Below, one piece after another: positions 1 through 64,000 of a stretch of DNA of 64,000 bases (its first letter is position 1; each line of letters begins with the position of its first letter). Below the pieces are notes generated by a model. That model had not been told where the DNA came from. It saw only the letters and a program-made list of their open reading frames with translations, and did no database searches. The stretch spans positions 383,501 to 447,500 of the forward strand of contig NZ_CAJFDC010000012.1 in assembly GCF_904067045.1 (NCBI RefSeq), in the 5' to 3' direction. The stretch is from Pseudomonas sp. FEN. Its GTDB lineage: Bacteria; Pseudomonadota; Gammaproteobacteria; Pseudomonadales; Pseudomonadaceae. The translations under genes and the position numbers were made by a program.

Positions 1-2
1 CC

Positions 3-788
3 TCGCGGCCGAACCGGCATTTTTATGGGCATGCGGTGATCCACAAGAGCGGCGACTGGCTGTACGCCACCGAGAACGACACCACCGATCCGGGCCGTGG
101 CCTGCTCGGTGTGTATCGCTTCGAAGGCGAGCGACTGGTCCACGGCGGCGAAATTTCCACCCACGGCATCGGTCCCCACCAGGTGGCGTGGATGCCCGAC
201 GGCGAGACCCTGATTGTTGCCAACGGCGGGATTCGCACCGAGGCCGAAAGCCGGGTGGAGATGAACCTCGACGCCATGGAGCCGAGCCTGGTGCTGATGC
301 GCCGTGATGGCACGCTGCTGAGCAAGGAGACCCTGGCCCAGCCGATGAACAGCGTGCGTCACCTGGGCGTGGCCAGCGACGGCACCCTCGTCGCCGGCCA
401 GCAATTCATGGGGCCCGCCCACGAGTCGGCCGAGTTGCTGGCGATCAAGCGTCCCGGCCAGCCCTTTGTCGCCTTCCCGGTGGCCGAGCAGCAGTTGCAA
501 GCCATGGCGCACTACAGCGCCAGCGTCGCGGTGCACAGCGAGTTGCGCCTGGTGGCCCTGACCGCGCCACGGGGCAACCGCTTTTTCATCTGGGACCTGG
601 ACAGCGCCGCGCTACGCCTGGATGCGCCGCTGCCGGACTGCGCGGGTGTCGGCGCGGTGGCGGACGGCTTCGTCGTCACCTCCGGCCAGGGTCGTTGCCG
701 CTTCTACGACTGCCGCCAGAAAACCTTGATCGCCCAGCCACTGGAACTGCCGGCGGGGTTGTGGGACAACCATCTGCACCTGGCCTGA
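3..788 (+). CDS. DUF1513 family protein, 5' end outside window
   Basis: The frame is open to the left edge, so the gene starts upstream; 261 residues are visible. The segment reading GHAVIHKSGDWLYATEND, followed by GLLGVYRF and GIGPHQVAWMPDG, is the signature of DUF1513, a beta-propeller-like family of presumed periplasmic proteins. In many pseudomonads the family sits at the end of an imelysin and di-haem peroxidase-like cluster linked to iron; that is family knowledge, and the upstream neighbours are not visible here. The GTG at 36 is internal to the domain and is not a credible start. The biochemical role of DUF1513 is unknown to me. Confidence 0.85.
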   Translation, partial: SRPNRHFYGHAVIHKSGDWLYATENDTTDPGRGLLGVYRFEGERLVHGGEISTHGIGPHQVAWMPDGETLIVANGGIRTEAESRVEMNLDAMEPSLVLMRRDGTLLSKETLAQPMNSVRHLGVASDGTLVAGQQFMGPAHESAELLAIKRPGQPFVAFPVAEQQLQAMAHYSASVAVHSELRLVALTAPRGNRFFIWDLDSAALRLDAPLPDCAGVGAVADGFVVTSGQGRCRFYDCRQKTLIAQPLELPAGLWDNHLHLA

Positions 789-829
789 CGCCCTCCTGTA
801 GGAGCGTATTCAACCGGCGGACAGGCGCC

Positions 830-1384
830 TCAAACCCCAAGCACCACACCGCTGGACACCACCGTCGCATACTCGCCGTGCAGGTTGCCCAGGGACATGG
901 CGTGGACCTCCTGGGCGCTGTGCGGCACGCCGAAGTAGTCAGCCTTGTCGAAGGTGTAGCACGCATCCTCCACCACCCAGGTCTCAAACCCGAGGTTGCC
1001 AGCCGTGCGCGCCGTCGACTCCACCGAGTTGTGAGTCGCCACCCCGACGATCACCAACTGCGCGATACCTGCCTGGCGCAGCCAGTCCGCCAACCCCGTC
1101 GCGCAAAACGCATCCGGCACCCGCTTCTGCACCAACCGCTCCCCCGTCCCTGGCGCGAAGCGCTGCTGGAACTCGACCCCGGACTGCCCGGGCCAGAACA
1201 CCGATTCCGGCGAATGCGACAAGTGCTGGACATGGACCACCGGACGCGCATTCCGGCGCCAGTGCCGCAACAGCTCGAGCATGCGTTCCTCCGCCTCGGG
1301 ATTGTTGCGCGGTCCCAGGCGGGGATGCAGGATGCCCTGCTGCTGGTCGATCAGGATCAACGCCGCGTTTGCCTGAATGTGCAT
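830..1384 (-). CDS. Isochorismatase-fold (cysteine-hydrolase family) protein with Ser at the Cys position
   Basis: A 184-residue protein of the isochorismatase/nicotinamidase fold. The family triad is Asp-Lys-Cys: Asp13 lies in ALILIDQQQG and Lys87 in RLVQKRVPDAF. The nucleophile position, in GVATHNSVESTA, carries Ser120 instead of Cys. True isochorismatases also lack the Cys, whereas nicotinamidases and carbamoylases need it. The start at 1384 (MHIQAN) places the first beta strand at the N terminus as usual for the family; longer upstream frames would add a non-conserved extension. It stands alone, divergent from the acylase gene across about 217 bp. The substrate is unknown. Confidence 0.85.
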   Translation of the reverse strand: MHIQANAALILIDQQQGILHPRLGPRNNPEAEERMLELLRHWRRNARPVVHVQHLSHSPESVFWPGQSGVEFQQRFAPGTGERLVQKRVPDAFCATGLADWLRQAGIAQLVIVGVATHNSVESTARTAGNLGFETWVVEDACYTFDKADYFGVPHSAQEVHAMSLGNLHGEYATVVSSGVVLGV

Positions 1385-1601
1385 GTTTATTCCATTCCCT
1401 GTTGGTCCTGATGCAGTGCGCGCAAGACTTGGCGCAGGCGCAGATGTTGCTCTGCTGGCCAGATTGCACGCGATCACAAGCCCTCGGCAAATCCGATTTA
1501 TCACTCAAAACCTGAAATAAGCCCGCCCGCCGTCTTGCGCGCCTTCCTCCCGCTCACTAACGTAGCGCCTTTACTGACGCTACCCCCGCAGGAGCTTTGC
1601 C

Positions 1602-4055
1602 ATGGCCTCGCCAGCCTTTTCCCTCTCTTTTCAGCAATGTGGCGTTGCCGCCGCCATGGCGGGCCTGCTCGGCCTGACGGGCTGCCAGGCCTGGAACACC
1701 CAGGACAGCCTGCCGCCGACCTCCGGCGTGCAGCCGCTCAAGGGCTTGGCGCAGAATGTCTCGGTGCGCCGCAACAGCCTCGGCATGCCGCTGATCGAAA
1801 GCAACACCTTTCACGATGCGCTGTTCACCCTCGGTTACGTCCACGCCAGCGACCGCATCACCCAGATGCTCACCCTGCGCCTGCTCGCCCAGGGTCGGCT
1901 GGCCGAAATGAACGGCCCGGACGCGCTGGACAGCGACCGCTTCATGCGCGCCGTCAACCTGAAGAAAAGCGCCGGCGAGCTGTACAACGCTGCGTCGCCA
2001 CGCCTCAAGCGCTTCTTCGAAGTCTATGCCCGCGGCGTCAACGCCTACCTGTTCCGCTACCGCGACAAGCTGCCGCCAGACCTGGCCCGCAGCGGCTACA
2101 ACCCGGAATACTGGAAGCCGGAAGATTCGGCGCTGATCTTTTGCCTGCTCAACTTCAACCTGTCGGCCAACCTGCAGCAAGAAATTTCCAGCCTGGTCCT
2201 GGCACAGAAAGTCGGTGTCGACAAACTCGCCTGGCTGACCCCGGCCGCCGCGGACCAACCGCTGCCCCTGGCCGAAGCGGAAAAACTCAAGGGCATCGCC
2301 CTGAGCCAGGTGTCGGGCCTGGCTACGTTGAACAAGACCGCCGAGCAAGTCGCGGCACTGAACATCCTCGGTACCGGCACCTCGACCAACTGGGCCATCG
2401 GCCCGCAACGCAGCCGCAGCGGCAAGAGCCTGTTGGCCGCCGACCTGCAACAGCCGACCAGCGCCCCCGCCGCCTGGAACTACGTGCAGATCCATGCGCC
2501 GAAGTACCAGGCCGCCGGCACCTCGATCGCCGGTCTGCCGATGCTGTTGTCCGGCTTCAACGGCAAGGTGGCCTGGAGCATGGCCGCCGTACCGGGGGAC
2601 AACCAGGACCTGTTCCTGGAAAAACTCAAGCGCCAGGGCAATGCGCTCTATTACGAAGCCGACGGCAAATGGTTGCCGGCGATCGTGCGTAACGAAACCT
2701 ACTTCATCAAGGGCCAGCGCTCGATCCGCGAGACGGTATTCGAAACCCGCCATGGCCCGTTGCTCAACAGCGCGCTGGACAATGGCCCATTGACCGGCGG
2801 CTACGGCCTGGCCCTGCAGACCTCAGCATTCAAGGACGACAAGAGCCTGGATGCGTTCTTCGACCTGTCCCGTGCCCAGAGCGCCGAGAAAGCCTCCGAT
2901 GCCAGCCGGGAAATCCGCGCCATTGCGTTGAACATGGTGTTCGCCGACGCCAGCCATATCGGCTGGCAGGTCACCGGACGCTTCCCCAACCGCCGCGAAG
3001 GCGAAGGCTTGTTGCCCTCGCCGGGCTGGGACAGCCGCTTCGACTGGGACGGTTACGCCGACGCGATGCTCCACCCCTACGACCAGGACCCGGGCCAGGG
3101 CTGGCTGGGCACCGCCAACCAGCGCACGGCGGCGCGCGGCTATGGCATGCAACTGTCCAACGCCTGGTACTACCCGGAACGCGGCGAACGCCTGGCGGAA
3201 CTGGCCGCCGCCGGCAGGCAGGACAGCCGCAGCATGATCGCCATGCAATACGACCAGGGCACCACGTTCGCCAACAAGCTGAAGAAAATGTTCGAAGCCC
3301 CGGGCATGGCCGGACCGCTCAAACAGGCCATCGACGCCCTGCCGGAAGCCGAACGGAACAAGGCGCGCGAGGCCCTGAGCCGGTTGCTGGCGTTCGACGG
3401 CAAGCTCAGCGCGACGTCGGCCGACGCCGCGCTGTATGAGCTGTTCCTGCAGGAAAGCATGAAACAGATTTTCCTCGACAAGCTTGGCCCGCAGAACGGT
3501 CCGGTCTGGCAAGCCTTTGTCGCCAACGGCAAGCTGTCCTACTCAGCCCAGGCCGATCACCTGCTGGGCCGCGAGGACAGCCCGTTCTGGGATGACAGCC
3601 GCACGCCACTGAAAGAAGACAAACCGGCGATCCTGGCCCGCAGCCTGGCGGCGGCAATCAGCGCCGGCGACAGCTTGCTGGGCACCGATCACAAGGCCTG
3701 GCAATGGGGCGCGCTGCACCGTTATAGCTGGAAGAACGGCGCGGGCCAGGTCATTCGCGGACTGATCCAGGCCGGCGGCGACCACACCACGCTGAACACC
3801 TCGGCCTATGCCTGGGGCGAGTCGAACTTCGACGTCATCCAGGTGCCGGGGGTGCGCCTGATTGTCGACTTCGGCCAGAGCGAACCGATGAGCGGCCAGC
3901 AGAGCCCCGGGCAGTCCGGCAACCCGGCCAGCCCGAGCTACGCCAGCGGTATCGACGGCTGGTTGAAGGCGCAGTACGTCAGCTTCCCGATGCAGCAGCA
4001 GAACTTCGACAAGGCTTACGGCACCACCCGATTAACCCTGGTACCCGGTAAGTAA
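1602..4055 (+). CDS. Penicillin acylase family Ntn-hydrolase, predicted lipoprotein
   Basis: An 817-residue secreted amidase precursor. The N terminus carries a hydrophobic signal with lipobox LTGC (Cys28), suggesting a membrane-anchored lipoprotein. The family matures by autocleavage into alpha and beta chains, with the new N-terminal Ser as nucleophile. The matching site here is [11 protein letters not shown], putting the nucleophile at about Ser261; the residue before it is Thr rather than the usual Gly. The downstream core ([31 protein letters not shown]) is typical. Pseudomonas members include AHL acylases such as PvdQ and QuiP, but specificity cannot be read from the sequence. GGAGC precedes the ATG. 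A REP pair follows the gene. Confidence 0.9.
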
Positions 4056-4070
4056 CCCCGTACACACTAC

Positions 4071-4196
4071 TGTAGGAGCAGCCGGTCGACGCTCGATTGC
4101 TCGCGATGAACGCAAGGGCACCACGTGCCTCCAGTTGCACCGCGTTATCGTTGACGTCCTTCGCAAGCAATCGAGCGTCGACCGTCTGCTCCGACA
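4071..4196. repeat. REP-type inverted repeat pair
   Basis: Two arms in opposite orientation, one reading GGAGCAGCCGGTCGACGCTC and the other AATCGAGCGTCGACCGTCTG near 4168-4190. They are separated by about 60 bp and can fold into a large hairpin. This is a GTCGAC-class variant of the Pseudomonas 'GTAGGAGC' REP family, and the same class recurs at 9745 and 57545. Confidence 0.8.
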
Positions 4197-4280
4197 TCAA
4201 TAACCTGCGTTACAGCGCCGACACCTGACCGCAGCCTTTTCTCATTCACGAACGCCCCGATTTTGTGCATCTATTTTTCA

Positions 4281-4298
4281 ATGCCCAAATTCGGGCAT
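4281..4298. promoter_or_regulatory. Short palindrome upstream of the importer operon, candidate operator
   Basis: ATGCCC-AAATTC-GGGCAT is a perfect 6+6 inverted repeat with a six-base spacer. It lies about 150 bp upstream of the solute-binding protein gene at 4449, in the only non-repeat part of this 393-bp gap. A GG-N10-GC pair at 4303-4316 lies just downstream, but it lacks the TGGCAC core. The binding regulator is unknown. Confidence 0.35.
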
Positions 4299-4448
4299 CA
4301 TTGGCTGGCTCGTAGCCATATTTCCGCCTTTTAAAACGCTTGTTCGTCACTCTGGTTCGGAAATTGCTACTTTTATCGAGTCATACGCGTTCCAGTAACA
4401 GTACTCAGTGCGCCACAAGCGCCCATATTGGTTTTTAGGGAATAAATA

Positions 4449-5228
4449 ATGAAAAAAGCATTGCTGACCCTTTCTGCACTGGCTCTCTGCATGGCCGCCG
4501 GTTCCGCTCTGGCCAAGGAATACAAGGAACTGCGCTTCGGCGTCGATCCGTCCTACGCGCCATTCGAATCCAAGGCCGCGGACGGCAGCCTGGTCGGCTT
4601 CGACATCGACCTGGGCAACGCCATCTGCGCCGAGCTTAAGGTCAAGTGCAAATGGGTCGAAAGTGATTTCGACGGCATGATTCCGGGCCTCAACGCCAAC
4701 AAGTTCGACGGCGTGATTTCGTCGATGACCGTGACCGAAGCCCGCGAGAAAGCCATCGACTTCTCCAACGAGCTGTTCTCCGGCCCGACTTCCCTGGTGT
4801 TCAAAAAGGGTGCGAACTTCTCCACGCCTGAGTCCCTCAAGGGCAAAACCGTGGGCTACGAGCAAGGCACCATTCAGGAAGCCTACGCCAAGGCTGTACT
4901 GGACAAGGCTGGCGTGACCACCAAGGCCTACGCCAACCAGGACCAGGTTTACGCCGACCTGACCTCCGGCCGCCTCGACGCTTCGGTGCAGGATATGCTG
5001 CAAGCCGAACTGGGCTTCCTGAAGTCGCCAGCGGGCGCCGGCTATGAAGTCAGCAAGCCGATCAACGATCCGCTGCTGCCAGCCAAAACCGCGGTCGGTA
5101 TCAAAAAAGGTAACAAAGACCTGAAAGCCCTGTTGGATAAAGGTATCGAAGCGTTACACAAAGATGGCAAGTACACCGAAATCCAGAAGAAACACTTTGG
5201 CGATCTGAACCTGTACAGCGGAAAGTGA
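4449..5228 (+). CDS. ABC transporter periplasmic binding protein, lysine/arginine/ornithine/histidine type
   Basis: A 259-residue periplasmic solute receptor. The first 22 residues form a signal peptide ending SALA. The mature protein has the cluster-3 amino-acid-binding signatures GVDPSYAPFE, GFDIDLGNAIC and FDGMIPGLNANKFDGVISS, the set seen in ArgT, HisJ and AotJ. It delivers basic amino acids to the membrane complex encoded just downstream. A strong hairpin terminator separates it from the permease genes, which usually means the receptor is made in excess. AGGGA precedes the ATG. AotJ is the closest Pseudomonas relative I know by operon structure, but argR, which follows aotP in P. aeruginosa, is absent here. 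Confidence 0.9.
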   Translation: MKKALLTLSALALCMAAGSALAKEYKELRFGVDPSYAPFESKAADGSLVGFDIDLGNAICAELKVKCKWVESDFDGMIPGLNANKFDGVISSMTVTEAREKAIDFSNELFSGPTSLVFKKGANFSTPESLKGKTVGYEQGTIQEAYAKAVLDKAGVTTKAYANQDQVYADLTSGRLDASVQDMLQAELGFLKSPAGAGYEVSKPINDPLLPAKTAVGIKKGNKDLKALLDKGIEALHKDGKYTEIQKKHFGDLNLYSGK

Positions 5229-5233
5229 TCCCC

Positions 5234-5263
5234 AGGCGCCCCTCGCCCGAGGGGCGCCTTTTC
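5234..5263 (+). terminator. Intra-operon terminator/attenuator
   Basis: A 12-bp stem (AGGCGCCCCTCG with its complement) closes on a very short loop and runs into a T stretch. It lies between the binding protein and the first permease gene, which fits partial termination that lowers permease expression relative to the receptor. Confidence 0.85.
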
Positions 5264-5286
5264 GACTGCCAAAGGTCTGATTTTTC

Positions 5287-6015
5287 ATGTTCGACAACCT
5301 CCTGCAAATTCTGGGGCTTTCAGCCTTCAGCCTGAAGGGCTTTGGCCCGATCCTGCTGGAAGGCACCTGGATGACCGTCAAATTATCCATCTTGTCGCTG
5401 CTGGTCAGCGTGCTGCTGGGCCTGCTCGGCGCCAGTGCCAAATTATCCAGCATCAGCCTGTTGCGCATTCCGGCCCAGCTCTACACCACGCTGATTCGCG
5501 GGGTACCCGACCTGGTGCTGATGCTGCTGATTTTCTACAGCCTGCAAACCTGGCTCTCGACCCTGACCGATGCCATGGACTGGGACTACATCGAGATTGA
5601 CCCGTTTGCCGCCGGGGTCATCACCCTGGGCTTTATCTACGGTGCCTATTTCACCGAAACCTTTCGCGGCGCGATTCTCGCCGTGCCGCGCGGACAGCTC
5701 GAAGCCGCCACCGCCTATGGCCTGACCCGGGCCCAGCGGTTCCGCTTCGTGACCTTTCCGCAAATGATGCGCTTCGCCCTGCCGGGGATCGGCAACAACT
5801 GGATGGTGATCCTCAAGGCCACCGCGCTGGTCTCGATCATCGGCCTGGCCGACCTGGTCAAGGCGGCCCAGGACGCGGGCAAGAGCACCTATCAACTGTT
5901 TTACTTCCTGGTACTCGCCGCCTTGATCTACCTGCTCATTACCAGCGCTTCGAACTATGTCCTGCGCTGGCTGGAACGCCGCTATGCCGCGGGCGCCCGG
6001 GAGGCCGTGCGATGA
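5287..6015 (+). CDS. Amino-acid ABC transporter permease (HisQ/AotQ type)
   Basis: A 242-residue inner-membrane permease of the HisMQ family with about five hydrophobic segments. The cytoplasmic coupling (EAA) loop is visible as LEAATAYGLTRAQRF around residue 140. It pairs with the next gene to form the heteromeric channel that receives substrate from the upstream binding protein. The Shine-Dalgarno AAGG is rather far (about 11 bases) from the ATG, consistent with modest translation. The stop overlaps the next start by four bases (ATGA at 6012), indicating translational coupling. Confidence 0.88.
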   Translation: MFDNLLQILGLSAFSLKGFGPILLEGTWMTVKLSILSLLVSVLLGLLGASAKLSSISLLRIPAQLYTTLIRGVPDLVLMLLIFYSLQTWLSTLTDAMDWDYIEIDPFAAGVITLGFIYGAYFTETFRGAILAVPRGQLEAATAYGLTRAQRFRFVTFPQMMRFALPGIGNNWMVILKATALVSIIGLADLVKAAQDAGKSTYQLFYFLVLAALIYLLITSASNYVLRWLERRYAAGAREAVR

Positions 6016-6722
6016 TTGAACTCCTGCAGCAATACTGGCGACCGTTCCTCTACAGCGACGGCCAGCACATCACCGGCCTGGCCATGACCCTGTGGCTGCT
6101 CAGCGCCTCGATCTTCATCGGTTTCCTGGTGTCGATTCCACTGTCCATCGCCCGGGTCTCGCCCAAGCGCCGCATCCGCTGGCCAGTGGAGTTCTACACC
6201 TACCTGTTTCGCGGCACGCCGCTGTATATCCAGCTGCTGATCTGCTACACCGGGATCTACAGCCTGGAAGCGGTGCGCAACCAGCCGCTGCTGAACGCCT
6301 TCTTCCGCGATGCGATGAACTGCACCATCCTGGCCTTCGCCCTGAACACCTGCGCCTACACCACGGAGATCTTTGCCGGGGCGATCCGCAGCATGAACCA
6401 CGGTGAAGTCGAGGCGGCCAAGGCCTATGGTCTGAGCGGCTGGAAGCTCTACGCTTATGTGATCATGCCCTCGGCCCTGCGCCGTTCGTTGCCCTATTAC
6501 AGCAACGAAGTGATCCTGATGCTGCACTCCACCACCGTGGCCTTCACCGCGACCATCCCGGACATCCTGAAAATCGCCCGGGACGCCAACTCGGCGACCT
6601 ACATGACCTTCCAGTCGTTCGGTATCGCCGCCGTGATCTACCTGACGATCACCTTCACCCTGGTCGGCCTGTTCCGTCTGGCCGAGCGCCGCTGGCTGGC
6701 CTTTCTCGGCCCTGCCCACTAG
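6012..6722 (+). CDS. Amino-acid ABC transporter permease (HisM/AotM type)
   Basis: A 236-residue integral-membrane partner of the preceding permease. The EAA loop reads EVEAAKAYGLSGWKLYAYV near residues 135-155, followed by a proline-containing segment as in HisM. Five predicted membrane helices fit the family. It starts inside the stop of the upstream gene and ends 11 bp before the AotO-like gene, so all the importer genes form one transcription unit. Confidence 0.88.
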   Translation: MIELLQQYWRPFLYSDGQHITGLAMTLWLLSASIFIGFLVSIPLSIARVSPKRRIRWPVEFYTYLFRGTPLYIQLLICYTGIYSLEAVRNQPLLNAFFRDAMNCTILAFALNTCAYTTEIFAGAIRSMNHGEVEAAKAYGLSGWKLYAYVIMPSALRRSLPYYSNEVILMLHSTTVAFTATIPDILKIARDANSATYMTFQSFGIAAVIYLTITFTLVGLFRLAERRWLAFLGPAH

Positions 6723-6733
6723 GACCCTCGAGC

Positions 6734-7852
6734 ATGCGTCATCTGACTCACGAGCTGCTGGCTCCCCTGCCGGGTACCGCCCGGCAGATCCACAGCTTTC
6801 ATTTCGGCCCGGAGCAGGCCACGGGCAAGATCTATATCCAGTCATCCCTGCACGCCGACGAACTGCCTGGCATGCTGGTGGCCTGGCATCTCAAGCAGCG
6901 CCTGGCCGAGCTGGAACAGGCCGGCGCCCTGCGCAGCGAAATCGTGCTGGTGCCAGTGGCCAACCCGATCGGCCTGGAACAGGTGCTGATGGATGTGCCG
7001 CTGGGTCGTTACGAGCTGGAGAGCGGGCAGAACTTCAATCGCTGGTTCATCGACCTCAGCGACGAGATCGGTCAGCAGATTGAAGATCAGCTCAGCGACG
7101 ATCCGCTGCACAACCTGCGACTGATCCGCCGCCAACTCAAGACCGCCCTGGCCGCGGAGGTGCCCGCAACCCAGTTGCAATCCCAGCGCCTGGCGTTGCA
7201 ACGGCTGGCCTGCGATGCGGATATGGTGCTGGACCTGCATTGCGATTTCGAAGCCGTGGCCCATCTGTACACCACGCCCGAAGCCTGGCCGCGGGTGGAA
7301 CCGCTGGCCCGCTACATCGGCTCGCAAGCCAGCCTGCTGGCGACCGACTCCGGCGGTCAGTCGTTCGACGAATGCTTCACGTTGCTCTGGTGGGACCTGC
7401 GAGAACGCTTTGGCGAGCGTTTCGCGATTCCCCAGGGCAGCTTCTCGGTGACCGTGGAACTACGTGGCCAGGGCGATGTGAACCACCCACAGGCACGTCG
7501 CGACTGCCAGGCGATCCTTGATTACCTGACGCACTTCGGCGCCATCGCCGGCGAACCCGCGCCCTTGCCGCAACTGCCGTACCCGGCAACGCCGCTGGCC
7601 GGTGTCGAACCGGTGAGCACACCGGTGGGCGGCCTGCTGGTGTTCTGCGCGGTGCCAGGGCAATACCTGGACGCCGGACAGTTGATCGCCGAAATCATCG
7701 ACCCGCTGAACGACAGCGTCACCCCAGTTCATTGCAGCACGGCGGGCCTGCTCTACGCCCGTTCGCTGCGCCGCATGGCCAGCGCCGGCATGGTGATTGC
7801 CCATGTCGCTGGCCGCGAAGCCTATCGCAGCGGCTATCTACTTTCTCCTTGA
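6734..7852 (+). CDS. Succinylglutamate desuccinylase/aspartoacylase family protein (AotO-like)
   Basis: A 372-residue cytoplasmic zinc hydrolase-like protein. The M14-type zinc ligands are visible as His40 and Glu43 in SSLHADELPG and His169 in VLDLHCD. A probable catalytic Glu lies in SVTVELRG, and a C-terminal beta-rich segment follows. Characterised relatives deacylate N-succinylglutamate or N-acetylaspartate. In P. aeruginosa the equivalent position in the arginine/ornithine importer operon is held by AotO, whose function I do not know to be settled. The gene lies between permease and ATPase genes, so a role in processing the imported amino acid or a derivative is plausible but inferred. 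Confidence 0.82.
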   Translation: MRHLTHELLAPLPGTARQIHSFHFGPEQATGKIYIQSSLHADELPGMLVAWHLKQRLAELEQAGALRSEIVLVPVANPIGLEQVLMDVPLGRYELESGQNFNRWFIDLSDEIGQQIEDQLSDDPLHNLRLIRRQLKTALAAEVPATQLQSQRLALQRLACDADMVLDLHCDFEAVAHLYTTPEAWPRVEPLARYIGSQASLLATDSGGQSFDECFTLLWWDLRERFGERFAIPQGSFSVTVELRGQGDVNHPQARRDCQAILDYLTHFGAIAGEPAPLPQLPYPATPLAGVEPVSTPVGGLLVFCAVPGQYLDAGQLIAEIIDPLNDSVTPVHCSTAGLLYARSLRRMASAGMVIAHVAGREAYRSGYLLSP

Positions 7853-7859
7853 GGTGCCC

Positions 7860-8624
7860 ATGTACAAACTGACCATTGAAGGCCTGCACAAGAGCTATGG
7901 CGAACATCAGGTGCTCAAGGGCGTCTCGCTCAAGGCCAAGACTGGCGATGTGATCAGCCTGATCGGCGCCAGCGGCTCGGGCAAGAGCACCTTCCTGCGC
8001 TGCATCAACTTCCTCGAAACGCCCAATGACGGCGCCATGAGCCTCGATGGCCAGGCAATCCGCATGGTCAGCGACAAGCATGGCATGCGCGTCGCCGACG
8101 ACGCCGAGTTGCAGCGCCTGCGTACCCGCCTGGCCATGGTGTTCCAGCACTTCAACCTGTGGAGCCACATGAGCGTGCTGGAAAACATCACCATGGCCCC
8201 GCGCCGGGTACTGGGGGTGAGCAAGAAAGACGCCGAGGAACGTGCCCACCGCTACCTGGAAAAAGTCGGCCTGCCGGCGCGGGTGGCCGGACAGTATCCG
8301 GCGTTTCTCTCTGGCGGCCAGCAGCAGCGCGTGGCGATTGCCCGGGCGCTGGCGATGGAACCGGAAGTGATGCTGTTCGACGAACCGACCTCGGCCCTCG
8401 ACCCGGAACTGGTGGGCGAGGTGCTCAAGGTGATCCAGGGGCTGGCCGAAGAAGGCCGGACCATGATCATGGTGACCCACGAGATGAGCTTCGCCCGCAA
8501 GGTCTCGAGCCAGGTACTGTTCCTGCACCAGGGCCTGGTGGAAGAACAGGGCGCGCCGGACGATGTGCTGGGCAATCCGCAGAGTGAGCGGTTGCGTCAG
8601 TTCCTCAGCGGCAACCTCAAGTAA
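7860..8624 (+). CDS. Amino-acid ABC transporter ATP-binding protein (HisP/AotP type)
   Basis: A 254-residue ATPase that powers the importer encoded upstream. Walker A is GASGSGKS (residues 36-43), the Q loop lies in VFQHFNLW, the signature is LSGGQQQR, Walker B ends [12 protein letters not shown] and the switch His is in VTHEMSFA. All catalytic motifs are intact. The chosen ATG follows GAGGTG at a good distance; an earlier in-frame ATG at 7797 lies inside the upstream gene and gives a non-homologous extension. The operon ends here, followed by a REP cluster rather than argR. Confidence 0.92.
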   Translation: MYKLTIEGLHKSYGEHQVLKGVSLKAKTGDVISLIGASGSGKSTFLRCINFLETPNDGAMSLDGQAIRMVSDKHGMRVADDAELQRLRTRLAMVFQHFNLWSHMSVLENITMAPRRVLGVSKKDAEERAHRYLEKVGLPARVAGQYPAFLSGGQQQRVAIARALAMEPEVMLFDEPTSALDPELVGEVLKVIQGLAEEGRTMIMVTHEMSFARKVSSQVLFLHQGLVEEQGAPDDVLGNPQSERLRQFLSGNLK

Positions 8625-8648
8625 CCCGCCCTCTAACACCCCATAGAA

Positions 8649-8792
8649 CCTGCAGGAGCCGGCTTGCCGGCGAAGGGGGCTGCAAGCCGGCTAAAGGCTT
8701 CGCGGGCAAGCCCTGCTCCTACAGAGTTGTGTCGTACACAAAATCGCTGAACGACAACGCACTGTAGGAGCAGGGCTTGCCCGCGAAAGCGT
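8649..8792. repeat. REP element cluster
   Basis: At least three REP arms: GGAGCCGGCTTGCCGGCG near 8655, GCGGGCAAGCCCTGCTCC near 8702 and GTAGGAGCAGGGCTTGCCCG near 8764. The last two form an inverted pair able to make a long hairpin. They separate the importer operon from the convergent pheC gene and may limit read-through. Confidence 0.85.
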
Positions 8793-8830
8793 GCGCAAGG
8801 TCGATGCAGACTTACGACCGTATCGCGCAC

Positions 8831-9676
8831 TCAACCATGCGCCGCCGGCCATGGGTAGGCCAGCCACGTCTCCAGGCGCCTGGCAAAGCGGCCGCTTTCC
8901 ATGTCCTGGTGCAGCCACTGGTCGACATACTGCTTGAGCACCACGTCACGGGGCAGCAACACGGCCTTCTCGGAGAAGTCGAACGGCTGCTCCGGGTGTA
9001 CCGCACACAGCTGCGGATGCAGCTTCTGCTGCACCCGGGTTTCCACCGCGTCGGTCATCATCAGGTCGGCCTTGCCATCGACAATCTGCTGGAAAATCGT
9101 CACGTTATCCCCATGCACCAGGATCTGCGCGTGCTTGAGATTGGCCCGGGCGAACTTCTCATTGGTGCCACCGGGATTGACGATGGCCCGGACGTCCGGG
9201 CGGTCGATCTGGGCCAGGGTCTGGAAGTCCTGCTGCCTTGAACAGAGGGTGATCGGGGTCTTGCCGTCGCGCTGGTACGGCTGCGAGAAAAACGCCAGCT
9301 TCTGGCGCTCCATGTTCACCGAGATCCCGCTGATTGCCAGGTCGAACTTGTCGGCCTGCAGATCGCCCATCAGCGTCGGCCAGGTAGTCGGCACCAGCTC
9401 CAGCTTCACCCCCAGGGAGGCCGCCAGCCCTTCGGCCAGCTCGATATCCAGGCCGATGAAAGCGTCCGCATTCCTGTAGCTGAACGGTTTGTAATCACCT
9501 GTGGTACCGACGCGCAACACGCCCTGCTGGACGATCCGGTCGAGTCGGTTGTTGCTGGCTTCCTGCTGGGTAGCCGCGCTATCGGTCAGCGGCTGTGGCG
9601 CGGCAATGGCGGTGCCGGTCAGCAACAACCCGGCGAACAGCGCGCGGGAAAAATACGCGGGAATGGTAAACATCAT
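8831..9676 (-). CDS. pheC: Cyclohexadienyl dehydratase PheC (periplasmic arogenate/prephenate dehydratase)
   Basis: A 281-residue protein with an N-terminal signal sequence ending near TAIAA and a periplasmic binding-protein fold. The segments RVGTTGDYKPFSYR, TPITLCSRQQDFQTL, NPGGTNEKFARANLK and a terminal WLAYPWP closely match the P. aeruginosa PheC I remember. PheC converts prephenate to phenylpyruvate and arogenate to phenylalanine in the periplasm, providing an alternative route to phenylalanine. The ATG at 9676 is chosen because AAGGG lies six bases upstream; the longer frame to 9727 has no such site. Because of the shared fold it could be mis-annotated as an amino-acid-binding protein. 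Confidence 0.85.
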   Translation of the reverse strand: MMFTIPAYFSRALFAGLLLTGTAIAAPQPLTDSAATQQEASNNRLDRIVQQGVLRVGTTGDYKPFSYRNADAFIGLDIELAEGLAASLGVKLELVPTTWPTLMGDLQADKFDLAISGISVNMERQKLAFFSQPYQRDGKTPITLCSRQQDFQTLAQIDRPDVRAIVNPGGTNEKFARANLKHAQILVHGDNVTIFQQIVDGKADLMMTDAVETRVQQKLHPQLCAVHPEQPFDFSEKAVLLPRDVVLKQYVDQWLHQDMESGRFARRLETWLAYPWPAAHG

Positions 9677-9744
9677 GAGCGGCCCTTTTGTCTGAGTCCA
9701 TGCGTGCGCGACAAGCACACCGCTCAAGATTAACCGCTAACCCA

Positions 9745-9777
9745 TTGCAGGAGCAGCCGGTCGACGCTCCTACACGG
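9745..9777. repeat. Single REP-like palindrome
   Basis: A short GTCGAC-class REP arm, GGAGCAGCCGGTCGACGCTCC, which is nearly self-complementary. It lies upstream of pheC and is the same class as the arms at 4071 and 57545. Confidence 0.65.
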
Positions 9778-9804
9778 TACGCATTCGCGACGACACAATC
9801 GGCA

Positions 9805-10038
9805 TCAGGCCATGGGAGAGGGGGTTTCATCAGGAAGAAGCGGTTCGCCAGGTTCGTCCGGGTGCGCCGGATGATCTGGCTCGCCGGGTTGCGGCGTGTC
9901 GGGATCGGGCTGCCCCGGGATACCCGGAATAGCGCCAGTCAGGTCCTGCGGGTGCGCCAGCAACGACCAGGCCAGCAGGCCCACTTGATTGGGCTCCAGC
10001 CTCGCCAGTTGGTCGCTGATACGTGGATCGATCTTCAT
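9805..10038 (-). CDS. Small proline-rich protein of unknown function
   Basis: A 77-residue protein. The N-terminal half (MKIDPRISDQLARLEPNQVG) looks helical. The C-terminal half is dominated by Pro, Asp, Glu and Gly with repeated P-x-x-P spacing (GIPGQPDPDTPQPGEPDHPA) and is probably disordered. AGGAG lies seven bases before the ATG, a strong ribosome-binding site that supports a real gene. I recognise it only as a conserved hypothetical type in pseudomonads. No signal peptide or membrane segment is visible. It lies between pheC and dcd on the same strand. Confidence 0.65.
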   Translation of the reverse strand: MKIDPRISDQLARLEPNQVGLLAWSLLAHPQDLTGAIPGIPGQPDPDTPQPGEPDHPAHPDEPGEPLLPDETPSPMA

Positions 10039-10145
10039 GGGCTACTCCTGAGCGTTGAAACCCGGTTCGTCGTGCACAAACCGGGACGGTGCCCTCAATA
10101 GAGTAGCCGTGCGCCGAGGAATTCCCTGTTTCAGCGCACCAATCG

Positions 10146-10712
10146 TCAGGTACGCGGCAGGGTCACGCCACGCTGGCCCTGATACTTGCCGCCACGGTCC
10201 TTATAGGACACTTCGCATTCCTCATCGGACTCCAGGAACAACATCTGCGCCACGCCTTCGTTGGCATAGATCTTCGCCGGCAGCGTGGTGGTGTTGGAGA
10301 ACTCCAGGGTCACGTGGCCTTCCCATTCCGGCTCCAGCGGCGTGACATTGACGATGATCCCGCAACGGGCGTAGGTGCTTTTGCCCAGGCAGATGGTCAG
10401 CACGTTGCGCGGAATACGGAAGTACTCGACGGTGCGGGCCAGGGCGAAGGAGTTCGGCGGAATGATGCAGACGTCGCTCTTGACGTCGACGAAGCTGCCC
10501 GCGTCGAAGTTCTTCGGATCGACGGTCGCCGAATTGATGTTGGTGAACACCTTGAATTCATCGGCGCAGCGCACATCGTAGCCATAGCTCGAGACACCGA
10601 AGGAGATCACCCGGTTGGCGGCTTCGCCACGCACCTGGCGCTCGACGAAGGGCTCGATCATGCCGTGCTCTTGCGCCATGCGGCGAATCCACTTGTCCGA
10701 TTTGATGCTCAT
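10146..10712 (-). CDS. dcd: dCTP deaminase
   Basis: A 188-residue enzyme, exactly the usual length. It deaminates dCTP to dUTP, feeding thymidylate synthesis. The active-site blocks [10 protein letters not shown] and [15 protein letters not shown] are intact, containing the Ser/Arg and catalytic Glu of the family, and the C-terminal [10 protein letters not shown] that closes over the nucleotide is present. The start at 10712 ([11 protein letters not shown]) fits the family; the longer frame to 10757 would add 15 unrelated residues. In P. aeruginosa dcd is also next to the mrp-metG block, which matches this location. Confidence 0.95.
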
Positions 10713-11086
10713 GGCGGGTGTCCTGATATAACGAGGTGGAGAAATTCTGTCCGGCATCTTACCGGGGCGCGCCGCCGGGTTAAAGCGTCGACGGCTTTTC
10801 TCGCGATGTCCGGGTATACAGGCCTGACAAATCGGCCACTTGAGCCGCGCCGACGGCCTGGCGTGACGCCGTCAGTCACGAAATAGACGAAACCTTGGAG
10901 AAGACCATTGGCACGTCTCGGAAAGTGGGGTAAGGTGGCGCCACTGTGCTGCTTGTGTCACTGAGAATCTCTACACGATGTTGAATTTCGATCCAACCAT
11001 CTCCAAGAATTTTTCCTGCTCTTTGCACTCAGTCTCGGCCAGGGCTTTTCCTGAGTCGCAGTTAACTTTGTCCAAGGAGACATCAA
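10713..11086. other. 374-bp gap holding the cold-shock gene leader
   Basis: No coding potential is seen. The final ~130 bases before the cold-shock gene are more AT-rich and carry AAGGAGA just before its ATG, as expected for the long 5' untranslated leader typical of cspA-type genes. I could not place -35/-10 boxes with confidence. Confidence 0.5.
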
Positions 11087-11296
11087 ATGTCTAATCGCCA
11101 AACCGGTACCGTTAAGTGGTTCAACGATGAAAAAGGCTTCGGCTTCATCACCCCACAATCCGGTGACGATCTGTTCGTACACTTCAAAGCAATCCAATCC
11201 GACGGCTTCAAAAGCCTGAAAGAAGGCCAACAGGTTTCTTTCATCGCTACCCGCGGTCAGAAAGGCATGCAAGCTGAAGAAGTTCAAGTTATCTAA
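11087..11296 (+). CDS. Cold-shock domain protein (CspA family)
   Basis: A 69-residue single cold-shock domain, an OB-fold that binds single-stranded RNA and DNA and melts RNA secondary structure. RNP1 (KGFGFI) and RNP2 (LFVHF) are intact, as are the flanking aromatic residues in [21 protein letters not shown] precedes the ATG, and a long AT-rich leader suggests post-transcriptional temperature control. A strong factor-independent terminator follows directly, so the gene is monocistronic. Pseudomonads carry several paralogues (capB, cspD and others), so I do not assign a specific name. Confidence 0.95.
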
Positions 11297-11312
11297 CTTG
11301 TACTGATCCAGT

Positions 11313-11346
11313 AAAAAGCCCCGCCCTCAAAAGCGGGGCTTTTTTG
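11313..11346 (+). terminator. Rho-independent terminator of the cold-shock gene
   Basis: AAAAAGCCCCGC pairs with GCGGGGCTTTTTT across a short loop, 17 bases after the stop codon. Confidence 0.93.
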
Positions 11347-11393
11347 TGCCCGGGTGTTTTGTATGGGCCGCCCCCAACTGAAGCCTGGCGCCC

Positions 11394-11550
11394 CCTGTGG
11401 CGAGCGGGCTTGCCCGCGCCGGGGGTGCGAAGCCCCCCCCCCCTGAAACCAGCCGAGTCGTCCTGTCAGGCAGGTCGAGATGATCGGTTTACGACTGCTT
11501 CGCAGCCGAGCGCGGCGTGCGGCGTTCCGACAAGCCCGCTCACCACACAA
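11394..11550. repeat. REP pair, GTGGCGAGCGGGC class
   Basis: The left arm GTGGCGAGCGGGCTTGCCCG is mirrored by CAAGCCCGCTCACCACAC at the right end. Between them lies a degenerate internal segment with a run of ten C near 11437. Similar pairs with related internal sequence occur at 12991 and 40572. The right end abuts the mrp tandem repeat. Confidence 0.85.
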
Positions 11551-11570
11551 GCCCGCGCCCGACCACCAGG

Positions 11571-11813
11571 TATCAATCGTCGCTGATGGTGATATTCGGC
11601 ATCGCCTGGCTGACCGCTTCCTGCAACACGATCCGCGCGCCCGACCACAGGTATCAATCGTCGCTGACGGTGATATTCGGCATCGCCTGGCTGACCGCTT
11701 CCTGCAACACGATCCGCGCGCCCGACCACAGGTATCAATCGTCGCTGACGGTGATATTCGGCATCGCCTGGCTGACCGCTTCCTGCAACACGATCCGCGC
11801 GCCCGACCACAGG
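11571..11813 (-). repeat. Three extra tandem copies (81 bp each) of the mrp 3' end
   Basis: TATCAATCGTCGCTGA... recurs at 11571, 11652, 11733 and 11814, a strict 81-bp period. The last unit is the real C-terminal coding end of mrp including its TGA stop. The other three lie downstream of the stop on the coding strand. Read on the minus strand, each ends in ITVSDD-stop. The copies are nearly identical, with one T/C change in the outermost, so the expansion is recent. The period equals 27 codons, so frames stay open through the array. Confidence 0.95.
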
Positions 11814-11815
11814 TA

Positions 11816-12910
11816 TCAATCGTCGCTGACGGTGATATTCGGCATCGCCTGGCTGACCGCTTCCTGCAACACGATCCGCGCGCCCACGTGCCGCGCCAGC
11901 TCCTGGTAGACCATGGCGATCTGGCTGTCCGGCTCGGCGATCACCGTCGGCTTGCCACCATCGGCCTGCTCACGGATCAGCATCGACAGCGGCAGCGAAG
12001 CCAGCAACTCGACGCCATACTGGCTCGCCAGCTTCTCACCGCCGCCTTCACCGAACAGATGCTCGGCATGGCCACAGTTGGAGCAGATGTGCACCGCCAT
12101 GTTTTCCACCACGCCCAACACCGGGATATTCACCTTGCGGAACATCTCCACGCCCTTGCGCGCATCGAGCAAGGCCAGGTCCTGCGGGGTAGTGACGATC
12201 ACCGCGCCGGCCACCGGAACCTTCTGTGCCAGGGTCAACTGGATATCGCCGGTGCCCGGCGGCATATCGATCACCAGATAGTCCAGGTTGCCCCAATCGG
12301 TCTGGGTCACCAGTTGCAGCAAAGCCCCGGAAACCATCGGGCCGCGCCAGACCATCGGCGTGTTGTCATCGGTCAGGAAGGCCATGGACATCACTTCCAC
12401 GCCATGGGACTCGATCGGCACGAACCACTTCTGATCCTTGATCTTCGGCCGCGTACCCTCGGCGACACCGAACATGATGCCCTGGCTCGGCCCGTAGATA
12501 TCGGCGTCGAGAATCCCGACCCGGGCGCCTTCGCGGGCCAGCGCCAGCGCCAGGTTCGCCGCCGTGGTGGACTTGCCCACCCCGCCCTTGCCGGAGGCCA
12601 CCGCCACCACATTCTTCACGTTGGCCAGGCCCGAGATCTGCGCCTGGGCCTTGTGCGCGGCAATCACACAGTCGATCTCGACCTTGGCCGAGGCCACGCC
12701 GTCGAGACCCTCAACGGCCGTCTGCAACACCTGCGCCCAGCCGCTCTTGAACAGCCCGGCGGCATAGCCCAGCTCCAGCCGGACCGTCACGCGATCGCCC
12801 TGGATATCAATGGCCCGCACGCAGCCGGCGCTGACCGGGTCCTGGTTCAGATAAGGGTCGGTGTACTGGCGAAGGACGGCCTCCACCGCTGCGCGATTGA
12901 CTGCGCTCAT
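11816..12910 (-). CDS. apbC: Iron-sulfur cluster carrier protein Mrp/ApbC (P-loop ATPase)
   Basis: A 364-residue scaffold or carrier ATPase for Fe-S clusters, also called Mrp. An N-terminal MIP18-like domain (about residues 1-90) precedes the P-loop domain, whose deviant Walker A GKGGVGKST is at 107-115. DADIYGPSQG, DMPPGTGD and the cluster-binding CSNCGH (CxxC) follow. The start at 12910 has GGGAG upstream; the longer frame reaches into REP sequence. The neighbour metG is divergent, as in P. aeruginosa. The stop codon lies in the first unit of an 81-bp array that repeats its last 27 codons three more times beyond the gene. Confidence 0.95.
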   Translation of the reverse strand: MSAVNRAAVEAVLRQYTDPYLNQDPVSAGCVRAIDIQGDRVTVRLELGYAAGLFKSGWAQVLQTAVEGLDGVASAKVEIDCVIAAHKAQAQISGLANVKNVVAVASGKGGVGKSTTAANLALALAREGARVGILDADIYGPSQGIMFGVAEGTRPKIKDQKWFVPIESHGVEVMSMAFLTDDNTPMVWRGPMVSGALLQLVTQTDWGNLDYLVIDMPPGTGDIQLTLAQKVPVAGAVIVTTPQDLALLDARKGVEMFRKVNIPVLGVVENMAVHICSNCGHAEHLFGEGGGEKLASQYGVELLASLPLSMLIREQADGGKPTVIAEPDSQIAMVYQELARHVGARIVLQEAVSQAMPNITVSDD

Positions 12911-12990
12911 GGGCAACTCCCGAAAAAAGACTGAGTAAAACAGACAGCTATCGTAACTGTTCTGGAGCGCAGAGACATGCCAGACAATCA

Positions 12991-13127
12991 TTTGTGGCGA
13001 GCGGGCTTGCCCGCGTTGGGGTGCGAAGCGCCCCTGAAACCAGCACACGCGGTGTCTCAGGCAGGCCGAGTGCACAGGTTTTACGACGGCTGCGCAGTCG
13101 AACGCGGGCAAGCCCGCTCGCCACAAA
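12991..13127. repeat. REP pair, GTGGCGAGCGGGC class
   Basis: TTTGTGGCGAGCGGGCTTGC at the left end is matched by the inverted GCAAGCCCGCTCGCCACAAA at the right, a perfect 20-bp terminal inversion. It lies between the divergent mrp and metG genes. The rest of this 339-bp gap holds only their promoters, which I cannot define exactly. Confidence 0.9.
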
Positions 13128-13249
13128 ACCGCGCCAGGTTTCAAATCCCCCGGGCGGAACAATCTCCGGGCAAGGCTGCAAGGGGTGAATTATGTGCGCC
13201 GGGGCTTTATAGTGGCCGATCTCCGTTTCACTTCAAGTAGCCGAGCCCC

Positions 13250-15301
13250 ATGTCCGAGCCACGCCAGATCCTCGTCACCAGCGCCCTGCCCTATGCCAAT
13301 GGTTCCATTCACCTTGGCCACATGGTCGAGTATGTCCAGACGGACATGTGGGTGCGCTTCCAGAAGCACCGCGGCAACCAATGCATCTATGTCTGCGCTG
13401 ACGACGCCCATGGCTCGGCCATCATGTTGCGCGCCGAGAAGGAAGGCATCACCCCGGAACAGTTGATCGCCAACGTCCAGCTCGAGCACAGCGGCGACTT
13501 CGCCGACTTCCTGGTCGAGTTCGATAACTTTCACTCGACCCACGCCGAGGAAAACCGCGAACTGTCGAGCCTGATCTATCGCCGCCTGCGCGATGCCGGG
13601 CATATCGCCACGCGCTCGATCACCCAGTATTTCGACCCGGAAAAGCAGATGTTCCTGGCCGACCGCTTCATCAAGGGCACCTGCCCGAAATGCGGTACCG
13701 AAGACCAGTACGGCGACAACTGCGAGAAATGCGGCGCCACCTACGCACCGACCGACCTGAAAAACCCGAAATCGGCGATTTCCGGGGCGACGCCAGTGCT
13801 CAAGGACTCCCAGCATTTCTTCTTCAAGCTCCCGGACTTCCAGGCCATGCTGCAAACCTGGACCCGCAGCGGCACCCTGCAGGACGCCGTGGCGAACAAG
13901 ATCGCCGAATGGCTGGATTCCGGCTTGCAAGAGTGGGACATCTCCCGCGATGCGCCATATTTCGGCTTCGAGATCCCGGATGAGCCGGGCAAGTATTTCT
14001 ATGTCTGGCTGGACGCGCCGATCGGCTACATGGCCAGCTTCAAGAACCTCTGCGCGCGGCGTCCGGAACTGGATTTCGACGCGTTCTGGGGCAAGGACTC
14101 CAGCGCCGAGCTGTACCACTTCATCGGCAAGGACATCGTCAACTTCCACGCCCTGTTCTGGCCGGCGATGCTCGAAGGCGCCGGCTACCGCAAGCCGACC
14201 GGGATCAACGTGCACGGCTACCTGACCGTCAACGGCCAGAAGATGTCCAAGTCGCGCGGCACCTTCATCAAGGCCCGCACCTACCTGGACCACCTGTCCC
14301 CGGAATACCTGCGCTACTACTACGCGGCCAAGCTGGGCAAAGGCGTCGACGACCTCGACCTGAACCTGGAAGACTTCGTGCAGAAGGTCAACTCGGACCT
14401 GGTGGGCAAGGTGGTCAATATCGCCAGCCGGTGCGCCGGTTTTATCCACAAAGGCAACGCCGGCGTGCTGGTGGCCGGCAACGCCGCGCCGGAACTGACC
14501 GAGGCCTTCCTGGCCGCCACCCCGAGCATCGCCGAAGCTTACGAGGCACGGGATTTCGCCCGGGCCATGCGCGAAATCATGGGGCTGGCCGACCGCGCCA
14601 ACGCCTGGATCGCCGACAAGGCGCCCTGGTCCCTGGCCAAGCAGGAAGGCAAACAGGATGAGGTTCAGGCCGTCTGCGCCGTGGGCATCAACCTGTTCCG
14701 CCAGTTGATCATCTTCCTCAAGCCGGTGCTGCCACTGCTGGCCGCCGATGCCGAGGCGTTCCTCAATGTCGCGCCGCTGACCTGGAACGATCACGCCAGC
14801 CTGCTCGCCAACCATCAGTTGAACGAGTTCAAGCCGTTGATGACCCGTATCGACCCGGTGAAAGTACAGGCCATGACCGACGCCTCGAAGGAAGACCTCG
14901 CCGCCAGCCAGACCGACACCGGCTCCGCCGCGTCCACGGGCAATGGCGAACTGGCCAAGGACCCGCTGTCGGCCGAAATCGACTTCGACACCTTCGCCGC
15001 CGTCGACCTGCGCGTCGCCCTGATTCTCAAGGCCGAAGCCGTCGAGGGCGCGGACAAGCTGCTGCGCCTGACCCTGGATATCGGTGATGAACAACGCAAC
15101 GTGTTCTCCGGGATCAAGAGCGCCTACCCGAACCCGGCCGAATTGGAAGGCCGCCTGACCATGATGATCGCCAACCTCAAACCACGGAAAATGCGCTTCG
15201 GCATCTCCGAAGGCATGGTCATGGCCGCCGGCCCCGGCGGCGAGGAAATCTACCTGCTGAGCCCGGACACCGGCGCCAAGCCCGGCCAGCGGATCAAGTA
15301 A
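13250..15301 (+). CDS. metG: Methionyl-tRNA synthetase
   Basis: A 683-residue class I synthetase that charges tRNA-Met. The HIGH-type motif is seen as HLGH near residue 23, after [10 protein letters not shown] zinc knuckle CPKCG...NCEKCG lies near 145-165, and the KMSKS loop reads [11 protein letters not shown] near 330. The C-terminal ~105 residues, from [16 protein letters not shown], are the EMAP/Arc1p-like tRNA-binding dimerisation domain. Length and domain order are those of the long bacterial form. It is transcribed alone and followed by a strong GC hairpin. Confidence 0.97.
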
Positions 15302-15311
15302 CCCTGGTGCT

Positions 15312-15339
15312 CGCGGGCCATGGACAACCATGGCCCGCG
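15312..15339 (+). terminator. GC-rich hairpin after metG
   Basis: CGCGGGCCATGG pairs perfectly with CCATGGCCCGCG across a four-base loop, 10 bases after the stop. There is no T run, so it may act as a 3' stabiliser or a weak terminator. Confidence 0.6.
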
Positions 15340-15395
15340 ATGCTGCAAAACTGGTACACCGTCCCTTCTTGCCGGATAATCAGCGCTATTCGCCA

Positions 15396-15533
15396 GGCTC
15401 ATACGAAAACTCGCCGAGCGGCGCTCAGGCAAGGCAAAAACAGGCGAGGAAGCGCGGTTTAGCCAGCTAAATGAGCATTCCGAGGCTGTTTTTAACGCGG
15501 CATGAGCATCGCGCAGGCAGTTTTCGTAGAGCC
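15396..15533. repeat. 138-bp MITE-like palindromic element
   Basis: The termini are inverted: GGCTCATACGAAAACT on the left, and AGTTTTCGTAGAGCC on the right, its complement less one base. Inside, AAAAACAGGCGAGGAA is matched by an inverted TTCCGAGGCTGTTTTT, so the whole element can fold into a long branched hairpin. It has no open frame of note. It ends nine bases before the rnfA start. The layout is that of a non-autonomous transposon-derived repeat. Confidence 0.7.
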
Positions 15534-15542
15534 TAACCCGGC

Positions 15543-16136
15543 ATGACCATGATCGATCTTGTATTCCCCCTCGTCAGCGCAGCCCTGCTCAACAACTTCG
15601 TGTTGCACTGGCCGCTGGGCGTCGATCCGTTGCTGCAAGCCCGACCAGGCGCCGCCGGGGAGCGCCTGACAGTCCATGCGCTGGGCATTGCCACCAGCGC
15701 ACTGATGCTGATCATCACGCTGCTCAGTCACGCCCTCTACCACTACCTGCTGGCGCCACTGGGCCTGGACGCCATGCAACTGTTCGTCTTCCTGCCCGCC
15801 AGCGTGTTGCTGGTCGGCCCGGTCCTGGCCCTGCTCGCGCGCGGCCTGCCGCGCCTGCCCTTTGCCGGACTCGCGCCCCTGCTGCTGGGCAATGCCGGCA
15901 TCCTCGGCCTGAGCCTGCTCAACGCCGCCGACGACCAGGGACTGGCCCGGGCGCTCGCCACCAGCCTGGGCGCCGGGCTGGGCTTCTGGCTGATCCTGAG
16001 CCTGTTCAGCGACCTGCGCCAGCGTACTTCCCAGGAGGAGGTCCCCCGGCCCTTTCGCGGCTTGCCGATCGAGCTGATCAGCGCCGGTCTGATGGGGCTG
16101 GCCTTCCTCGGTTTCACTGCATTGGTCAAACCATGA
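15543..16136 (+). CDS. rnfA: Electron transport complex subunit RnfA/RsxA-like
   Basis: A 197-residue polytopic membrane protein with six predicted helices, matching RnfA/RsxA in length. The first helix carries [13 protein letters not shown], where RnfA/E proteins place conserved residues near the membrane FeS site. Rnf complexes couple ferredoxin:NAD oxidoreduction to ion transport; the Rsx form in enterobacteria keeps SoxR reduced. The start is not clear: the ATG at 15543 has no good ribosome site, and ATG 15549 is possible. A MITE-like repeat ends just upstream. The stop overlaps rnfB by four bases. Confidence 0.82.
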
Positions 16137-16963
16137 GCCTGATTCAACATATCGACGCCCTGCTGCCGCAGACCCAATGCGGCAAATGCGGGCACCCGGG
16201 CTGCAAACCCTACGCCGAAGGCATCGCCAAGGGCGAAGCGATCAACAAGTGCCCGCCGGGCGGCGGCGAAACCATTGCCGCCCTGGCCGAACTGCTGCAT
16301 GTGCCGGTCCTGCCGCTGGACCCGGAGCGCGGCAGCGCTCCCGCCCAGGTCGCCTTTATCCGCGAAGCCGAGTGCATCGGCTGCACCAAGTGCATCCAGG
16401 CCTGCCCGGTGGATGCCATCGTCGGCGCCGCCAAGTGGATGCACACGGTGATCGTCGACGAGTGCACCGGCTGCGACCTGTGCGTGGCGCCCTGCCCGGT
16501 GGATTGCATCGAGATGCATCCGCTGCCCCTGGCCCAGGTCGTGCCGGTCGTCGGTGGCCTGGCCCGAAGCGCCGAAGAACTCAGGGCCCGCACGGAAAAA
16601 CGCAACCATGCCCGCCGTCGTTTCGAAAGCCGTAACGCCCGGCTGCAGGCCGAAGAGCAGCGCAAGCAGGCTGAACGCCTGGCCCGCACACAACGCACGG
16701 CGCAACCCGAACCCGCCGCCAGCAACCCGGTGCAGGATGCCATTGCGCGGATCAAGGCACAGAAAGCCGCGGCCGCCGACGCGGCGCTGAAAAAAGCCAA
16801 GATTGAACTGGCCATGAGTCGGGCACAGTTGAACAAATCACTGAAAGCCTTCGGCCATCCGCCGATCGCCGAGCAGGCCGCGCAACTGCTGGCCCTGCAA
16901 CAGCAATTCGAAGCGGCGGAGCAGGCCCTGCGCAGTGCCGAGGCGGCCCATGCGGCCCCTTGA
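16133..16963 (+). CDS. rnfB: Electron transport complex subunit RnfB/RsxB-like, lacking the N-terminal membrane anchor
   Basis: A 276-residue iron-sulfur protein. The N-terminal four-Cys cluster domain (CGKCGHPGC...KCPPGG) is followed by two classical 4Fe-4S motifs, [14 protein letters not shown] and [15 protein letters not shown] long Ala/Glu/Lys/Arg-rich, probably coiled C-terminal extension runs from about residue 145 to the end. E. coli RsxB begins with a membrane helix that is missing here: the protein starts directly at [17 protein letters not shown]. It overlaps rnfA by four bases and rnfD by 14. No gene for the NADH/FMN subunit RnfC lies between rnfB and rnfD. Confidence 0.88.
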
Positions 16964-17942
16964 AACGCCGGACGAGCGCACCCACCAGGCGATGCGCAGG
17001 GTGCTGCTGGCGACCTTGCCCGGCATCGCGCTGCTGCTCTGGCTCCAGGGCTGGGCCATCCTGATCAACCTGCTACTGGCCGCTGCCAGCGCATTGGCCG
17101 CCGAGGCACTGGTCCTGGGTGTCCGGCACCGACCGATAGCCGCCACGCTACGCGATGGCAGCGCCCTGGTCAGCGCCACCCTGCTGGCCATTGCTCTGCC
17201 GCCCTATTGCCCCTGGTGGCTGACCGTCACGGCCGCGGCCAGCGCCTTGCTGCTGGGCAAGCACCTGTATGGCGGCCTGGGTAAAAATCCGTTCAACCCG
17301 GCCATGCTCGGTTATGCCCTGGTCCTCGTCAGTTTCCCCGGCCCCATGACGCACTGGTCGGTGAACCATGGCATGGACCTGCTCGGCGGCCTGCACGCGG
17401 TATTCGGCCTTCACCTCGACGGACAACCGGACGCTTGGGCCCAGGCCACGGTGCTGGACGCCCTGCGCATCAACAAAAGCCTGACCCTCGACGAGCTCTT
17501 CGCCAGCAACTCGGCATTCGGCCATTTCGCTGGCAGGGACAGCGAATGGGTCAATCTCGCGTTCCTCGCCGGCGGCGCCTTCCTGCTCAAACAGAAAGTG
17601 TTCAGTTGGCACGCACCGGTGGGTATGCTCGGCAGCCTGTTTATCCTCAGTCTGCTGTGCTGGAATGGCTCCGGATCGGACTCCCACGGCTCACCGCTGT
17701 TTCACCTGCTGAGCGGCGCGAGCATGCTCGGGGCGTTTTTCATCGTCACCGAGCCGGCCTCCGGCGCCAGGAGCCCGAGGGCACGCCTGCTGTTCGGCAT
17801 GGGCGTCGGCACGCTGACCTATGTGATCCGCATTTGGGGCGCCTACCCCGATGGCGTGGCCTTTGCCGTGCTGTTGATGAACCTCGCCGTACCGGCCCTG
17901 GAACGCCTGGCGGCGGGCCGTGCCGAGGAACCAACAGTATGA
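16950..17942 (+). CDS. rnfD: Electron transport complex subunit RnfD/RsxD-like
   Basis: A 330-residue NqrB/RnfD-family membrane protein with about nine hydrophobic segments. [20 protein letters not shown] near residues 103-122 is the conserved family signature. A flavinylation-like motif QATVL places a candidate FMN-bearing Thr at 167. The start ATG at 16950 ([10 protein letters not shown]) lies inside the end of rnfB; a GTG at 16935 is an alternative. It ends in an ATGA overlap with rnfG. In most genomes rnfC would precede it, but the overlap with rnfB leaves no room. Confidence 0.87.
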
Positions 17943-18538
17943 ACAGAGGCGCCTCGGCGATCATCCTGCTGGCCATGACCGGGCTCGGGACCGGTCTGAC
18001 CTGGTTGGCGCAGCAACAGGCGCTGCCGCTCATCCAGGCGCAACGGCAGACGATTGAAAACCGCAGGCTGCTCGAAGTCCTGCCGCCGGGGCAGTACGAG
18101 AGCCGCCCCCTGCAGCTGGAGACGGCACAGCAACCTCACAGCTTGCTGGTCAGCGGCGCGCTGATGCTCCAGAACGGACAAGCGGTCGCGGTCGTGCTGC
18201 AAACTCGTACCCAGGGCTACGGCGGCCCGCTGGAATTGCTGGTCGGGATTGGCATGAATGGCCGGCTGCTCGGCAGCAAACCCCTGTCGCACGCGGAGAC
18301 CCCAGGACTGGGGGCGAAAATCGCCGACCAGGGCAGCCTCTGGTGGCAACAGTTGTTGGGCAAGTCGCGCGCGGACAGCCCCGATAGCGACTGGCGCCTG
18401 AAAAAGGACGGCGGACAATTCGACCAGATCGCCGGTGCGACGATCACCTCCCGCGCCGCGCTCAACGCCATTCACGATGCCCTGCGCTACTTCGATGAAC
18501 ACCAGGCGCAACTCACGGGAAGAACCGCCCATGAATAA
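17939..18538 (+). CDS. rnfG: Electron transport complex subunit RnfG/RsxG-like flavoprotein
   Basis: A 199-residue protein with one N-terminal membrane helix (ASAIILLAMTGLGTGLTWLA) and an FMN-binding domain facing the periplasm. The flavinylation site is seen as IAGATITS, a variant of the SGAT(x)T motif, where ApbE attaches FMN to Thr through a phosphoester. HAETPGLGAKI, conserved in RnfG and NqrC, is present. No apbE gene lies in the window. The gene is coupled to rnfD (ATGA) and overlaps rnfE by eight bases. Confidence 0.87.
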   Translation: MNRGASAIILLAMTGLGTGLTWLAQQQALPLIQAQRQTIENRRLLEVLPPGQYESRPLQLETAQQPHSLLVSGALMLQNGQAVAVVLQTRTQGYGGPLELLVGIGMNGRLLGSKPLSHAETPGLGAKIADQGSLWWQQLLGKSRADSPDSDWRLKKDGGQFDQIAGATITSRAALNAIHDALRYFDEHQAQLTGRTAHE

Positions 18539-19121
18539 ACCCGTGATGCTCCAGGGGACGCTGATCCTGACGCCACTGCTCGGCACCAGCGACTCACTGC
18601 TCAAGGCCCTCGCCATGTGGCTGCTGAGTTTGCTGGCAATCATTGCCTACGGCCTGTCCAGCCAAGCCCTCAGGCCCTGGTTTCACCCACGCCTGGCCGG
18701 GCTGGCCAGTCTTCTGCTGGCCGCCACCCTGGTCAGTTGCCTGTCGCTCGGCCTGCAGGCCTGGGCCTGGGAACTGCACCTGGCACTAGGGATCTATCCG
18801 GCCCTCCTCAGCCTGCAATGCCTGCTGTTGGAGCGCCTGGGCGCGTTCGAACGCCGCCACCTGGGAACCAGCGCCGCCCTGCTCGCCAGCCTCGGGGTGG
18901 GCTTGCTGCTAATGGGCTCGCTGCGAGAACTGCTGGGTAACGGCACGTTGCTCGATCACCTGCGCTGGCTGGTCCCGACGGCGAGTGAATTGCCACGTCT
19001 GTGGGCCGCACAAGATGGACTGCGCCTGGCCACCCTGACACCGGGGGCGTTTATTCTCCTGGGGCTGCTGCTGGCTGCCAGGCAAGCCTGGAGCCAACAT
19101 CGCTCGGCCAAGCCGAATTAG
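18531..19121 (+). CDS. rnfE: Electron transport complex subunit RnfE/RsxE-like
   Basis: A 196-residue polytopic membrane protein homologous to RnfA, the expected partner for the membrane core. ALGIYPALLSLQCLLLERL matches the family block that carries a membrane FeS-site Cys, and GSLRELLGNGT follows. The start at 18531 overlaps the end of rnfG; the longer frame at 18435 lies inside rnfG. It closes the A-B-D-G-E operon. A REP pair separates it from nth, which follows rnf in many gammaproteobacteria. Confidence 0.85.
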   Translation: MNKPVMLQGTLILTPLLGTSDSLLKALAMWLLSLLAIIAYGLSSQALRPWFHPRLAGLASLLLAATLVSCLSLGLQAWAWELHLALGIYPALLSLQCLLLERLGAFERRHLGTSAALLASLGVGLLLMGSLRELLGNGTLLDHLRWLVPTASELPRLWAAQDGLRLATLTPGAFILLGLLLAARQAWSQHRSAKPN

Positions 19122-19142
19122 CTCTTGAACACGCAACGCAAC

Positions 19143-19231
19143 CTGTAGGAACCTGACTTTCCGGCGAAACTTTTGGCGGCCTCAAGGGCCTCCTCGCTGC
19201 GATGCGGCGTCCCGACAAGCCAGGCTCACAG
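19143..19231. repeat. REP-like pair between rnfE and nth
   Basis: The left arm CTGTAGGAACCTGACTTTCC is mirrored by a CGACAAGCCAGGCTCACAG arm, with the common REP interior TTTTGGCGGCCTCAAGGGCC between them. The same class occurs at 37542. Confidence 0.75.
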
Positions 19232-19266
19232 GCGCTGTGTATAACCCTAAAGGAATCCACCGCCCC

Positions 19267-19905
19267 ATGAATGCCGCCAAACGCCTGGAGATCTTCCGCA
19301 GATTCCACGAGGACAATCCGGACCCCAAGACCGAACTGGCCTATTCGACACCCTTTGAGCTGTTGATCGCGGTGATTCTCTCGGCCCAAGCCACCGACGT
19401 CGGCGTGAACAAAGCGACCGCCAAGCTCTTTCCCGTGGCCAACACTCCGCAGGCCATCCACGCCCTCGGGGTCGAAGGCTTGTCGGCCTATATCAAGACC
19501 ATCGGCCTGTTCAACAGCAAGGCCAAGAACGTGATCGAGACTTGCCGCCTGCTGGTGGAAAACCACGGCGGCGAGGTCCCACAAACCCGCGAAGCACTGG
19601 AAGCCTTGCCCGGTGTCGGCCGCAAGACCGCCAACGTGGTACTCAACACCGCGTTCCGGCAACTGACCATGGCCGTCGATACGCATATTTTCCGGGTCAG
19701 CAACCGCACCGGCCTGGCACCGGGCAAAGACGTGGTCGCGGTCGAGAAGCAACTGATGAAGTTCGTGCCCAAGCCCTACCTGCTCGACGCCCATCACTGG
19801 CTGATCCTGCATGGACGTTACGTCTGTCAGGCGCGAAAACCGCGTTGCGGCAGTTGCCGGATTGAAGACCTGTGCGAATACAAGGACAAGACCTCGGACG
19901 ATTGA
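19267..19905 (+). CDS. nth: Endonuclease III
   Basis: A 212-residue base-excision repair glycosylase/AP lyase that removes oxidised pyrimidines. The helix-hairpin-helix reads LPGVGRKTANVVL with the catalytic Lys (about 120), and the catalytic Asp lies in VDTHIFRV (about 138). The C-terminal 4Fe-4S loop is complete (C-x6-C-x2-C-x5-C in CQARKPRCGSCRIEDLC). The start at 19267 (MNAAKRLEIF) fits the usual 211-213 residue length; an upstream in-frame ATG at 19237 is not conserved. Confidence 0.96.
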   Translation: MNAAKRLEIFRRFHEDNPDPKTELAYSTPFELLIAVILSAQATDVGVNKATAKLFPVANTPQAIHALGVEGLSAYIKTIGLFNSKAKNVIETCRLLVENHGGEVPQTREALEALPGVGRKTANVVLNTAFRQLTMAVDTHIFRVSNRTGLAPGKDVVAVEKQLMKFVPKPYLLDAHHWLILHGRYVCQARKPRCGSCRIEDLCEYKDKTSDD

Positions 19906-20011
19906 GCCACTATTGCTTTTATTGATAAGTCGATTGAAAAAATCTTTTTTACCGGGCCGGCAATTATCGATATAAGGGGCGCCAACGGCAGTCTTAGCCC
20001 GGAGTTATGTT

Positions 20012-20191
20012 ATGAGCACCGACAAAGAGCAATTGGACGTAGAGGACGACTTCATCGCTGCTGAAACAGAGGACAGCGAGCCCGTGGTCGAGGTCGCAAA
20101 AACCAACCTCAGCAAACGCCGCACCATCGACAACCTACTGGAAGAGCGACGCCTGCAGAAGCAATTGGCAGATTATGATTTTGATTTGTAA
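20012..20191 (+). CDS. Small acidic conserved protein (PA3496-type)
   Basis: A 59-residue highly charged protein. An acidic N-terminal half (DVEDDFIAAETEDSEP) is followed by a basic helix (NLSKRRTIDNLLEERRLQKQ). A protein of this type follows nth in P. aeruginosa (PA3496), and some annotation systems call the family a putative envelope-integrity protein; its function is unknown to me. GGAG lies upstream of the ATG. A clear terminator follows 17 bases after the stop, which supports a real transcribed gene. Confidence 0.75.
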   Translation: MSTDKEQLDVEDDFIAAETEDSEPVVEVAKTNLSKRRTIDNLLEERRLQKQLADYDFDL

Positions 20192-20208
20192 TTAACACGC
20201 GGCCACTC

Positions 20209-20234
20209 AAAAGCCTCCTTTGCGGAGGCTTTTC
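20209..20234 (+). terminator. Rho-independent terminator
   Basis: AAAAGCCTCC pairs with GGAGGCTTTTC across a four-base TTGC-type loop, following the small acidic gene. Confidence 0.9.
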
Positions 20235-20408
20235 GGTTTGTAGAGGTGTCGTTGTCACGCGGAGCATCATCGATGCAACACCGGCGGCCTCTCCTGCCGG
20301 CGACTCAATACCAGGGGTTTTCCTCGTCTTCCCCGCTGTTCTCCCCCCGCCCTCAAGCGTCCCCTGACAAGCGCTCGTTTCCAAACGCCGGTTGCCAACT
20401 TGCCGCTT

Positions 20409-21035
20409 TCAAACCAGGCCGTTGCGCTGCGCCAGCTCGATCAGGTCGACCAGCGAACGGGCATTGAGCTTGAGCAGCAAACGCGTTTTATAGGTACTGA
20501 CGGTCTTGTTGCTCAAAAACATGCCATCGGCAATTTCCTTGTTGCTCTTTCCCCTCGCCAACTGCTGCAACACCATCATCTCGCGGCCGGAGAGCCGGTT
20601 GACCATATCGGCCTCACTGGCATTTCCCAGGCTGGAGCGCACCGTGTGCAACGCCTGATTGGGAAAATAGCTGTAGCCGGAAAGCACCGCCTTGATGGCA
20701 CTGAGCATTTCAGTCAGGTCCTGCTGCTTGCAGACGTAACCGGCGGCGCCGGCCTGCATGCAACGCATGGAGAAATGCCCGGGGGCCTGCGAGGTGAGCA
20801 CCAGAACTTTGAAAGAAAGTCCCATAGACGTTAAACGGGCAATGACTTCCAGCCCGTCCAGCTTGGGGATCCCGATATCGAGTATAACAATGTCCGGCGC
20901 ATGTTCCCGCGCCAACTGTAAAGCATCTACACCGTTATCCGTCTCCGCAATGACTTCATAGCCATGACGCTCCATCAGCATGCGTACAGCAAGACGAATG
21001 ACGGGATGATCATCCACGATCAGCACTTTATTCAT
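20409..21035 (-). CDS. Orphan response regulator of the BvgA/EvgA type (NarL/LuxR family)
   Basis: A 208-residue regulator. The receiver domain has the acidic pair and phospho-acceptor (VDDHP; LDIGIPKLDG) and the switch Lys in GYVCKQQ. A C-terminal LuxR-type helix-turn-helix follows (LSGREMMVLQQLARGKSNKE; NKTVSTYKTRLLLKL). The phrase LDIGIPKLDGLEVIARL and the overall spacing closely resemble Bordetella BvgA and E. coli EvgA, which are paired with large unorthodox sensor kinases. No kinase is adjacent. The start at 21035 (MNKVLIVDD) fits the family; four residues upstream is an alternative. It faces a gene-free AT-richer stretch. Confidence 0.9.
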   Translation of the reverse strand: MNKVLIVDDHPVIRLAVRMLMERHGYEVIAETDNGVDALQLAREHAPDIVILDIGIPKLDGLEVIARLTSMGLSFKVLVLTSQAPGHFSMRCMQAGAAGYVCKQQDLTEMLSAIKAVLSGYSYFPNQALHTVRSSLGNASEADMVNRLSGREMMVLQQLARGKSNKEIADGMFLSNKTVSTYKTRLLLKLNARSLVDLIELAQRNGLV

Positions 21036-21937
21036 GGGCAAGTCCAATTTTCGCTGTTCGAATTTTCAGAGTCAGCACAATAGCCTAGTCATACCCTCCT
21101 GGGCATAGCGCCTTCACCGGGCAGTACCAGCCAAAGACATTCCCTACAAACAACAGAGATTTGCCCTACAAAAAAAGCACTATCAGAAAAAATGTGACTC
21201 CCATCAGGATAACTCGTAGTCCGGGAGTCATACATTCCATGATAAACCCCCACTCCTCGGGAATTTCATATGGCATCCGACAGAAGCGACAGCAGCTTGC
21301 TTCGCTTGGCCAGGTTCAAACATTAGAACGCAAGGTGTGGTGTGTCTAATGGATTTCTGCAACAAGAAATAATGTGCTCCCTTGTATCCCCCTGGACCCG
21401 GGACATCGCCGGCCCCTGTGCGTGATCACCAGTGCAATCAGGCTCGCTGCTGGACGGAGCGCGGCCGCACGGGAAGCCGGTCGAGAATCATCCGTAATCC
21501 ATCCTGGCATACACATAAGTAAGGACGGCATTATAAAAAACCCGTTTATGCTAATTCCCGCTCAGTGGAAAGGTTTGACAACTTATATTCAGCCAGCACT
21601 CGCCAATACACAAGCGGCGCTGATTCAGTCTGTTGCCATAAACCCTGAGCGCCAACGTTATTGCCACTGACGCCTGTCACTTTAAAAGAACCCATCCACC
21701 ATCGATAAAAATAACAGGAAACGGACTACGCCCCGCCAAGAACGCTTACCTTCAACGCGACGATCACAGCCCGAAAGTAAAACCCTCTGTCTTGACCCTT
21801 TCTTTCCAGGCTGCAAACTCAACACTTGCCGAGCCACTTCAATATATTGAACGCCACCCAATCATTAATACAACTCACCACACCGAACGACATTAGCAAA
21901 GGTCTATCCTACGACGCGGACGAGCAGGCCATATATA
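21036..21937. other. 900-bp gene-free, lower-GC stretch
   Basis: No convincing gene was found on either strand. Two short frames at 21161-21349 and 21374-21670 lack ribosome sites and have no recognisable protein features. Base composition is visibly more AT-rich than the surrounding DNA, with many A and T runs. It must hold the promoter of the minus-strand regulator and that of the gene at 21938. It could be remnant or horizontally acquired DNA. Confidence 0.5.
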
Positions 21938-22486
21938 ATGAACGACCACACTTTCAAAAAGCATCTCCCCCCCCAGAGACATCTGGATCTTGATCTGGAC
22001 CTGGCCATTGATGATTTCCTCAAACGCGGCGGCACCATTGATCGCGTGCAAGCCCCCCTTAGCGACCAGGCCCTTGCGGACACTGGCAAGCACGCCACGA
22101 CGCCGGAGGAACAGGAAGAGGAACAGGAAAGAATCCGCAAGACTGAACTGTTGCGCGAGCTGATCACCAAGGGGGCGGGCATCTCCGCGCTCCAATACTC
22201 CCTCAAGATGAACAAGAACGAAATAAAGCGCATCGCCCGGGAAAACGGTCTGAAGATCGCCCAAAGCCGTTCGCTGCACATCACCCGAAAATACCGGGCC
22301 CCACAACCGGTCACGGCGGAGTTCGCGCAAGATGCGATTGCCGGACATGCCATGCACTATTGCGCGCTCGGTTACACCGCCATCGAGATTGCGCAAAAAC
22401 TCGACTTGACCGTCCGCCAGGTCTGCGAACTGGGAAAAAACTACCGCTTCGAACTCAATCACCGCCACGATAACCAGGATGACTGA
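21938..22486 (+). CDS. Hypothetical protein with helix-turn-helix-like segments
   Basis: A 182-residue protein I do not recognise. An acidic N-terminal part (HLDLDLDLAIDDFLKRGGTI) leads to a Glu-rich helix (TPEEQEEEQERIRKTELL). Two helix-turn-helix-like blocks follow: GAGISALQYSLKMNKNEIKR near residues 78-97 and LGYTAIEIAQKLDLTVRQV near 145-165, both reminiscent of winged or resolvase-type DNA-binding helices. No signal peptide or membrane helix is seen. The ribosome site is weak, but the frame is clean and runs to just before the argG terminator. A role as a small DNA-binding regulator is an inference. Confidence 0.6.
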   Translation: MNDHTFKKHLPPQRHLDLDLDLAIDDFLKRGGTIDRVQAPLSDQALADTGKHATTPEEQEEEQERIRKTELLRELITKGAGISALQYSLKMNKNEIKRIARENGLKIAQSRSLHITRKYRAPQPVTAEFAQDAIAGHAMHYCALGYTAIEIAQKLDLTVRQVCELGKNYRFELNHRHDNQDD

Positions 22487-22504
22487 TCTCGTCCCGACGT
22501 CCCA

Positions 22505-22534
22505 AAAAAAACCCGGCCAACGGGCCGGGTTCTT
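22505..22534 (-). terminator. Rho-independent terminator of argG
   Basis: AACCCGGCC pairs with GGCCGGGTT across a short loop. Read on the minus strand it is followed by eight T residues, so it serves argG; in the other direction the T run is poor. Confidence 0.88.
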
Positions 22535-22550
22535 TCAGACAAGCAACCGA

Positions 22551-23768
22551 TCAGAACAACTTACGGCCCTTGTTCGCCGCAATCCGCATGCGCAGGGCGT
22601 TGAGCTTGATAAAGCCGGCCGCGTCAGCCTGGTTGTAAGCACCGCCATCTTCTTCGAAAGTGGCGATATTGGCGTCGAACAGCGACTCATCGGACTTGCG
22701 CCCGGTGACAATCACATTGCCCTTGTACAGCTTCAGGCGAACCACGCCATTCACATGAGCCTGGGACGCATCGATCATCTGCTGCAGCATCAGACGCTCA
22801 GGGCTCCACCAGTAGCCGGTGTAGATCAGGCTGGCATACTTGGGCATCAGCTCGTCTTTCAGGTGCGCGACTTCACGGTCCAGGGTGATCGACTCGATGG
22901 CCCGGTGGGCGCGCAACATGATGGTGCCGCCCGGGGTTTCGTAGCAGCCACGGGACTTCATGCCGACATAGCGGTTCTCGACGATGTCCAGACGACCGAT
23001 GCCGTGTTCGCCACCGATCCGGTTCAGGGTCGCCAGCACGGTGGCCGGGGTCATTTCGACGCCGTCCAGCGCGACGATATCGCCGTTGCGGTAGGTCAGC
23101 TCCAGGTACTGCGGCTTGTCGGGCGCGTTCTCCGGGGAGACGGTCCAACGCCACATGTCTTCCTCGTGCTCGGTCCAGGTGTCTTCCAGCACGCCACCTT
23201 CATAGGAGATGTGCAGCAGGTTGGCATCCATCGAGTACGGGGATTTCTTCTTGCCATGACGCTCGATCGGGATCGCGTGCTTCTCAGCGTAATCCATCAG
23301 CTTTTCACGGGACAGCAGGTCCCATTCACGCCACGGAGCGATCACTTTCACGCCTGGCTTGAGGGCGTAGGCGCCCAGTTCGAAGCGCACCTGGTCGTTA
23401 CCCTTGCCGGTAGCGCCATGGGAAATGGCATCGGCGCCGGTTTCGTTGGCGATTTCGATCAGGCGCTTGGCAATCAACGGACGGGCGATGGAGGTACCCA
23501 GCAGGTACTCGCCTTCGTAGACGGTATTGGCGCGGAACATCGGGAACACGAAATCGCGCACGAACTCTTCGCGCAGGTCATCGATATAGATTTCCTTCAC
23601 GCCCATGGCTTGCGCCTTGGCACGTGCCGGCTCGACCTCTTCGCCCTGACCCAGGTCCGCGGTGAAGGTCACCACTTCACAGTTATAAGTATCCTGCAGC
23701 CACTTGAGGATCACCGAAGTGTCCAGGCCGCCGGAATACGCCAGAACGACCTTGTTTACGTCCGCCAT
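22551..23768 (-). CDS. argG: Argininosuccinate synthase
   Basis: A 405-residue enzyme joining citrulline and aspartate with ATP to give argininosuccinate, the penultimate step of arginine synthesis. The N-type ATP pyrophosphatase loop reads [10 protein letters not shown] near residue 10. [13 protein letters not shown] and the C-terminal synthase block follow, and the length is standard. argF, the preceding step of the pathway, lies about 9 kb away in this window. The gene is monocistronic with its own terminator. Confidence 0.97.
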
Positions 23769-23897
23769 GCCATCACTCCACGGGGTTGTACGGAAAGCCG
23801 TCGATTCTACCGCTCAAACCAGTGAAATTACAGAGGCGCGACAGCTTAGGACGACAAAGCGACAGATAATGTCGACGCGGCGACGAAAGCAGCCGCT

Positions 23898-24827
23898 TCA
23901 GGAGGTCTTCGCGGCATTCGCCGTGCTGGCCGTGGGTGCCGGTGCGGGTGCTGGCACGGGCGCCGGCTTCTCAGCGACCGGGACACGCTCCAGGTGGATA
24001 TTGACCCGGCGATTCTTCGCCCGGTTGGCCGGACTGTTGTTCGGTACCAGCGGATAACGCTCGCCGTGAAAACGCATGACGATCTGCGATTCAGGGACAC
24101 CGTTGGCCTTGAAGTAGTCCATCACCGCCAGCGCCCGGCGGCGCGACAGATCGCGGTTGGCCAGACGATTGCCAGCATTGTCGGAATGCCCGTCGAGCTC
24201 GATATGGTTGACGCTCGGGTCGGCCTTGATGAAATCGAGCATCACCTGCAACTCGGCCTTGGCCTGGGCGTCAAGATCGACACCGGTGCCAGGAAAGCCG
24301 ATCTGCGCCTGTTTCACTTGCTCGAAATTCTTCGGTAGCAGTTTCGCGGTACATTCCTGATAGTCGTTGTAAGCCTTGCTGAACTTCACCGGCAGCAGGC
24401 GTATTTCCGAGACACCACCGTCTCGCGAGTAGTGCCGGACCAGCGGGCTGCGCCCCTCCAGCAAGCCGCTGACCAGGCGTCCGGCCTGGCCCTGGGAGCT
24501 GTTGAAGAGCACATCGCCACTCCCCATCCGCACCGAGCCCAGGTTGATGTCGCCGCGCCCCGGCTGCCACGGTGCCGCGGCTGCCAGCAAGGTCGCCGAA
24601 CCGCCGCCCAGCACGTGATTGTAGGCTTTCAGGCGAAAGGTCACCTGCTCGCCAGCCCGGCGCACGAACTCACCGGCACCGAAGTCGGTGATCGGCTGGC
24701 TCAGCCGGCACTCGAACTTGTCCCCTTCCACCTTCCACTCGATGCTCTCCAGACGGGTCTGGAAAGTCAGCGCCATGGCGGGCAGGCTGGCGAACATACT
24801 GAGCAAGGCTAAATAACGCTGGCGCAC
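23898..24827 (-). CDS. motY: MotY-like flagellar T-ring/OmpA-domain protein
   Basis: A 309-residue exported protein. A signal peptide (LALLSMFASLPAMA) precedes a beta-rich N-terminal domain of the MotY type (FQTRLESIEWKVEGDKFECR), then an OmpA-like peptidoglycan-binding domain (ELDGHSDNAGN; RRALAVMDYFKANG; NRRVNIHLE) and a Pro/Ala tail. MotY forms part of the T ring that helps anchor stators of the polar flagellar motor. P. aeruginosa motY (PA3526) has the same place next to pyrC. I choose the GTG at 24827 because GGAG lies six bases upstream; a GTG four codons earlier is possible. Confidence 0.85.
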   Translation of the reverse strand: MRQRYLALLSMFASLPAMALTFQTRLESIEWKVEGDKFECRLSQPITDFGAGEFVRRAGEQVTFRLKAYNHVLGGGSATLLAAAAPWQPGRGDINLGSVRMGSGDVLFNSSQGQAGRLVSGLLEGRSPLVRHYSRDGGVSEIRLLPVKFSKAYNDYQECTAKLLPKNFEQVKQAQIGFPGTGVDLDAQAKAELQVMLDFIKADPSVNHIELDGHSDNAGNRLANRDLSRRRALAVMDYFKANGVPESQIVMRFHGERYPLVPNNSPANRAKNRRVNIHLERVPVAEKPAPVPAPAPAPTASTANAAKTS

Positions 24828-24985
24828 GGGAGGCTCCACTGGATGTCTACATCGTCAAGACAGGCATGCCGATTCCACGCCCTACCTCTGTGGTATCGGT
24901 TGGTCGTGGCAAAACTTGATAGCGAGTGCCTGAGACCGTCTTTTCCGGTAGCATTCCCTCCAGTTCGACCCGCCTGGAATCCCCA

Positions 24986-26032
24986 ATGTCCGACCGCCTG
25001 ACCCTGCTGCGTCCCGACGACTGGCATATTCATCTTCGCGATGGTGCTGCGTTACCTCACACTGTGGCGGATGTCGCGCGCACCTTTGGCCGCGCCATCA
25101 TCATGCCCAATCTGCTGCCACCGGTGCGCAACGCCGCGGAAGCCGATGCCTATCGCCAGCGCATTCTCGCTGCGCGACCGGCCGGCAGCCGCTTCGAACC
25201 GCTGATGGTGCTCTACCTCACCGATCGCACCCAGCCCGAGGAAATCCGCGCCGCCAAGGCCGGCGGCTTGGTCCACGCCGCCAAGCTCTACCCGGCCGGC
25301 GCGACCACCAACTCGGATTCGGGCGTTACCAGCGTCGACAAGATTTTCCCGGTTCTGGAAGTCATGGCCGAAGTCGGCATGCCGTTGTTGATCCACGGTG
25401 AAGTGACCCGCGGCGACGTCGATGTGTTCGACCGCGAGAAACTGTTCATCGACGAGCATATGCGCCGTGTCGTCGAACGTTTCCCGAGCCTCAAGGTGGT
25501 GTTCGAACACATCACCACCGCGGACGCGGTGCAGTTCGTCAGCGAAGCGGCGGCCAACGTCGGCGCGACCATTACCGCCCATCACCTGCTGTACAACCGC
25601 AATCACATGCTGGTGGGCGGCATTCGCCCGCACTTCTACTGCTTGCCGATCCTCAAGCGCGGCACGCATCAGGAAGCCCTGCTCACGGCGGCGACCAGCG
25701 GCAATCCGAAATTTTTCCTCGGCACCGACTCGGCCCCCCACTCCCAGCACGCCAAGGAAGCCGCCTGCGGTTGTGCCGGCTGCTACACCGCCTATGCCGC
25801 GATCGAGCTATACGCCGAGGCCTTCGAACAACGCAACGCGCTGGACCTGCTCGAAGGTTTTGCCAGCCTGCATGGCCCACGCTTCTATGGCCTGCCGGTG
25901 AACACCGACAAAATCACCCTGGTTCGTGAAGAATGGACCGCCCCGACCAGCCTGCCATTTGGCGAGCTGTCAGTCATCCCGCTGCGCGCCGGTGAAAAAC
26001 TGCGCTGGCGCCTGCTGGAGGAAACGCTGTGA
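24986..26032 (+). CDS. pyrC: Dihydroorotase
   Basis: A 348-residue class II dihydroorotase, which cyclises carbamoyl aspartate in pyrimidine synthesis. The zinc ligands are visible in [10 protein letters not shown] near residue 15, the carboxylated Lys in [16 protein letters not shown] near 100, and further ligands in [14 protein letters not shown] and GTDSAPH. Its length matches E. coli PyrC. The ATG at 24986 gives the conserved [14 protein letters not shown] start. It overlaps rnt by four bases, so the two are co-translated. Confidence 0.97.
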
Positions 26033-26706
26033 GTGAAGAGCATTTCGACGACGAACAAGAAGGCAACGGCGGAGGTACCGGCTCCCGGCACCCCATGGCC
26101 GCGCGCTTTCGTGGCTACCTGCCAGTTGTCGTCGATGTCGAGACCGGAGGTTTCAACGCCGCCACCGACGCCCTGCTGGAAATCGCCGCCACCACCATCG
26201 GCATGGACGAAAAAGGCTTTGTGTTCCCGGAGCACACCTATTTTTTCCGGGTCGAGCCGTTCGAAGGCGCCAATATCGAGGCGGCTGCCCTGGAGTTCAC
26301 CGGGATCAAGCTCGATCACCCGCTGCGCATGGCCGTCAGCGAAGAAACCGCACTGACCGATATTTTCCGCGGCGTGCGCAAGGCCCTGAAGGCCAACGGC
26401 TGCAAACGCGCGATCCTGGTCGGCCACAACAGCAGCTTCGACCTGGGCTTTCTCAATGCCGCGGTGACGCGCCTGGACATGAAGCGCAACCCGTTTCATC
26501 CATTCTCCAGCTTCGACACCGCCAGTCTTGCCGGCCTGGCATACGGCCAGACCGTGCTGGCCAAGGCCTGCCAGGCCGCCGATATCGACTTCGACGGACG
26601 CGAGGCCCACTCGGCCCGCTACGACACCGAGAAGACCGCCGAGCTGTTCTGCGGCATCGTCAACCGCTGGAAGGAAATGGGCGGCTGGGAAGACTACAAC
26701 GACTGA
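26029..26706 (+). CDS. rnt: Ribonuclease T
   Basis: A 225-residue DEDD exoribonuclease that trims tRNA and other stable RNA 3' ends. The catalytic residues are seen in VVDVETGGF (Asp, Glu), HNSSFDLGF (Asp) and [15 protein letters not shown] (His, Asp). The start is GTG at 26029, inside the pyrC stop. A bidirectional terminator follows. The pyrC-rnt pair with a convergent peroxiredoxin gene is standard Pseudomonas order. Confidence 0.96.
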
Positions 26707-26733
26707 TCCAGTCGGCGAAGAAATCCCCGCGCA

Positions 26734-26766
26734 TAAAAAAACCGGTCATGACGACCGGTTTTTTTA
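26734..26766. terminator. Bidirectional Rho-independent terminator
   Basis: AAAAAAACCGGTC and GACCGGTTTTTTT flank a short loop. The T run in both directions serves the convergent rnt and peroxiredoxin genes. Confidence 0.92.
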
Positions 26767-26776
26767 TGGGTGACGC

Positions 26777-27379
26777 TTACAGCTTGCCGGCATTCTCGGT
26801 CAGGTACTTGGCAACGCCTTCTGGCGAAGCGTCCATGCCCTTGTCGCCTTTTTTCCAGTTGGCCGGGCAGACTTCGCCGTGCTCTTCGTGGAATTGCAGG
26901 GCATCGACCAGACGGATCAGTTCTTCCATGTTACGGCCCAGCGGCAGGTCGTTGATGATCTGCGAACGGACAACACCTTTGTCGTCGATCAGGAACGCGC
27001 CACGGAAGGCCACGCCGCCTTCGGACTCAACGTCGTAGGCCTTGGCGATTTCGTGCTTCATGTCGGCGGCCATGGTGTATTTGACCTTGCCGATGCCACC
27101 GTCGTTGATGGCGGTGTTGCGCCAGGCGTTGTGGGTGAAGTGCGAGTCGATGGAGACGGCCACGACTTCAACGTTGCGCGCCTTGAAATCGTCCATGCGG
27201 TGATCCAGGGCGATCAGCTCGGATGGGCAGACGAAGGTGAAGTCCAGTGGGTAGAAGAACACCAGGCCGTATTTGCCTTTGATGGCCGAGGACAGGGTGA
27301 AGCTGTCAACGATTTCGCCATTGCCCAGTACGGCAGGGACGGTGAAGTCGGGGGCTTGTTTGCCTACGAGTACGCTCAT
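26777..27379 (-). CDS. Typical 2-Cys peroxiredoxin (AhpC/Prx1 type)
   Basis: A 200-residue thiol peroxidase. The peroxidatic Cys51 is in FYPLDFTFVCPSE and the resolving Cys is in GEVCPANW, both intact. The GGIG loop (NDGGIGKVKY) marks it as a robust, oxidation-sensitive class. In P. aeruginosa the matching gene (PA3529) lies at the same place, next to bfd and bfrB. AGGAGA precedes the ATG. It removes peroxides using thioredoxin-like donors, which suits its location beside iron storage genes. Confidence 0.95.
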   Translation of the reverse strand: MSVLVGKQAPDFTVPAVLGNGEIVDSFTLSSAIKGKYGLVFFYPLDFTFVCPSELIALDHRMDDFKARNVEVVAVSIDSHFTHNAWRNTAINDGGIGKVKYTMAADMKHEIAKAYDVESEGGVAFRGAFLIDDKGVVRSQIINDLPLGRNMEELIRLVDALQFHEEHGEVCPANWKKGDKGMDASPEGVAKYLTENAGKL

Positions 27380-27597
27380 TGAATATCTCCTGGTGTGTGC
27401 GGTGAAGAACTTAAGGCCCAGCCCAGCCTGCCATAAGCAGACGACAAGACTATGACGTGACCTACCTTCCTAAGGACCGACCATCATACACCGCGTTTTT
27501 CGACTGTCCCCAACGGTTTTTACAAACTTGCCCACGGCGCCCCGACACCATTCGTCAGACAAGGCGTCCGCTGACAACAGCTTGAGCTAAAGCACTT

Positions 27598-27612
27598 TGA
27601 CAATCATTCTCG
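27598..27612 (+). promoter_or_regulatory. Candidate Fur box upstream of bfd
   Basis: TGACAATCATTCTCG matches the 7-1-7 Fur pattern TGATAAT-n-ATTATCA at 11 of 14 positions. It lies 54 bp before the bfd start, fitting repression by Fur when iron is plentiful, as known for bfd in P. aeruginosa. Confidence 0.65.
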
Positions 27613-27665
27613 TTAACATTAAGATCCAGCGCAATCGAGCCTTAATCAGCGATGGTTCTCACCTT

Positions 27666-27884
27666 ATGTATGTCTGCCTCTGCACTGGCGTCACCGATGG
27701 GCAAATCCGCGAAGCGATCTATGAAGGCTGCTGCAGCTACCGCGACGTGCGGCAAGCCACTGGCGTGGCCAGCCAATGCGGCAAATGTGCCTGCCTGGCC
27801 AAGCAAGTGGTGCGCGAGACCCTGACCGAGCTGCAAAGCCAACAGGCGGCGATCCCTTATCCGGTGGAATTTTCCGCCGCGTGA
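27666..27884 (+). CDS. bfd: Bacterioferritin-associated ferredoxin
   Basis: A 72-residue [2Fe-2S] protein with ligands Cys4, Cys6, Cys38 and Cys41 (YVCLC; SQCGKCAC). Bfd docks on BfrB and passes electrons through its haem to release stored iron under iron limitation. The start at 27666 gives the conserved MYVCLCTGVTDG; an upstream in-frame start at 27597 lies within the Fur box and is unlikely. A terminator separates it from bfrB, so the two genes can be regulated oppositely, by low and high iron. Confidence 0.96.
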   Translation: MYVCLCTGVTDGQIREAIYEGCCSYRDVRQATGVASQCGKCACLAKQVVRETLTELQSQQAAIPYPVEFSAA

Positions 27885-27901
27885 ATAGCGAAATAGCAAA
27901 G

Positions 27902-27927
27902 AACCGGACCCTGTGTCCGGTTTTTTT
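27902..27927 (+). terminator. Rho-independent terminator of bfd
   Basis: AACCGGAC pairs with GTCCGGTT across a short CCTGT loop, followed by a run of T. Confidence 0.9.
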
Positions 27928-28081
27928 ATGTCTGCAATTCAATCGCTTAGGGCAAAGACGCGGAACACAAACACTCTTATTCCGATTAATTTGTATATAA
28001 GATTCAACAACTTAGGTTTGACACCCGAAGTTGTCGAGATCAAACTCTTGTTTAACCGTCAATAAAGGACAGGACCCCACC

Positions 28082-28552
28082 ATGAAAGGCGATATCACGG
28101 TCATCCAGCATCTCAACAAGATCCTTGCCAACGAGCTGGTCGCGATCAACCAATACTTCCTGCACGCCCGCATGTATGAAGACTGGGGCCTGAACAAGCT
28201 GGGCAAGCACGAGTACCACGAGTCCATCGACGAGATGAAGCACGCGGACAGGCTGATCAAGCGCATCCTGTTCCTCGAAGGCCTGCCGAACGTGCAGGAC
28301 CTGGGCAAGCTGCACATTGGCGAACACACCAAGGAAATGCTCGAGTGCGACCTGCGTATCGAACGCGCCGGCCATGCCGACCTGAAGGCGGCCATTGCCC
28401 ACTGCGAAGCCAGCGCTGACTTCGGCAGCCGCGAACTGCTGGAAGATATTCTCGAGTCCGAGGAAGAACATATCGACTGGCTGGAAACCCAACTGAGCCT
28501 GATTGACAAAGTGGGTCTCGAGAACTACCTGCAGTCGCAAATGGGCGAATAA
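28082..28552 (+). CDS. bfrB: Bacterioferritin BfrB
   Basis: A 156-residue haem-containing ferritin that oxidises and stores iron in a 24-mer shell. All ferroxidase ligands are present at standard positions: Glu18, Glu51, His54, Glu94, Glu127 and His130. Met52, the axial haem ligand that distinguishes Bfr from plain ferritin, is also present. The ATG at 28082 ([10 protein letters not shown]) follows AGGAC. It is flanked by terminators, and the redox partner bfd lies upstream. Confidence 0.97.
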
Positions 28553-28564
28553 TAACGCCATATT

Positions 28565-28603
28565 AAAAAGCCCCGCGCTCTTGTTCAGAGGCGGGGCTTT
28601 TTT
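28565..28603 (+). terminator. Rho-independent terminator of bfrB
   Basis: AAAAAGCCCCGC pairs with GCGGGGCTTTTTT, 13 bases after the stop; the stem is almost the same as that of the cold-shock gene. Confidence 0.93.
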
Positions 28604-28631
28604 ATAGGTGCCTGACAAGCAACCACCTATC

Positions 28632-28719
28632 CCTGCAGGAACCAGCTTGCTGGCGATGAGGCCCTTGAACCTTGTGTTACTTGTCGGGGCACTATCGCCA
28701 GCAAGCTGGCGCCTACAGG
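28632..28719. repeat. REP pair, AGCTTGCTGGCGATG class
   Basis: GCAGGAACCAGCTTGCTGGC at the left is mirrored by CGCCAGCAAGCTGGCGCCTA at the right; it sits between the convergent bfrB and grxD genes. Confidence 0.85.
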
Positions 28720-28744
28720 ATCGCGTTCAATCAAGTACCCGCGA

Positions 28745-29086
28745 TCAGGCTTCGGTCTTGGTCGCTGCCGCTTTGGTCGCCGCATCCTTGATCAGGCTCT
28801 GCAACTCACCGTTGGCGAACATTTCCGCCATGATGTCACTGCCGCCGACCAGTTCGCCACCGACCCACAGTTGTGGGAACGTCGGCCAGTTGGCGTATTT
28901 TGGCAGGTTGGCGCGGATTTCCGGGTTCTGCAGGATGTCCACGTAAGCGAACTTCTCGCCACAGCCCATCACGGCCTGCGCGGCCTTGGCGGAAAAGCCG
29001 CACTGTGGAGCATTCGGCGAGCCTTTCATGTAAAGCAGAATGGTGTTGTTGGCAATCTGCTCTTTAATCGTTTCGATGATATCCAC
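28745..29086 (-). CDS. grxD: Monothiol glutaredoxin Grx4
   Basis: A 113-residue monothiol glutaredoxin with the CGFS motif at residues 29-32, preceded by KGSPNAPQ. Grx4 proteins bind and transfer [2Fe-2S] clusters with glutathione and BolA partners. The WPTFPQLWVGGELVGGSDI block completes the glutathione site. The start is GTG at 29086 (read MDIIETIKEQ), with AGAGGTG at a good distance; the longer frame to 29152 is not conserved. A C-terminal Ala/Lys-rich tail of about 12 residues is not part of the fold. Confidence 0.95.
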   Translation of the reverse strand: MDIIETIKEQIANNTILLYMKGSPNAPQCGFSAKAAQAVMGCGEKFAYVDILQNPEIRANLPKYANWPTFPQLWVGGELVGGSDIMAEMFANGELQSLIKDAATKAAATKTEA

Positions 29087-29225
29087 AAGGCACCTCTTCT
29101 GAACTTTCCGACGCTGTTGTCGGCACGGTGAGGCATTGTAACGGAAAGCCAAGCGCGGTGCTCGATCTCCCCGACATCCGCCAACGACCGCCGCCGCCCC
29201 AACGGATCATGCCGGAGCCAGCTTG

Positions 29226-29280
29226 TGTGGGAGCGGAGCTTGCCCGCGAAGCTCTTGGCGGTCTGCAACCGCTCCCACAT
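29226..29280. repeat. Single compact REP palindrome
   Basis: TGTGGGAGCGGAGCTTGCCC opens the element and ACCGCTCCCACA closes it; the interior GCTCTTGGCGGTC is the usual REP core. It lies between grxD and the oxidoreductase gene. Confidence 0.8.
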
Positions 29281-29289
29281 CAGTGCGTG

Positions 29290-31395
29290 TCAGGCTGCCG
29301 CCACCGTGACCGGCACGCCGTTCAACGCCGCGTTGCCCGACAACACGTCGAGCTGGCGCTCATCGGTCAGGTCGTTGGCGCTGGAACCTGGCTGGCCGCT
29401 GGCAATCCCCATTTTCACCCCGGGCCGCGCATGCCCCCAACCATGGGGCAAGCTCACCACGCCAGGCATCATCTCCAGGCTGGCGAGCACCTCCACCTCG
29501 ATCATGCCGACCCGCGAACTGACCCGCACCCGCTGGCCATTCTCAAGACCGCGGCTGGCCAGGTCATCGGGGTGCATCAGCAACTGATGGCGCGGCTTGC
29601 CCTTCACCAGGCGGTGATAGTTATGCATCCAGGAATTATTGCTGCGCACATGCCGGCGACCGATCATCAGCAGCTCTCCCACTTCAGGCGCCTGTTGCCC
29701 GGCGAAGCGGGCGATATCGGCCATGATCGCCGCCGGCGCGGCCTGGACCCGCTGCCCGAGCGTCTTCAGGCGTGGCGCCAGATTGGGTTTGAGCGCGCCA
29801 AGATCGACGCCATGGGGATAGTCCTCCAGGGTCCGCACCGACAACTTGTGCGGCGACGCATCGCCATAACGGCCCATCCGCAGCCCCATATCGATCATCT
29901 GCGCCGGAGCCATGGTTGGTTTGAGCACCTGGCCGGTCAGGCTGGAAAATGCCTTGGCCAGACCGACAAAGATCTCCCAGTCATGCAACGCGCCTGCTGG
30001 CTTGGCCAGGATCGCCCGGTTGAAACGGCTCACATTGCGCACCGCGAACATATTGAACGTGGTGTCGTAGTGATCGTTCTCCAGGGCCGAGGTCGACGGC
30101 AGGATCAGGTCGGCGTAACGAGTGGTTTCGTTGATGTACAGGTCGATACTGACCATGAACTCCAGGCCGTCCAGCGCCTGCTCCAACTGCCGGCCATTGG
30201 GCGTGGACAACACCGGGTTGCCGGCGACCGTCACCAGGGCCCGCACCTGCCCTTCACCCTCGCTGAGCATCTCCTCCGCCAGCGCCGACACCGGCAGCTC
30301 GCCAGCGTACTCCGGCAACCCGGACACCCGGCTTTGCCAGCGATTGAAATGGCCGCCGGAGGTCGAGGCCACCAGGTCCACCGCCGGCTCGGTGCACAAA
30401 GCACCGCCGACCCGATCGAGATTGCCGGTCACCAGGTTGATCAGTTGCACCAGCCAGTGACAGAGGGTGCCGAACGACTGGGTCGAGACCCCCATTCGCC
30501 CATAGCAGACCGCCTTGTCGGCCGCGGCGAAGTCCCGGGCCAACTGGCGGATCCGCGGCGCCGGTACCGCACACAGCGGGCTCATGGACTCGGCACTGAA
30601 GCCGGCCACGGCCCGGCGCACCTCATCGAGCCCATCGACCGGCAAATGACTGGCGCGCGTCAGCCCTTCGGCGAACAGGGTATTCAGCAGGCCAAACAGC
30701 AAGGCCGCATCTCCGCCCGGACGGACGAACAGGTGCTGATCGGCGATGGTCGCCGTCTCGCTGCGTCGAGGATCGACCACCACCACCTTGCCGCCCCGTG
30801 CCTGAATCGCCTTCAGACGCTTTTCAACGTCTGGCACGGTCATGATGCTGCCGTTGGAAGCCAGTGGATTGCCGCCCAGGATCAGCATGAAGTCGGTGTG
30901 ATCGATGTCCGGAATCGGCAGCAACAGGCCGTGGCCATACATCAGGTGACTGCTCAGGTGCTGCGGCAATTGATCGACCGAGGTCGCGGAAAAACGATTG
31001 CGGGTTTTCAACAAGCCGAGAAAGTAGTTGCTGTGGGTCATCAACCCATAGTTGTGCACGCTGGGGTTGCCCTGATAGATCGCCACGGCATTCTGGCCAT
31101 GCCGGGCCTGGATCGCCGCCAGGCGTTCGGCCACCAGGGCAAAGGCCTCATCCCACTCCATCGGCAGCCATTCGTCGCCGACCCGACGCATCGGCTGGCG
31201 CAGGCGGTCCGGGTCGTTCTGGATATCCTGCAGCGCCACCGCCTTGGGGCAGATATGCCCACGGCTGAAGGTATCCAGGGGATCGCCCTTGATCGAGGTG
31301 ATCCGCACCGCGTCGTCGGCGCGGGTGGTTTCGATGGTCAGGCCGCAGATCGCTTCGCACAGATGGCAGGCACGGTGGTGGAGAGTCTTGGTCAT
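29290..31395 (-). CDS. Molybdopterin-dependent oxidoreductase (formate dehydrogenase/nitrate reductase superfamily)
   Basis: A 701-residue protein of the Mo-bis-MGD superfamily. The N-terminal 4Fe-4S domain has Cys10, Cys13, Cys17 and Cys49 (CHLCEAICG; HICPKA). The Mo/W pterin core contains ILGGNPLASNG and VVVDPRRSETA, and the C-terminal pterin-binding domain (NGQRVRVSSRVG; LPHGWGH) closes it. No Tat signal is visible, so it is probably cytoplasmic. No electron-transfer subunit, chaperone or cofactor gene is adjacent, and the substrate is unknown. A similar stand-alone gene occurs in other pseudomonads. The position where a Cys or Sec would ligate Mo has no Cys that I can identify. Confidence 0.85.
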   Translation of the reverse strand: MTKTLHHRACHLCEAICGLTIETTRADDAVRITSIKGDPLDTFSRGHICPKAVALQDIQNDPDRLRQPMRRVGDEWLPMEWDEAFALVAERLAAIQARHGQNAVAIYQGNPSVHNYGLMTHSNYFLGLLKTRNRFSATSVDQLPQHLSSHLMYGHGLLLPIPDIDHTDFMLILGGNPLASNGSIMTVPDVEKRLKAIQARGGKVVVVDPRRSETATIADQHLFVRPGGDAALLFGLLNTLFAEGLTRASHLPVDGLDEVRRAVAGFSAESMSPLCAVPAPRIRQLARDFAAADKAVCYGRMGVSTQSFGTLCHWLVQLINLVTGNLDRVGGALCTEPAVDLVASTSGGHFNRWQSRVSGLPEYAGELPVSALAEEMLSEGEGQVRALVTVAGNPVLSTPNGRQLEQALDGLEFMVSIDLYINETTRYADLILPSTSALENDHYDTTFNMFAVRNVSRFNRAILAKPAGALHDWEIFVGLAKAFSSLTGQVLKPTMAPAQMIDMGLRMGRYGDASPHKLSVRTLEDYPHGVDLGALKPNLAPRLKTLGQRVQAAPAAIMADIARFAGQQAPEVGELLMIGRRHVRSNNSWMHNYHRLVKGKPRHQLLMHPDDLASRGLENGQRVRVSSRVGMIEVEVLASLEMMPGVVSLPHGWGHARPGVKMGIASGQPGSSANDLTDERQLDVLSGNAALNGVPVTVAAA

Positions 31396-31530
31396 GGCCA
31401 GTCTCTGTTTTATTCAAGGCAACCCGAACCGGTTGCGGGAACAAAACTATGGCCCCACGTCGCGCGACACACCAGCGACGTTCGTCTTGTGAATCGGGGA
31501 ATATCAGGCCTGCCGATGACGGCGCGCAAA

Positions 31531-31821
31531 TCAGGCCATGGGTAACCGGGAGACCGGTTGCAACTGGATTTCCTGAACGGTTTCGATCTGCTCCTGGCCC
31601 ATCTGGACCCCGGTCAGTTCGCCGATCAGGCGCCAATGCTCGTCGAGACCGGTACTGATGGTCGCCATGCGGTCGATCATCCGGCGGCCGGCCGCACGGG
31701 TCACTTCATCCTCGCTGCGCAACAATTCAAACGACATCGAGGTCACGGAGGCGGTCAGATGGGTCAGTGCCTGCGCCGTCAGCTTCAGCAGCTCCATCAA
31801 TTGTTGCTCTTTCGATTCCAT
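31531..31821 (-). CDS. Hypothetical small helical protein
   Basis: A 96-residue protein, mainly amphipathic helix: KEQQLMELLKLTAQALTHL, then SFELLRSEDEVTRAAGRRM. No signal peptide, membrane segment or cysteines. AGGGG lies upstream of the ATG at 31821, which I prefer over the longer frame to 31950, whose extra 43 residues look non-coding. It resembles short conserved hypothetical proteins found next to argF in pseudomonads; the function is unknown. It lies downstream of the oxidoreductase promoter region on the same strand. Confidence 0.65.
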   Translation of the reverse strand: MESKEQQLMELLKLTAQALTHLTASVTSMSFELLRSEDEVTRAAGRRMIDRMATISTGLDEHWRLIGELTGVQMGQEQIETVQEIQLQPVSRLPMA

Positions 31822-32090
31822 TCCAAAGCCCCTTATGTCCGCAATGATACATTTTACTACCTGGCAGAATAGTTTAGGAAATGTTTCCACCGCGGCCATC
31901 TTTGCACGCGTTTGCCCTGCCCCGACAACCAGAAAGCGACAAGGCTCCATCTACGCACGTCAGCCTTGATTGCCAAGGCTTTGCGACACAGTGTACAAAG
32001 ACCTGCTGTTGCCAGGAGACAGACGTGTATCGAGTTGAAAAAGGTCATGGCCATCGAGACAGCCGACCCCAACCATCTTGAAACTGAGCC

Positions 32091-32111
32091 TCCTATTGGT
32101 AACACGCGACA
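32091..32111 (-). promoter_or_regulatory. Candidate ArgR half-site upstream of argF
   Basis: On the minus strand, TGTCGC-GTGTTACC-AA-TAGGA fits the Pseudomonas ArgR half-site pattern TGTCGC-N8-AA-N5. A further TGTCGC lies near 31982-31987. The adjacent second half-site is poor. ArgR represses argF in P. aeruginosa, so the site is plausible. The remainder of the 416-bp gap between 31822 and 32237 holds no gene that I can support. Confidence 0.5.
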
Positions 32112-32237
32112 TTTTCTTATACGATCGCGTCTTCCCCTATTTCGTCGCCCCGTGCGGCTTACGCCGCAGGTCTCGCCCGTTTTTCCGTAAAACCCGGCTT
32201 TGAGTATCTGCGGTCTGTTGCAAAAAGGTAGTTAATG

Positions 32238-33158
32238 ATGAGCGCAAGGCACTTTCTCTCCCTGATGGATTGCACGCCCGAAGAGCTGGTCAGCGTGATT
32301 CGTCGAGGCATCGAGCTGAAGGACCTGCGTGACCGCGGCGTACTCTTCGAGCCACTCAAGGGACGGATTCTCGGGATGATTTTCGAGAAGTCCTCGACCC
32401 GCACCCGCGTGTCGTTCGAGGCCGGCATGATCCAGCTCGGCGGCCAGGCTCTGTTCCTCTCGCCGCGCGACACCCAACTGGGCCGGGGCGAACCGATCGG
32501 CGACAGCGCCATCGTCCTGTCGCGCATGCTCGACGTGGTCATGTTGCGCACGTTCGAGCACAGCACCCTGACCGAATTCGCCGCCAACTCTCGCGTACCG
32601 GTGATCAATGGCCTGTCCGACGACCTGCATCCCTGCCAGTTGCTCGCGGACATGCAGACGTTCCTCGAACATCGCGGCTCGATCCAGGGCAAGACCGTGA
32701 CCTGGATCGGCGACGGCAACAACATGTGCAACAGCTATATCGAAGCAGCCATCCAGTTCGACTTCCAGTTGCGGGTCACGTGCCCCGAAGGCTACGACCC
32801 CAACCCGGCGCTGCTGGCCCAGGCCGGCGAGCGCGTGCAACTGGTTCGCGATCCGCGTGAAGCGGTACGCGGCGCGCATCTGGTGAGCACCGATGTCTGG
32901 ACCTCCATGGGCCAGGAAGAAGAAACCGCCAAGCGCCTTGCCCTGTTCGCGCCCCTGCAGGTCACCCGTGAGCTGCTCGACCTGGCCGCGCCAGAGGTGC
33001 TGTTCCTGCACTGCCTGCCGGCCCACCGTGGCGAGGAGATCAGCCTCGATCTGCTCGACGACCCGCGTTCGGTGGCCTGGGACCAGGCCGAGAACCGACT
33101 GCATGCACAAAAGGCCTTGCTCGAATTCCTCGTCGCACCGGCGTATCGCCCTGCATGA
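32238..33158 (+). CDS. argF: Ornithine carbamoyltransferase, anabolic
   Basis: A 306-residue enzyme making citrulline from ornithine and carbamoyl phosphate. The carbamoyl-phosphate site STRTR is at residues 53-57 ([13 protein letters not shown]). [11 protein letters not shown], the ornithine loop near [10 protein letters not shown], and the catalytic Cys in [10 protein letters not shown] are intact. Of two adjacent ATGs (32235, 32238) the second matches the P. aeruginosa ArgF N terminus, MSARHFLS. The stop overlaps the following ABC ATPase gene by four bases, an unusual partner for argF. Confidence 0.96.
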
Positions 33159-34204
33159 GTCATGCGCCACTGCTGAACCTGCATGACCTGGCCTGTGGCT
33201 ATGGGGGGCAACGGGTCGTGCAGAACCTCAACCTGCACCTCAACGCCGGCGACATCGGTTGCCTGCTCGGCTCATCCGGCTGCGGCAAGACCACCACCCT
33301 GCGAGCCATTGCCGGCTTCGAGCCGGTGCACGAAGGCGAGATCCGGCTGGCGGGCGAAGTCATCTCCCGCGCCGGGTTCACCCTTGCACCGGAGAAACGT
33401 CGGATCGGCATGGTGTTCCAGGACTATGCGCTGTTTCCGCACCTGAGCGTCGCCGACAATATCGTCTTCGGCATTCGCCAGCACCCGCGCAAGGCTGATA
33501 TCACCGAGGAACTGCTGGAGCTGGTCAACCTCAAGGGCCTGGGCAAGCGTTACCCCCACGAACTGTCCGGCGGCCAACAGCAACGGGTGGCCCTGGCCCG
33601 CGCCTTGGCGCCAGAGCCGCGATTGCTGCTGCTCGACGAACCCTTTTCCAACCTCGACGTCGAGCTACGGCGCAAGCTCAGCCAGGAAGTCCGGGATATC
33701 CTCAAGCTACGCGGCACCAGCGCGATCCTGGTGACCCACGACCAGGAAGAAGCCTTCGCCGTCAGCGACCAGGTCGGCGTGTTCAAGGAGGGTCGCCTGG
33801 AACAGTGGGATACGCCCTACAACCTTTATCACGAACCGCGGACACCTTTCGTCGCGAGCTTTATCGGCCAGGGCTACTTCATTCGCGGACAACTGTGCTG
33901 CCCGGAGTCGGTTCAGACCGAACTGGGCGTGCTGCGCGGCAATCGGGCCTATGCCTGGCCGCTCGGCGGCGCGGTGGATGTACTGCTGCGTCCGGATGAC
34001 ATTGTCCATGCCCCGGACAGCGCGTTGCGGGCGACGGTCGTCGGCAAGACCTTCCTCGGCGCCTCGAGCCTGTACCGCCTGCAACTGCCCACGGGCAGTC
34101 AGTTGGAGTCGATCTTCCCCAGCCACCTCGACCACCGGCCGGGCGCCCGGGTCGGAATCCGCGTGGCGACCGAACGCCTGGTGCTGTTTCAGCCGCGCAC
34201 CTAG
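33155..34204 (+). CDS. Orphan ABC transporter ATP-binding protein (FbpC/PotA-like)
   Basis: A 349-residue ATPase. Walker A is GSSGCGKTT (39-47), the signature LSGGQQQR, Walker [13 protein letters not shown] and the switch His [12 protein letters not shown]-terminal TOBE-like regulatory domain follows ([15 protein letters not shown] to the end). This architecture is found in ferric-iron, polyamine and sulfate importers. No permease or binding protein is adjacent; the gene is translationally coupled to argF (ATGA overlap), an arrangement also found in P. aeruginosa (PA3537-PA3538). Either it serves a transporter encoded elsewhere or its link with argF reflects regulation only. Confidence 0.88.
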
Positions 34205-34217
34205 GCCGTGAGCGGGA

Positions 34218-34688
34218 TCAGGCGCGACCGATATCGGCGAATTTCGCCTGGGTATGCTCGGCCAGCACCGCTGGCGCCAACTCGACTTCCAAGCCCCGGC
34301 GGCCGGCACTGACAAAAATACTCGCGAAAGTCTGCGCGCTCTGGTCGATAAAGGTCCGCAGGCGCTTCTTCTGTCCGAGCGGGCTGATACCTCCGAGCAG
34401 ATAGCCGGTTGCCCGCTGGGCCGCCGCGGGATCGGCCATCTCGACTTTCTTGACCCCCGCCGCCTGGGCCAGTGCCTTCAAATCCAGACTTCCGACGACC
34501 GGTACCACCGCCACCAGCAGTTCAGCCTTTTCCGTGCTGGCCAATAGCGTCTTGAACACCTGCTCCGGGGCCAGCCCCAGTTTCTCCGCAGCCTCCAGGC
34601 CATAGGAAGCCGCCTTCGGATCGTGTTCGTAACTGTGCACGCGATGTTCGGCACGAACTTTTTTCAGCAGGTCCAATGCAGGGGTCAT
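34218..34688 (-). CDS. ybaK: Cys-tRNA(Pro)/Cys-tRNA(Cys) deacylase YbaK
   Basis: A 156-residue trans-editing protein of the YbaK/ProX family that hydrolyses mischarged Cys-tRNA(Pro). The fold blocks are VFKTLLAS (containing the catalytic-region Lys), [27 protein letters not shown] (the Gly-rich substrate loop) and [13 protein letters not shown]. The start at 34688 ([10 protein letters not shown]) is preferred to an in-frame site at 34715. Convergent with the ATPase gene, 13 bp away. Confidence 0.93.
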
Positions 34689-34867
34689 GGCAGGTCCAGG
34701 CGGTTCGAAAGACAAGCGCGGATTTTAGGCTATTCGCAACGAAAAGGCTCTATGACAGGCCAAGCATCAAGCTTTTCCTAATGCGACAAGCATCAATGAG
34801 TGCGTAAAAATCACCCTTTTCCTACGTATAAATCCTCCTCATTCACGCAGCCAGCGCTCAAAAAGTG

Positions 34868-34933
34868 GACTATCGTTCACTTTCGACCTTTGACATCAGC
34901 GTTTCTTGTCTATATTTTTTCGAAACTGAATAT
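34868..34933. promoter_or_regulatory. Candidate GlpR operators upstream of glpF
   Basis: Two AT-rich imperfect palindromes with TTCG/CGAA cores: CTATCGTTCACTTTCGAC at about 34870-34887, and ATATTTTTTCGAAACTGAAT from 34912. They resemble the GlpR operator (ATGTTCGATAACGAACAT type) and lie 130-190 bp upstream of glpF. The rest of the 373-bp gap is AT-rich promoter DNA without a gene. Confidence 0.5.
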
Positions 34934-35061
34934 CACAGCCCTACTCTCAGCAGTAACGAGCGGTAAGCCGAAATCAGAGATGGGGTTTCCTGAGCATCGG
35001 TGAAAAGTCCACGTCCATCATCCGGGTGGGCGTCTAACAACAACAAAAATCGAGGTGTCCA

Positions 35062-35913
35062 ATGAGTACCGCTTTGAAACAACCGTCGCTCTCGGGCCAA
35101 TGCATCGCCGAATTCCTCGGCACCGCGCTGCTGATCTTCTTCGGCACCGGCTGCGTTGCCGCGCTCAAAGTCGCGGGCGCCAGCTTTGGCCTGTGGGAAA
35201 TCAGCATCATCTGGGGCATGGGCGTGAGCATGGCGATCTACCTGACCGCCGGCGTTTCCGGCGCTCACCTCAACCCGGCCGTGAGCATTGCGCTGTGCCT
35301 GTTCGCCGATTTCGAAAAACGCAAACTGCCGTTCTATATCTTCGCCCAGGTCGCCGGGGCCTTCTGTGCCGCCGCGTTGGTTTACACGCTCTACAGCAAC
35401 CTGTTCTTCGATTTCGAACAGGCCCACCATATGATCCGCGGCTCCCAGGCCAGCCTGGAACTGGCGTCGGTGTTTTCCACCTATCCCAATCCGGCCCTGA
35501 GCACCGCCCAGGCGTTCCTCGTGGAAGTGGTGATCACCGCGATCCTGATGGGCGTGATCATGTCCCTGACCGACGACAACAACGGTCTGCCCAATGGCCC
35601 GCTGGCACCACTGCTGATCGGCCTGCTGATCGCCGTGATCGGCAGCGCGATGGGCCCGCTGACCGGCTTTGCCATGAACCCGGCGCGAGATTTCGGGCCC
35701 AAGCTGATGACCTTCCTCTTCGGCTGGGGTGACATCGCCTTCACCGGCGGGCGCGACATTCCGTATTTCCTGATTCCGATCTTTGCACCGATTGTCGGTG
35801 CCTGCCTCGGTGCCGTGCTGTATCGCGGGATGATTGCCCGTCACCTGCCCAGCGCCGCACCTGCGACACAGGAACAACCGGCGACCGCTGCCAAAAAGGT
35901 CCAGGCTTCCTGA
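35062..35913 (+). CDS. glpF: Glycerol uptake facilitator
   Basis: A 283-residue aquaglyceroporin with six membrane helices. The two pore-forming NPA motifs are seen as HLNPAV (Asn71) and AMNPARD (near residue 208), the second followed by the Asp-containing loop typical of glycerol-selective members. It lets glycerol diffuse across the inner membrane. A hydrophilic Ala/Gln-rich tail of about 25 residues ends the protein. GAGGTG precedes the ATG. It begins the glpF-glpK unit, with glpK starting 92 bp later. Confidence 0.96.
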   Translation: MSTALKQPSLSGQCIAEFLGTALLIFFGTGCVAALKVAGASFGLWEISIIWGMGVSMAIYLTAGVSGAHLNPAVSIALCLFADFEKRKLPFYIFAQVAGAFCAAALVYTLYSNLFFDFEQAHHMIRGSQASLELASVFSTYPNPALSTAQAFLVEVVITAILMGVIMSLTDDNNGLPNGPLAPLLIGLLIAVIGSAMGPLTGFAMNPARDFGPKLMTFLFGWGDIAFTGGRDIPYFLIPIFAPIVGACLGAVLYRGMIARHLPSAAPATQEQPATAAKKVQAS

Positions 35914-35941
35914 AACACCTGCACTGCGCCACCCCTCGTGA

Positions 35942-37510
<1,569 letters not shown>

Positions 37511-37541
37511 GCCTGAAGCAGCTCTTTAGGCTGAACGAGTC

Positions 37542-37640
37542 TCTGTAGGAACCGGGCTTGTCGGATCGCCGCGAAGGCGTCTTTGAAGACGCCAACAGCT
37601 TCGCTGCGATGCGGCGCCCCGACAAGCCAGGCTCTACAGG
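37542..37640. repeat. REP-like pair between glpK and glpR
   Basis: CTGTAGGAACCGGGCTTGTC is mirrored by GACAAGCCAGGCTCTACAGG; inside lies a second inversion, GAAGGCGTC with GAAGACGCC. Same class as the pair at 19143. The remainder of the 310-bp gap shows no gene. Confidence 0.8.
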
Positions 37641-37820
37641 TTTTGTGGCGATCTCACGATCAGACGAAGTTCAACAGGCCGCCGAAGCAAGAGCGACCTC
37701 GACAGCAACAACGCACGACGCCCACGCCACATATCCACGATTGATAGGCCCCGCAAGTGGCAGACAGGTCCTTCCTGCGGCATGATGGAGGAATTTGTAC
37801 GGCAGCCCAAAGGACGCCCA

Positions 37821-38576
37821 ATGAATCTGCCTCCCCGCCAGAAGCAAATCCTCGAACTGGTCCGCGAACGCGGCTATGTCAGCATCGAGGAAATGGCCCA
37901 GCTTTTTGTCGTGACCCCGCAAACCATCCGCCGCGATATCAACCAGTTGGCGGACTCCAATCTGCTACGTCGCTACCACGGTGGCGCGGCCTACGACTCC
38001 AGCGTGGAAAACACCGCCTACGCCATGCGTGCCGACCAGATGCGCGATGAAAAGCAGCGTATCGCCGAGGCTATCGCCGCCCATATCCCCGATCACGCCT
38101 CGCTGTTCATCAATATCGGCACCACCACCGAATCCATTGCCCGGGCGCTGCTCAATCACAACCACCTGAAGATCATCACCAACAACCTGCATGTCGCCTC
38201 GATCCTCAGCGCCAAGGACGACTTTGAAGTCCTCCTCGCCGGCGGCAACGTGCGCCGCGACGGTGGCGTGGTGGGCCAGGCCAGCGTCGACTTCATCAAC
38301 CAGTTCAAGGTCGACTTCGCCCTGGTGGGCATCAGCGGCATCGATGAGGACGGCAGCCTGCTGGATTTCGACTACCAGGAAGTGCGGGTTTCCCAGGCAA
38401 TCATCGCCAATGCCCGACAGGTCATATTGGCGGCGGACTCCAGCAAATTCGGACGCAACGCCATGGTGCGCCTGGGGCCGATCACCCTGATCGATTGCCT
38501 GGTGACCGACCAGGCCCCCGTGCCGGCGCTGGCCCAGCTATTGCACCAACACAAGATTCGCCTGGAAGTCGTCTGA
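37821..38576 (+). CDS. glpR: Glycerol-3-phosphate regulon repressor GlpR (DeoR family)
   Basis: A 251-residue repressor, the same length as P. aeruginosa GlpR. The N-terminal DeoR winged helix reads [20 protein letters not shown] with RRYHGGAA behind it. The C-terminal sugar-phosphate sensing domain contains [14 protein letters not shown] and [11 protein letters not shown]. Glycerol-3-phosphate releases it from operators before glpF and glpD. The start at 37821 ([16 protein letters not shown] upstream) is preferred to an in-frame ATG at 37782. Confidence 0.95.
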
Positions 38577-38592
38577 GGCTCAGGCCTGCCCC

Positions 38593-38789
38593 CTGTGGCG
38601 AGCGGGCTTGCCCTAAGGCCAGTCAGTCAAGGGGGGTGGGATATTGAGATCGTCATTAACTTGTGGGAGCGGTGCTTGCCCGCGAAGCTTTTAGCGGCCT
38701 CAAGGACCTCTTCGCGAGCAAGCTCTGCTCCCACAGGGACGGTGTTCGACCTTGACTGACTGGCCTTAGGGCAAGCCCGCTCGCCACAG
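38593..38789. repeat. Nested REP: perfect 39-bp inverted repeat around an inner REP pair
   Basis: 38593-38631 is an exact inverted copy of 38751-38789. Each arm joins a GTGGCGAGCGGGCTTGCCC REP half to a 20-base tail, CTAAGGCCAGTCAGTCAAG. Between them sits an independent REP of the GTGGGAGCGGTGCTTGCCCG class (38661-38738), itself an inverted pair. The exact tail identity implies recent duplication or gene conversion. Confidence 0.92.
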
Positions 38790-38811
38790 CGCCTACGCGG
38801 CTATCGCCCTA

Positions 38812-38936
38812 CAATGTTCGATAATTTTCCTTTCCAGCCATCCTGATGGATTTTTTCAATCAGGACTCACTGGTCGTGGGCCTGTTTATCCGCTACTATT
38901 TTCGAAAGCGAACATTAATGTTCGAATTCAAATATA
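38812..38936. promoter_or_regulatory. GlpR operators upstream of glpD
   Basis: Several sites match the GlpR operator pattern. ATGTTCGATAATTTTCC begins at 38813. TATTTTCGAAAGCGAACATT (38897-38916) is a near-complete operator, and TAATGTTCGAATTCAAAT follows directly. The centre forms a perfect CGAACATT/AATGTTCG palindrome. They end about 25 bp before the glpD start, an ideal place for repression. Confidence 0.75.
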
Positions 38937-38960
38937 GAGAAGACCCTGCGAGGCCCACCG

Positions 38961-40499
38961 ATGAACCCCAACACCTTGCCTGCCCCACCCCTTGCCGAGA
39001 TCTATGACATCGCCGTGATCGGCGGTGGTATCAATGGTGTCGGGATTGCCGCGGACGCAGCCGGTCGCGGTCTCTCGGTTTTCCTTTGCGAAAAGGACGA
39101 CCTGGCCAGCCACACCTCCTCGGCCAGTAGCAAACTGATCCACGGTGGCCTGCGCTACCTGGAGCACTACGAATTCCGTCTGGTCCGCGAAGCCCTGGCC
39201 GAGCGCGAAGTACTGCTCGCCAAGGCCCCGCATATTGTCAAGCCGATGCGCTTCGTCCTCCCCCACCGTCCGCACCTGCGTCCGGCCTGGATGATTCGCG
39301 CCGGCCTGTTCCTCTATGACCACCTGGGTAAACGCGAAAAGCTCGCCGCTTCGAAAAGCCTGAAGTTCGGCGCCGACAGCCCGCTCAAGGCCGAAATCAC
39401 CAAAGGTTTCGAATACTCCGATTGCTGGGTCGACGACGCTCGCCTGGTGGTGCTCAATGCCATGGCGGCGCGGGAGAACGGCGCCCATGTGCACACCCGT
39501 ACCCGCTGCGTCAGCGCCCGCCGCGACAAAGGCCTGTGGCACCTGGAAATGGAGCGCGGCAACGGCGCGCGGTTCTCGATCCAGGCCAAGGCCCTGGTCA
39601 ACGCGGCCGGCCCCTGGGTCGCCAAGTTCATCAAGGATGACCTCAAGCTGGAATCGCCCTACGGCATCCGCCTGATCCAGGGCAGTCACCTGATCGTCCC
39701 CAGGCTGTATGAAGGTGAACACGCGCACATCCTGCAGAACGAGGACCAACGCATCGTCTTCACCATTCCATACCTGAACCGTTTCACCCTGATCGGCACC
39801 ACCGACCGCGAATACCAAGGCGACCCGGCCAAGGTCAGCATCACCGAAGCGGAAACCGACTACCTGCTCAAGGTGGTCAACGCGCACTTCAAGAAGCAGC
39901 TCGCCCGCGGCGATATCGTGCACAGCTATTCCGGCGTTCGTCCGCTGTGCAACGACGAGTCCGACAACCCTTCGGCCGTGACACGTGACTACACCCTGGC
40001 GCTGTCCGACAGCCATGGCGAAGCGCCGCTGCTATCGGTGTTCGGCGGCAAGCTGACGACCTATCGCAAGCTCGCCGAGTCGGCGCTGACCCAGTTGGCG
40101 CCGTTCTTCAAGGACCTGAAGCCGAGCTGGACCGCGAACGCGCCCCTGCCCGGTGGCGAAGGCATGACCACGCCACAGGCCTTGAGCCACGAGATCCGCA
40201 CCCGCTTCGACTGGATTCCGAGCGAGATTGCCCGGCGCTGGGCCACCAGCTATGGCAGCCGCACCTGGCGCCTGCTGGAGGGTGTGCAGGATCTGAGCGA
40301 CCTGGGCGAACACCTGGGCGGCGGCCTCTATACCCGCGAGGTGGATTACCTGTGCAGCGAGGAGTGGGCCTGCGCGGCCGTGGATATCCTGTGGCGGCGC
40401 AGCAAGCTGGGCCTGTTCACCACGGCGGCCGAGCAGCAACAGTTGCAGCGCTACCTGGACAAGGTCGAACAGCACCGAGGCAAGATCGAAGCGGCCTGA
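38961..40499 (+). CDS. glpD: Aerobic glycerol-3-phosphate dehydrogenase
   Basis: A 512-residue membrane-associated flavoprotein that oxidises glycerol-3-phosphate to dihydroxyacetone phosphate and feeds electrons to ubiquinone. The FAD dinucleotide fold is DIAVIGGGINGVGIAADAAG near residue 20, and the GlpD signatures SSKLIHGGLRYLEHYEF and SGVRPL are present. The full DAO plus C-terminal helical domain length is normal. GlpR operators precede it. In P. aeruginosa glpM follows directly; here a REP cluster and the aat-aau genes come between. Confidence 0.96.
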   Translation: MNPNTLPAPPLAEIYDIAVIGGGINGVGIAADAAGRGLSVFLCEKDDLASHTSSASSKLIHGGLRYLEHYEFRLVREALAEREVLLAKAPHIVKPMRFVLPHRPHLRPAWMIRAGLFLYDHLGKREKLAASKSLKFGADSPLKAEITKGFEYSDCWVDDARLVVLNAMAARENGAHVHTRTRCVSARRDKGLWHLEMERGNGARFSIQAKALVNAAGPWVAKFIKDDLKLESPYGIRLIQGSHLIVPRLYEGEHAHILQNEDQRIVFTIPYLNRFTLIGTTDREYQGDPAKVSITEAETDYLLKVVNAHFKKQLARGDIVHSYSGVRPLCNDESDNPSAVTRDYTLALSDSHGEAPLLSVFGGKLTTYRKLAESALTQLAPFFKDLKPSWTANAPLPGGEGMTTPQALSHEIRTRFDWIPSEIARRWATSYGSRTWRLLEGVQDLSDLGEHLGGGLYTREVDYLCSEEWACAAVDILWRRSKLGLFTTAAEQQQLQRYLDKVEQHRGKIEAA

Positions 40500-40509
40500 T
40501 TCAGGCCCT

Positions 40510-40571
40510 TCCTGATACCGGAGAGTTGAAGCCGAACGCGTCCTGATACAGGAGAGTTGAAGCCGAACGCG
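40510..40571 (+). repeat. 31-bp tandem duplication after glpD
   Basis: TCCTGATAC(C/A)GGAGAGTTGAAGCC... occurs twice head to tail with a single base difference, starting at 40510 and 40541. The second copy runs into a REP element that begins with the same TCCTG, suggesting slippage at the REP boundary. Confidence 0.88.
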
Positions 40572-40708
40572 TCCTGTGGCGAGCGGGCTTGCCCGCGCTC
40601 GACTGCGCAGCAGTCGCAAAACCGATCATCTCGGTCTACCTGATGCACCGATTTCAACGGTTTTAGGGGCGCTTCGCACCCCAGCGCGGGCAAGCCCGCT
40701 CGCCACAA
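40572..40708. repeat. REP pair, GTGGCGAGCGGGC class
   Basis: CTGTGGCGAGCGGGCTTGCC and its inverted partner GCGGGCAAGCCCGCTCGCCA flank about 95 bp that include ACTGCGCAGCAGT. The internal sequence is related to the pairs at 11394 and 12991. Confidence 0.88.
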
Positions 40709-40803
40709 ATTTCCGTCAGGCTTGAGATCGCGCTGATCCTGGAAAAGCCCCCTCACGATCATAGAAAGCCTCAAATACAAGCTCCGTCCTACAGCCCCTC
40801 CCA

Positions 40804-40848
40804 TTCGGTTTTCCGAACAGCCCTTCGCCAGCCATTCGGCGAACCGGA
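40804..40848. promoter_or_regulatory. Two AauR-type enhancer palindromes
   Basis: TTCGG-TTTT-CCGAA (40804-40817) is a perfect match, and TTCGG-CGAA-CCGGA (40835-40848) a one-mismatch match, to TTCGG-N4-CCGAA, the motif I recall for AauR in P. putida. They are 31 bp apart (three helical turns) and 77-120 bp upstream of the sigma-54 promoter, the right place for an NtrC-type activator. Confidence 0.82.
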
Positions 40849-40924
40849 CGCCAAACGCTCTACAATCTCTCGAAATAAAAATAATTCCCTTTAAAATCAA
40901 CAGCTAAAACCAAACCCCCGAGCC

Positions 40925-40940
40925 TGGCACGAGTCGTGCT
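40925..40940 (+). promoter_or_regulatory. Sigma-54 promoter of the aat operon
   Basis: TGGCACGAGTCGTGCT has the invariant GG (-24) and GC (-12) exactly ten bases apart and the full TGGCACG upstream core. Transcription should begin about a dozen bases downstream, leaving a ~100-base leader before aatJ. Confidence 0.85.
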
Positions 40941-41053
40941 CTAGACTCTGTAACGAATGCTCAAGCCGTCCCTTGGGCCCTATGAGCGGTTCGAAGTACC
41001 CGAGAGTCGGCTGACCGGCTCCATAAGAAAAACAATCTCGAGGAAATCATCTG

Positions 41054-41968
41054 ATGCGCATCGTTCCCCAGCTTCTGGGCGCAGCTATCGCTGTTGCTCT
41101 GATCAGTACTCCAGTTTTCGCCGCTGAACTGACCGGCACCCTGAAGAAGATCAAAGACTCCGGTACCATCACCCTCGGGCATCGCGACAGCTCCATCCCC
41201 TTCTCCTACATCGCGGATGCCTCCGGCAAGCCAGTGGGCTACGCCCACGACATCCAACTGGCCATCGTCGACGGCATCAAGAAAGATCTCGGCCTGCCGG
41301 AACTCAAGGTCAAGTACAACCTGGTGACTTCCCAGACCCGCATCCCGCTGGTGCAGAACGGCACCGTCGACGTCGAGTGCGGCTCCACCACCAACAACGC
41401 CGAACGCGCCCAACAAGTGGACTTCTCGGTCGGCATCTTCGAAATCGGTACGCGCCTGCTGTCGAAGAAGGACTCCCCCTACAAGGACTTCGCAGACCTC
41501 AAGGGCAAGAACGTCGTGACCACCGCCGGCACCACGTCCGAACGCATCCTCAAGTCGATGAACGCCGACAAGCAGATGGGCATGAACGTGATCTCCGCCA
41601 AGGACCATGGCGAGGCCTTCAACATGCTCGAAAGCGGCCGCGCCGTGGCCTTCATGATGGACGACGCGCTGCTCGCCGGGGAAATGGCCAAGGCCAAGAA
41701 GCCCGACGACTGGGCGGTGACCGGTACGGCGCAATCCTACGAAATCTATGGCTGCATGGTCCGCAAGGACGACCCGGCGTTCAAGAAAGCCGTGGATGAC
41801 GCCATCGTCGGGCTCTACAAATCCCACGAGATCGACAAGATCTACGCCAAGTGGTTCACCCAGCCGATTCCGCCAAAGGGCCTGAACCTGAACTTCCCGA
41901 TGAGTGACGAGCTCAAGGCGCTGCTGGCCAATCCGAACGACAAGCCGGCGCCGGAAAAAAAGCTCTGA
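41054..41968 (+). CDS. aatJ: Glutamate/aspartate ABC transporter binding protein
   Basis: A 304-residue periplasmic receptor for acidic amino acids, GltI/AatJ type. A signal peptide (AAIAVALISTPVFA) precedes GTLKKIKDSGTITLGHRDSS, the Arg/Ser-rich ligand block SQTRIPLVQNGTVDVECGST, and KWFTQPIPPKGLNLNFPMS near the end, all hallmarks of the family. It is the first gene of aatJQMP. The sigma-54 promoter and AauR sites upstream indicate induction by glutamate or aspartate through AauSR. A stable hairpin separates it from the permease genes. Confidence 0.95.
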   Translation: MRIVPQLLGAAIAVALISTPVFAAELTGTLKKIKDSGTITLGHRDSSIPFSYIADASGKPVGYAHDIQLAIVDGIKKDLGLPELKVKYNLVTSQTRIPLVQNGTVDVECGSTTNNAERAQQVDFSVGIFEIGTRLLSKKDSPYKDFADLKGKNVVTTAGTTSERILKSMNADKQMGMNVISAKDHGEAFNMLESGRAVAFMMDDALLAGEMAKAKKPDDWAVTGTAQSYEIYGCMVRKDDPAFKKAVDDAIVGLYKSHEIDKIYAKWFTQPIPPKGLNLNFPMSDELKALLANPNDKPAPEKKL

Positions 41969-41980
41969 CTCACCGCTGAC

Positions 41981-42018
41981 CCGGCTCCCGCTGGCGCGAA
42001 CGCGGCCTCGGGAGCCGG
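41981..42018 (+). other. Stem-loop between aatJ and aatQ
   Basis: CCGGCTCCC pairs with GGGAGCCGG across a 20-base loop, 12 bases after the aatJ stop. No T run follows. It probably protects the aatJ message or weakens read-through, giving more receptor than permease. Confidence 0.6.
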
Positions 42019-42167
42019 TTGACATCTGCTGTACTGGCTTCTTCTATTGAGATGGGAAAGACACTCGGACCGCGAGCGGTGCGCGTGTGCCTGACTGACC
42101 CTGTCAGGCGGGGCGGAGTCCCGGGAAGCACGTGCGTGACCATTGATTGATCCAAGGGGAGACCCGA

Positions 42168-42914
42168 ATGAATTACAACTGGGACTGGGGCGTGTTCTTC
42201 AAGTCCACCGGCGTGGGCAGCGAGACCTATCTCGACTGGTACATCTCCGGGCTGGGCTGGACCATCGCCATCGCCGTCGTGGCCTGGATCGTTGCGCTGC
42301 TCCTCGGCTCGCTGCTGGGCGTGATGCGCACCGTACCGAACCGCGTGGTCGCGGGCATCGCCACCGTTTACGTGGAAGTCTTTCGCAACGTGCCGCTGCT
42401 GGTGCAACTGTTCGTCTGGTACTTCCTGATACCCGACCTGCTGCCGCAAAACCTGCAAGACTGGTACAAGCAGGACCTGCACCCGACCACCTCGGCCTAC
42501 CTGAGCGTCGTGGTCTGCCTGGGCCTGTTCACCGCCGCCCGGGTCTGCGAACAGGTGCGCACCGGGATCCAGGCGCTGCCCCGCGGCCAGGAATCCGCGG
42601 CCCGCGCCATGGGCTTCAAGCTGCCGCAGATCTACTGGAACGTGCTGCTGCCGCAAGCCTACCGGATCATCATTCCGCCGCTCACCTCGGAATTCCTCAA
42701 CGTCTTCAAGAACTCCTCGGTGGCCTCGCTGATCGGCCTGATGGAACTGCTCGCGCAGACCAAGCAGACCGCCGAGTTCTCCGCCAACCTGTTCGAAGCC
42801 TTCACCCTGGCGACACTGATCTACTTCACCCTGAACATGAGCCTGATGCTGCTGATGCGCCTGGTGGAGAAGAAAGTCGCGGTGCCCGGCCTGATCTCCG
42901 TGGGGGGTAAATAA
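42168..42914 (+). CDS. aatQ: Glutamate/aspartate ABC transporter permease
   Basis: A 248-residue HisMQ-family permease of the GltJ type. The characteristic N terminus MNYNWDWGVFFKSTGVG is present. The coupling loop is QESAARAMGFKLPQIYWNVL, followed by VFKNSSVASLIGLMEL. About five membrane helices. AGGGGAG lies a few bases before the ATG at 42168; an upstream in-frame ATG at 42147 is less likely. The stop and the aatM start overlap by one base (TAATG). Confidence 0.94.
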   Translation: MNYNWDWGVFFKSTGVGSETYLDWYISGLGWTIAIAVVAWIVALLLGSLLGVMRTVPNRVVAGIATVYVEVFRNVPLLVQLFVWYFLIPDLLPQNLQDWYKQDLHPTTSAYLSVVVCLGLFTAARVCEQVRTGIQALPRGQESAARAMGFKLPQIYWNVLLPQAYRIIIPPLTSEFLNVFKNSSVASLIGLMELLAQTKQTAEFSANLFEAFTLATLIYFTLNMSLMLLMRLVEKKVAVPGLISVGGK

Positions 42915-43585
42915 TGGACTTCGATTTCAGTGGCATCGTCCCGGCCATTCCAGGCCTGTGGAACGGCATGCTGATGACCCTGCAACTGATGGTGCTGGGC
43001 GTCATTGGCGGCCTGATCATCGGCACGCTCCTGGCCTTGATGCGCTTGTCTTCGAACAAGCTGCTGTCCAATATCGCCGGCGCCTACGTCAATTACTTCC
43101 GCTCGATCCCGCTGCTGCTGGTGATCACCTGGTTCTACCTGGCGGTACCGTTCGTCCTGCGCTGGATTACCGGCGAAGACACGCCGATCGGTGCGTTCGC
43201 CTCCTGCATCGTGGCCTTCATGATGTTCGAAGCGGCGTACTTCTGCGAAATCGTCCGCGCGGGCGTGCAGTCGATCCCCAAGGGCCAGATGGGGGCCGCC
43301 CAGGCCCTGGGCATGAGCTATGGCCAGACCATGCGCCTGATCATCCTGCCCCAGGCATTCCGCAAGATGACCCCGCTGCTGTTGCAGCAGAGCATCATCC
43401 TGTTCCAGGACACTTCGCTGGTCTACACCGTGGGCCTGGTGGACTTCCTCAACGCCTCGCGCTCCAGCGGCGACATCATCGGCCGCTCCAATGAATTCCT
43501 GATCTTCGCGGGTCTGGTCTACTTCACAATCAGCTTTGCCGCCTCGCTGCTGGTCAAGCGTCTGCAAAAAAGGTTTGCCGTATGA
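42914..43585 (+). CDS. aatM: Glutamate/aspartate ABC transporter permease
   Basis: A 223-residue GltK-type partner of Aat[20 protein letters not shown] is the family N terminus, and the EAA loop reads [18 protein letters not shown]. The helix count and the [15 protein letters not shown] block fit. It starts within the aatQ stop and overlaps the ATPase gene by four bases (ATGA), so AatQ, AatM and AatP are made in step. Confidence 0.94.
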
Positions 43586-44316
43586 TCTCTATCAAGAACA
43601 TCAACAAGTGGTATGGCGACTTCCAGGTGCTGACCGATTGCAGCACCGAGGTCAGCAAGGGCGAAGTGGTGGTGGTCTGCGGCCCCTCGGGCTCGGGCAA
43701 GTCGACCCTGATCAAATGCGTGAACGCCCTGGAACCCTTCCAGAAAGGCGACATCGTGGTCGACGGCACCTCCATCGCCGACCCGAAGACCAACCTGCCG
43801 AAACTGCGTTCGCGGGTGGGCATGGTGTTCCAGCATTTCGAGCTGTTCCCGCACCTGACCATTACCGAAAACCTGACCATCGCGCAGATCAAGGTCCTCG
43901 GCCGCAGCAAGGAAGAAGCGACCAAGAAAGGCCTGCAACTGCTCGATCGCGTCGGTCTGTCGGCTCATGCCCACAAGCACCCGGGGCAACTTTCCGGCGG
44001 CCAGCAACAGCGCGTGGCGATTGCCCGGGCCCTGGCGATGGACCCGGTGGTGATGCTGTTCGACGAACCGACCTCCGCCCTCGACCCGGAAATGGTCAAT
44101 GAAGTGCTCGACGTGATGGTACAGCTGGCCCAGGAAGGCATGACCATGATGTGCGTGACCCACGAAATGGGCTTTGCGCGCAAGGTCGCCAGCCGCGTGA
44201 TCTTCATGGACCAGGGCAAGATCATCGAGGACTGCAACAAGGACGAGTTCTTCGGCGACATCAGTGCCCGTTCGGAACGTGCGCAGCAGTTCCTCGACAA
44301 GATCCTGCAGCACTGA
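43582..44316 (+). CDS. aatP: Glutamate/aspartate ABC transporter ATP-binding protein
   Basis: A 244-residue GltL-type ATPase. Walker A is [10 protein letters not shown] loop [10 protein letters not shown], signature LSGGQQQR, Walker [13 protein letters not shown] and switch His in VTHEMGFA, all intact. It energises uptake of glutamate and aspartate through AatQM. A REP element follows before the sensor kinase gene. Confidence 0.95.
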
Positions 44317-44368
44317 AACGACACCGCTCCCATCGCAACGCCATAGAGGCATGGGAACGGACAACATT

Positions 44369-44467
44369 GTGGGAGCGGAGCTTGTATGGGAGCGGAGCTT
44401 GCCCGCGAAGCTTTTAGCGATCTCAAGGTCGCCTTCGCGGCCTCTCGGCAAGCTCCGCTCCCACACA
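44369..44467. repeat. REP element with internal duplication
   Basis: GTGGGAGCGGAGCTTG is repeated after two bases (TGGGAGCGGAGCTTGCCCGC), so the left arm is doubled, while the right arm GGCAAGCTCCGCTCCCACAC is single. The element lies between aatP and aauS. Confidence 0.85.
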
Positions 44468-44548
44468 AGCGCTGCCCCCACGGGTTATGCGTAAACCCCG
44501 ATCATTTTTCCACAAGAAATACGATCTGGTTGACCCAAGGCAAACGTG

Positions 44549-46450
44549 ATGAAATGCGACCCCAACCTCTATCGCGCGACGCCGCCCTCACTCGCCGTGA
44601 AACCCCGCCTGATCCGCCAACTGTTCGTGCCGCCGCTGATCGTCCTGCTGATGATCGGCCTGGGCTACGTCGGCTATCGCGTCAGCGAACACTATGGCAT
44701 CCGCACCCTCAGCGAAAACGGCGAACGCCAGCTGGAGCTGCACGCCCGGACCGTCGAAAGCGAGATCAGCAAGTACACCTACCTGCCCAGCCTACTGGAG
44801 CTTGAATCCAGTGTCTCGGCCCTGCTCAAGGAGCCAGACGCCGAACACCGACAAACCGTCAACGATTACCTCGAAGGCCTGAACCGCCGCAGTCGCAGCC
44901 GGGCCATCTATGTGCTGGACACCACCGGCCGGGTGTTGGCCACCAGTAACTGGCGCGACGCCGACAGCTACCTCGGCGAAGACCTGTCCTTTCGCGCCTA
45001 CTTCCAGGACGCCGTGCGCGGCCTGCCAGGACGTTTCTACGGCATCGGCAGCACCAGCGGCGAGCCTGGCTATTACCTGGCCCATGGCCTGGAAGAACAC
45101 GGCAAGATCATCGGCGTGGCGGTGATCAAGGTGCGCCTCGAAGCCCTTGAAGAACGCTGGCAACGGGCCCGCCTGGAAGCCTTCGTCAGTGACGAGAACG
45201 GCATCATCATCCTCTCCAGCGACCCGGCCCGGCGTCTCAAGTCCGTGCGCCCGCTGACCCCGGAGATCAAGGAGCGCCTGGCCCGCAGCCTGCAATATTA
45301 CTGGTGGCCGCTGAACGAGCTGCAACCCCTGGCCCGCGAACGCCTGGCCGAAGGCGTGGAAACCCTGACCTTCCCGGCCAATACGGAACTGGCCAAGGAC
45401 GGCGACAGCGTCAGTTACCTGGCCCAGACCCGACGCCTGAGCGACACCCCCTGGCACTTCACCCTGCTCACCCCCCTGCAGGACCTGCGCCGCGAGGCCG
45501 CCAACCAGGGCATCCTGGTGGCCGTGGCCTTCGCCCTGGTCGCCTTCCTGCTGATCGCCTGGAATGAACGGCGCAAGGTCATCGCCACCCGCCTGGCCGC
45601 CCGCGAAGCCTTGCAGGAAGCCAACAGCCAGTTGGAGCGCCGCATTGCCGAGCGCACCGCCGACCTGCGTGCCAGCAACGAGCGGCTCAAGGACCAGATC
45701 CGCGAACGGCGCCAGGCCGAGGAAACCCTGCGCCACGCCCAGGACGAACTGGTCCAGGCCGGCAAGCTGGCCGCCATCGGCCAGATGTCCACCAGCATCG
45801 CCCATGAACTCAACCAGCCACTGGCGGCGCTGCGGACCTTGTCCGGCAACACCGTGCGCTTTCTCGAGCGTGGCGAACTGGACACCGCCAGCACCAACCT
45901 GCGCACCATCAACGATCTGATCGACCGCATGGGCCGGATCACCGCCAGCCTGCGCGCTTTTGCCCGGCGCGGCGACGACAAGGGCGAGTCGAGCCTGGGC
46001 AAGGCCATCGACGCCGCCTTGCAGGTCCTCGGCAGTCGGGTCGAAACCCTGCACCTGGAAGTCCATCGCGACTTCGACGACGTGCAACTGGCCATCGACC
46101 AGACCCGCCTGGAGCAGATCCTGGTCAACCTGATCGGCAATGCCCTCGATGCCATGCAGTCCCAGCCCCTGCCCGAGCTATGGCTGGAGGGTGACTTCGT
46201 CGAGGGCAAATACCGCCTGCGGGTGCGCGACAACGGACACGGTATCGAACCGGCGGCGCGCAAGCACCTGTTCGAGCCCTTTTTCACCACCAAGCCGGGA
46301 GAACAGGGCCTGGGCCTGGGCCTGACCCTCTCCGCCAGCCTCGCGGCGGCGGCCAGCGGCCACTTAGGGGTCGAGCACCCCGGCAGTGGCGGCACCGCCT
46401 TCGTCCTCACTTTACCGCGGGTTCCCCCTGCCAAGGCCGAGCCGATATGA
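44549..46450 (+). CDS. aauS: Sensor histidine kinase AauS (DctB-like)
   Basis: A 633-residue membrane sensor. An N-terminal helix (LFVPPLIVLLMIGLGYVGY), a periplasmic double-PDC/Cache sensor of about 260 residues (YVLDTTGRVLATSNW; DENGIIILSSDP), a second helix (ILVAVAFALVAFLLIAW), a coiled coil, and the kinase core follow in order. The phospho-His lies in MSTSIAHELNQPLAAL, typical of DctB-type kinases. N, G1 and G2 boxes (NLIGNALDAM; DNGHGI; GLGLGLTLS) are intact. It senses acidic amino acids and phosphorylates AauR, with which it overlaps by four bases. ATG at 44549 follows AAGG. Confidence 0.93.
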   Translation: MKCDPNLYRATPPSLAVKPRLIRQLFVPPLIVLLMIGLGYVGYRVSEHYGIRTLSENGERQLELHARTVESEISKYTYLPSLLELESSVSALLKEPDAEHRQTVNDYLEGLNRRSRSRAIYVLDTTGRVLATSNWRDADSYLGEDLSFRAYFQDAVRGLPGRFYGIGSTSGEPGYYLAHGLEEHGKIIGVAVIKVRLEALEERWQRARLEAFVSDENGIIILSSDPARRLKSVRPLTPEIKERLARSLQYYWWPLNELQPLARERLAEGVETLTFPANTELAKDGDSVSYLAQTRRLSDTPWHFTLLTPLQDLRREAANQGILVAVAFALVAFLLIAWNERRKVIATRLAAREALQEANSQLERRIAERTADLRASNERLKDQIRERRQAEETLRHAQDELVQAGKLAAIGQMSTSIAHELNQPLAALRTLSGNTVRFLERGELDTASTNLRTINDLIDRMGRITASLRAFARRGDDKGESSLGKAIDAALQVLGSRVETLHLEVHRDFDDVQLAIDQTRLEQILVNLIGNALDAMQSQPLPELWLEGDFVEGKYRLRVRDNGHGIEPAARKHLFEPFFTTKPGEQGLGLGLTLSASLAAAASGHLGVEHPGSGGTAFVLTLPRVPPAKAEPI

Positions 46451-47772
46451 ATAACGACCTCACTGTCCTGATTGTCGAAGACGACCCGCATGTCCTGCTC
46501 GGCTGCCAGCAGGCACTGTCCCTGGAAGATATCCCCAGCGAAGGTGTCGGCAGCGCCGAAGAAGCCCTGGCGCGGATCGGCGACAACTTCCCCGGCATCG
46601 TCATCAGCGACATCCGCCTGCCGGGCATCGACGGCCTGGAACTGCTGACCCGACTCAAGGCCCGCGACCGCAGCCTGCCGGTGGTGCTGATCACCGGCCA
46701 CGGCGATATCTCCATGGCCGTCGGCGCGATGCGCAACGGCGCCTATGACTTCATGGAAAAACCCTTTTCGCCGGAGCGCCTGGTCGACGTCGCCCGTCGC
46801 GCCCTCGAACAGCGCGGCCTGGCCCGTGAGGTCTGGTCGCTACGCCGGCAACTGGCCGAGCGCGACTCGCTGGAAGGGCGGATCATCGGGCGCTCGCCGG
46901 CTATGCAGAACCTGCGGGAACTGATCGCCAACGTCGCCGACACCTCGGCCAACGTGCTGATCGAAGGCGAGACCGGTACCGGTAAGGAACTGGTTGCCCG
47001 TTGCCTGCATGACTTCAGCCGACGCCAGTCGCAACAGTTCGTCGCCCTCAACTGCGGCGGGCTGCCGGAGAACCTGTTCGAAAGCGAAATCTTCGGCCAT
47101 GAAGCCAACGCCTTCACTGGCGCCGGCAAACGGCGTATCGGCAAGATCGAGCACGCCCATGGCGGCACGCTGTTCCTCGACGAGGTGGAAAGCATGCCGA
47201 TCCCCTTGCAGATCAAATTGCTGCGGGTGTTGCAGGAACGCACGCTGGAACGCCTGGGCTCGAACCAGAGCGTGGCCGTCGATTGCCGGGTCATCGCCGC
47301 CACCAAGTCCGACCTCGACGAACTGGGCCGCGCCGGCGAATTTCGCAGCGACCTGTATTACCGGCTGAACGTGGTGACCCTGGAGCTGCCGCCCCTGCGC
47401 GAGCGGCGCGAGGACATCCTGCAATTGTTCGAGCACTTCCTGCAGCAGTCCTCCCTGCGTTTCGACCGCGCCGTGCCGGAGCTGGACAACCAGACCTTGT
47501 CCAACCTCTTGAGCCACGATTGGCCGGGCAATGTGCGCGAACTGCGCAACGTCGCCGAACGTTTCGCCCTGGGCCTGCCGGCCTTCAAGAAAGCCGGTGC
47601 GCCCAGCGGCGGCGGACTGGGCTTTGCCGAAGCGGTGGAGGCGTTCGAGCGCAACCTGCTGAACGATGCCCTGCAACGCAGCGGCGGTAACCTGACCCAG
47701 GCCAGCCAGGAGCTGGGCATGGCCAAGACCACCTTGTTCGACAAGGTCAAGAAATACGGTTTGAGTCACTGA
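46447..47772 (+). CDS. aauR: Sigma-54-dependent response regulator AauR (DctD-like)
   Basis: A 441-residue activator of the acidic-amino-acid importer. Receiver domain with phospho-acceptor Asp55 (VISDIRLPG). AAA+ domain with Walker A GETGTGKE (174-181) and Walker B GGTLFLDEVE. C-terminal Fis-type helix-turn-helix (NLTQASQELGMAKTTLFDKV). The sigma-54 contact loop, GAFTGA in nearly all family members, reads NAFTGA here (221-226, HEANAFTGAGKRR); the central FTGA is kept. It should bind the palindromes at 40804-40848. Confidence 0.93.
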   Translation: MNNDLTVLIVEDDPHVLLGCQQALSLEDIPSEGVGSAEEALARIGDNFPGIVISDIRLPGIDGLELLTRLKARDRSLPVVLITGHGDISMAVGAMRNGAYDFMEKPFSPERLVDVARRALEQRGLAREVWSLRRQLAERDSLEGRIIGRSPAMQNLRELIANVADTSANVLIEGETGTGKELVARCLHDFSRRQSQQFVALNCGGLPENLFESEIFGHEANAFTGAGKRRIGKIEHAHGGTLFLDEVESMPIPLQIKLLRVLQERTLERLGSNQSVAVDCRVIAATKSDLDELGRAGEFRSDLYYRLNVVTLELPPLRERREDILQLFEHFLQQSSLRFDRAVPELDNQTLSNLLSHDWPGNVRELRNVAERFALGLPAFKKAGAPSGGGLGFAEAVEAFERNLLNDALQRSGGNLTQASQELGMAKTTLFDKVKKYGLSH

Positions 47773-47787
47773 CGGCGGGCAAGCACG

Positions 47788-48126
47788 ATGGATTTACTGT
47801 TGAAGGCCGCGCTCGGCGCGCTGGTCGTGGTGCTGCTGGCGGCCCTGTCGAAAACCCGCAACTACTACATTGCCGGACTGGTACCGCTGTTCCCGACCTT
47901 TGCTCTGATCGCGCACTACATCGTCGGCAAGGGACGCTCGATCGATGATCTGAAGACCACCATCCTGTTCGGCATGTGGTCGATCATCCCCTACTTCATC
48001 TACCTGGCGACGCTGTATGTACTGGTGGACCGGCTGCGCCTCGAAGCATCGCTGGCGCTGGCGGTACTGGCCTGGTTGGTCGCGGCCAGCGTGCTGGTCA
48101 GCCTCTGGCTGCGTTTTCACGCCTGA
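47788..48126 (+). CDS. glpM: GlpM family inner-membrane protein
   Basis: A 112-residue membrane protein with about four helices. NYYIAGLVPLFPTFALIAHY is the GlpM signature. In P. aeruginosa glpM lies directly after glpD and affects alginate production; its molecular role is not known to me. Here it follows aauR by 15 bp, separated from glpD by the aat-aau genes, so it may now be co-transcribed with aauR. Confidence 0.85.
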   Translation: MDLLLKAALGALVVVLLAALSKTRNYYIAGLVPLFPTFALIAHYIVGKGRSIDDLKTTILFGMWSIIPYFIYLATLYVLVDRLRLEASLALAVLAWLVAASVLVSLWLRFHA

Positions 48127-48285
48127 GTCGCGGTCACGGCCCGGACAGCTCGGCCGCCCTGTGCTGGCCCGCCCTTTGCATTCACCGGCAAAGTCCTTAC
48201 GCTGTGTGCTTTTCACCGACGCCGAGCGGCGGCGCGATTCGGCGCCCGATGAGGCGTTGATCATGTTGTTCTAGGAGCTGTTTCC

Positions 48286-48660
48286 GTGTCCCTTGGCGTT
48301 ATTTTGCTGGTACTTTTTTCCGTTGTCCTGGACGTGATCGGCCAACTCTGTTTCAAGATGGGCCTGGACCGCTTGCCAGAGCTGGACGGTGGCTTCAGGC
48401 TGACGGCCTTCTGGGGCCAGGTCTTCAATGCCCCCCTGCTGTGGTGCGGGATCGGCGCCTATGTCATCGAGTTCTTTGTCTGGATCGAAGCCCTGTCCCG
48501 GGCACCGTTGAGCCTGGTGTTTCCCATCGGGGCCCTGGCCTATTGCGGCGTGGTGCTGGTCGGCAAGGTGGTGCTGGGCGAAACCGTCAGCCGCCGCCGC
48601 TGGCTCGGCACCCTGGTGATCACGGCTGGCGTGATGCTGGTAGCCATTTCCGGCGCTTGA
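48286..48660 (+). CDS. Four-helix DMT/EamA-type membrane protein, first of a pair
   Basis: A 124-residue protein with four hydrophobic helices, a half-size drug/metabolite-transporter unit like EmrE or ArnE. Charged residues are few: QLCFKMGLDRLPELDG after helix 1 and VFPIGALAYCGVVLV in helix 3. GTG start with AGGAG at an ideal distance. The next gene, 31 bp downstream, encodes a similar unit, so they probably form a heterodimer as in paired SMR proteins. Substrate unknown. Confidence 0.8.
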   Translation: MSLGVILLVLFSVVLDVIGQLCFKMGLDRLPELDGGFRLTAFWGQVFNAPLLWCGIGAYVIEFFVWIEALSRAPLSLVFPIGALAYCGVVLVGKVVLGETVSRRRWLGTLVITAGVMLVAISGA

Positions 48661-48691
48661 GGGCTCCATTCATGTTCGAAGGAAATTGTTG

Positions 48692-49093
48692 ATGAGCGGT
48701 GCAAAACACATCGACTGGCTGCATGGGCGTTTCGGCACCATCGTGCTCTGGGCCTTGCTGATCGCTTGCGAAAGCGGCGGGCAGATCGCCTCCAAAATCG
48801 GTGGCGACCTGTTGGGGCAGACGGATTTCAGCCTGCAATGGCTCCACGCGGTGCTGCTCAACCCCGGGGTCTGGGCGGCAGTGAGTTGTTATATCGGAGC
48901 GTTTTTCGTCTGGATGCTGATTCTGCGGCGCAGCACGTTGTCGCTGGCGTTTCCGCTGAGTTCGCTGGTGTTTGTCGCGGTGCTGCTGGCGTCCTGGCTG
49001 GGACTGAACGAACAGATCAGCCTGCTGCACTGGATCGGGGTGGCGGTGATCATTGGCGGGATTGCATTGCTGGCCGAGGGTGAGAAGAACTAG
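48692..49093 (+). CDS. Four-helix DMT/EamA-type membrane protein, second of a pair
   Basis: A 133-residue protein with four helices, partner of the preceding unit. It has a longer cytoplasmic N terminus (MSGAKHIDWLHGRFGT), then CESGGQIASKIGGDLL, LRRSTLSLAFPLSSLVF and a final helix ending GIALLAEGEKN. GAAGG lies upstream of the ATG at 48692; a TTG at 48686 is less likely. Paired half-size units of opposite topology are common in the SMR/ArnEF group. It converges on the MipA-like gene. Confidence 0.8.
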   Translation: MSGAKHIDWLHGRFGTIVLWALLIACESGGQIASKIGGDLLGQTDFSLQWLHAVLLNPGVWAAVSCYIGAFFVWMLILRRSTLSLAFPLSSLVFVAVLLASWLGLNEQISLLHWIGVAVIIGGIALLAEGEKN

Positions 49094-49180
49094 CCAGCGA
49101 TGGCGCTGAACGTGACACCGCCATCGCCGACAATCGAGTATCGAGTATCGAGCGGCGCTCCCAAGGGGGAAGGTCCGACC

Positions 49181-49954
49181 TCAGAACTTGTAGCTGATCG
49201 CCGTCTGGACCTGGCGCTGGTTGTTGTCGCCGCGCTGTTTGACGATGCTGCTGTCCGCCACCGAGCCCACCAGATGAATCCAGCTGGCACTGGTCATCAG
49301 CGACCAGTTGCCACCCAGCGGGAAGGCAAAGCTCTGGGTCAGGGTCAGATTCTGGAAGCCACCGCCAACATGGTACTGGCTGATTCCCGAAGCCCGCGCC
49401 TCCTGGGCACTGACGCCGAAGAAGGTCTGGGCCTGGCGCTCATCGGCAAAGTGCGCGGTGATGTTGCTGCGGCCGATAATTCCCGTGCCCAGCGGATAGC
49501 CCAGCTCGCCCCCCAAACGCCCCGACAGGCCACCCTGGCCGCCACCGCCGCCGACGGCACTGCCCAGTGCGACGAAGAGCCGCCAGAAGTCATCCGGCGC
49601 GTATTCCACGTAACCGCCCGCCACGACCATGTCCGGCACATCACGCAAACCGCGCAACGAGCCATTGGACACCCGCCCCGTGAGGTAGCTGGCAAAAGGC
49701 CCGGCATTAAAACCATTGGCCCTGAACGCCGCCCAGCTCAGGCCGTCATCGCCACTGAGGCTGACATCGCCCCAGTCCAGATCCACATACGGCAGCGGCA
49801 CCACTTCATAGCGGCTGCCCGAGGGGTCATAGGGTAGATAGCCCAGCCCGGCCCCCAACTGTCCGGTAATCCCCTCGTCGGCCATGACGGCTGGAACCAG
49901 ACCGCCCAGGGAAAACAGGCCGGCAAGCAGCAATGAGGGAGTCAACCGATTCAT
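49181..49954 (-). CDS. MipA/OmpV family outer-membrane protein
   Basis: A 257-residue outer-membrane barrel. A signal peptide (LLLAGLFSLGGLVPAVMA) precedes the MipA/OmpV features: an early GAGLGYLPYDP strand, GTGIIGRSNITAHFADERQA, FFGVSAQEARASG and a C-terminal aromatic residue (AISYKF). In E. coli MipA is a scaffold for murein synthesis; elsewhere such proteins are induced by antibiotics or polyamines. It diverges from the phosphatase-led operon, sharing 231 bp that hold TGTAGC palindromes and a sigma-54 promoter. AAGGACTC precedes the ATG. Confidence 0.87.
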   Translation of the reverse strand: MNRLTPSLLLAGLFSLGGLVPAVMADEGITGQLGAGLGYLPYDPSGSRYEVVPLPYVDLDWGDVSLSGDDGLSWAAFRANGFNAGPFASYLTGRVSNGSLRGLRDVPDMVVAGGYVEYAPDDFWRLFVALGSAVGGGGGQGGLSGRLGGELGYPLGTGIIGRSNITAHFADERQAQTFFGVSAQEARASGISQYHVGGGFQNLTLTQSFAFPLGGNWSLMTSASWIHLVGSVADSSIVKQRGDNNQRQVQTAISYKF

Positions 49955-50006
49955 GAAAAAGAGTCCTTGTCGATACATGCCTTACGTGATCATAAGCACG
50001 CTTTTT

Positions 50007-50062
50007 TGTAGGCAAGCACTGATGTTGTTTGTAGCAAGCTACATTTTTTGTAGCTTGCTGTA
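50007..50062. promoter_or_regulatory. Three TGTAGC-type palindromes, candidate enhancer sites
   Basis: TGTAGC-AA-GCTACA (50030-50043) is a perfect inverted repeat. TGTAGC-TT-GCTGTA (50049-50062) has two changes, and TGTAGGCAAGCACT (50007-50020) is a degenerate copy. Centres are 23 and 19 bp apart, close to two helical turns, and lie 60-110 bp upstream of the sigma-54 promoter at 50120. They could also serve the divergent mipA-like gene. Confidence 0.65.
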
Positions 50063-50119
50063 TTGAATCCAATACATGCAGAGAGGGGATATTCGATAAG
50101 AATAGCGGATTCGAGCACT

Positions 50120-50135
50120 TGGCACACTCCATGCT
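50120..50135 (+). promoter_or_regulatory. Sigma-54 promoter of the phosphatase-aminotransferase operon
   Basis: TGGCACACTCCATGCT keeps GG and GC ten bases apart (50121-50122 and 50133-50134) with a full TGGCAC core. It lies 51 bp before the first gene of an operon that encodes its own NtrC-type activator. Confidence 0.75.
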
Positions 50136-50185
50136 CTGCGCTACGGCATGCGCAGTGTGCGCTCTTATCCAACAGGTACAAGCAG

Positions 50186-50890
50186 ATGATGCACTGGCAT
50201 ATCGTGTGTGACTTCGATGGGACCATCTCCCGCACCGACGCGATCGACAACATTCTCGAGCGTTTCGCCGACCCGAGCTGGGAAAGCATCGAGCAAGAAT
50301 GGCTGGACGGTCATATCGGTTCGCGCGAATGCCTCAGCCGCCAATTGGCGCTGGTCAAGGCCTCGCCAGCCGACCTGCTGGCGTACTTCGACACCATCGA
50401 TATCGACCCGGACTTCCCGGACTTCGTCGATCATGTCATGGGCCTGGGCGCTTCCATCGAAGTGGTCAGCGACGGTATCGAGCAAGGCATCGCGCGAGTC
50501 CTCTCGCGCAACTACGTGACCTTGTTGCCGATTCTCGCCAACCGCCTGCGCCAGGTCGATCACAATAGCTGGCGCATCGATTTCCCGTATTCCAGCGACG
50601 CTTGCCGCGCCGCCTCCGGCAACTGCAAATGCAAGTCCGCGCCCAAGGGCAAGCGCATCCTGGTGATCGGCGACGGTCAATCGGACATGTGCGTGGCCGG
50701 CACCGCCGACTTCGTCTTCGCCAAGGGCCGCCTGGCCGAACATTGCGAACGCAACAATATTCCTTACGCGCGCTTCGATTCCTTCGCCGAGCTGCCGGCC
50801 CTGCTGGCCCTGCTGCCGAACGAAATCGCGGCGAACGCCGGCACCTTCTCTATCGATCTTGAACAACAGGAACTCTTCCACCATGTCTGA
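50186..50890 (+). CDS. MtnX-like HAD-IB phosphatase
   Basis: A 234-residue HAD-superfamily phosphatase. Motif I is CDFDGTIS with the nucleophile and acid/base Asp, motif II is in EVVSDG and motif III/IV is VIGDGQSDMCVAG. The fold resembles MtnX (2-hydroxy-3-keto-5-methylthiopentenyl-1-phosphate phosphatase) and SerB. A Cys-rich insert, CRAASGNCKCKSAPKG, precedes the last motifs. No other methionine-salvage gene is adjacent, so the MtnX activity should not be assumed. Two adjacent ATGs (50186, 50189) are possible starts. It overlaps the aminotransferase gene by eight bases. Confidence 0.87.
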   Translation: MMHWHIVCDFDGTISRTDAIDNILERFADPSWESIEQEWLDGHIGSRECLSRQLALVKASPADLLAYFDTIDIDPDFPDFVDHVMGLGASIEVVSDGIEQGIARVLSRNYVTLLPILANRLRQVDHNSWRIDFPYSSDACRAASGNCKCKSAPKGKRILVIGDGQSDMCVAGTADFVFAKGRLAEHCERNNIPYARFDSFAELPALLALLPNEIAANAGTFSIDLEQQELFHHV

Positions 50891-52277
50891 TATTCGTATC
50901 GCTACAGCCGAAGACCAGGTGCTTCTGGAAAAAGAAGCCAAATATTGCTCCTACGGCGATACAGTTCACTACATCGAACCACCACGCATTTTCAGCCGCT
51001 GCGAAGGTTCCTACGTCTGGGACACCGAAGACCAGGCCTACCTCGACCTGCAAATGTGGTACTCGGCGGTCAACTTCGGCTACGCCAACCCACGTCTGAA
51101 CAACGCCCTGAAGCAACAGATCGACACCCTGCCGCAGATCGCCAGCCAGTACCTGCACAAAGGCAAGATCGAACTGTCGGAAATGATCGCGGTCGACGCC
51201 AAGAACAAATTCGGCCTCGACGGTCGCGTGCACTTCAACGTCGGCGGTTCGCAGTCCATCGAGGACTCGCTGAAAGTCGTGCGTAACGCCAGCAACGGCA
51301 AGAGCCTGATGTTCGCCTTCGAAGGCGGCTACCACGGCCGTACCCTGGGCGCGTCCTCGATCACTTCGAGCTACCGCTACCGTCGCCGCTACGGCCACTT
51401 CGGCGAGCGCGCGCAGTTCATCCCGTTCCCGTACCACTTCCGCGGCCCGAAAGGCATGACCAAGGAAGAATACGGCAGCCACTGCGTGCAGCAGTTCGCC
51501 CGTCTGTTCGAAACCGAATACAACGGTGTCTGGGACCCGAAAGTCGGTTCCAGCGAATACGCCGCGTTCTACGTCGAGCCGATCCAGGGCACCGGCGGCT
51601 ACGTTATCCCGCCGATGAACTTCTACAGCGAACTGAAGCAGGTCCTCGACCAGCACGGCATCCTGATGGTCGTCGACGAAATCCAGATGGGTTTCTGGCG
51701 TACCGGCAAGCTGTGGTCGATCGAACACTTCGACGTCAAGCCGGACGTGATCGTCTTCGGCAAGGCGCTGACCAACGGCCTGAACCCGCTGGGCGGCATC
51801 TGGGCCCGTGAAGAGCTGATCAACCCGAAGATCTTCCCACCAGGCTCCACCCACTCGACCTTCGCCTCGAACCCACTGGGTACCGCGGTAGGTCTGGAAA
51901 TGTTCAAGATGACCAGCGAAGTCGACTACGGCGCCATGGTCATGGCCAAGGGCAAGTACTTCCTCGAAGGCCTGCAAGAGCTGCAGAAACGCTTCCCGAT
52001 CATCGGCGACGTCGATGGCCTGGGCCTGGCCCTGCGCTGCGAAATCTGCACCGCCGACGGCTTCACCCCGGACAAGGCGACCCTGGACTATATGGTCGAG
52101 GAAGGCATGAAGGGCGACATGGTGGTTGACGGTCAGAAACTCGGCCTGATCCTCGACGTGGGCGGCTACTACAAGAACGTGATCACCCTGGCGCCGTCGC
52201 TGGAAATCAGCTACCCGGAAATCGACCTGGGCCTGAAACTGCTCGAGCAACTGCTGAACCGAGCCATGAAGCGGTGA
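50883..52277 (+). CDS. Class III (aspartate aminotransferase family) PLP aminotransferase
   Basis: A 464-residue pyridoxal-phosphate enzyme of the omega-aminotransferase group. The cofactor Asp265 lies in LMVVDEIQMGFWRTG and the Schiff-base Lys294 in VFGKALTNGLNPLGG; GGYHGRTLGAS and EPIQGTGGYVIPP also match. GGSQSIEDSLKVVRNA replaces the more common GSEA-type phosphate block. Codon use is very uniform, as for well-expressed genes. The family moves amino groups between alpha or terminal amines and keto acids or aldehydes; the substrate here is unknown. It starts inside the phosphatase gene and its stop overlaps a possible GTG start of the next. Confidence 0.92.
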   Translation: MSDIRIATAEDQVLLEKEAKYCSYGDTVHYIEPPRIFSRCEGSYVWDTEDQAYLDLQMWYSAVNFGYANPRLNNALKQQIDTLPQIASQYLHKGKIELSEMIAVDAKNKFGLDGRVHFNVGGSQSIEDSLKVVRNASNGKSLMFAFEGGYHGRTLGASSITSSYRYRRRYGHFGERAQFIPFPYHFRGPKGMTKEEYGSHCVQQFARLFETEYNGVWDPKVGSSEYAAFYVEPIQGTGGYVIPPMNFYSELKQVLDQHGILMVVDEIQMGFWRTGKLWSIEHFDVKPDVIVFGKALTNGLNPLGGIWAREELINPKIFPPGSTHSTFASNPLGTAVGLEMFKMTSEVDYGAMVMAKGKYFLEGLQELQKRFPIIGDVDGLGLALRCEICTADGFTPDKATLDYMVEEGMKGDMVVDGQKLGLILDVGGYYKNVITLAPSLEISYPEIDLGLKLLEQLLNRAMKR

Positions 52278-52279
52278 AC

Positions 52280-53140
52280 ATGACACCTATCGATCTGGGC
52301 GAAGGCGATGCCGGCTTCGTACTCGGCTCGGGTCCGGTCGGGATCTTGTTGATCCACGGCCTGACCGGCACCCCGACGGAACTCCGTCGGGTGGCCCAGG
52401 GCCTGGCCAAGAAGGGCAACTGCACGGTTTACGTGCCAACCCTGGCCGGGCACTGCGGCGGTAACGAAGACCTGCAAGCCACCGGCTGGCTGGACTGGTA
52501 TGAAGGCGTACGCAAGACCTTCGTGGCGGTGAAACAGCGCCACGAACAAGTTTTCGTCGGCGGCTTGTCCATGGGCGCGGTGATGTCCATGTACATGGCC
52601 TCCGAGCATCCGGGGCAGATCGCCGGACTGCTGATGTATTCGACAACGTTGCGCTACGACGGCTGGAGCATCCACAAACTGGCGTTCCTCACGCCATTGT
52701 TGATGAAGATTCCGTTCGGCGTGCACATCTGTCGTTTCGAGGAAAAGCCACCGTACGGCATCAAGAACGAACGCCTGCGGGCCATCGTCGAGCGCCAGAT
52801 GAAGGCCGGCCAGAGCAGCGATGCCGGGTTGCTGACCATGGAAGGCATCACCGTGCGCGAACTGCACCGGATGAACGCCGTGGTCATGCGGCGCATGCCC
52901 TCGATCAAGACCCCAGCCCTGGTGATCCACTCCGTCGAGGACGATATCACCAGCCCGTGGAACGCCGACTACGTCGAGCGGCACCTGGGCGGCCCGGTCA
53001 CCAAGGTCATGCTCGACAACTGCTATCACATGATCACTGTCGACCTGCAATACAAGGAAGTGATCGAGCTGAGCGCCGACTATGTCGAGCGCCTGAGCGG
53101 CGTCTCGAGCGAGCCTGAAGTACAGCGGCAACAGGCCTGA
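52280..53140 (+). CDS. Alpha/beta hydrolase (carboxylesterase/monoacylglycerol lipase-like)
   Basis: A 286-residue serine hydrolase without signal peptide. The oxyanion motif is LLIHGLTGTP (His26-Gly27). The nucleophile is Ser97 in VGGLSMGAV, and the triad is completed by an Asp in HSVEDDITSP and a His in NCYHMIT. The general architecture matches short carboxylesterases such as Est30. Start either ATG 52280 or GTG 52274, the latter overlapping the aminotransferase stop by four bases. The acyltransferase gene follows after 10 bp. Confidence 0.88.
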   Translation: MTPIDLGEGDAGFVLGSGPVGILLIHGLTGTPTELRRVAQGLAKKGNCTVYVPTLAGHCGGNEDLQATGWLDWYEGVRKTFVAVKQRHEQVFVGGLSMGAVMSMYMASEHPGQIAGLLMYSTTLRYDGWSIHKLAFLTPLLMKIPFGVHICRFEEKPPYGIKNERLRAIVERQMKAGQSSDAGLLTMEGITVRELHRMNAVVMRRMPSIKTPALVIHSVEDDITSPWNADYVERHLGGPVTKVMLDNCYHMITVDLQYKEVIELSADYVERLSGVSSEPEVQRQQA

Positions 53141-53150
53141 GGAAAGCCCC

Positions 53151-54275
53151 GTGATCAGCGCCCAAGCCTTCTCGACCATCGAGGCTATCGACCGTAACGC
53201 CTGGAACGATTGCTTTGTCGGTGTACTGGAGAATTGGGAGTACTACCTGGCGGTGGAGAAAGCCGGCATCGAAGACTTCGAATGGCGCTACCTGGCCCTG
53301 TTCGAAGACGGTCGTCTGCTGGCGGTCGCCCCCGCCTTCATTACCTCTTACAAGCTCGACACCACAGTGCAGGGCTTGGTCAAGCGCATCACCGGCTGGA
53401 TCAATCGATGCCTGCCCGGTGTACTCGAATTTCCGCTCTACGCCATCGGCTCGCCCGTGGCGGAGCGTTGCACGGTCGGAACGGCCAGCCATGTCGCGGT
53501 AGAACGGCGCCAGGCCTTGCTCGACCAACTGCTGGCGCTGGCCCGCGATGACGCCCGGCACCTGGGTATCCGCCTGATCGCCGTCAAGGACGCGCCGAGC
53601 CTGGACAATGACTGGAGCCGCAGTTGCAAGGCCGCCGGCTACCAGGTGATGCCCAGCCTGCCCAGCGCCCTGCTGCCCATCCCGTTCGGCTCCATCGACG
53701 CCTATCTGGGTACCCTGGACAAGACCACCCGCAAGGACCTGCGGCGCAAGCTGCGGGCCCCCGGACCGCGGATCGAATGGCGCCGCAACATCGACGATGT
53801 ACTGCCACGGATCATGGACCTGTACCAGGCGACACTGGCGCGCAGCGAACTGCAATTCGAACGGCTGCCGGCGGGTTACTTCAGCAACGTGCTCGCACAC
53901 ATGGATGAGCGCGCGGCCTGTGTCCTGTACTGGGCCGGCGACCGGCTGGTGGCGTTCAACCTGGTGCTGTTCGACGGCGAACGCTTGATCGACAAATTTT
54001 TCGGTCATGAGGTGAACCAAAGCCGTGAACCCACTCTCTATTTCCGCAACTGGCTGGCCAATGTCGAGTACTGCATTCGCCACGAAATCCCCCTCTACGA
54101 ATCCGGGCAGGCCGGTTACGCCAGCAAGATTCGCCTGGGCTGCAACTTCCAGGGCAACAACATGTTTTTCCATCATCGCAACTGGCTGGTCAACAATGTC
54201 CTCAGAGGGGTCAAATTGTTGGTTCGCCCGGATCGATTCGACCCTGCCATGTCTGCTGCGATAAGCGAAACTTGA
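53151..54275 (+). CDS. BioF2/FemAB-like GNAT-fold acyltransferase
   Basis: A 374-residue protein of the 'GNAT family N-acetyltransferase / BioF2-like' type. Typical segments are ENWEYYLAVEKAGIEDFEWR near the N terminus, LDKTTRKDLRRKLR in the middle, and the second GNAT half LVAFNLVLFDGERLIDKFFG with LYESGQAGYASKIRLGC. Such two-GNAT-domain proteins transfer acyl or aminoacyl groups to amines, but the donor and acceptor cannot be read here. GTG start with GAGG upstream. Its stop overlaps the kinase start (TGATG), tying it to the two-component genes. Confidence 0.82.
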   Translation: MISAQAFSTIEAIDRNAWNDCFVGVLENWEYYLAVEKAGIEDFEWRYLALFEDGRLLAVAPAFITSYKLDTTVQGLVKRITGWINRCLPGVLEFPLYAIGSPVAERCTVGTASHVAVERRQALLDQLLALARDDARHLGIRLIAVKDAPSLDNDWSRSCKAAGYQVMPSLPSALLPIPFGSIDAYLGTLDKTTRKDLRRKLRAPGPRIEWRRNIDDVLPRIMDLYQATLARSELQFERLPAGYFSNVLAHMDERAACVLYWAGDRLVAFNLVLFDGERLIDKFFGHEVNQSREPTLYFRNWLANVEYCIRHEIPLYESGQAGYASKIRLGCNFQGNNMFFHHRNWLVNNVLRGVKLLVRPDRFDPAMSAAISET

Positions 54276-56068
54276 TGACCAACACGCCAGAACGCCGCCG
54301 TAAACGACGCCGCCCCTTCTCGATCTCGCGCTGGAGCGTGCAACGTAAATTGTTGCTGGCGTTCTGGCTGGTCAGCGTGGTGCCGACCATGATCGCCGCG
54401 GAGCTGGCAGCCACCACCCTGTCGGAGATTTTCGACAGCAACGTGCGCATCTGGCTGCAAGAGTCGACCAAGGTGGTCAAGGATGAAATCAGCGAGATCA
54501 AGCGTTCTAACGCCCGGGTCGCGCAATTGTTCCTGCTCTACACCCGTCCGCCCAGCTCACGCCGGGCCGCCAAGCATGACAAGTTGACCGCCGATATCGC
54601 CGATGCCATGGGCATCGACCTGGTCGCGCTGGTGCGCAGCCAGGATCACAAGGTGGTGTTCACCACCCAACCCGATGACATCGTCTCGCAGATCAGCACC
54701 GCGCCCAATGCCGTATTGCAGACCATCCAGATCTCGGGCGTGACCACCGGCGTGGTGGTCTCGACCTTCGACACCACCCAGGACGGCGTCGACTACCAGA
54801 TGATCATCGCGACCTACCTGGACAACGGCTTCCTCAACAGTGTCGCCGACGTGCATTCCCTGGACCTGCGCCTGTACCTGGCCAACCCCCAGGGGTTTTC
54901 CGAAATATTCTCCACCCAGCGCTTCGAGGATCGCCCCAGCAACATGCCTGAGAGCATCACCGAAACCCTGCGTGAAACCCGCCAACCCAGCGAAGTCTTC
55001 ACCAACCGCTACAGTGGCCTGTACTGGCCGATCTTCAACGATACCGGTGAGCTGCAGGGGGTAATCTTCAGTGGTCTGTTGCGGCATACCAGCCTGGTCG
55101 GCCTGGTCAACCAGAGCAACCTGTTCATCCTGATCTTCATGCTTGGCTCGGCGCTGTCGCTGAGTGCCGGCTGGCTGGTTTCGCGGCGCCTGACCCTGCC
55201 CTTGCGCGGCCTGGCCGATGGCGTCGGCGCGGTCATTTCCGGCGACTACAGCAAGCGCATCGCGGTGATCGGCAGCGATGAGCTGGCGGAGCTGAGCCAT
55301 ACCTTCAACCATATGACCGAACGCCTGGGTGAGCTGCATCACCTCGAAGCCCAGTTGCGCCGCCGTGACCGGCTGCACGCCCTGGGCGAAGTCGCCATGG
55401 GCCTGGCCCACGAAATCCGCAACCCGCTGGGCATCATCAAGACCGCCACCCAGTTGCTGCACCGTCGGGCCAACCTGCCGGACACCGATAAACGACATCT
55501 GGAATACGTGATCAGCGAAGTCTCGCGGATCAACGACCTGATCACCGAATTCCTCGATTTTGCCAAGCCCAGCGCACCGATTCGCGCGCTCTACCCGGCG
55601 CGGGAGCTGGCCGAGGAAGTCCTCGGGTTCTGCGCACCGGAACTGGCAACCCACAATATCGACGCGCAGATCGACGATCAGGCACCGGGCGCCACCCTGT
55701 ATGCCGACTCCCGGCAGTTGAAACAGGCCTGCCTGAACCTGATCCTCAATGCCATCGACGCCATGCCCAAGGGCGGGCGCCTGACCCTCGGCATCGCCAA
55801 GGACTCGCACTACACCATCATCAGTGTTTCCGACACGGGACAGGGCATCGAGCCGGACATGATCGAACGTATTTTCACGCCGTTCGTCACCACCAAGGCC
55901 TCGGGTACCGGCCTGGGCCTGGCGAAGGTTTATTCGATCATGGAGAACCATGACGGGCGGATCGAGTGCATCAGCGAAAAAGATGCCGGCGCGACCTTCA
56001 ACCTGTACATTCCGGCCCATGGCGGCAACCTGGACCACGAGGATGAGGAAGAAGAAGATGACGCATAA
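54275..56068 (+). CDS. NtrB-type membrane sensor histidine kinase
   Basis: A 597-residue sensor. A very basic N terminus (RRRKRRRPF), first membrane helix (LLLAFWLVSVVPTMIAAEL), an extracytoplasmic sensor of ~240 residues, second helix (LFILIFMLGSALSLSAGWLV), HAMP linker, and a kinase core with phospho-His in MGLAHEIRNPLGIIK. N box NLILNAIDAMPKGG, G1 DTGQGI and G2 GTGLGLAKVYSI are intact. The tail is strongly acidic (DHEDEEEEDDA). The sensed signal is unknown; operon position suggests a substrate or product of the upstream enzymes. It overlaps the regulator gene by 11 bases. Confidence 0.92.
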   Translation: MTNTPERRRKRRRPFSISRWSVQRKLLLAFWLVSVVPTMIAAELAATTLSEIFDSNVRIWLQESTKVVKDEISEIKRSNARVAQLFLLYTRPPSSRRAAKHDKLTADIADAMGIDLVALVRSQDHKVVFTTQPDDIVSQISTAPNAVLQTIQISGVTTGVVVSTFDTTQDGVDYQMIIATYLDNGFLNSVADVHSLDLRLYLANPQGFSEIFSTQRFEDRPSNMPESITETLRETRQPSEVFTNRYSGLYWPIFNDTGELQGVIFSGLLRHTSLVGLVNQSNLFILIFMLGSALSLSAGWLVSRRLTLPLRGLADGVGAVISGDYSKRIAVIGSDELAELSHTFNHMTERLGELHHLEAQLRRRDRLHALGEVAMGLAHEIRNPLGIIKTATQLLHRRANLPDTDKRHLEYVISEVSRINDLITEFLDFAKPSAPIRALYPARELAEEVLGFCAPELATHNIDAQIDDQAPGATLYADSRQLKQACLNLILNAIDAMPKGGRLTLGIAKDSHYTIISVSDTGQGIEPDMIERIFTPFVTTKASGTGLGLAKVYSIMENHDGRIECISEKDAGATFNLYIPAHGGNLDHEDEEEEDDA

Positions 56069-57455
56069 CGTCCTGGTGGTCGATGACGAGCCCAAGCTCT
56101 GCGACCTGCTGAGCTCGGCGCTGAGCCAGAACGATATCCAGGTCTTTACCGCCGGCAACGGCCTGGAAGCGCTGGTGGTGCTGGAACAGGAAGACATCGA
56201 CCTGGTCATCAGCGACTGGCGCATGCCGGGCATGGACGGGCCGCAGTTGCTGGCAGAGGTCAAGCTGCGCTTCCCGCAGCTGCCGGTCATCGTGATGACC
56301 GCCTACAGCACCGTGAAGAATGCCGTGCAATCAATGCGCAACGGCGCCTTCGACTATATCGCCAAGCCTTTCGACATCGACGAGCTGGACATCACCGTCA
56401 ACAAAGCCCTGCAGTTTCGCGACATCCTGCGGGACAACGCACGCATGCGCGCCGAACTCGAAGAGCACCAGCAGATCGACAGCCTGGTGGGCGACAGTCC
56501 GACCTTCCGCCGGGTCCTGCAAGCCGTGGACTCGGTGCGTGAGAGCAACGCCACCATCCTGCTGACCGGCGAGAGCGGTACCGGCAAGGAAATGGTCGCC
56601 CGGGCCATCCACAAACACGGCAACCGCGCCGACATGCCGTTTGTCGCGGTCAACTGCGCGGCGATTCCCGAAGGCTTGCTGGAAAGCGAGATGTTCGGCC
56701 ATCGCAAGGGGGCCTTTACCGGGGCCGTGTCGGACCGGGTCGGACGCTTCATGCAGGCCGACAAGGGCACCCTGTTTCTCGATGAAATCGGTGACATGCC
56801 GCTGGCGTTGCAGGCCAAGATCCTTCGTGCGCTGCAGGAGCGGATCATCGAACCGGTGGGCGATCCGCGCGAGCGCAAGGTCGACGTGCGGGTAATTGCC
56901 GCGACCAACAAGAACCTGCTGCAAGCCGTGGCCGACAAGGAGTTTCGCGAAGACCTGTATTACCGTCTGAACGTCTTCCCGATTCCCCTGCCCGCCCTGC
57001 GCGAGCGGGTCGAGGACATCGCCCCGCTGGCCCGGCATTTCGCCCACACCCTGGGCGCCACGGCCGGTAAACGTATCGATGGTTTCAGCCCGCAGGCCTT
57101 GCAAGCAATGCTCAACTACCCGTGGCCGGGCAACATCCGCGAACTGCAAAACTGTGTGGAGCGGGCGACCATCGTCGCGGCCGGCCACATGATCGAAGTG
57201 ACGGACTTGCCGGCTTATCTGTTCGAATCGACGCCGCCGCAGAGCAGCGTCGCGCCACTGCCCGGCGTGGCCCCCGGCTTACCGAAAGACCTCGATGCGG
57301 CCCTGGCGGACGTGGAGAAGGCCTATATCCTCGCGGCCCTGCAGGAAAGCAATGGCGTGCAGGCAGCGGCAGCGCAGTTGATCGGGATTTCCGAACGCAG
57401 CTTCTGGTATCGCCTGAAGAAGCTGGCGATCCACGTCGACAAGATCATCCGCTGA
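56058..57455 (+). CDS. NtrC-type sigma-54-dependent response regulator
   Basis: A 465-residue activator. Receiver phospho-acceptor Asp53 (VISDWRMPGMDG). AAA+ domain with Walker A GESGTGKE, an intact sigma-54 loop KGAFTGAV, Walker B GTLFLDEIGD and the sensor Arg in YPWPGNIREL. A C-terminal Fis-type helix-turn-helix (GVQAAAAQLIGISERSFWYR) follows. Its natural targets would be the TGTAGC palindromes and sigma-54 promoter at the head of this operon, making the operon self-activated; that is an inference from position. Confidence 0.93.
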   Translation: MTHNVLVVDDEPKLCDLLSSALSQNDIQVFTAGNGLEALVVLEQEDIDLVISDWRMPGMDGPQLLAEVKLRFPQLPVIVMTAYSTVKNAVQSMRNGAFDYIAKPFDIDELDITVNKALQFRDILRDNARMRAELEEHQQIDSLVGDSPTFRRVLQAVDSVRESNATILLTGESGTGKEMVARAIHKHGNRADMPFVAVNCAAIPEGLLESEMFGHRKGAFTGAVSDRVGRFMQADKGTLFLDEIGDMPLALQAKILRALQERIIEPVGDPRERKVDVRVIAATNKNLLQAVADKEFREDLYYRLNVFPIPLPALRERVEDIAPLARHFAHTLGATAGKRIDGFSPQALQAMLNYPWPGNIRELQNCVERATIVAAGHMIEVTDLPAYLFESTPPQSSVAPLPGVAPGLPKDLDAALADVEKAYILAALQESNGVQAAAAQLIGISERSFWYRLKKLAIHVDKIIR

Positions 57456-57489
57456 CCTCTGAACGGCGATGTGGAAAACACCGCTTAAC

Positions 57490-57575
57490 CTGTAGCCTGG
57501 CTTGCCAGCGAAGCTTTTAGCGGCCTCAAGGGCCCCTTCGCGAGCAATCGAGCGTCGACCGGCTGCTCCTACAGG
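57490..57575. repeat. Composite REP with unlike arms
   Basis: The left arm (CTGTAGCCTGGCTTGCCAGC) belongs to the CTTGCC class and the right arm (CGAGCGTCGACCGGCTGCTC) to the GTCGAC class seen at 4071. The core TTTTAGCGGCCTCAAGGGCC is shared with other REPs. This looks like recombination between two REP families. Confidence 0.75.
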
Positions 57576-57611
57576 ACGGAGGACGGAGTTGGCCGCAATG
57601 ACGCGCGCCCT

Positions 57612-58604
57612 TCAGAGCTGCGCCCAACGACTGACATCGCCCTGATGCAGACGCAGGTACGGCAGCACCGCCGCCAGTAACGGCGCCTTGAATGCCTCCT
57701 GGAACCGATGGGCCAGCCCTGGAATCAGCACCAGTTGACTGCCCTGGATATGCGCCGCCAAGTGCACCCCGTGCATCACCGGCAACAACGGATCGGCCGT
57801 GCCATGGACCACCAGGGTCGGCACCCGCAGTTGATTGAGCAACGGCACGCGGCTCGGCTCGGCGAGAATCGCCATGATCTGACGCTTCACCCCCTCGGGG
57901 TTGAAAGCCCGGTCATAGGCGACCGCCGCCTGCTGCAACAGCTTGCGCCGGTCATCACGGACCGTGGGGCTGCCGAGGGCGGCCAACAGGTCCGCCTGCT
58001 GCTCGATCGCCACCTCGCGGTTCGGCGCGCCACGCCGGGACAGCAACTGCACCAGCGCGGCACTCGGCGCCGGCAGACCCTCGGCACTGGAACTGGTCAT
58101 GACCAGGGTCAGGCTCTCGATCCGCTGCGGTGCCATCGCGGCCAGGTGCTGGGCGATCATCCCGCCCATACTGGCGCCAAGCACATGGAACTGCTGGATC
58201 TGCAACGCATCCATCAGGCCCAGGGCATCGCCGGCCATATCGGTCAGGGTGTAAGGCGCCGCCACCGGCAGGCCGAGCTTGTAGCGCAGCACTTCGAAGG
58301 TCAGATTGGCGCTGGCCGGGGGCTGACGCCAGGTGGACAGGCCGACATCGCGATTGTCATAGCGAATCACCCGGAAACCCTGCTGGCAGAGCGCGACCAC
58401 CACTTCGTCGGGCCAGTGGATCAACTGCCCCCCCAGGCCCATGACCAGCAGCAAGGCTGGATCCGAGGCCCGCCCGATACTCTGGTAGGCCAGGCTGACG
58501 CTATCCAGATCGACCCGCTCGGTCGGAACATTGACATCACATCTTGAAGCCGCAAAAGACGGCAGGCCGAACAGCAGTGCGGCCAGGAAAATTACTAAAC
58601 GCAT
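57612..58604 (-). CDS. Exported alpha/beta hydrolase
   Basis: A 330-residue hydrolase with a signal peptide ([16 protein letters not shown]), so probably periplasmic or secreted. Ser145 lies in the nucleophile elbow [12 protein letters not shown]. An Asp is in [10 protein letters not shown] and the His in [21 protein letters not shown] is typical of the epoxide-hydrolase/TAP-like branch. The start at 58604 gives the signal peptide at the N terminus; the longer frame to 58787 would bury it. Convergent with the upstream regulator operon, divergent from metR. Substrate unknown. Confidence 0.85.
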
Positions 58605-58933
58605 GAAAACACCGAAACGCAGAACCCCATTGAGGCGCGAGTTTGATGTTATTTGTTCAATGGCGCTGCCACAGTTCAGTGACAGTTTGATGAAGATTGC
58701 CAAGCGCTGCCTGCGTAGACGAATTCCCAGGCCGACATGGACATTGTGGGGGCTTGCTGACGATGGCAATTGTCCAGGCGAGCACAATGTCGACTATTGG
58801 ATCGCGTCGCCCGCAAGCTGGCGCCTACGGGTTCGCGTCAAGCAAGCGATAGCACTCTTGTCGACAGCCAGGGCAACATGAGACAAACTCATCCCCCAAC
58901 CGCCATTCACAAAATTTACTCATGGAGCCCCAG
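58605..58933. other. 329-bp intergenic region between the hydrolase and metR
   Basis: No gene is supported. It holds the divergent promoters and a single REP-like half (GCCCGCAAGCTGGCGCCTAC, about 58809). The 60 bases before metR are AT-richer. Confidence 0.5.
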
Positions 58934-59851
58934 GTGCTGGAAATCCGTCACTTGAAAACCCTTCACGCCCTGCGTGAGGCCGACAGCCTGGTGGAAGCCG
59001 CCGAGCGCCTGCACCTGACCCAGTCGGCCCTGTCCCACCAGTTCAAGGAACTGGAAGAGCGCATGGGCCTGCCACTGTTCGCGCGCAAGACCAAGCCGGT
59101 GCGCTTTACCAGCGCCGGACTGCGCCTGCTGCAACTGGCGGACGCCACCCTGCCGCTGCTGCGCGCGGCGGAGCGGGATATCGCGCGCCTGGCCGGCGGC
59201 ACCGCCGGGCGCCTGCACATGGCGATCGAATGCCACAGTTGCTTCCAGTGGCTGATGCCAACCATCGACCAGTTCCGCGATGCCTGGCCGGAAGTCGAGT
59301 TGGACCTGGCCTCGGGATTTTCCTTTGCCCCGCTGCCGGCCCTGGCGCGTGGCGACCTGGACCTGGTGGTGACCTCCGACCCGGTGGAACTGGCGGGCAT
59401 CACCTACGTGCCACTATTCACCTACGAAGCCATGCTGGCGGTAGCCAATCAACATGTGCTGGCCAACAAGCCCTACATCGTGCCCGAGGACCTGCTCAAG
59501 GAAACCCTGATCACCTACCCGGTGGAGCGCGACCGACTGGATATCTTCACCCGCTTCCTGGAGCCTGCGGACATCGAGCCGGCGCAAGTGCGAACTTCCG
59601 AGCTGACGGTGATGATGATGCAACTGGTAGCCAGCGGACGCGGTGTCTGCGGCATGCCGCACTGGGCGCTGCACGAATACAGCGCGCGTGGTTACGTCAA
59701 GGCCAAGCGGCTGGGGGAGAAAGGCCTGTTCGCCACGCTGTATGCGGCGATCCGCACCGACATGCTGGATGCGCCATACATGCGCGATTTCCTGCTGACG
59801 GCCAAGGACACCTCGTTCTCGACGCTTGACGGGGTCAGCGCGGTGCGCTGA
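58934..59851 (+). CDS. metR: LysR-type methionine-biosynthesis regulator MetR
   Basis: A 305-residue LysR regulator. The N-terminal winged helix reads LHLTQSALSHQFKELEERMG. The effector domain begins HMAIECHSCFQWLMP, a signature of MetR, which senses homocysteine and activates metE, metH and related genes. I place the start at GTG 58934 (MLEIRHLKTL) because it matches E. coli MetR (MIEVKHLKTL) and GGAG lies six bases upstream. The ATG at 58922 would put that ribosome site inside the coding region. P. aeruginosa metR also lies near glpM. No metE is visible here. Confidence 0.92.
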   Translation: MLEIRHLKTLHALREADSLVEAAERLHLTQSALSHQFKELEERMGLPLFARKTKPVRFTSAGLRLLQLADATLPLLRAAERDIARLAGGTAGRLHMAIECHSCFQWLMPTIDQFRDAWPEVELDLASGFSFAPLPALARGDLDLVVTSDPVELAGITYVPLFTYEAMLAVANQHVLANKPYIVPEDLLKETLITYPVERDRLDIFTRFLEPADIEPAQVRTSELTVMMMQLVASGRGVCGMPHWALHEYSARGYVKAKRLGEKGLFATLYAAIRTDMLDAPYMRDFLLTAKDTSFSTLDGVSAVR

Positions 59852-59942
59852 AGCCTCCTGGCATCGGCACACCGGCGCCAACGCCACGGCGCAGCATGCG
59901 GTTCAAGCAGCAGACACGACAGCAGTCCCTGGTCGAAGGACC

Positions 59943-60359
59943 TCAGACGGCGGTCACCAGAGAGGCTCGATGGAACGGCAGGATCAGATCCCGTGTCAAT
60001 GGCGCGAGCAACAGGCCGCCATCGCCTGCGGGATCGATCCACACCACCTCTTCGATCTCGGCGGCGGGCGCCAGCGCCGCGCCACTGTTCACCCGGAACA
60101 GCTCGGCCAGCACTTCGTGACCCGGCTCGTTAGCCGCCGGGGCCGCGAACTGGCCAAGGTAGGTCGCAGCAGCCGTGTCGATGAGCAAGCCCAACTCCTC
60201 TTCGAGCTCACGGGCCAGGGCATGCACCGGCTGCTCGCCGGCTTCGATCTTGCCGCCCGGCTGCATGAAGGCCCGGGTGCCGCGTTTGCGTACCAACAGG
60301 GTACGGCCGTCGGGGCCGATCAACAGGGCGGCGGCGATGCGGATGGTTTTGGCAGTCAT
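59943..60359 (-). CDS. Nudix hydrolase
   Basis: A 138-residue pyrophosphohydrolase. The Nudix box is complete (GKIEAGE, then RELEEELGL), matching G-x5-E-x7-REuxEExGu. KRGTRAFMQPGGK precedes it. The family removes nucleoside diphosphates linked to other groups, such as damaged nucleotides or ADP-ribose; specificity is not evident. The start at 60359 gives MTAKTIRIAAALLIG. It begins four bases after the stop of the response-regulator gene, so the two are probably co-transcribed. Confidence 0.92.
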   Translation of the reverse strand: MTAKTIRIAAALLIGPDGRTLLVRKRGTRAFMQPGGKIEAGEQPVHALARELEEELGLLIDTAAATYLGQFAAPAANEPGHEVLAELFRVNSGAALAPAAEIEEVVWIDPAGDGGLLLAPLTRDLILPFHRASLVTAV

Positions 60360-60363
60360 GGTG

Positions 60364-61719
60364 TTATTCGGTCCGTTCCAGCAACGCCTGTACTTCCTCC
60401 GGAATCTTGACGAACACACTGTACCTGGCGCCCTCCATGGATTCGAAGGCAATCAGCTTCTCCACCAGAGCCGCGCTGAGCAGCTTGCCAGCGTTGAGCA
60501 GCAGCATGCCGTTATCGGCATTGAGGTTGCGCGCCAGGATCATGCCCGCCGCCAATTCGCGGGTGCCCAGGACCTTGACCGACGGGTCGCCCAGGGTCAC
60601 ATCGTTCAGGTACTCGGAGCAGACCTTGACGAAGTCCTCGACCAATCCCGGATCGTAGAGCTTGCCAGCGTACTTGCGAATGAATATCAGGGCCTCGTCG
60701 CTGTTCATCTGCCGCTCGAGAATCAGGCCGCGCTGCAACTCGATGAAGTCCACCGCCAGTTTCAGCACCCGCGACCCCAGGGGGATCGCCTCGCCCCTGA
60801 GATGATCGGGAAACCCGCTGCCATCCCAGCGCTCCTGATGATGCAGGATCAGCCGGGCCGCATCCTGCATCGGCTCCAGCGTCATCAACAGCGACTCGCT
60901 CTGCTTCGGATAACCTCGGTAACGTTCGCGATCGGTGTGGTGCAACAGGTCGGCCGGCGCGCCCATCATGCTGTCGGTCCAGCTCATCTTGCCGATGTTG
61001 TGCAGGGCCGCGGCCATGGCCATGTCGCGACTGACCGCTTCATTCATGACATGGGTCTTGCAGTAGACCTTGACCAGATCGATGATCGCCCGGTTGGTCT
61101 GTTTGTCTTTTGGCAGGCGCCACTCGACCATCCGCGAAAACACCTCGGCCGTGACCGCGTAGCTACGCTTGAGCTCCTCGTAGGCCAGGTCGAGCATGTC
61201 GGCGGTCTGCTGGACCTCGCTGGTACGCGCGACCACGCGCTTTTCCAGGGTGGCGTTGAGCGACTGCAACTGCCGGTTCTGCTCCCGGACCAACACCTGC
61301 AGACGCTGGCGCTCACGTTCCGAATGCTGGAAGGCCAGCGCTTGGGTGATGGTCAACAGCAGCTCTTCATCGTTCCAGGGTTTGCTGATGTAGCGGTAGA
61401 TCCGCCCTTCGTTGATCGCCTTGATGATCATGTCCATGTCGGCATAACCGGTCAGCAGGATCCGCAGGCAGGCCGGATACAGCTCATGAATACGCGCCAG
61501 CAGGCTGGCGCCGTCCATGTTCGGCATGCGCGCATCGCTGATCACCAGGTCGATGGGCTGCTGCTCCATGATTTCCAGGGCTCGGGCGCCACTGTCGGCC
61601 AGGAACAGTTCGTAACCCTGGCTACGCAGCAAACGACGCAAGCTATTGAGGATCGACTCTTCATCGTCGACCAGCAGGACACGGGGTTTGATCACGACAT
61701 CAACTGTGGATTCATCCAT
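60364..61719 (-). CDS. Response regulator with degenerate HD-GYP-type output domain
   Basis: A 451-residue cytoplasmic protein. An N-terminal receiver has phospho-acceptor Asp62 (VISDARMPNMDG) and RYISKPWND. A coiled-coil linker (QRLQVLVREQNRQLQSL) leads to an HD-type domain: ALHNIGKM (240-244 region) where active HD-GYP enzymes have HDIGK, and HHQERWDGSGFPDHLRG where they have GYP. The metal-binding Asp is therefore Asn241, so cyclic-di-GMP hydrolysis is doubtful. The ATG at 61719 has GAGGTG upstream; the ATG at 61731 overlaps that site. Divergent from a GGDEF-EAL gene and coupled to a Nudix gene. Confidence 0.88.
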   Translation of the reverse strand: MDESTVDVVIKPRVLLVDDEESILNSLRRLLRSQGYELFLADSGARALEIMEQQPIDLVISDARMPNMDGASLLARIHELYPACLRILLTGYADMDMIIKAINEGRIYRYISKPWNDEELLLTITQALAFQHSERERQRLQVLVREQNRQLQSLNATLEKRVVARTSEVQQTADMLDLAYEELKRSYAVTAEVFSRMVEWRLPKDKQTNRAIIDLVKVYCKTHVMNEAVSRDMAMAAALHNIGKMSWTDSMMGAPADLLHHTDRERYRGYPKQSESLLMTLEPMQDAARLILHHQERWDGSGFPDHLRGEAIPLGSRVLKLAVDFIELQRGLILERQMNSDEALIFIRKYAGKLYDPGLVEDFVKVCSEYLNDVTLGDPSVKVLGTRELAAGMILARNLNADNGMLLLNAGKLLSAALVEKLIAFESMEGARYSVFVKIPEEVQALLERTE

Positions 61720-61913
61720 GGAGCACCTCATGTCTGCGTGGGGCTTTGATCCAGGGACCTGTGAATGGCCCGACGGTCCCTGTCTTTTTCGCTAAGGGTA
61801 GATGTTCGACCATCAATTGGCATCATCTTTATCGGCAAATCAGTACAAGCCGATCTATGCTGCAAGCAATCTAGCGCGCAATGGCAGCGTGGTTATCAGG
61901 AAGGGAGCTCCAC

Positions 61914-64000
61914 ATGAGTTCGGTACATCTAGCTGTCAGTATGGCCGGAGTCGTGCCGGTCGCCCATGCCAACCGCCGCATCCTGATCATTGACGACACC
62001 CCGTCCATCCACGAGGATTTTCGCAAGACCCTCTGCCCGGACGACGTCGAGGACGACTTGCAAAGCGCCGAGCAGGCCTTGTTCGGCGACACCATCAGCC
62101 GTCGGGTAGAAACGTTCGAACTCGATTCGGCGTTCCAGGGCCAGGAAGGCCTGGCCAAGGTCGAACAGGCCCTGCTGCAAGGGCGACCTTACGCCATGGC
62201 CTTTATCGACATGCGCATGCCACCGGGCTGGGATGGCCTGCAAACCCTCGAACGGCTCTGGCAAGCCGATCCCAAGCTGCAAGTCGCCCTGTGCACCGCC
62301 TTTTCCGATTACTCCCTGGAGGAGATGAACGAGCGGGTCGAGATGGGCGACCGCCTGCTGATCCTGAAGAAACCCTTCGATGCCATCGAGATCCGCCAAC
62401 TGGCCAGCGCCCTGACCGCCAAATGGCAGATGACCGAAAACGCCGCGCTGAAAATGGACCAGCTCGAACAGGCCGTCGAAGAACGCACCCGCGAGCTGTC
62501 CGACGCCAACATCATCGTACAGAACAGTCCGACCCTGCTCTATCGCCTGCGCGGCGAGCCGTCGTTCCCGCTGATGTACATTTCCCACAACATCACCAAG
62601 TTCGGACATGTGGCCAAGGACCTGCTGGCCTCGCCCGACTGGACCACCGAGCTGATCCATCCGGACGATCAGGACAAGGTCGACGCGGCCATGGCCAAGG
62701 TCCTGGACAAGGACGCCGAGGGCGCCTCGATCGAGTTTCGCCTGCAGACCGGCGATGGCCGCTGGCGTTGGGTGGAAAACCGCTATGTACCGGTACGCGA
62801 CCCGGAAGGACGCCTGCTGGAAGTCGAAGGCATCATCATCGACATCACCGAACACAAGCTGGCCGAAGAGAAAATCGCCCAACTCGCCCGCACCGACGGC
62901 CTCACCGGGCTGGCCAACCGCTCGACCCTGATCGAGCGCCTGCACCAGAGCTTTGCCGCCGCCAGGCGCGGTGCCTCGCCGTTCGCGGTGTTCTATCTGG
63001 ACCTGGATCACTTCAAGCACATCAACGACACCCTGGGACACCCGGTGGGCGACCTGCTGCTTCAAGCCGTTGCCCGGCGCCTCACCGAGTGCACCCGGGA
63101 AATCGATGTGGTGGCGCGCCTGGGCGGCGATGAGTTCGCGGTATTGCAATCGGAAATGCTCGACCCGGCGAGTTCCGGCGACTTGGCAAAGAAGATCCTC
63201 AATGCGCTGGTGGAGCCTTACAACCTGGAAGGCAATGAGGTGCGGATTTCCGCCAGCCTCGGCATCAGCACCTATGCGGTGGACAGCGAAAGCGCCGATA
63301 CCATGTTGGTCCAGGCCGACATGGCGCTCTATCGCTCCAAGGAAAACGGCCGCAACCAGTACCACTTCCACTCCGAGGAGATCAACCAGGAAGTCATCGA
63401 GCGGATCGCCATTACCCAAGACCTGAAAAAGGCCATCGAACAGGACGAGCTGGAGCTTCATTACTTGCCGGAAGTCGACCTGGGCAGCGGCAAGATCCTC
63501 GGGATGGAAGCCCTGGTGCGCTGGAACCACCCCGAGCGCGGCCTGCTCGGCGCGGAACTGTTCATCCCCGCGGCGGAAAAGACCGGGACCATCGTGGCCC
63601 TCGGGCACTGGGTGCTGGAGCACGCCTGCCGACAAATGCGCGAATGGCGCGACGAAGGCATGGCCCCGCCAGTGATCGCGATCAACCTGTCGCTGGCCCA
63701 ACTCAAAAGTGGCGGCGAGCTGCTTCGCGACGTGATCGAGACCACGGCCAAATGGGGGTTGTCACCCGCGGATCTGGAGTTCGACGTCACCGAAGCCACC
63801 CTGGCCCAGACCAAATGGACCCAGAATGACGTACTGCCCAGGCTGCGCGAACTCGGGGTGAAGATCGCCATCGACGATTTCGGCACCGACTACTCCTCCT
63901 TCGACTACCTCAAGACCTACCGCGTCAACCACCTGAAACTGGCCCAGTCGTTCATCAACCACGCGACCCAGGACGCGGAAAGCGCCACCACCCTGCGGGC
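61914..64000 (+). CDS. REC-PAS-GGDEF-EAL cyclic-di-GMP protein, 3' end outside window
   Basis: The frame starts at ATG 61914 (MSSVHLAVSM, AGGGAGC upstream) and is still open at the window edge after 695 codons. In order: a receiver-like domain (ILIIDDTPSIHEDF; phospho-acceptor candidate in FIDMRMPPGWDG), a PAS domain (YISHNITKFGHVAKDLL), GGDEF (intact LGGDEFAVL at 63120-63146 with an RxxD inhibitory site REID five residues before it), and EAL (MEALVRW at 63504-63524). In the EAL part the metal-site motif reads DVTEA instead of E(I/L)TES, and IDDFGTDYSS, KLAQSF replace the usual GTGYSS and KIDRSF. It could make or sense cyclic-di-GMP; phosphodiesterase activity is uncertain. Confidence 0.9.
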   Translation, partial: MSSVHLAVSMAGVVPVAHANRRILIIDDTPSIHEDFRKTLCPDDVEDDLQSAEQALFGDTISRRVETFELDSAFQGQEGLAKVEQALLQGRPYAMAFIDMRMPPGWDGLQTLERLWQADPKLQVALCTAFSDYSLEEMNERVEMGDRLLILKKPFDAIEIRQLASALTAKWQMTENAALKMDQLEQAVEERTRELSDANIIVQNSPTLLYRLRGEPSFPLMYISHNITKFGHVAKDLLASPDWTTELIHPDDQDKVDAAMAKVLDKDAEGASIEFRLQTGDGRWRWVENRYVPVRDPEGRLLEVEGIIIDITEHKLAEEKIAQLARTDGLTGLANRSTLIERLHQSFAAARRGASPFAVFYLDLDHFKHINDTLGHPVGDLLLQAVARRLTECTREIDVVARLGGDEFAVLQSEMLDPASSGDLAKKILNALVEPYNLEGNEVRISASLGISTYAVDSESADTMLVQADMALYRSKENGRNQYHFHSEEINQEVIERIAITQDLKKAIEQDELELHYLPEVDLGSGKILGMEALVRWNHPERGLLGAELFIPAAEKTGTIVALGHWVLEHACRQMREWRDEGMAPPVIAINLSLAQLKSGGELLRDVIETTAKWGLSPADLEFDVTEATLAQTKWTQNDVLPRLRELGVKIAIDDFGTDYSSFDYLKTYRVNHLKLAQSFINHATQDAESATTLR

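Follow-up and report, generated by a model that had tools for sequence, protein, structure and literature searches.

A widespread two-operon cluster with its own NtrC-type regulatory pair in Pseudomonas sp. FEN, probably for an amine-bearing envelope compound

What is made, and under which control, by an operon that joins a phosphatase, an aminotransferase (AT), a hydrolase and a GNAT transferase with a sensor kinase and a sigma-54 activator of its own? In the window, that is, the whole stretch of 64,000 nucleotides from Pseudomonas sp. FEN analysed here, six intact, overlapping and co-directional genes lie downstream of a -24/-12 box (Table 1). They are tightly packed, with overlaps of 8 (phosphatase/AT), 4 (AT/hydrolase), 4, or 1 if the kinase starts at ATG (GNAT/kinase), and 11 bases (kinase/regulator) and a gap of 10 (hydrolase/GNAT), which bears out their earlier reading as one unit. 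The GAFTGA, Walker A and receiver regions of the activator, the kinase H-box, the DFDGT and GLSMG motifs of phosphatase and hydrolase and the AT lysine are all intact.

Layout and distribution of the cluster

The extent first proposed, 50007-57455, holds the genes ascribed to it but is too short: the cluster reaches leftward to about 48165, and the six-gene operon is one half of a two-operon locus with MipA in between. Judged by sequence, an ArnF/ArnE-like pair of small transporters and the divergent MipA belong to the cluster. Its general core is phosphatase, aminotransferase and hydrolase, while the GNAT protein is an accessory, co-occurring with a protein of the arginase family. The six genes are thus half of a larger, widespread cluster, which is likely to make and export an envelope compound bearing an amine. 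A literature search for the gene set and the candidate chemistry found no published description of it, in agreement with the initial annotation, which had recognised no described pathway.

Table 1. Features of the locus, in window positions.
Feature	Position	Strand	Remarks
Second sigma-54-like -24/-12 box TGGCCCGCCCTTTGCA	48165..48180	+	Ahead of the small-transporter genes
smr1, ArnF-like small (SMR/EamA) transporter subunit	48286..48660	+	Pfam EamA 2.5e-07
smr2, ArnE-like small transporter subunit	48692..49093	+	NCBIfam ArnE 1.8e-10
mipA, outer-membrane MipA/OmpV-family barrel	49181..49978	-	PF06629 6e-33; divergent from operon
Outer palindrome TGTAGC-AA-GCTACA	50030..50043		Perfect; at most 2 mismatches in 70/71 regions
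Candidate operator GCTACA-N5-TGTAGC	50038..50054		Centre 75.5 bp upstream of -24 GG
Second, imperfect outer palindrome TGTAGCTTGCTGTA	50049..50062		2 mismatches; weaker or absent in relatives
Sigma-54 -24/-12 promoter TGGCACACTCCATGCT	50120..50135	+	
HAD phosphatase, MtnX-like HAD-IB	50186..50890	+	TIGR01489 82.6 bits, cut-off 81.55
Class III PLP aminotransferase (AT)	50883..52277	+	PF00202 6.3e-73
Alpha/beta hydrolase (Hydrolase_4)	52274..53140	+	PF12146 5.7e-17; GLSMG nucleophile elbow
FemAB-like tandem-GNAT transferase, accessory	53151..54275	+	PF04339 2.3e-11
NtrB/AtoS-type sensor kinase	54272 (TTG) or 54275 (ATG)..56068	+	Pfam; 2 TM, HAMP, HisKA, HATPase
Stretch modelled for kinase periplasmic sensor domain	54395..55114	+	Double-Cache-like; model pLDDT 83.5
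NtrC/AtoC-type sigma-54 activator	56058..57455	+	Pfam; GAFTGA motif

The AT is the best conserved protein of the cluster (median identity 95% in 70 loci) and is about 75% identical between Pseudomonas, Nevskia, Bartonella, Xanthomonas and rhizobia (73-79% in the named other genera, down to 55% in the phylum survey). It was found in 113 of 398 Pseudomonas genomes, in 25 of 398 Pseudomonadota genomes and on 34 plasmid records, mostly rhizobial. A desaturase-like gene accompanies 11 of the 59 full Pseudomonas-type loci and recurs in rhizobia; a cyclopropane synthase lies by the cluster in Rhizobium and Nevskia, and KAS and ACP genes in Xanthomonas and others. A DegT-type aminotransferase is confined to some distant relatives. 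All locus counts are from kindred loci, so the events behind them are not independent.

Promoter, operator and regulatory pair

The sigma-54 promoter pointed out earlier proved real, as 70 of 71 upstream regions of Pseudomonas-type loci have kept the box and only a stripped second copy (L058) lacks it. It is this conservation that makes it credible; the pattern match by itself is weak, since with at most one mismatch it occurs 14 times in the window (2 exact) against 30 expected in shuffles. Three palindromes had been described further upstream, two of which are present (Table 1); of the third, at 50007, there is just the half-site TGTAG. They are best read as one predicted operator of NtrC geometry plus outer half-sites. 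Its letters differ from those of the NtrC site. This GCTACA-N5-TGTAGC repeat is exact in 46 of 71 regions (0.0% of shuffles) and within one mismatch in 69 (0.04% of shuffles), and is exact in two Nevskia loci (L111 and L112) as well. The genome of the window holds a single exact copy, and the repeat appears dedicated to this operon; three one-mismatch sites elsewhere in the genome and 69 matches for the reversed control pattern at one mismatch count against this. The outer palindrome likewise has one exact site in this genome; it is exact and single at the same operon in three of eight other genomes (G017, G029 and G044), and no exact site was found in the other five. From operator centre to the -24 GG the distance is 72.5-75.5 bp in 46 of 70 regions, 62.5-63.5 bp in 21, 84.5-85.5 bp in two and 129.5 bp in one, spacings that differ by one helical turn and suggest helical phasing across regions. 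A point against the reading is that repeat and -24 box overlap in one locus (L152).

The activator (Response_reg 1.6e-30, Sigma54_activat 5.8e-72, HTH_8 5.5e-13) carries, as the initial annotation had claimed, an intact GAFTGA motif, which lies at residue 218. Together with the adjoining histidine kinase it shares with NtrBC, AtoSC and ZraSR the receiver, GAFTGA-bearing AAA+ and Fis-type HTH domains, the HAMP, HisKA and HATPase domains of the kinase, and a 6-N5-6 repeat upstream of the -24/-12 box. Unlike these systems, both proteins fall below the curated NCBIfam cut-offs (score/cut-off in bits: AtoC 482.1/714, NtrC 453.2/558.6 and ZraR 398/760 for the regulator; AtoS 214.9/646 and NR(II) 84.3/240 for the kinase), and the activator belongs to a separate clade tied to the cluster. 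AtoSC (acetoacetate) or NtrBC (nitrogen) proper were rejected on these scores. A further kinase/NtrC pair in the window, at 44546-47772, resembles AauSR.

The activator forms one clade with cluster-borne relatives from other genera (support 100/100), which are 53-60% identical to it, whereas in the same four genomes other matches to both receiver and central domain reach up to 44% and partial central-domain matches 53%. In all five non-Pseudomonas clusters with a GAFTGA activator, a sigma-54 box of at least 9/12 and a 6-N5-6 repeat within two mismatches are found, whereas the 17 examined clusters lacking this activator have a box in one case, a repeat in another and neither in 15; activator, box and repeat are inherited together. 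The regulation termed self-regulation in the initial annotation is what we infer from this co-conservation. Kinase and regulator are present in 58 of 59 full Pseudomonas-type loci, and the expectation that they stay with the enzymes holds within this genus; outside it they are largely separated, a GAFTGA-type activator accompanying only 5 of 36 loci, while in the others there are different two-component genes or none at all, or the contig ends.

The model of the periplasmic sensor stretch, which runs slightly into both TM segments, suggests a double-Cache domain, namely a Cache-type fold after a long helix. Among the 50 VIA-align matches listed, mostly Cache sensor domains, Z is 10.8-13.6, middling by the tool's own note, with 118-220 of 240 residues aligned. 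Receptors for amino acids, choline and histamine are among the relatives, so that nutrient sensing would fit the domain no less than envelope stress.

The second box, upstream of smr1, was found in 51 of 58 loci with smr1 (L042-L113 and the window) and precedes an arginase-family gene in most relatives. Its core, cTGGCCCg.CCcTTGCATT, is conserved and its flanks are not; it scores at least 10/12 in 48 of 57 upstream regions, the low scorers being L042 and L105 (9) and seven non-Pseudomonas loci. The operator lies near it, within three mismatches, in just four of 51 loci, and the transporter genes may therefore answer to another activator. No convincing sigma-54 box was seen ahead of mipA (best scores 0-9/12, with 9 in 7 of 69 loci).

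Enzymes, accessory transferase and envelope proteins

The phosphatase belongs to the MtnX-like HAD-IB subfamily, with TIGR01489 above cut-off and DFDGT as its DxDGT motif, and its PDB matches are 2fea (4.3e-16) and phosphoserine phosphatases (about 5e-05). MtnX proper, of methionine salvage, was rejected (TIGR03333 89.1/303.2 and PRK09552 107.3/292 bits, both under cut-off). The AT is of class III, with PF00202 and a PLP lysine (K294, invariant in six aligned sequences), and the PDB entries that match it best are those of an archaeal 4-aminobutyrate-type aminotransferase and of an alanine/serine racemase. The hydrolase is present in 59 of 59 full Pseudomonas-type loci.

The GNAT protein occurs in 44 of these 59. 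Its model (pLDDT 88) has the predicted tandem-GNAT fold of the FemABX/MprF aminoacyl transferases, and most of its length can be superposed on FemX/FemA (Z about 21) and on soluble domains of MprF (Z 17.8-19.4), although sequence identity is 9-17% and the protein has no predicted TM segment and therefore no MprF flippase domain. It is also like N-myristoyltransferases (Z 16.4-17.2), so that its donor may be aminoacyl-tRNA or acyl-CoA/ACP. GNAT matches FemAB_like, while YghO of E. coli K-12, with IS5 at one end and a representative of the yghO/CC_1154 acyltransferases of bacterial ceramide synthesis (spt), gave no Pfam family at E 0.1. Most relatives add to the cluster an arginase (ureohydrolase)-family protein, with PF00491 (cut-off 22 bits) scoring 34.6-37.8 in three of the four proteins searched and 19.4 in that of Bartonella, and with H75/H76, D95-H97-D99 and D213-D215 invariant in 12 rows, residues we take to be metal ligands. 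Across the 59 full loci 38 have both proteins, 15 neither, six GNAT only and none the arginase-family protein only (Fisher 1.4e-09). The latter was not found in the genome of the window, and both are missing from 15 of 59 relatives, so the complete chemistry can be dispensed with.

Each of the two transporter genes is present in 49 of 59 full Pseudomonas-type loci. They recall the ArnF/ArnE pair of the arn (L-Ara4N) lipid A operon, and here too an amine-bearing product would be moved over the inner membrane; however, smr1 (ArnF its best NCBIfam model, 1.7e-14, 54.3/99 bits) and smr2 (ArnE 41/92 bits, EamA barely under cut-off; start at ATG 48692, with TTG starts slightly upstream possible) both stay below the cut-offs, and among the genes inspected no relatives of arnA, arnC, arnD or arnT were noticed. 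In P. simiae WCS417 an arn operon exists separately (PMC10516422), and another P. simiae strain (L066) carries a cluster of the window's type. MipA, found in 58 of 59 full loci and the sole PF06629 match in the window's genome, has been proposed to work with ParS of P. aeruginosa as a co-sensor of polymyxin, and a neighbour survey there mostly placed mipA next to a two-component system (PMC10936184). Our locus resembles MipA-MipB/ParRS in that a MipA barrel gene adjoins a two-component system (PMC10936184), but its kinase and regulator are of the NtrC, sigma-54 type with linked biosynthetic genes, and no mipB was noticed at the locus.

Candidate products and their weighing

Starting from what computation establishes (gene set, operator, both boxes, co-inheritance and folds), we propose the following for signal, phosphorylation, binding, autoregulation, chemistry and product class. 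A periplasmic signal would reach the double-Cache-like sensor, perhaps aided by MipA, and the kinase would phosphorylate its NtrC-type partner; the activator would bind the operator and open the promoter at 50120, by which enzymes and sensor would both be raised. AT and phosphatase may produce an amino alcohol from a keto compound that carries a phosphate, a proposal modelled on the route from dihydroxyacetone phosphate to serinol or on the aminotransferase/phosphatase pair SerC/SerB. The hydrolase would process an ester, most relatives would attach and trim a further acyl or aminoacyl group by means of GNAT and the arginase-family hydrolase, and the ArnE/ArnF-like pair would carry the product across the inner membrane. 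An envelope or lipid destination is suggested by this pair, MipA, the desaturase, the cyclopropane synthase, KAS and ACP, and the TolC-type exporters. As a whole, a self-contained sigma-54 regulon that makes and exports an amine-bearing, probably lipid-type, envelope compound is evenly balanced between right and wrong in our estimation; its regulatory half we hold to be highly probable, and its chemical half, an amine compound for the envelope, stays tentative, slightly short of even.

The same TolC/HlyD/ABC exporter genes, which adjoin several clusters, would also serve a secreted diffusible amine (an antibiotic, signal or other metabolite) leaving by the small transporters or a TolC-type pump, and the patchy distribution and plasmid carriage of the AT fit that idea. 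However, no peptide-synthetase or adenylation gene was noticed among the neighbours scanned, in one family the two very large ORFs that were searched match UvrA domains, and the repeated presence of desaturase, cyclopropane synthase and MipA speaks for membranes; we consider it unlikely. Sigma-54/NtrC-type systems with Cache sensors often govern nutrient use, and class III aminotransferases are common in amine catabolism. With amine and amino-acid receptors among the Cache matches, the kinase might sense an external amine or amino acid that AT, phosphatase and hydrolase degrade, but the shared neighbour groups include no importer or dehydrogenase, the transporters resemble exporters or flippases and lipid genes recur around the cluster, which makes a catabolic operon decidedly unlikely.

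A special case of the envelope-compound explanation, and compatible with it, is that AT and phosphatase make serinol from dihydroxyacetone phosphate and GNAT N-acylates it to an N-acyl-serinol lipid. Its substrate is central and needs no further early enzyme, and the N-myristoyltransferase likeness of GNAT would suit it. Cj1437 yields (S)-serinol phosphate and the HAD phosphatase Cj1435 dephosphorylates after amide formation (PMC11800397); RtxA and Cj1437/Cj1435 would share with our locus aminotransferase and phosphatase steps from a phosphorylated ketone. The tie of the window's AT and phosphatase to them is nevertheless one of analogy, the best PDB matches of the AT lie elsewhere and the arginase-family partner has no role in the scheme, so that we rate it very unlikely.

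The envelope-compound explanation also has a bolder version, a sigma-54-controlled third route, beside Arn and MprF, to positive envelope charge, which we put forward as a long shot. AT and phosphatase would supply an amino-alcohol head, the FemX/MprF-fold transferase would attach an aminoacyl residue (at its boldest, arginine taken from tRNA and trimmed to ornithine by the strictly co-travelling arginase-fold hydrolase), the ArnE/F-like pair would flip the product, and a challenge of cationic or lipophilic kind would be sensed by MipA and the Cache-type kinase. Shorter or uncut variants might then be made by species that lack GNAT and arginase and by the genome of the window, which lacks arginase.

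The cluster is apparently undescribed. As the AT is about 75% identical across genera and more than a quarter of the sampled Pseudomonas genomes carry it, the pathway should make something useful. The locus can be approached through its dedicated activator, its operator with a single exact copy in the genome and its two promoter boxes, and the natural variants lacking the GNAT/arginase pair give a further handle on product and signal. If the envelope reading is true, the cluster would be a new surface-amination route for root- and host-associated bacteria facing cationic compounds.

Composition of the cluster and its surroundings

Six open frames were confirmed where the initial annotation had placed a six-gene operon, and they are joined by four overlaps (8, 4, 4 or 1, and 11 bases) and one 10-base gap. 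The cluster is larger than this operon, as it also comprises two small transporter genes (smr1 and smr2) and a divergent mipA gene. A motif check found the catalytic motifs of the operon enzymes and regulators all intact. The HAD phosphatase scored narrowly above the MtnX-like cut-off; for the class III aminotransferase (AT), the kinase and the activator, scores stayed under the cut-off with all 25 listed models, and these three are therefore not given a closer family name.

Features of the cluster and of its predicted control sites
Feature	Coordinates	Remark
Second sigma-54-like box	48165-48180	before transporter operon
Small transporter (smr1)	48286-48660	left of operon; best curated model ArnF, under cut-off
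Small transporter (smr2)	48692-49093	best curated model ArnE, under cut-off
MipA barrel	49181-49978	divergent
Proposed operator	50038-50054	GCTACA-N5-TGTAGC
Sigma-54 box (-24/-12)	50120-50135	
MtnX-like HAD phosphatase	50186-50890	
Class III aminotransferase (AT)	50883-52277	
Alpha/beta hydrolase	52274-53140	
FemAB-like tandem GNAT	53151-54275	
Sensor kinase	54272 or 54275 to 56068	
NtrC-type activator	56058-57455	

Gene presence was tabulated for those 59 of the 70 Pseudomonas-type loci (L042-L110 and L113) that span at least 19 kb, leaving out 11 shorter ones. The loci were drawn from the best 80 of 589 relatives, a sample tilted to close kin, and include one (L108) recorded merely as a gammaproteobacterium. 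Within this sample of the best relatives, phosphatase, AT and hydrolase genes occur in 59/59 loci, the kinase and activator genes in 58/59, mipA likewise in 58/59, the transporter pair in 49/59, the GNAT gene in 44/59, an arginase-family gene in 38/59 and a desaturase-like gene in 11/59. Kinase and regulator are missing from L058, L059, L076 and L106, three of which lie on contigs ending in or just past the hydrolase gene. L058 is a stripped second copy in P. libanensis DSM 17149, with phosphatase, AT and hydrolase genes only and no sigma-54 box, the full copy being L067. Besides, a locus recorded as P. putida carries an additional GNAT gene (L096:5613 onward, 38% identical) between both small transporter genes. 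The cluster is also present in P. protegens FD6 (L083).

The arginase-family gene lies immediately before smr1 wherever it is present, and an alignment of 12 members shows no variation at the positions that correspond to the metal ligands of arginase. It is absent from the window and from its two nearest kin (L042 and L043), and a whole-genome search of the window's strain, run without a positive control, found none. GNAT and arginase genes are tied to each other: both occur in 38 of the 59 loci, neither in 15, GNAT alone in 6 and arginase alone in none (Fisher 1.4e-09). We read the tree as showing joint loss of both genes at several places; its change counts compare the two labelled groups only.

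To the left of the cluster, the window's other exact TGGCAC-N6-TGC box (40925-40939) stands roughly 115 bp ahead of a co-directional row of ORFs (41054-44316), in which 43561-44232 gives an ABC-ATPase-like match; a kinase/NtrC-type regulator pair follows at 44546-47772. We take the region 40925-47772 to resemble aatJQMP-aauSR, a cluster for the uptake of acidic amino acids that includes regulators of its own. A GlpM-family gene (47788-48126) comes just after this regulator pair. Many Pseudomonas have glpM between the regulator pair and the operon of arginase and transporter genes; others carry glpM together with a regulator in inverted orientation beyond the opposite end of the cluster, so the surroundings of the cluster have been rearranged.

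Promoter, proposed operator and activator

The sigma-54 promoter that had been proposed at the operon head holds up: of 71 Pseudomonas-type upstream regions, taken from the window and from the 70 loci among the best 80 of 589 relatives, 70 retain the box and L058 alone lacks it. The box was set aside as stand-alone evidence, near-matches in the window being fewer than expected by chance. The proposed operator GCTACA-N5-TGTAGC is exact in 46 of the 71 regions and present with at most one mismatch in 69, compared with none and 0.04%, respectively, in shuffles that preserve base composition alone. Distances from the operator centre to the -24 GG fall into groups near 73, 63 and 85 bases, with one locus at 129.5; these groups differ by one helical turn, a spacing to be expected of an activator that has to face the polymerase. 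The 6.79 Mb genome has a single exact copy of the repeat, with three one-mismatch copies elsewhere (G000:C7:358529, C14:3957 and C14:289229).

Three palindromes had been described upstream of the operon. The repeat is indeed there, as a single unit: the outer palindromes share their half-sites with one GCTACA-N5-TGTAGC, which is the part present outside Pseudomonas, and the reading as three separate palindromes was dropped. The palindrome TGTAGC-N2-GCTACA is found once in the window's genome and, among eight other genomes searched, once each in G017, G029 and G044, every time at the same operon; the remaining five of the eight contain no exact copy.

The second box, ahead of the transporter operon, is present in 51 of the 58 loci with smr1 (a scan of L042-L113 and the window), with unconserved flanks. 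An operator with at most three mismatches lies near it in 4 of these 51 loci only, and action of the operator on the transporter promoter was thus rejected, 47 of 51 having none there. No convincing sigma-54 box was found upstream of mipA, and a scan of 47700-58900 for sigma-70-type promoters returned none, with 2.4 expected by chance.

Outside Pseudomonas, 36 loci were surveyed, all but 13 of them also in their upstream regions. Clusters with a GAFTGA activator number five (L111, L112, L152, L154 and L168), and in all five a sigma-54 box (score 9-11 of 12) is accompanied by a 6-N5-6 repeat at no more than two mismatches; the repeat of L152 coincides in part with the -24 box and is perhaps not the operator. 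Box and repeat are both present in L156, whose contig stops before any activator could appear. The 17 examined clusters without a GAFTGA activator yielded one box of score 9 (L167) and one two-mismatch repeat (L118); about 3 kb from its cluster, L167 carries a regulator of NtrC length that is 33% identical and lacks the GAFTGA motif. In a tree of 34 rows (33 different), consisting of cluster activators and other matches from four of the genomes, the cluster activators form one clade with full support. The regulatory part is the strongest of the proposed explanation: a dedicated activator, its predicted operator and the promoter are co-inherited across families.

Distribution of the aminotransferase and its neighbours

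With the own genome counted, AT was found in 113/398 Pseudomonas genomes (E <= 1e-150), 6/369 genomes of the class (E <= 1e-100) and 25/398 genomes of the phylum (E <= 1e-130). It was also found in 34 of 72,556 plasmid records (E <= 1e-60), 28 of them rhizobial. Plasmid-borne clusters or parts thereof (L123-L128) come from rhizobia, Bartonella and Xanthomonas, and 17 of the 34 records are typed conjugative, so that the cluster may move between species. Viral spread was also considered and discarded, a single relative at 23% identity having been found.

Closest to the window's genome are P. gingeri G9001 and Pseudomonas sp. QS1027 (HAD and AT DNA, top identity 97%). Median identities to the window across the 70 Pseudomonas-type loci are 95% for AT, 87% for the activator, 67% for GNAT and 62% for MipA. 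AT is 73-79% identical in Nevskia, Bartonella, Wohlfahrtiimonas, Oleiagrimonas, Xanthomonas and rhizobia; in the phylum survey, genomes other than Pseudomonas show 55-76% identity. The HAD, hydrolase, GNAT and arginase genes and the transporter pair recur near AT elsewhere in varying order. In addition, a DegT-type aminotransferase, KAS and ACP lie near AT in Xanthomonas and others, a desaturase and a cyclopropane synthase in rhizobia, and a cyclopropane synthase in Nevskia, with TolC/ABC/HlyD exporters recurring around AT. Partial clusters exist as well: Bartonella sp. HY038 has AT, GNAT and an arginase-like gene only, and L171 has AT only. Unsupervised ORF clustering of 29 loci, in which several unannotated groups overlapping known genes on the opposite strand were treated as shadows, found no other shared enzyme except UvrA, which accompanies a porin in three genomes belonging to a single family.

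Possible chemistry and destination of the product

The GNAT model (pLDDT 88) matched FemX, FemA and aminoacyl-tRNA-dependent peptide synthases best (Z 19.3-21.4), followed by MprF soluble domains (17.8-19.4) and N-myristoyltransferases (16.4-17.2); either type of donor, aminoacyl-tRNA or fatty acyl carrier, could fit this fold. The kinase sensor-domain model (54395-55114, pLDDT 83.5) matched mostly Cache sensors, at Z 10.8-13.6 in the rows listed. As these fold tables mix families at similar Z, they settle the fold rather than the donor or the ligand, and families beyond the listed rows may match too. The genome encodes a second FemAB-like GNAT-type protein, 26% identical (L207:8590-9708; G000:C1:1030596-1031705), whose gene has as neighbours one for an outer-membrane barrel (L207:5820-6677) and an ORF that matched no Pfam family. 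Five other Pseudomonas genomes encode weak relatives of this paralogue, and the nine ORFs scanned in its stretch, the paralogue included, contain no other cluster gene.

The chemistry is the weaker part of the proposed explanation. Neighbour comparison found no early biosynthetic enzyme common to the clusters; AT therefore probably takes a central phosphorylated keto compound, after which the phosphatase would complete the amine. The analogy with the serine pathway, like the NtrC consensus, is general background. Serinol formation is a documented precedent (PMC11800397) that this AT and phosphatase may follow.

We consider the envelope the likeliest destination of the product, since lipid genes recur, the transporter pair is ArnE/F-like and MipA is part of the cluster. 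In a published survey of gene neighbours, mipA mostly had a two-component system next to it, and the same paper proposed that MipA acts with ParS of P. aeruginosa as a co-sensor of polymyxin (PMC10936184). Other roles were considered and set aside. Kinship with ceramide synthase gained no support through E. coli YghO, which matched no Pfam family; the large ORFs that adjoin the cluster in three genomes from a single family were considered as peptide synthetases, and both of those scanned match UvrA domains; for anti-phage defence, PADLOC gave no match for four window enzymes and one relative's arginase.

The initial annotation had recognised no described pathway with the six genes, and we found none either in the open-access literature searched. 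The system is real and conserved, and apparently undescribed, with regulation of a known kind.
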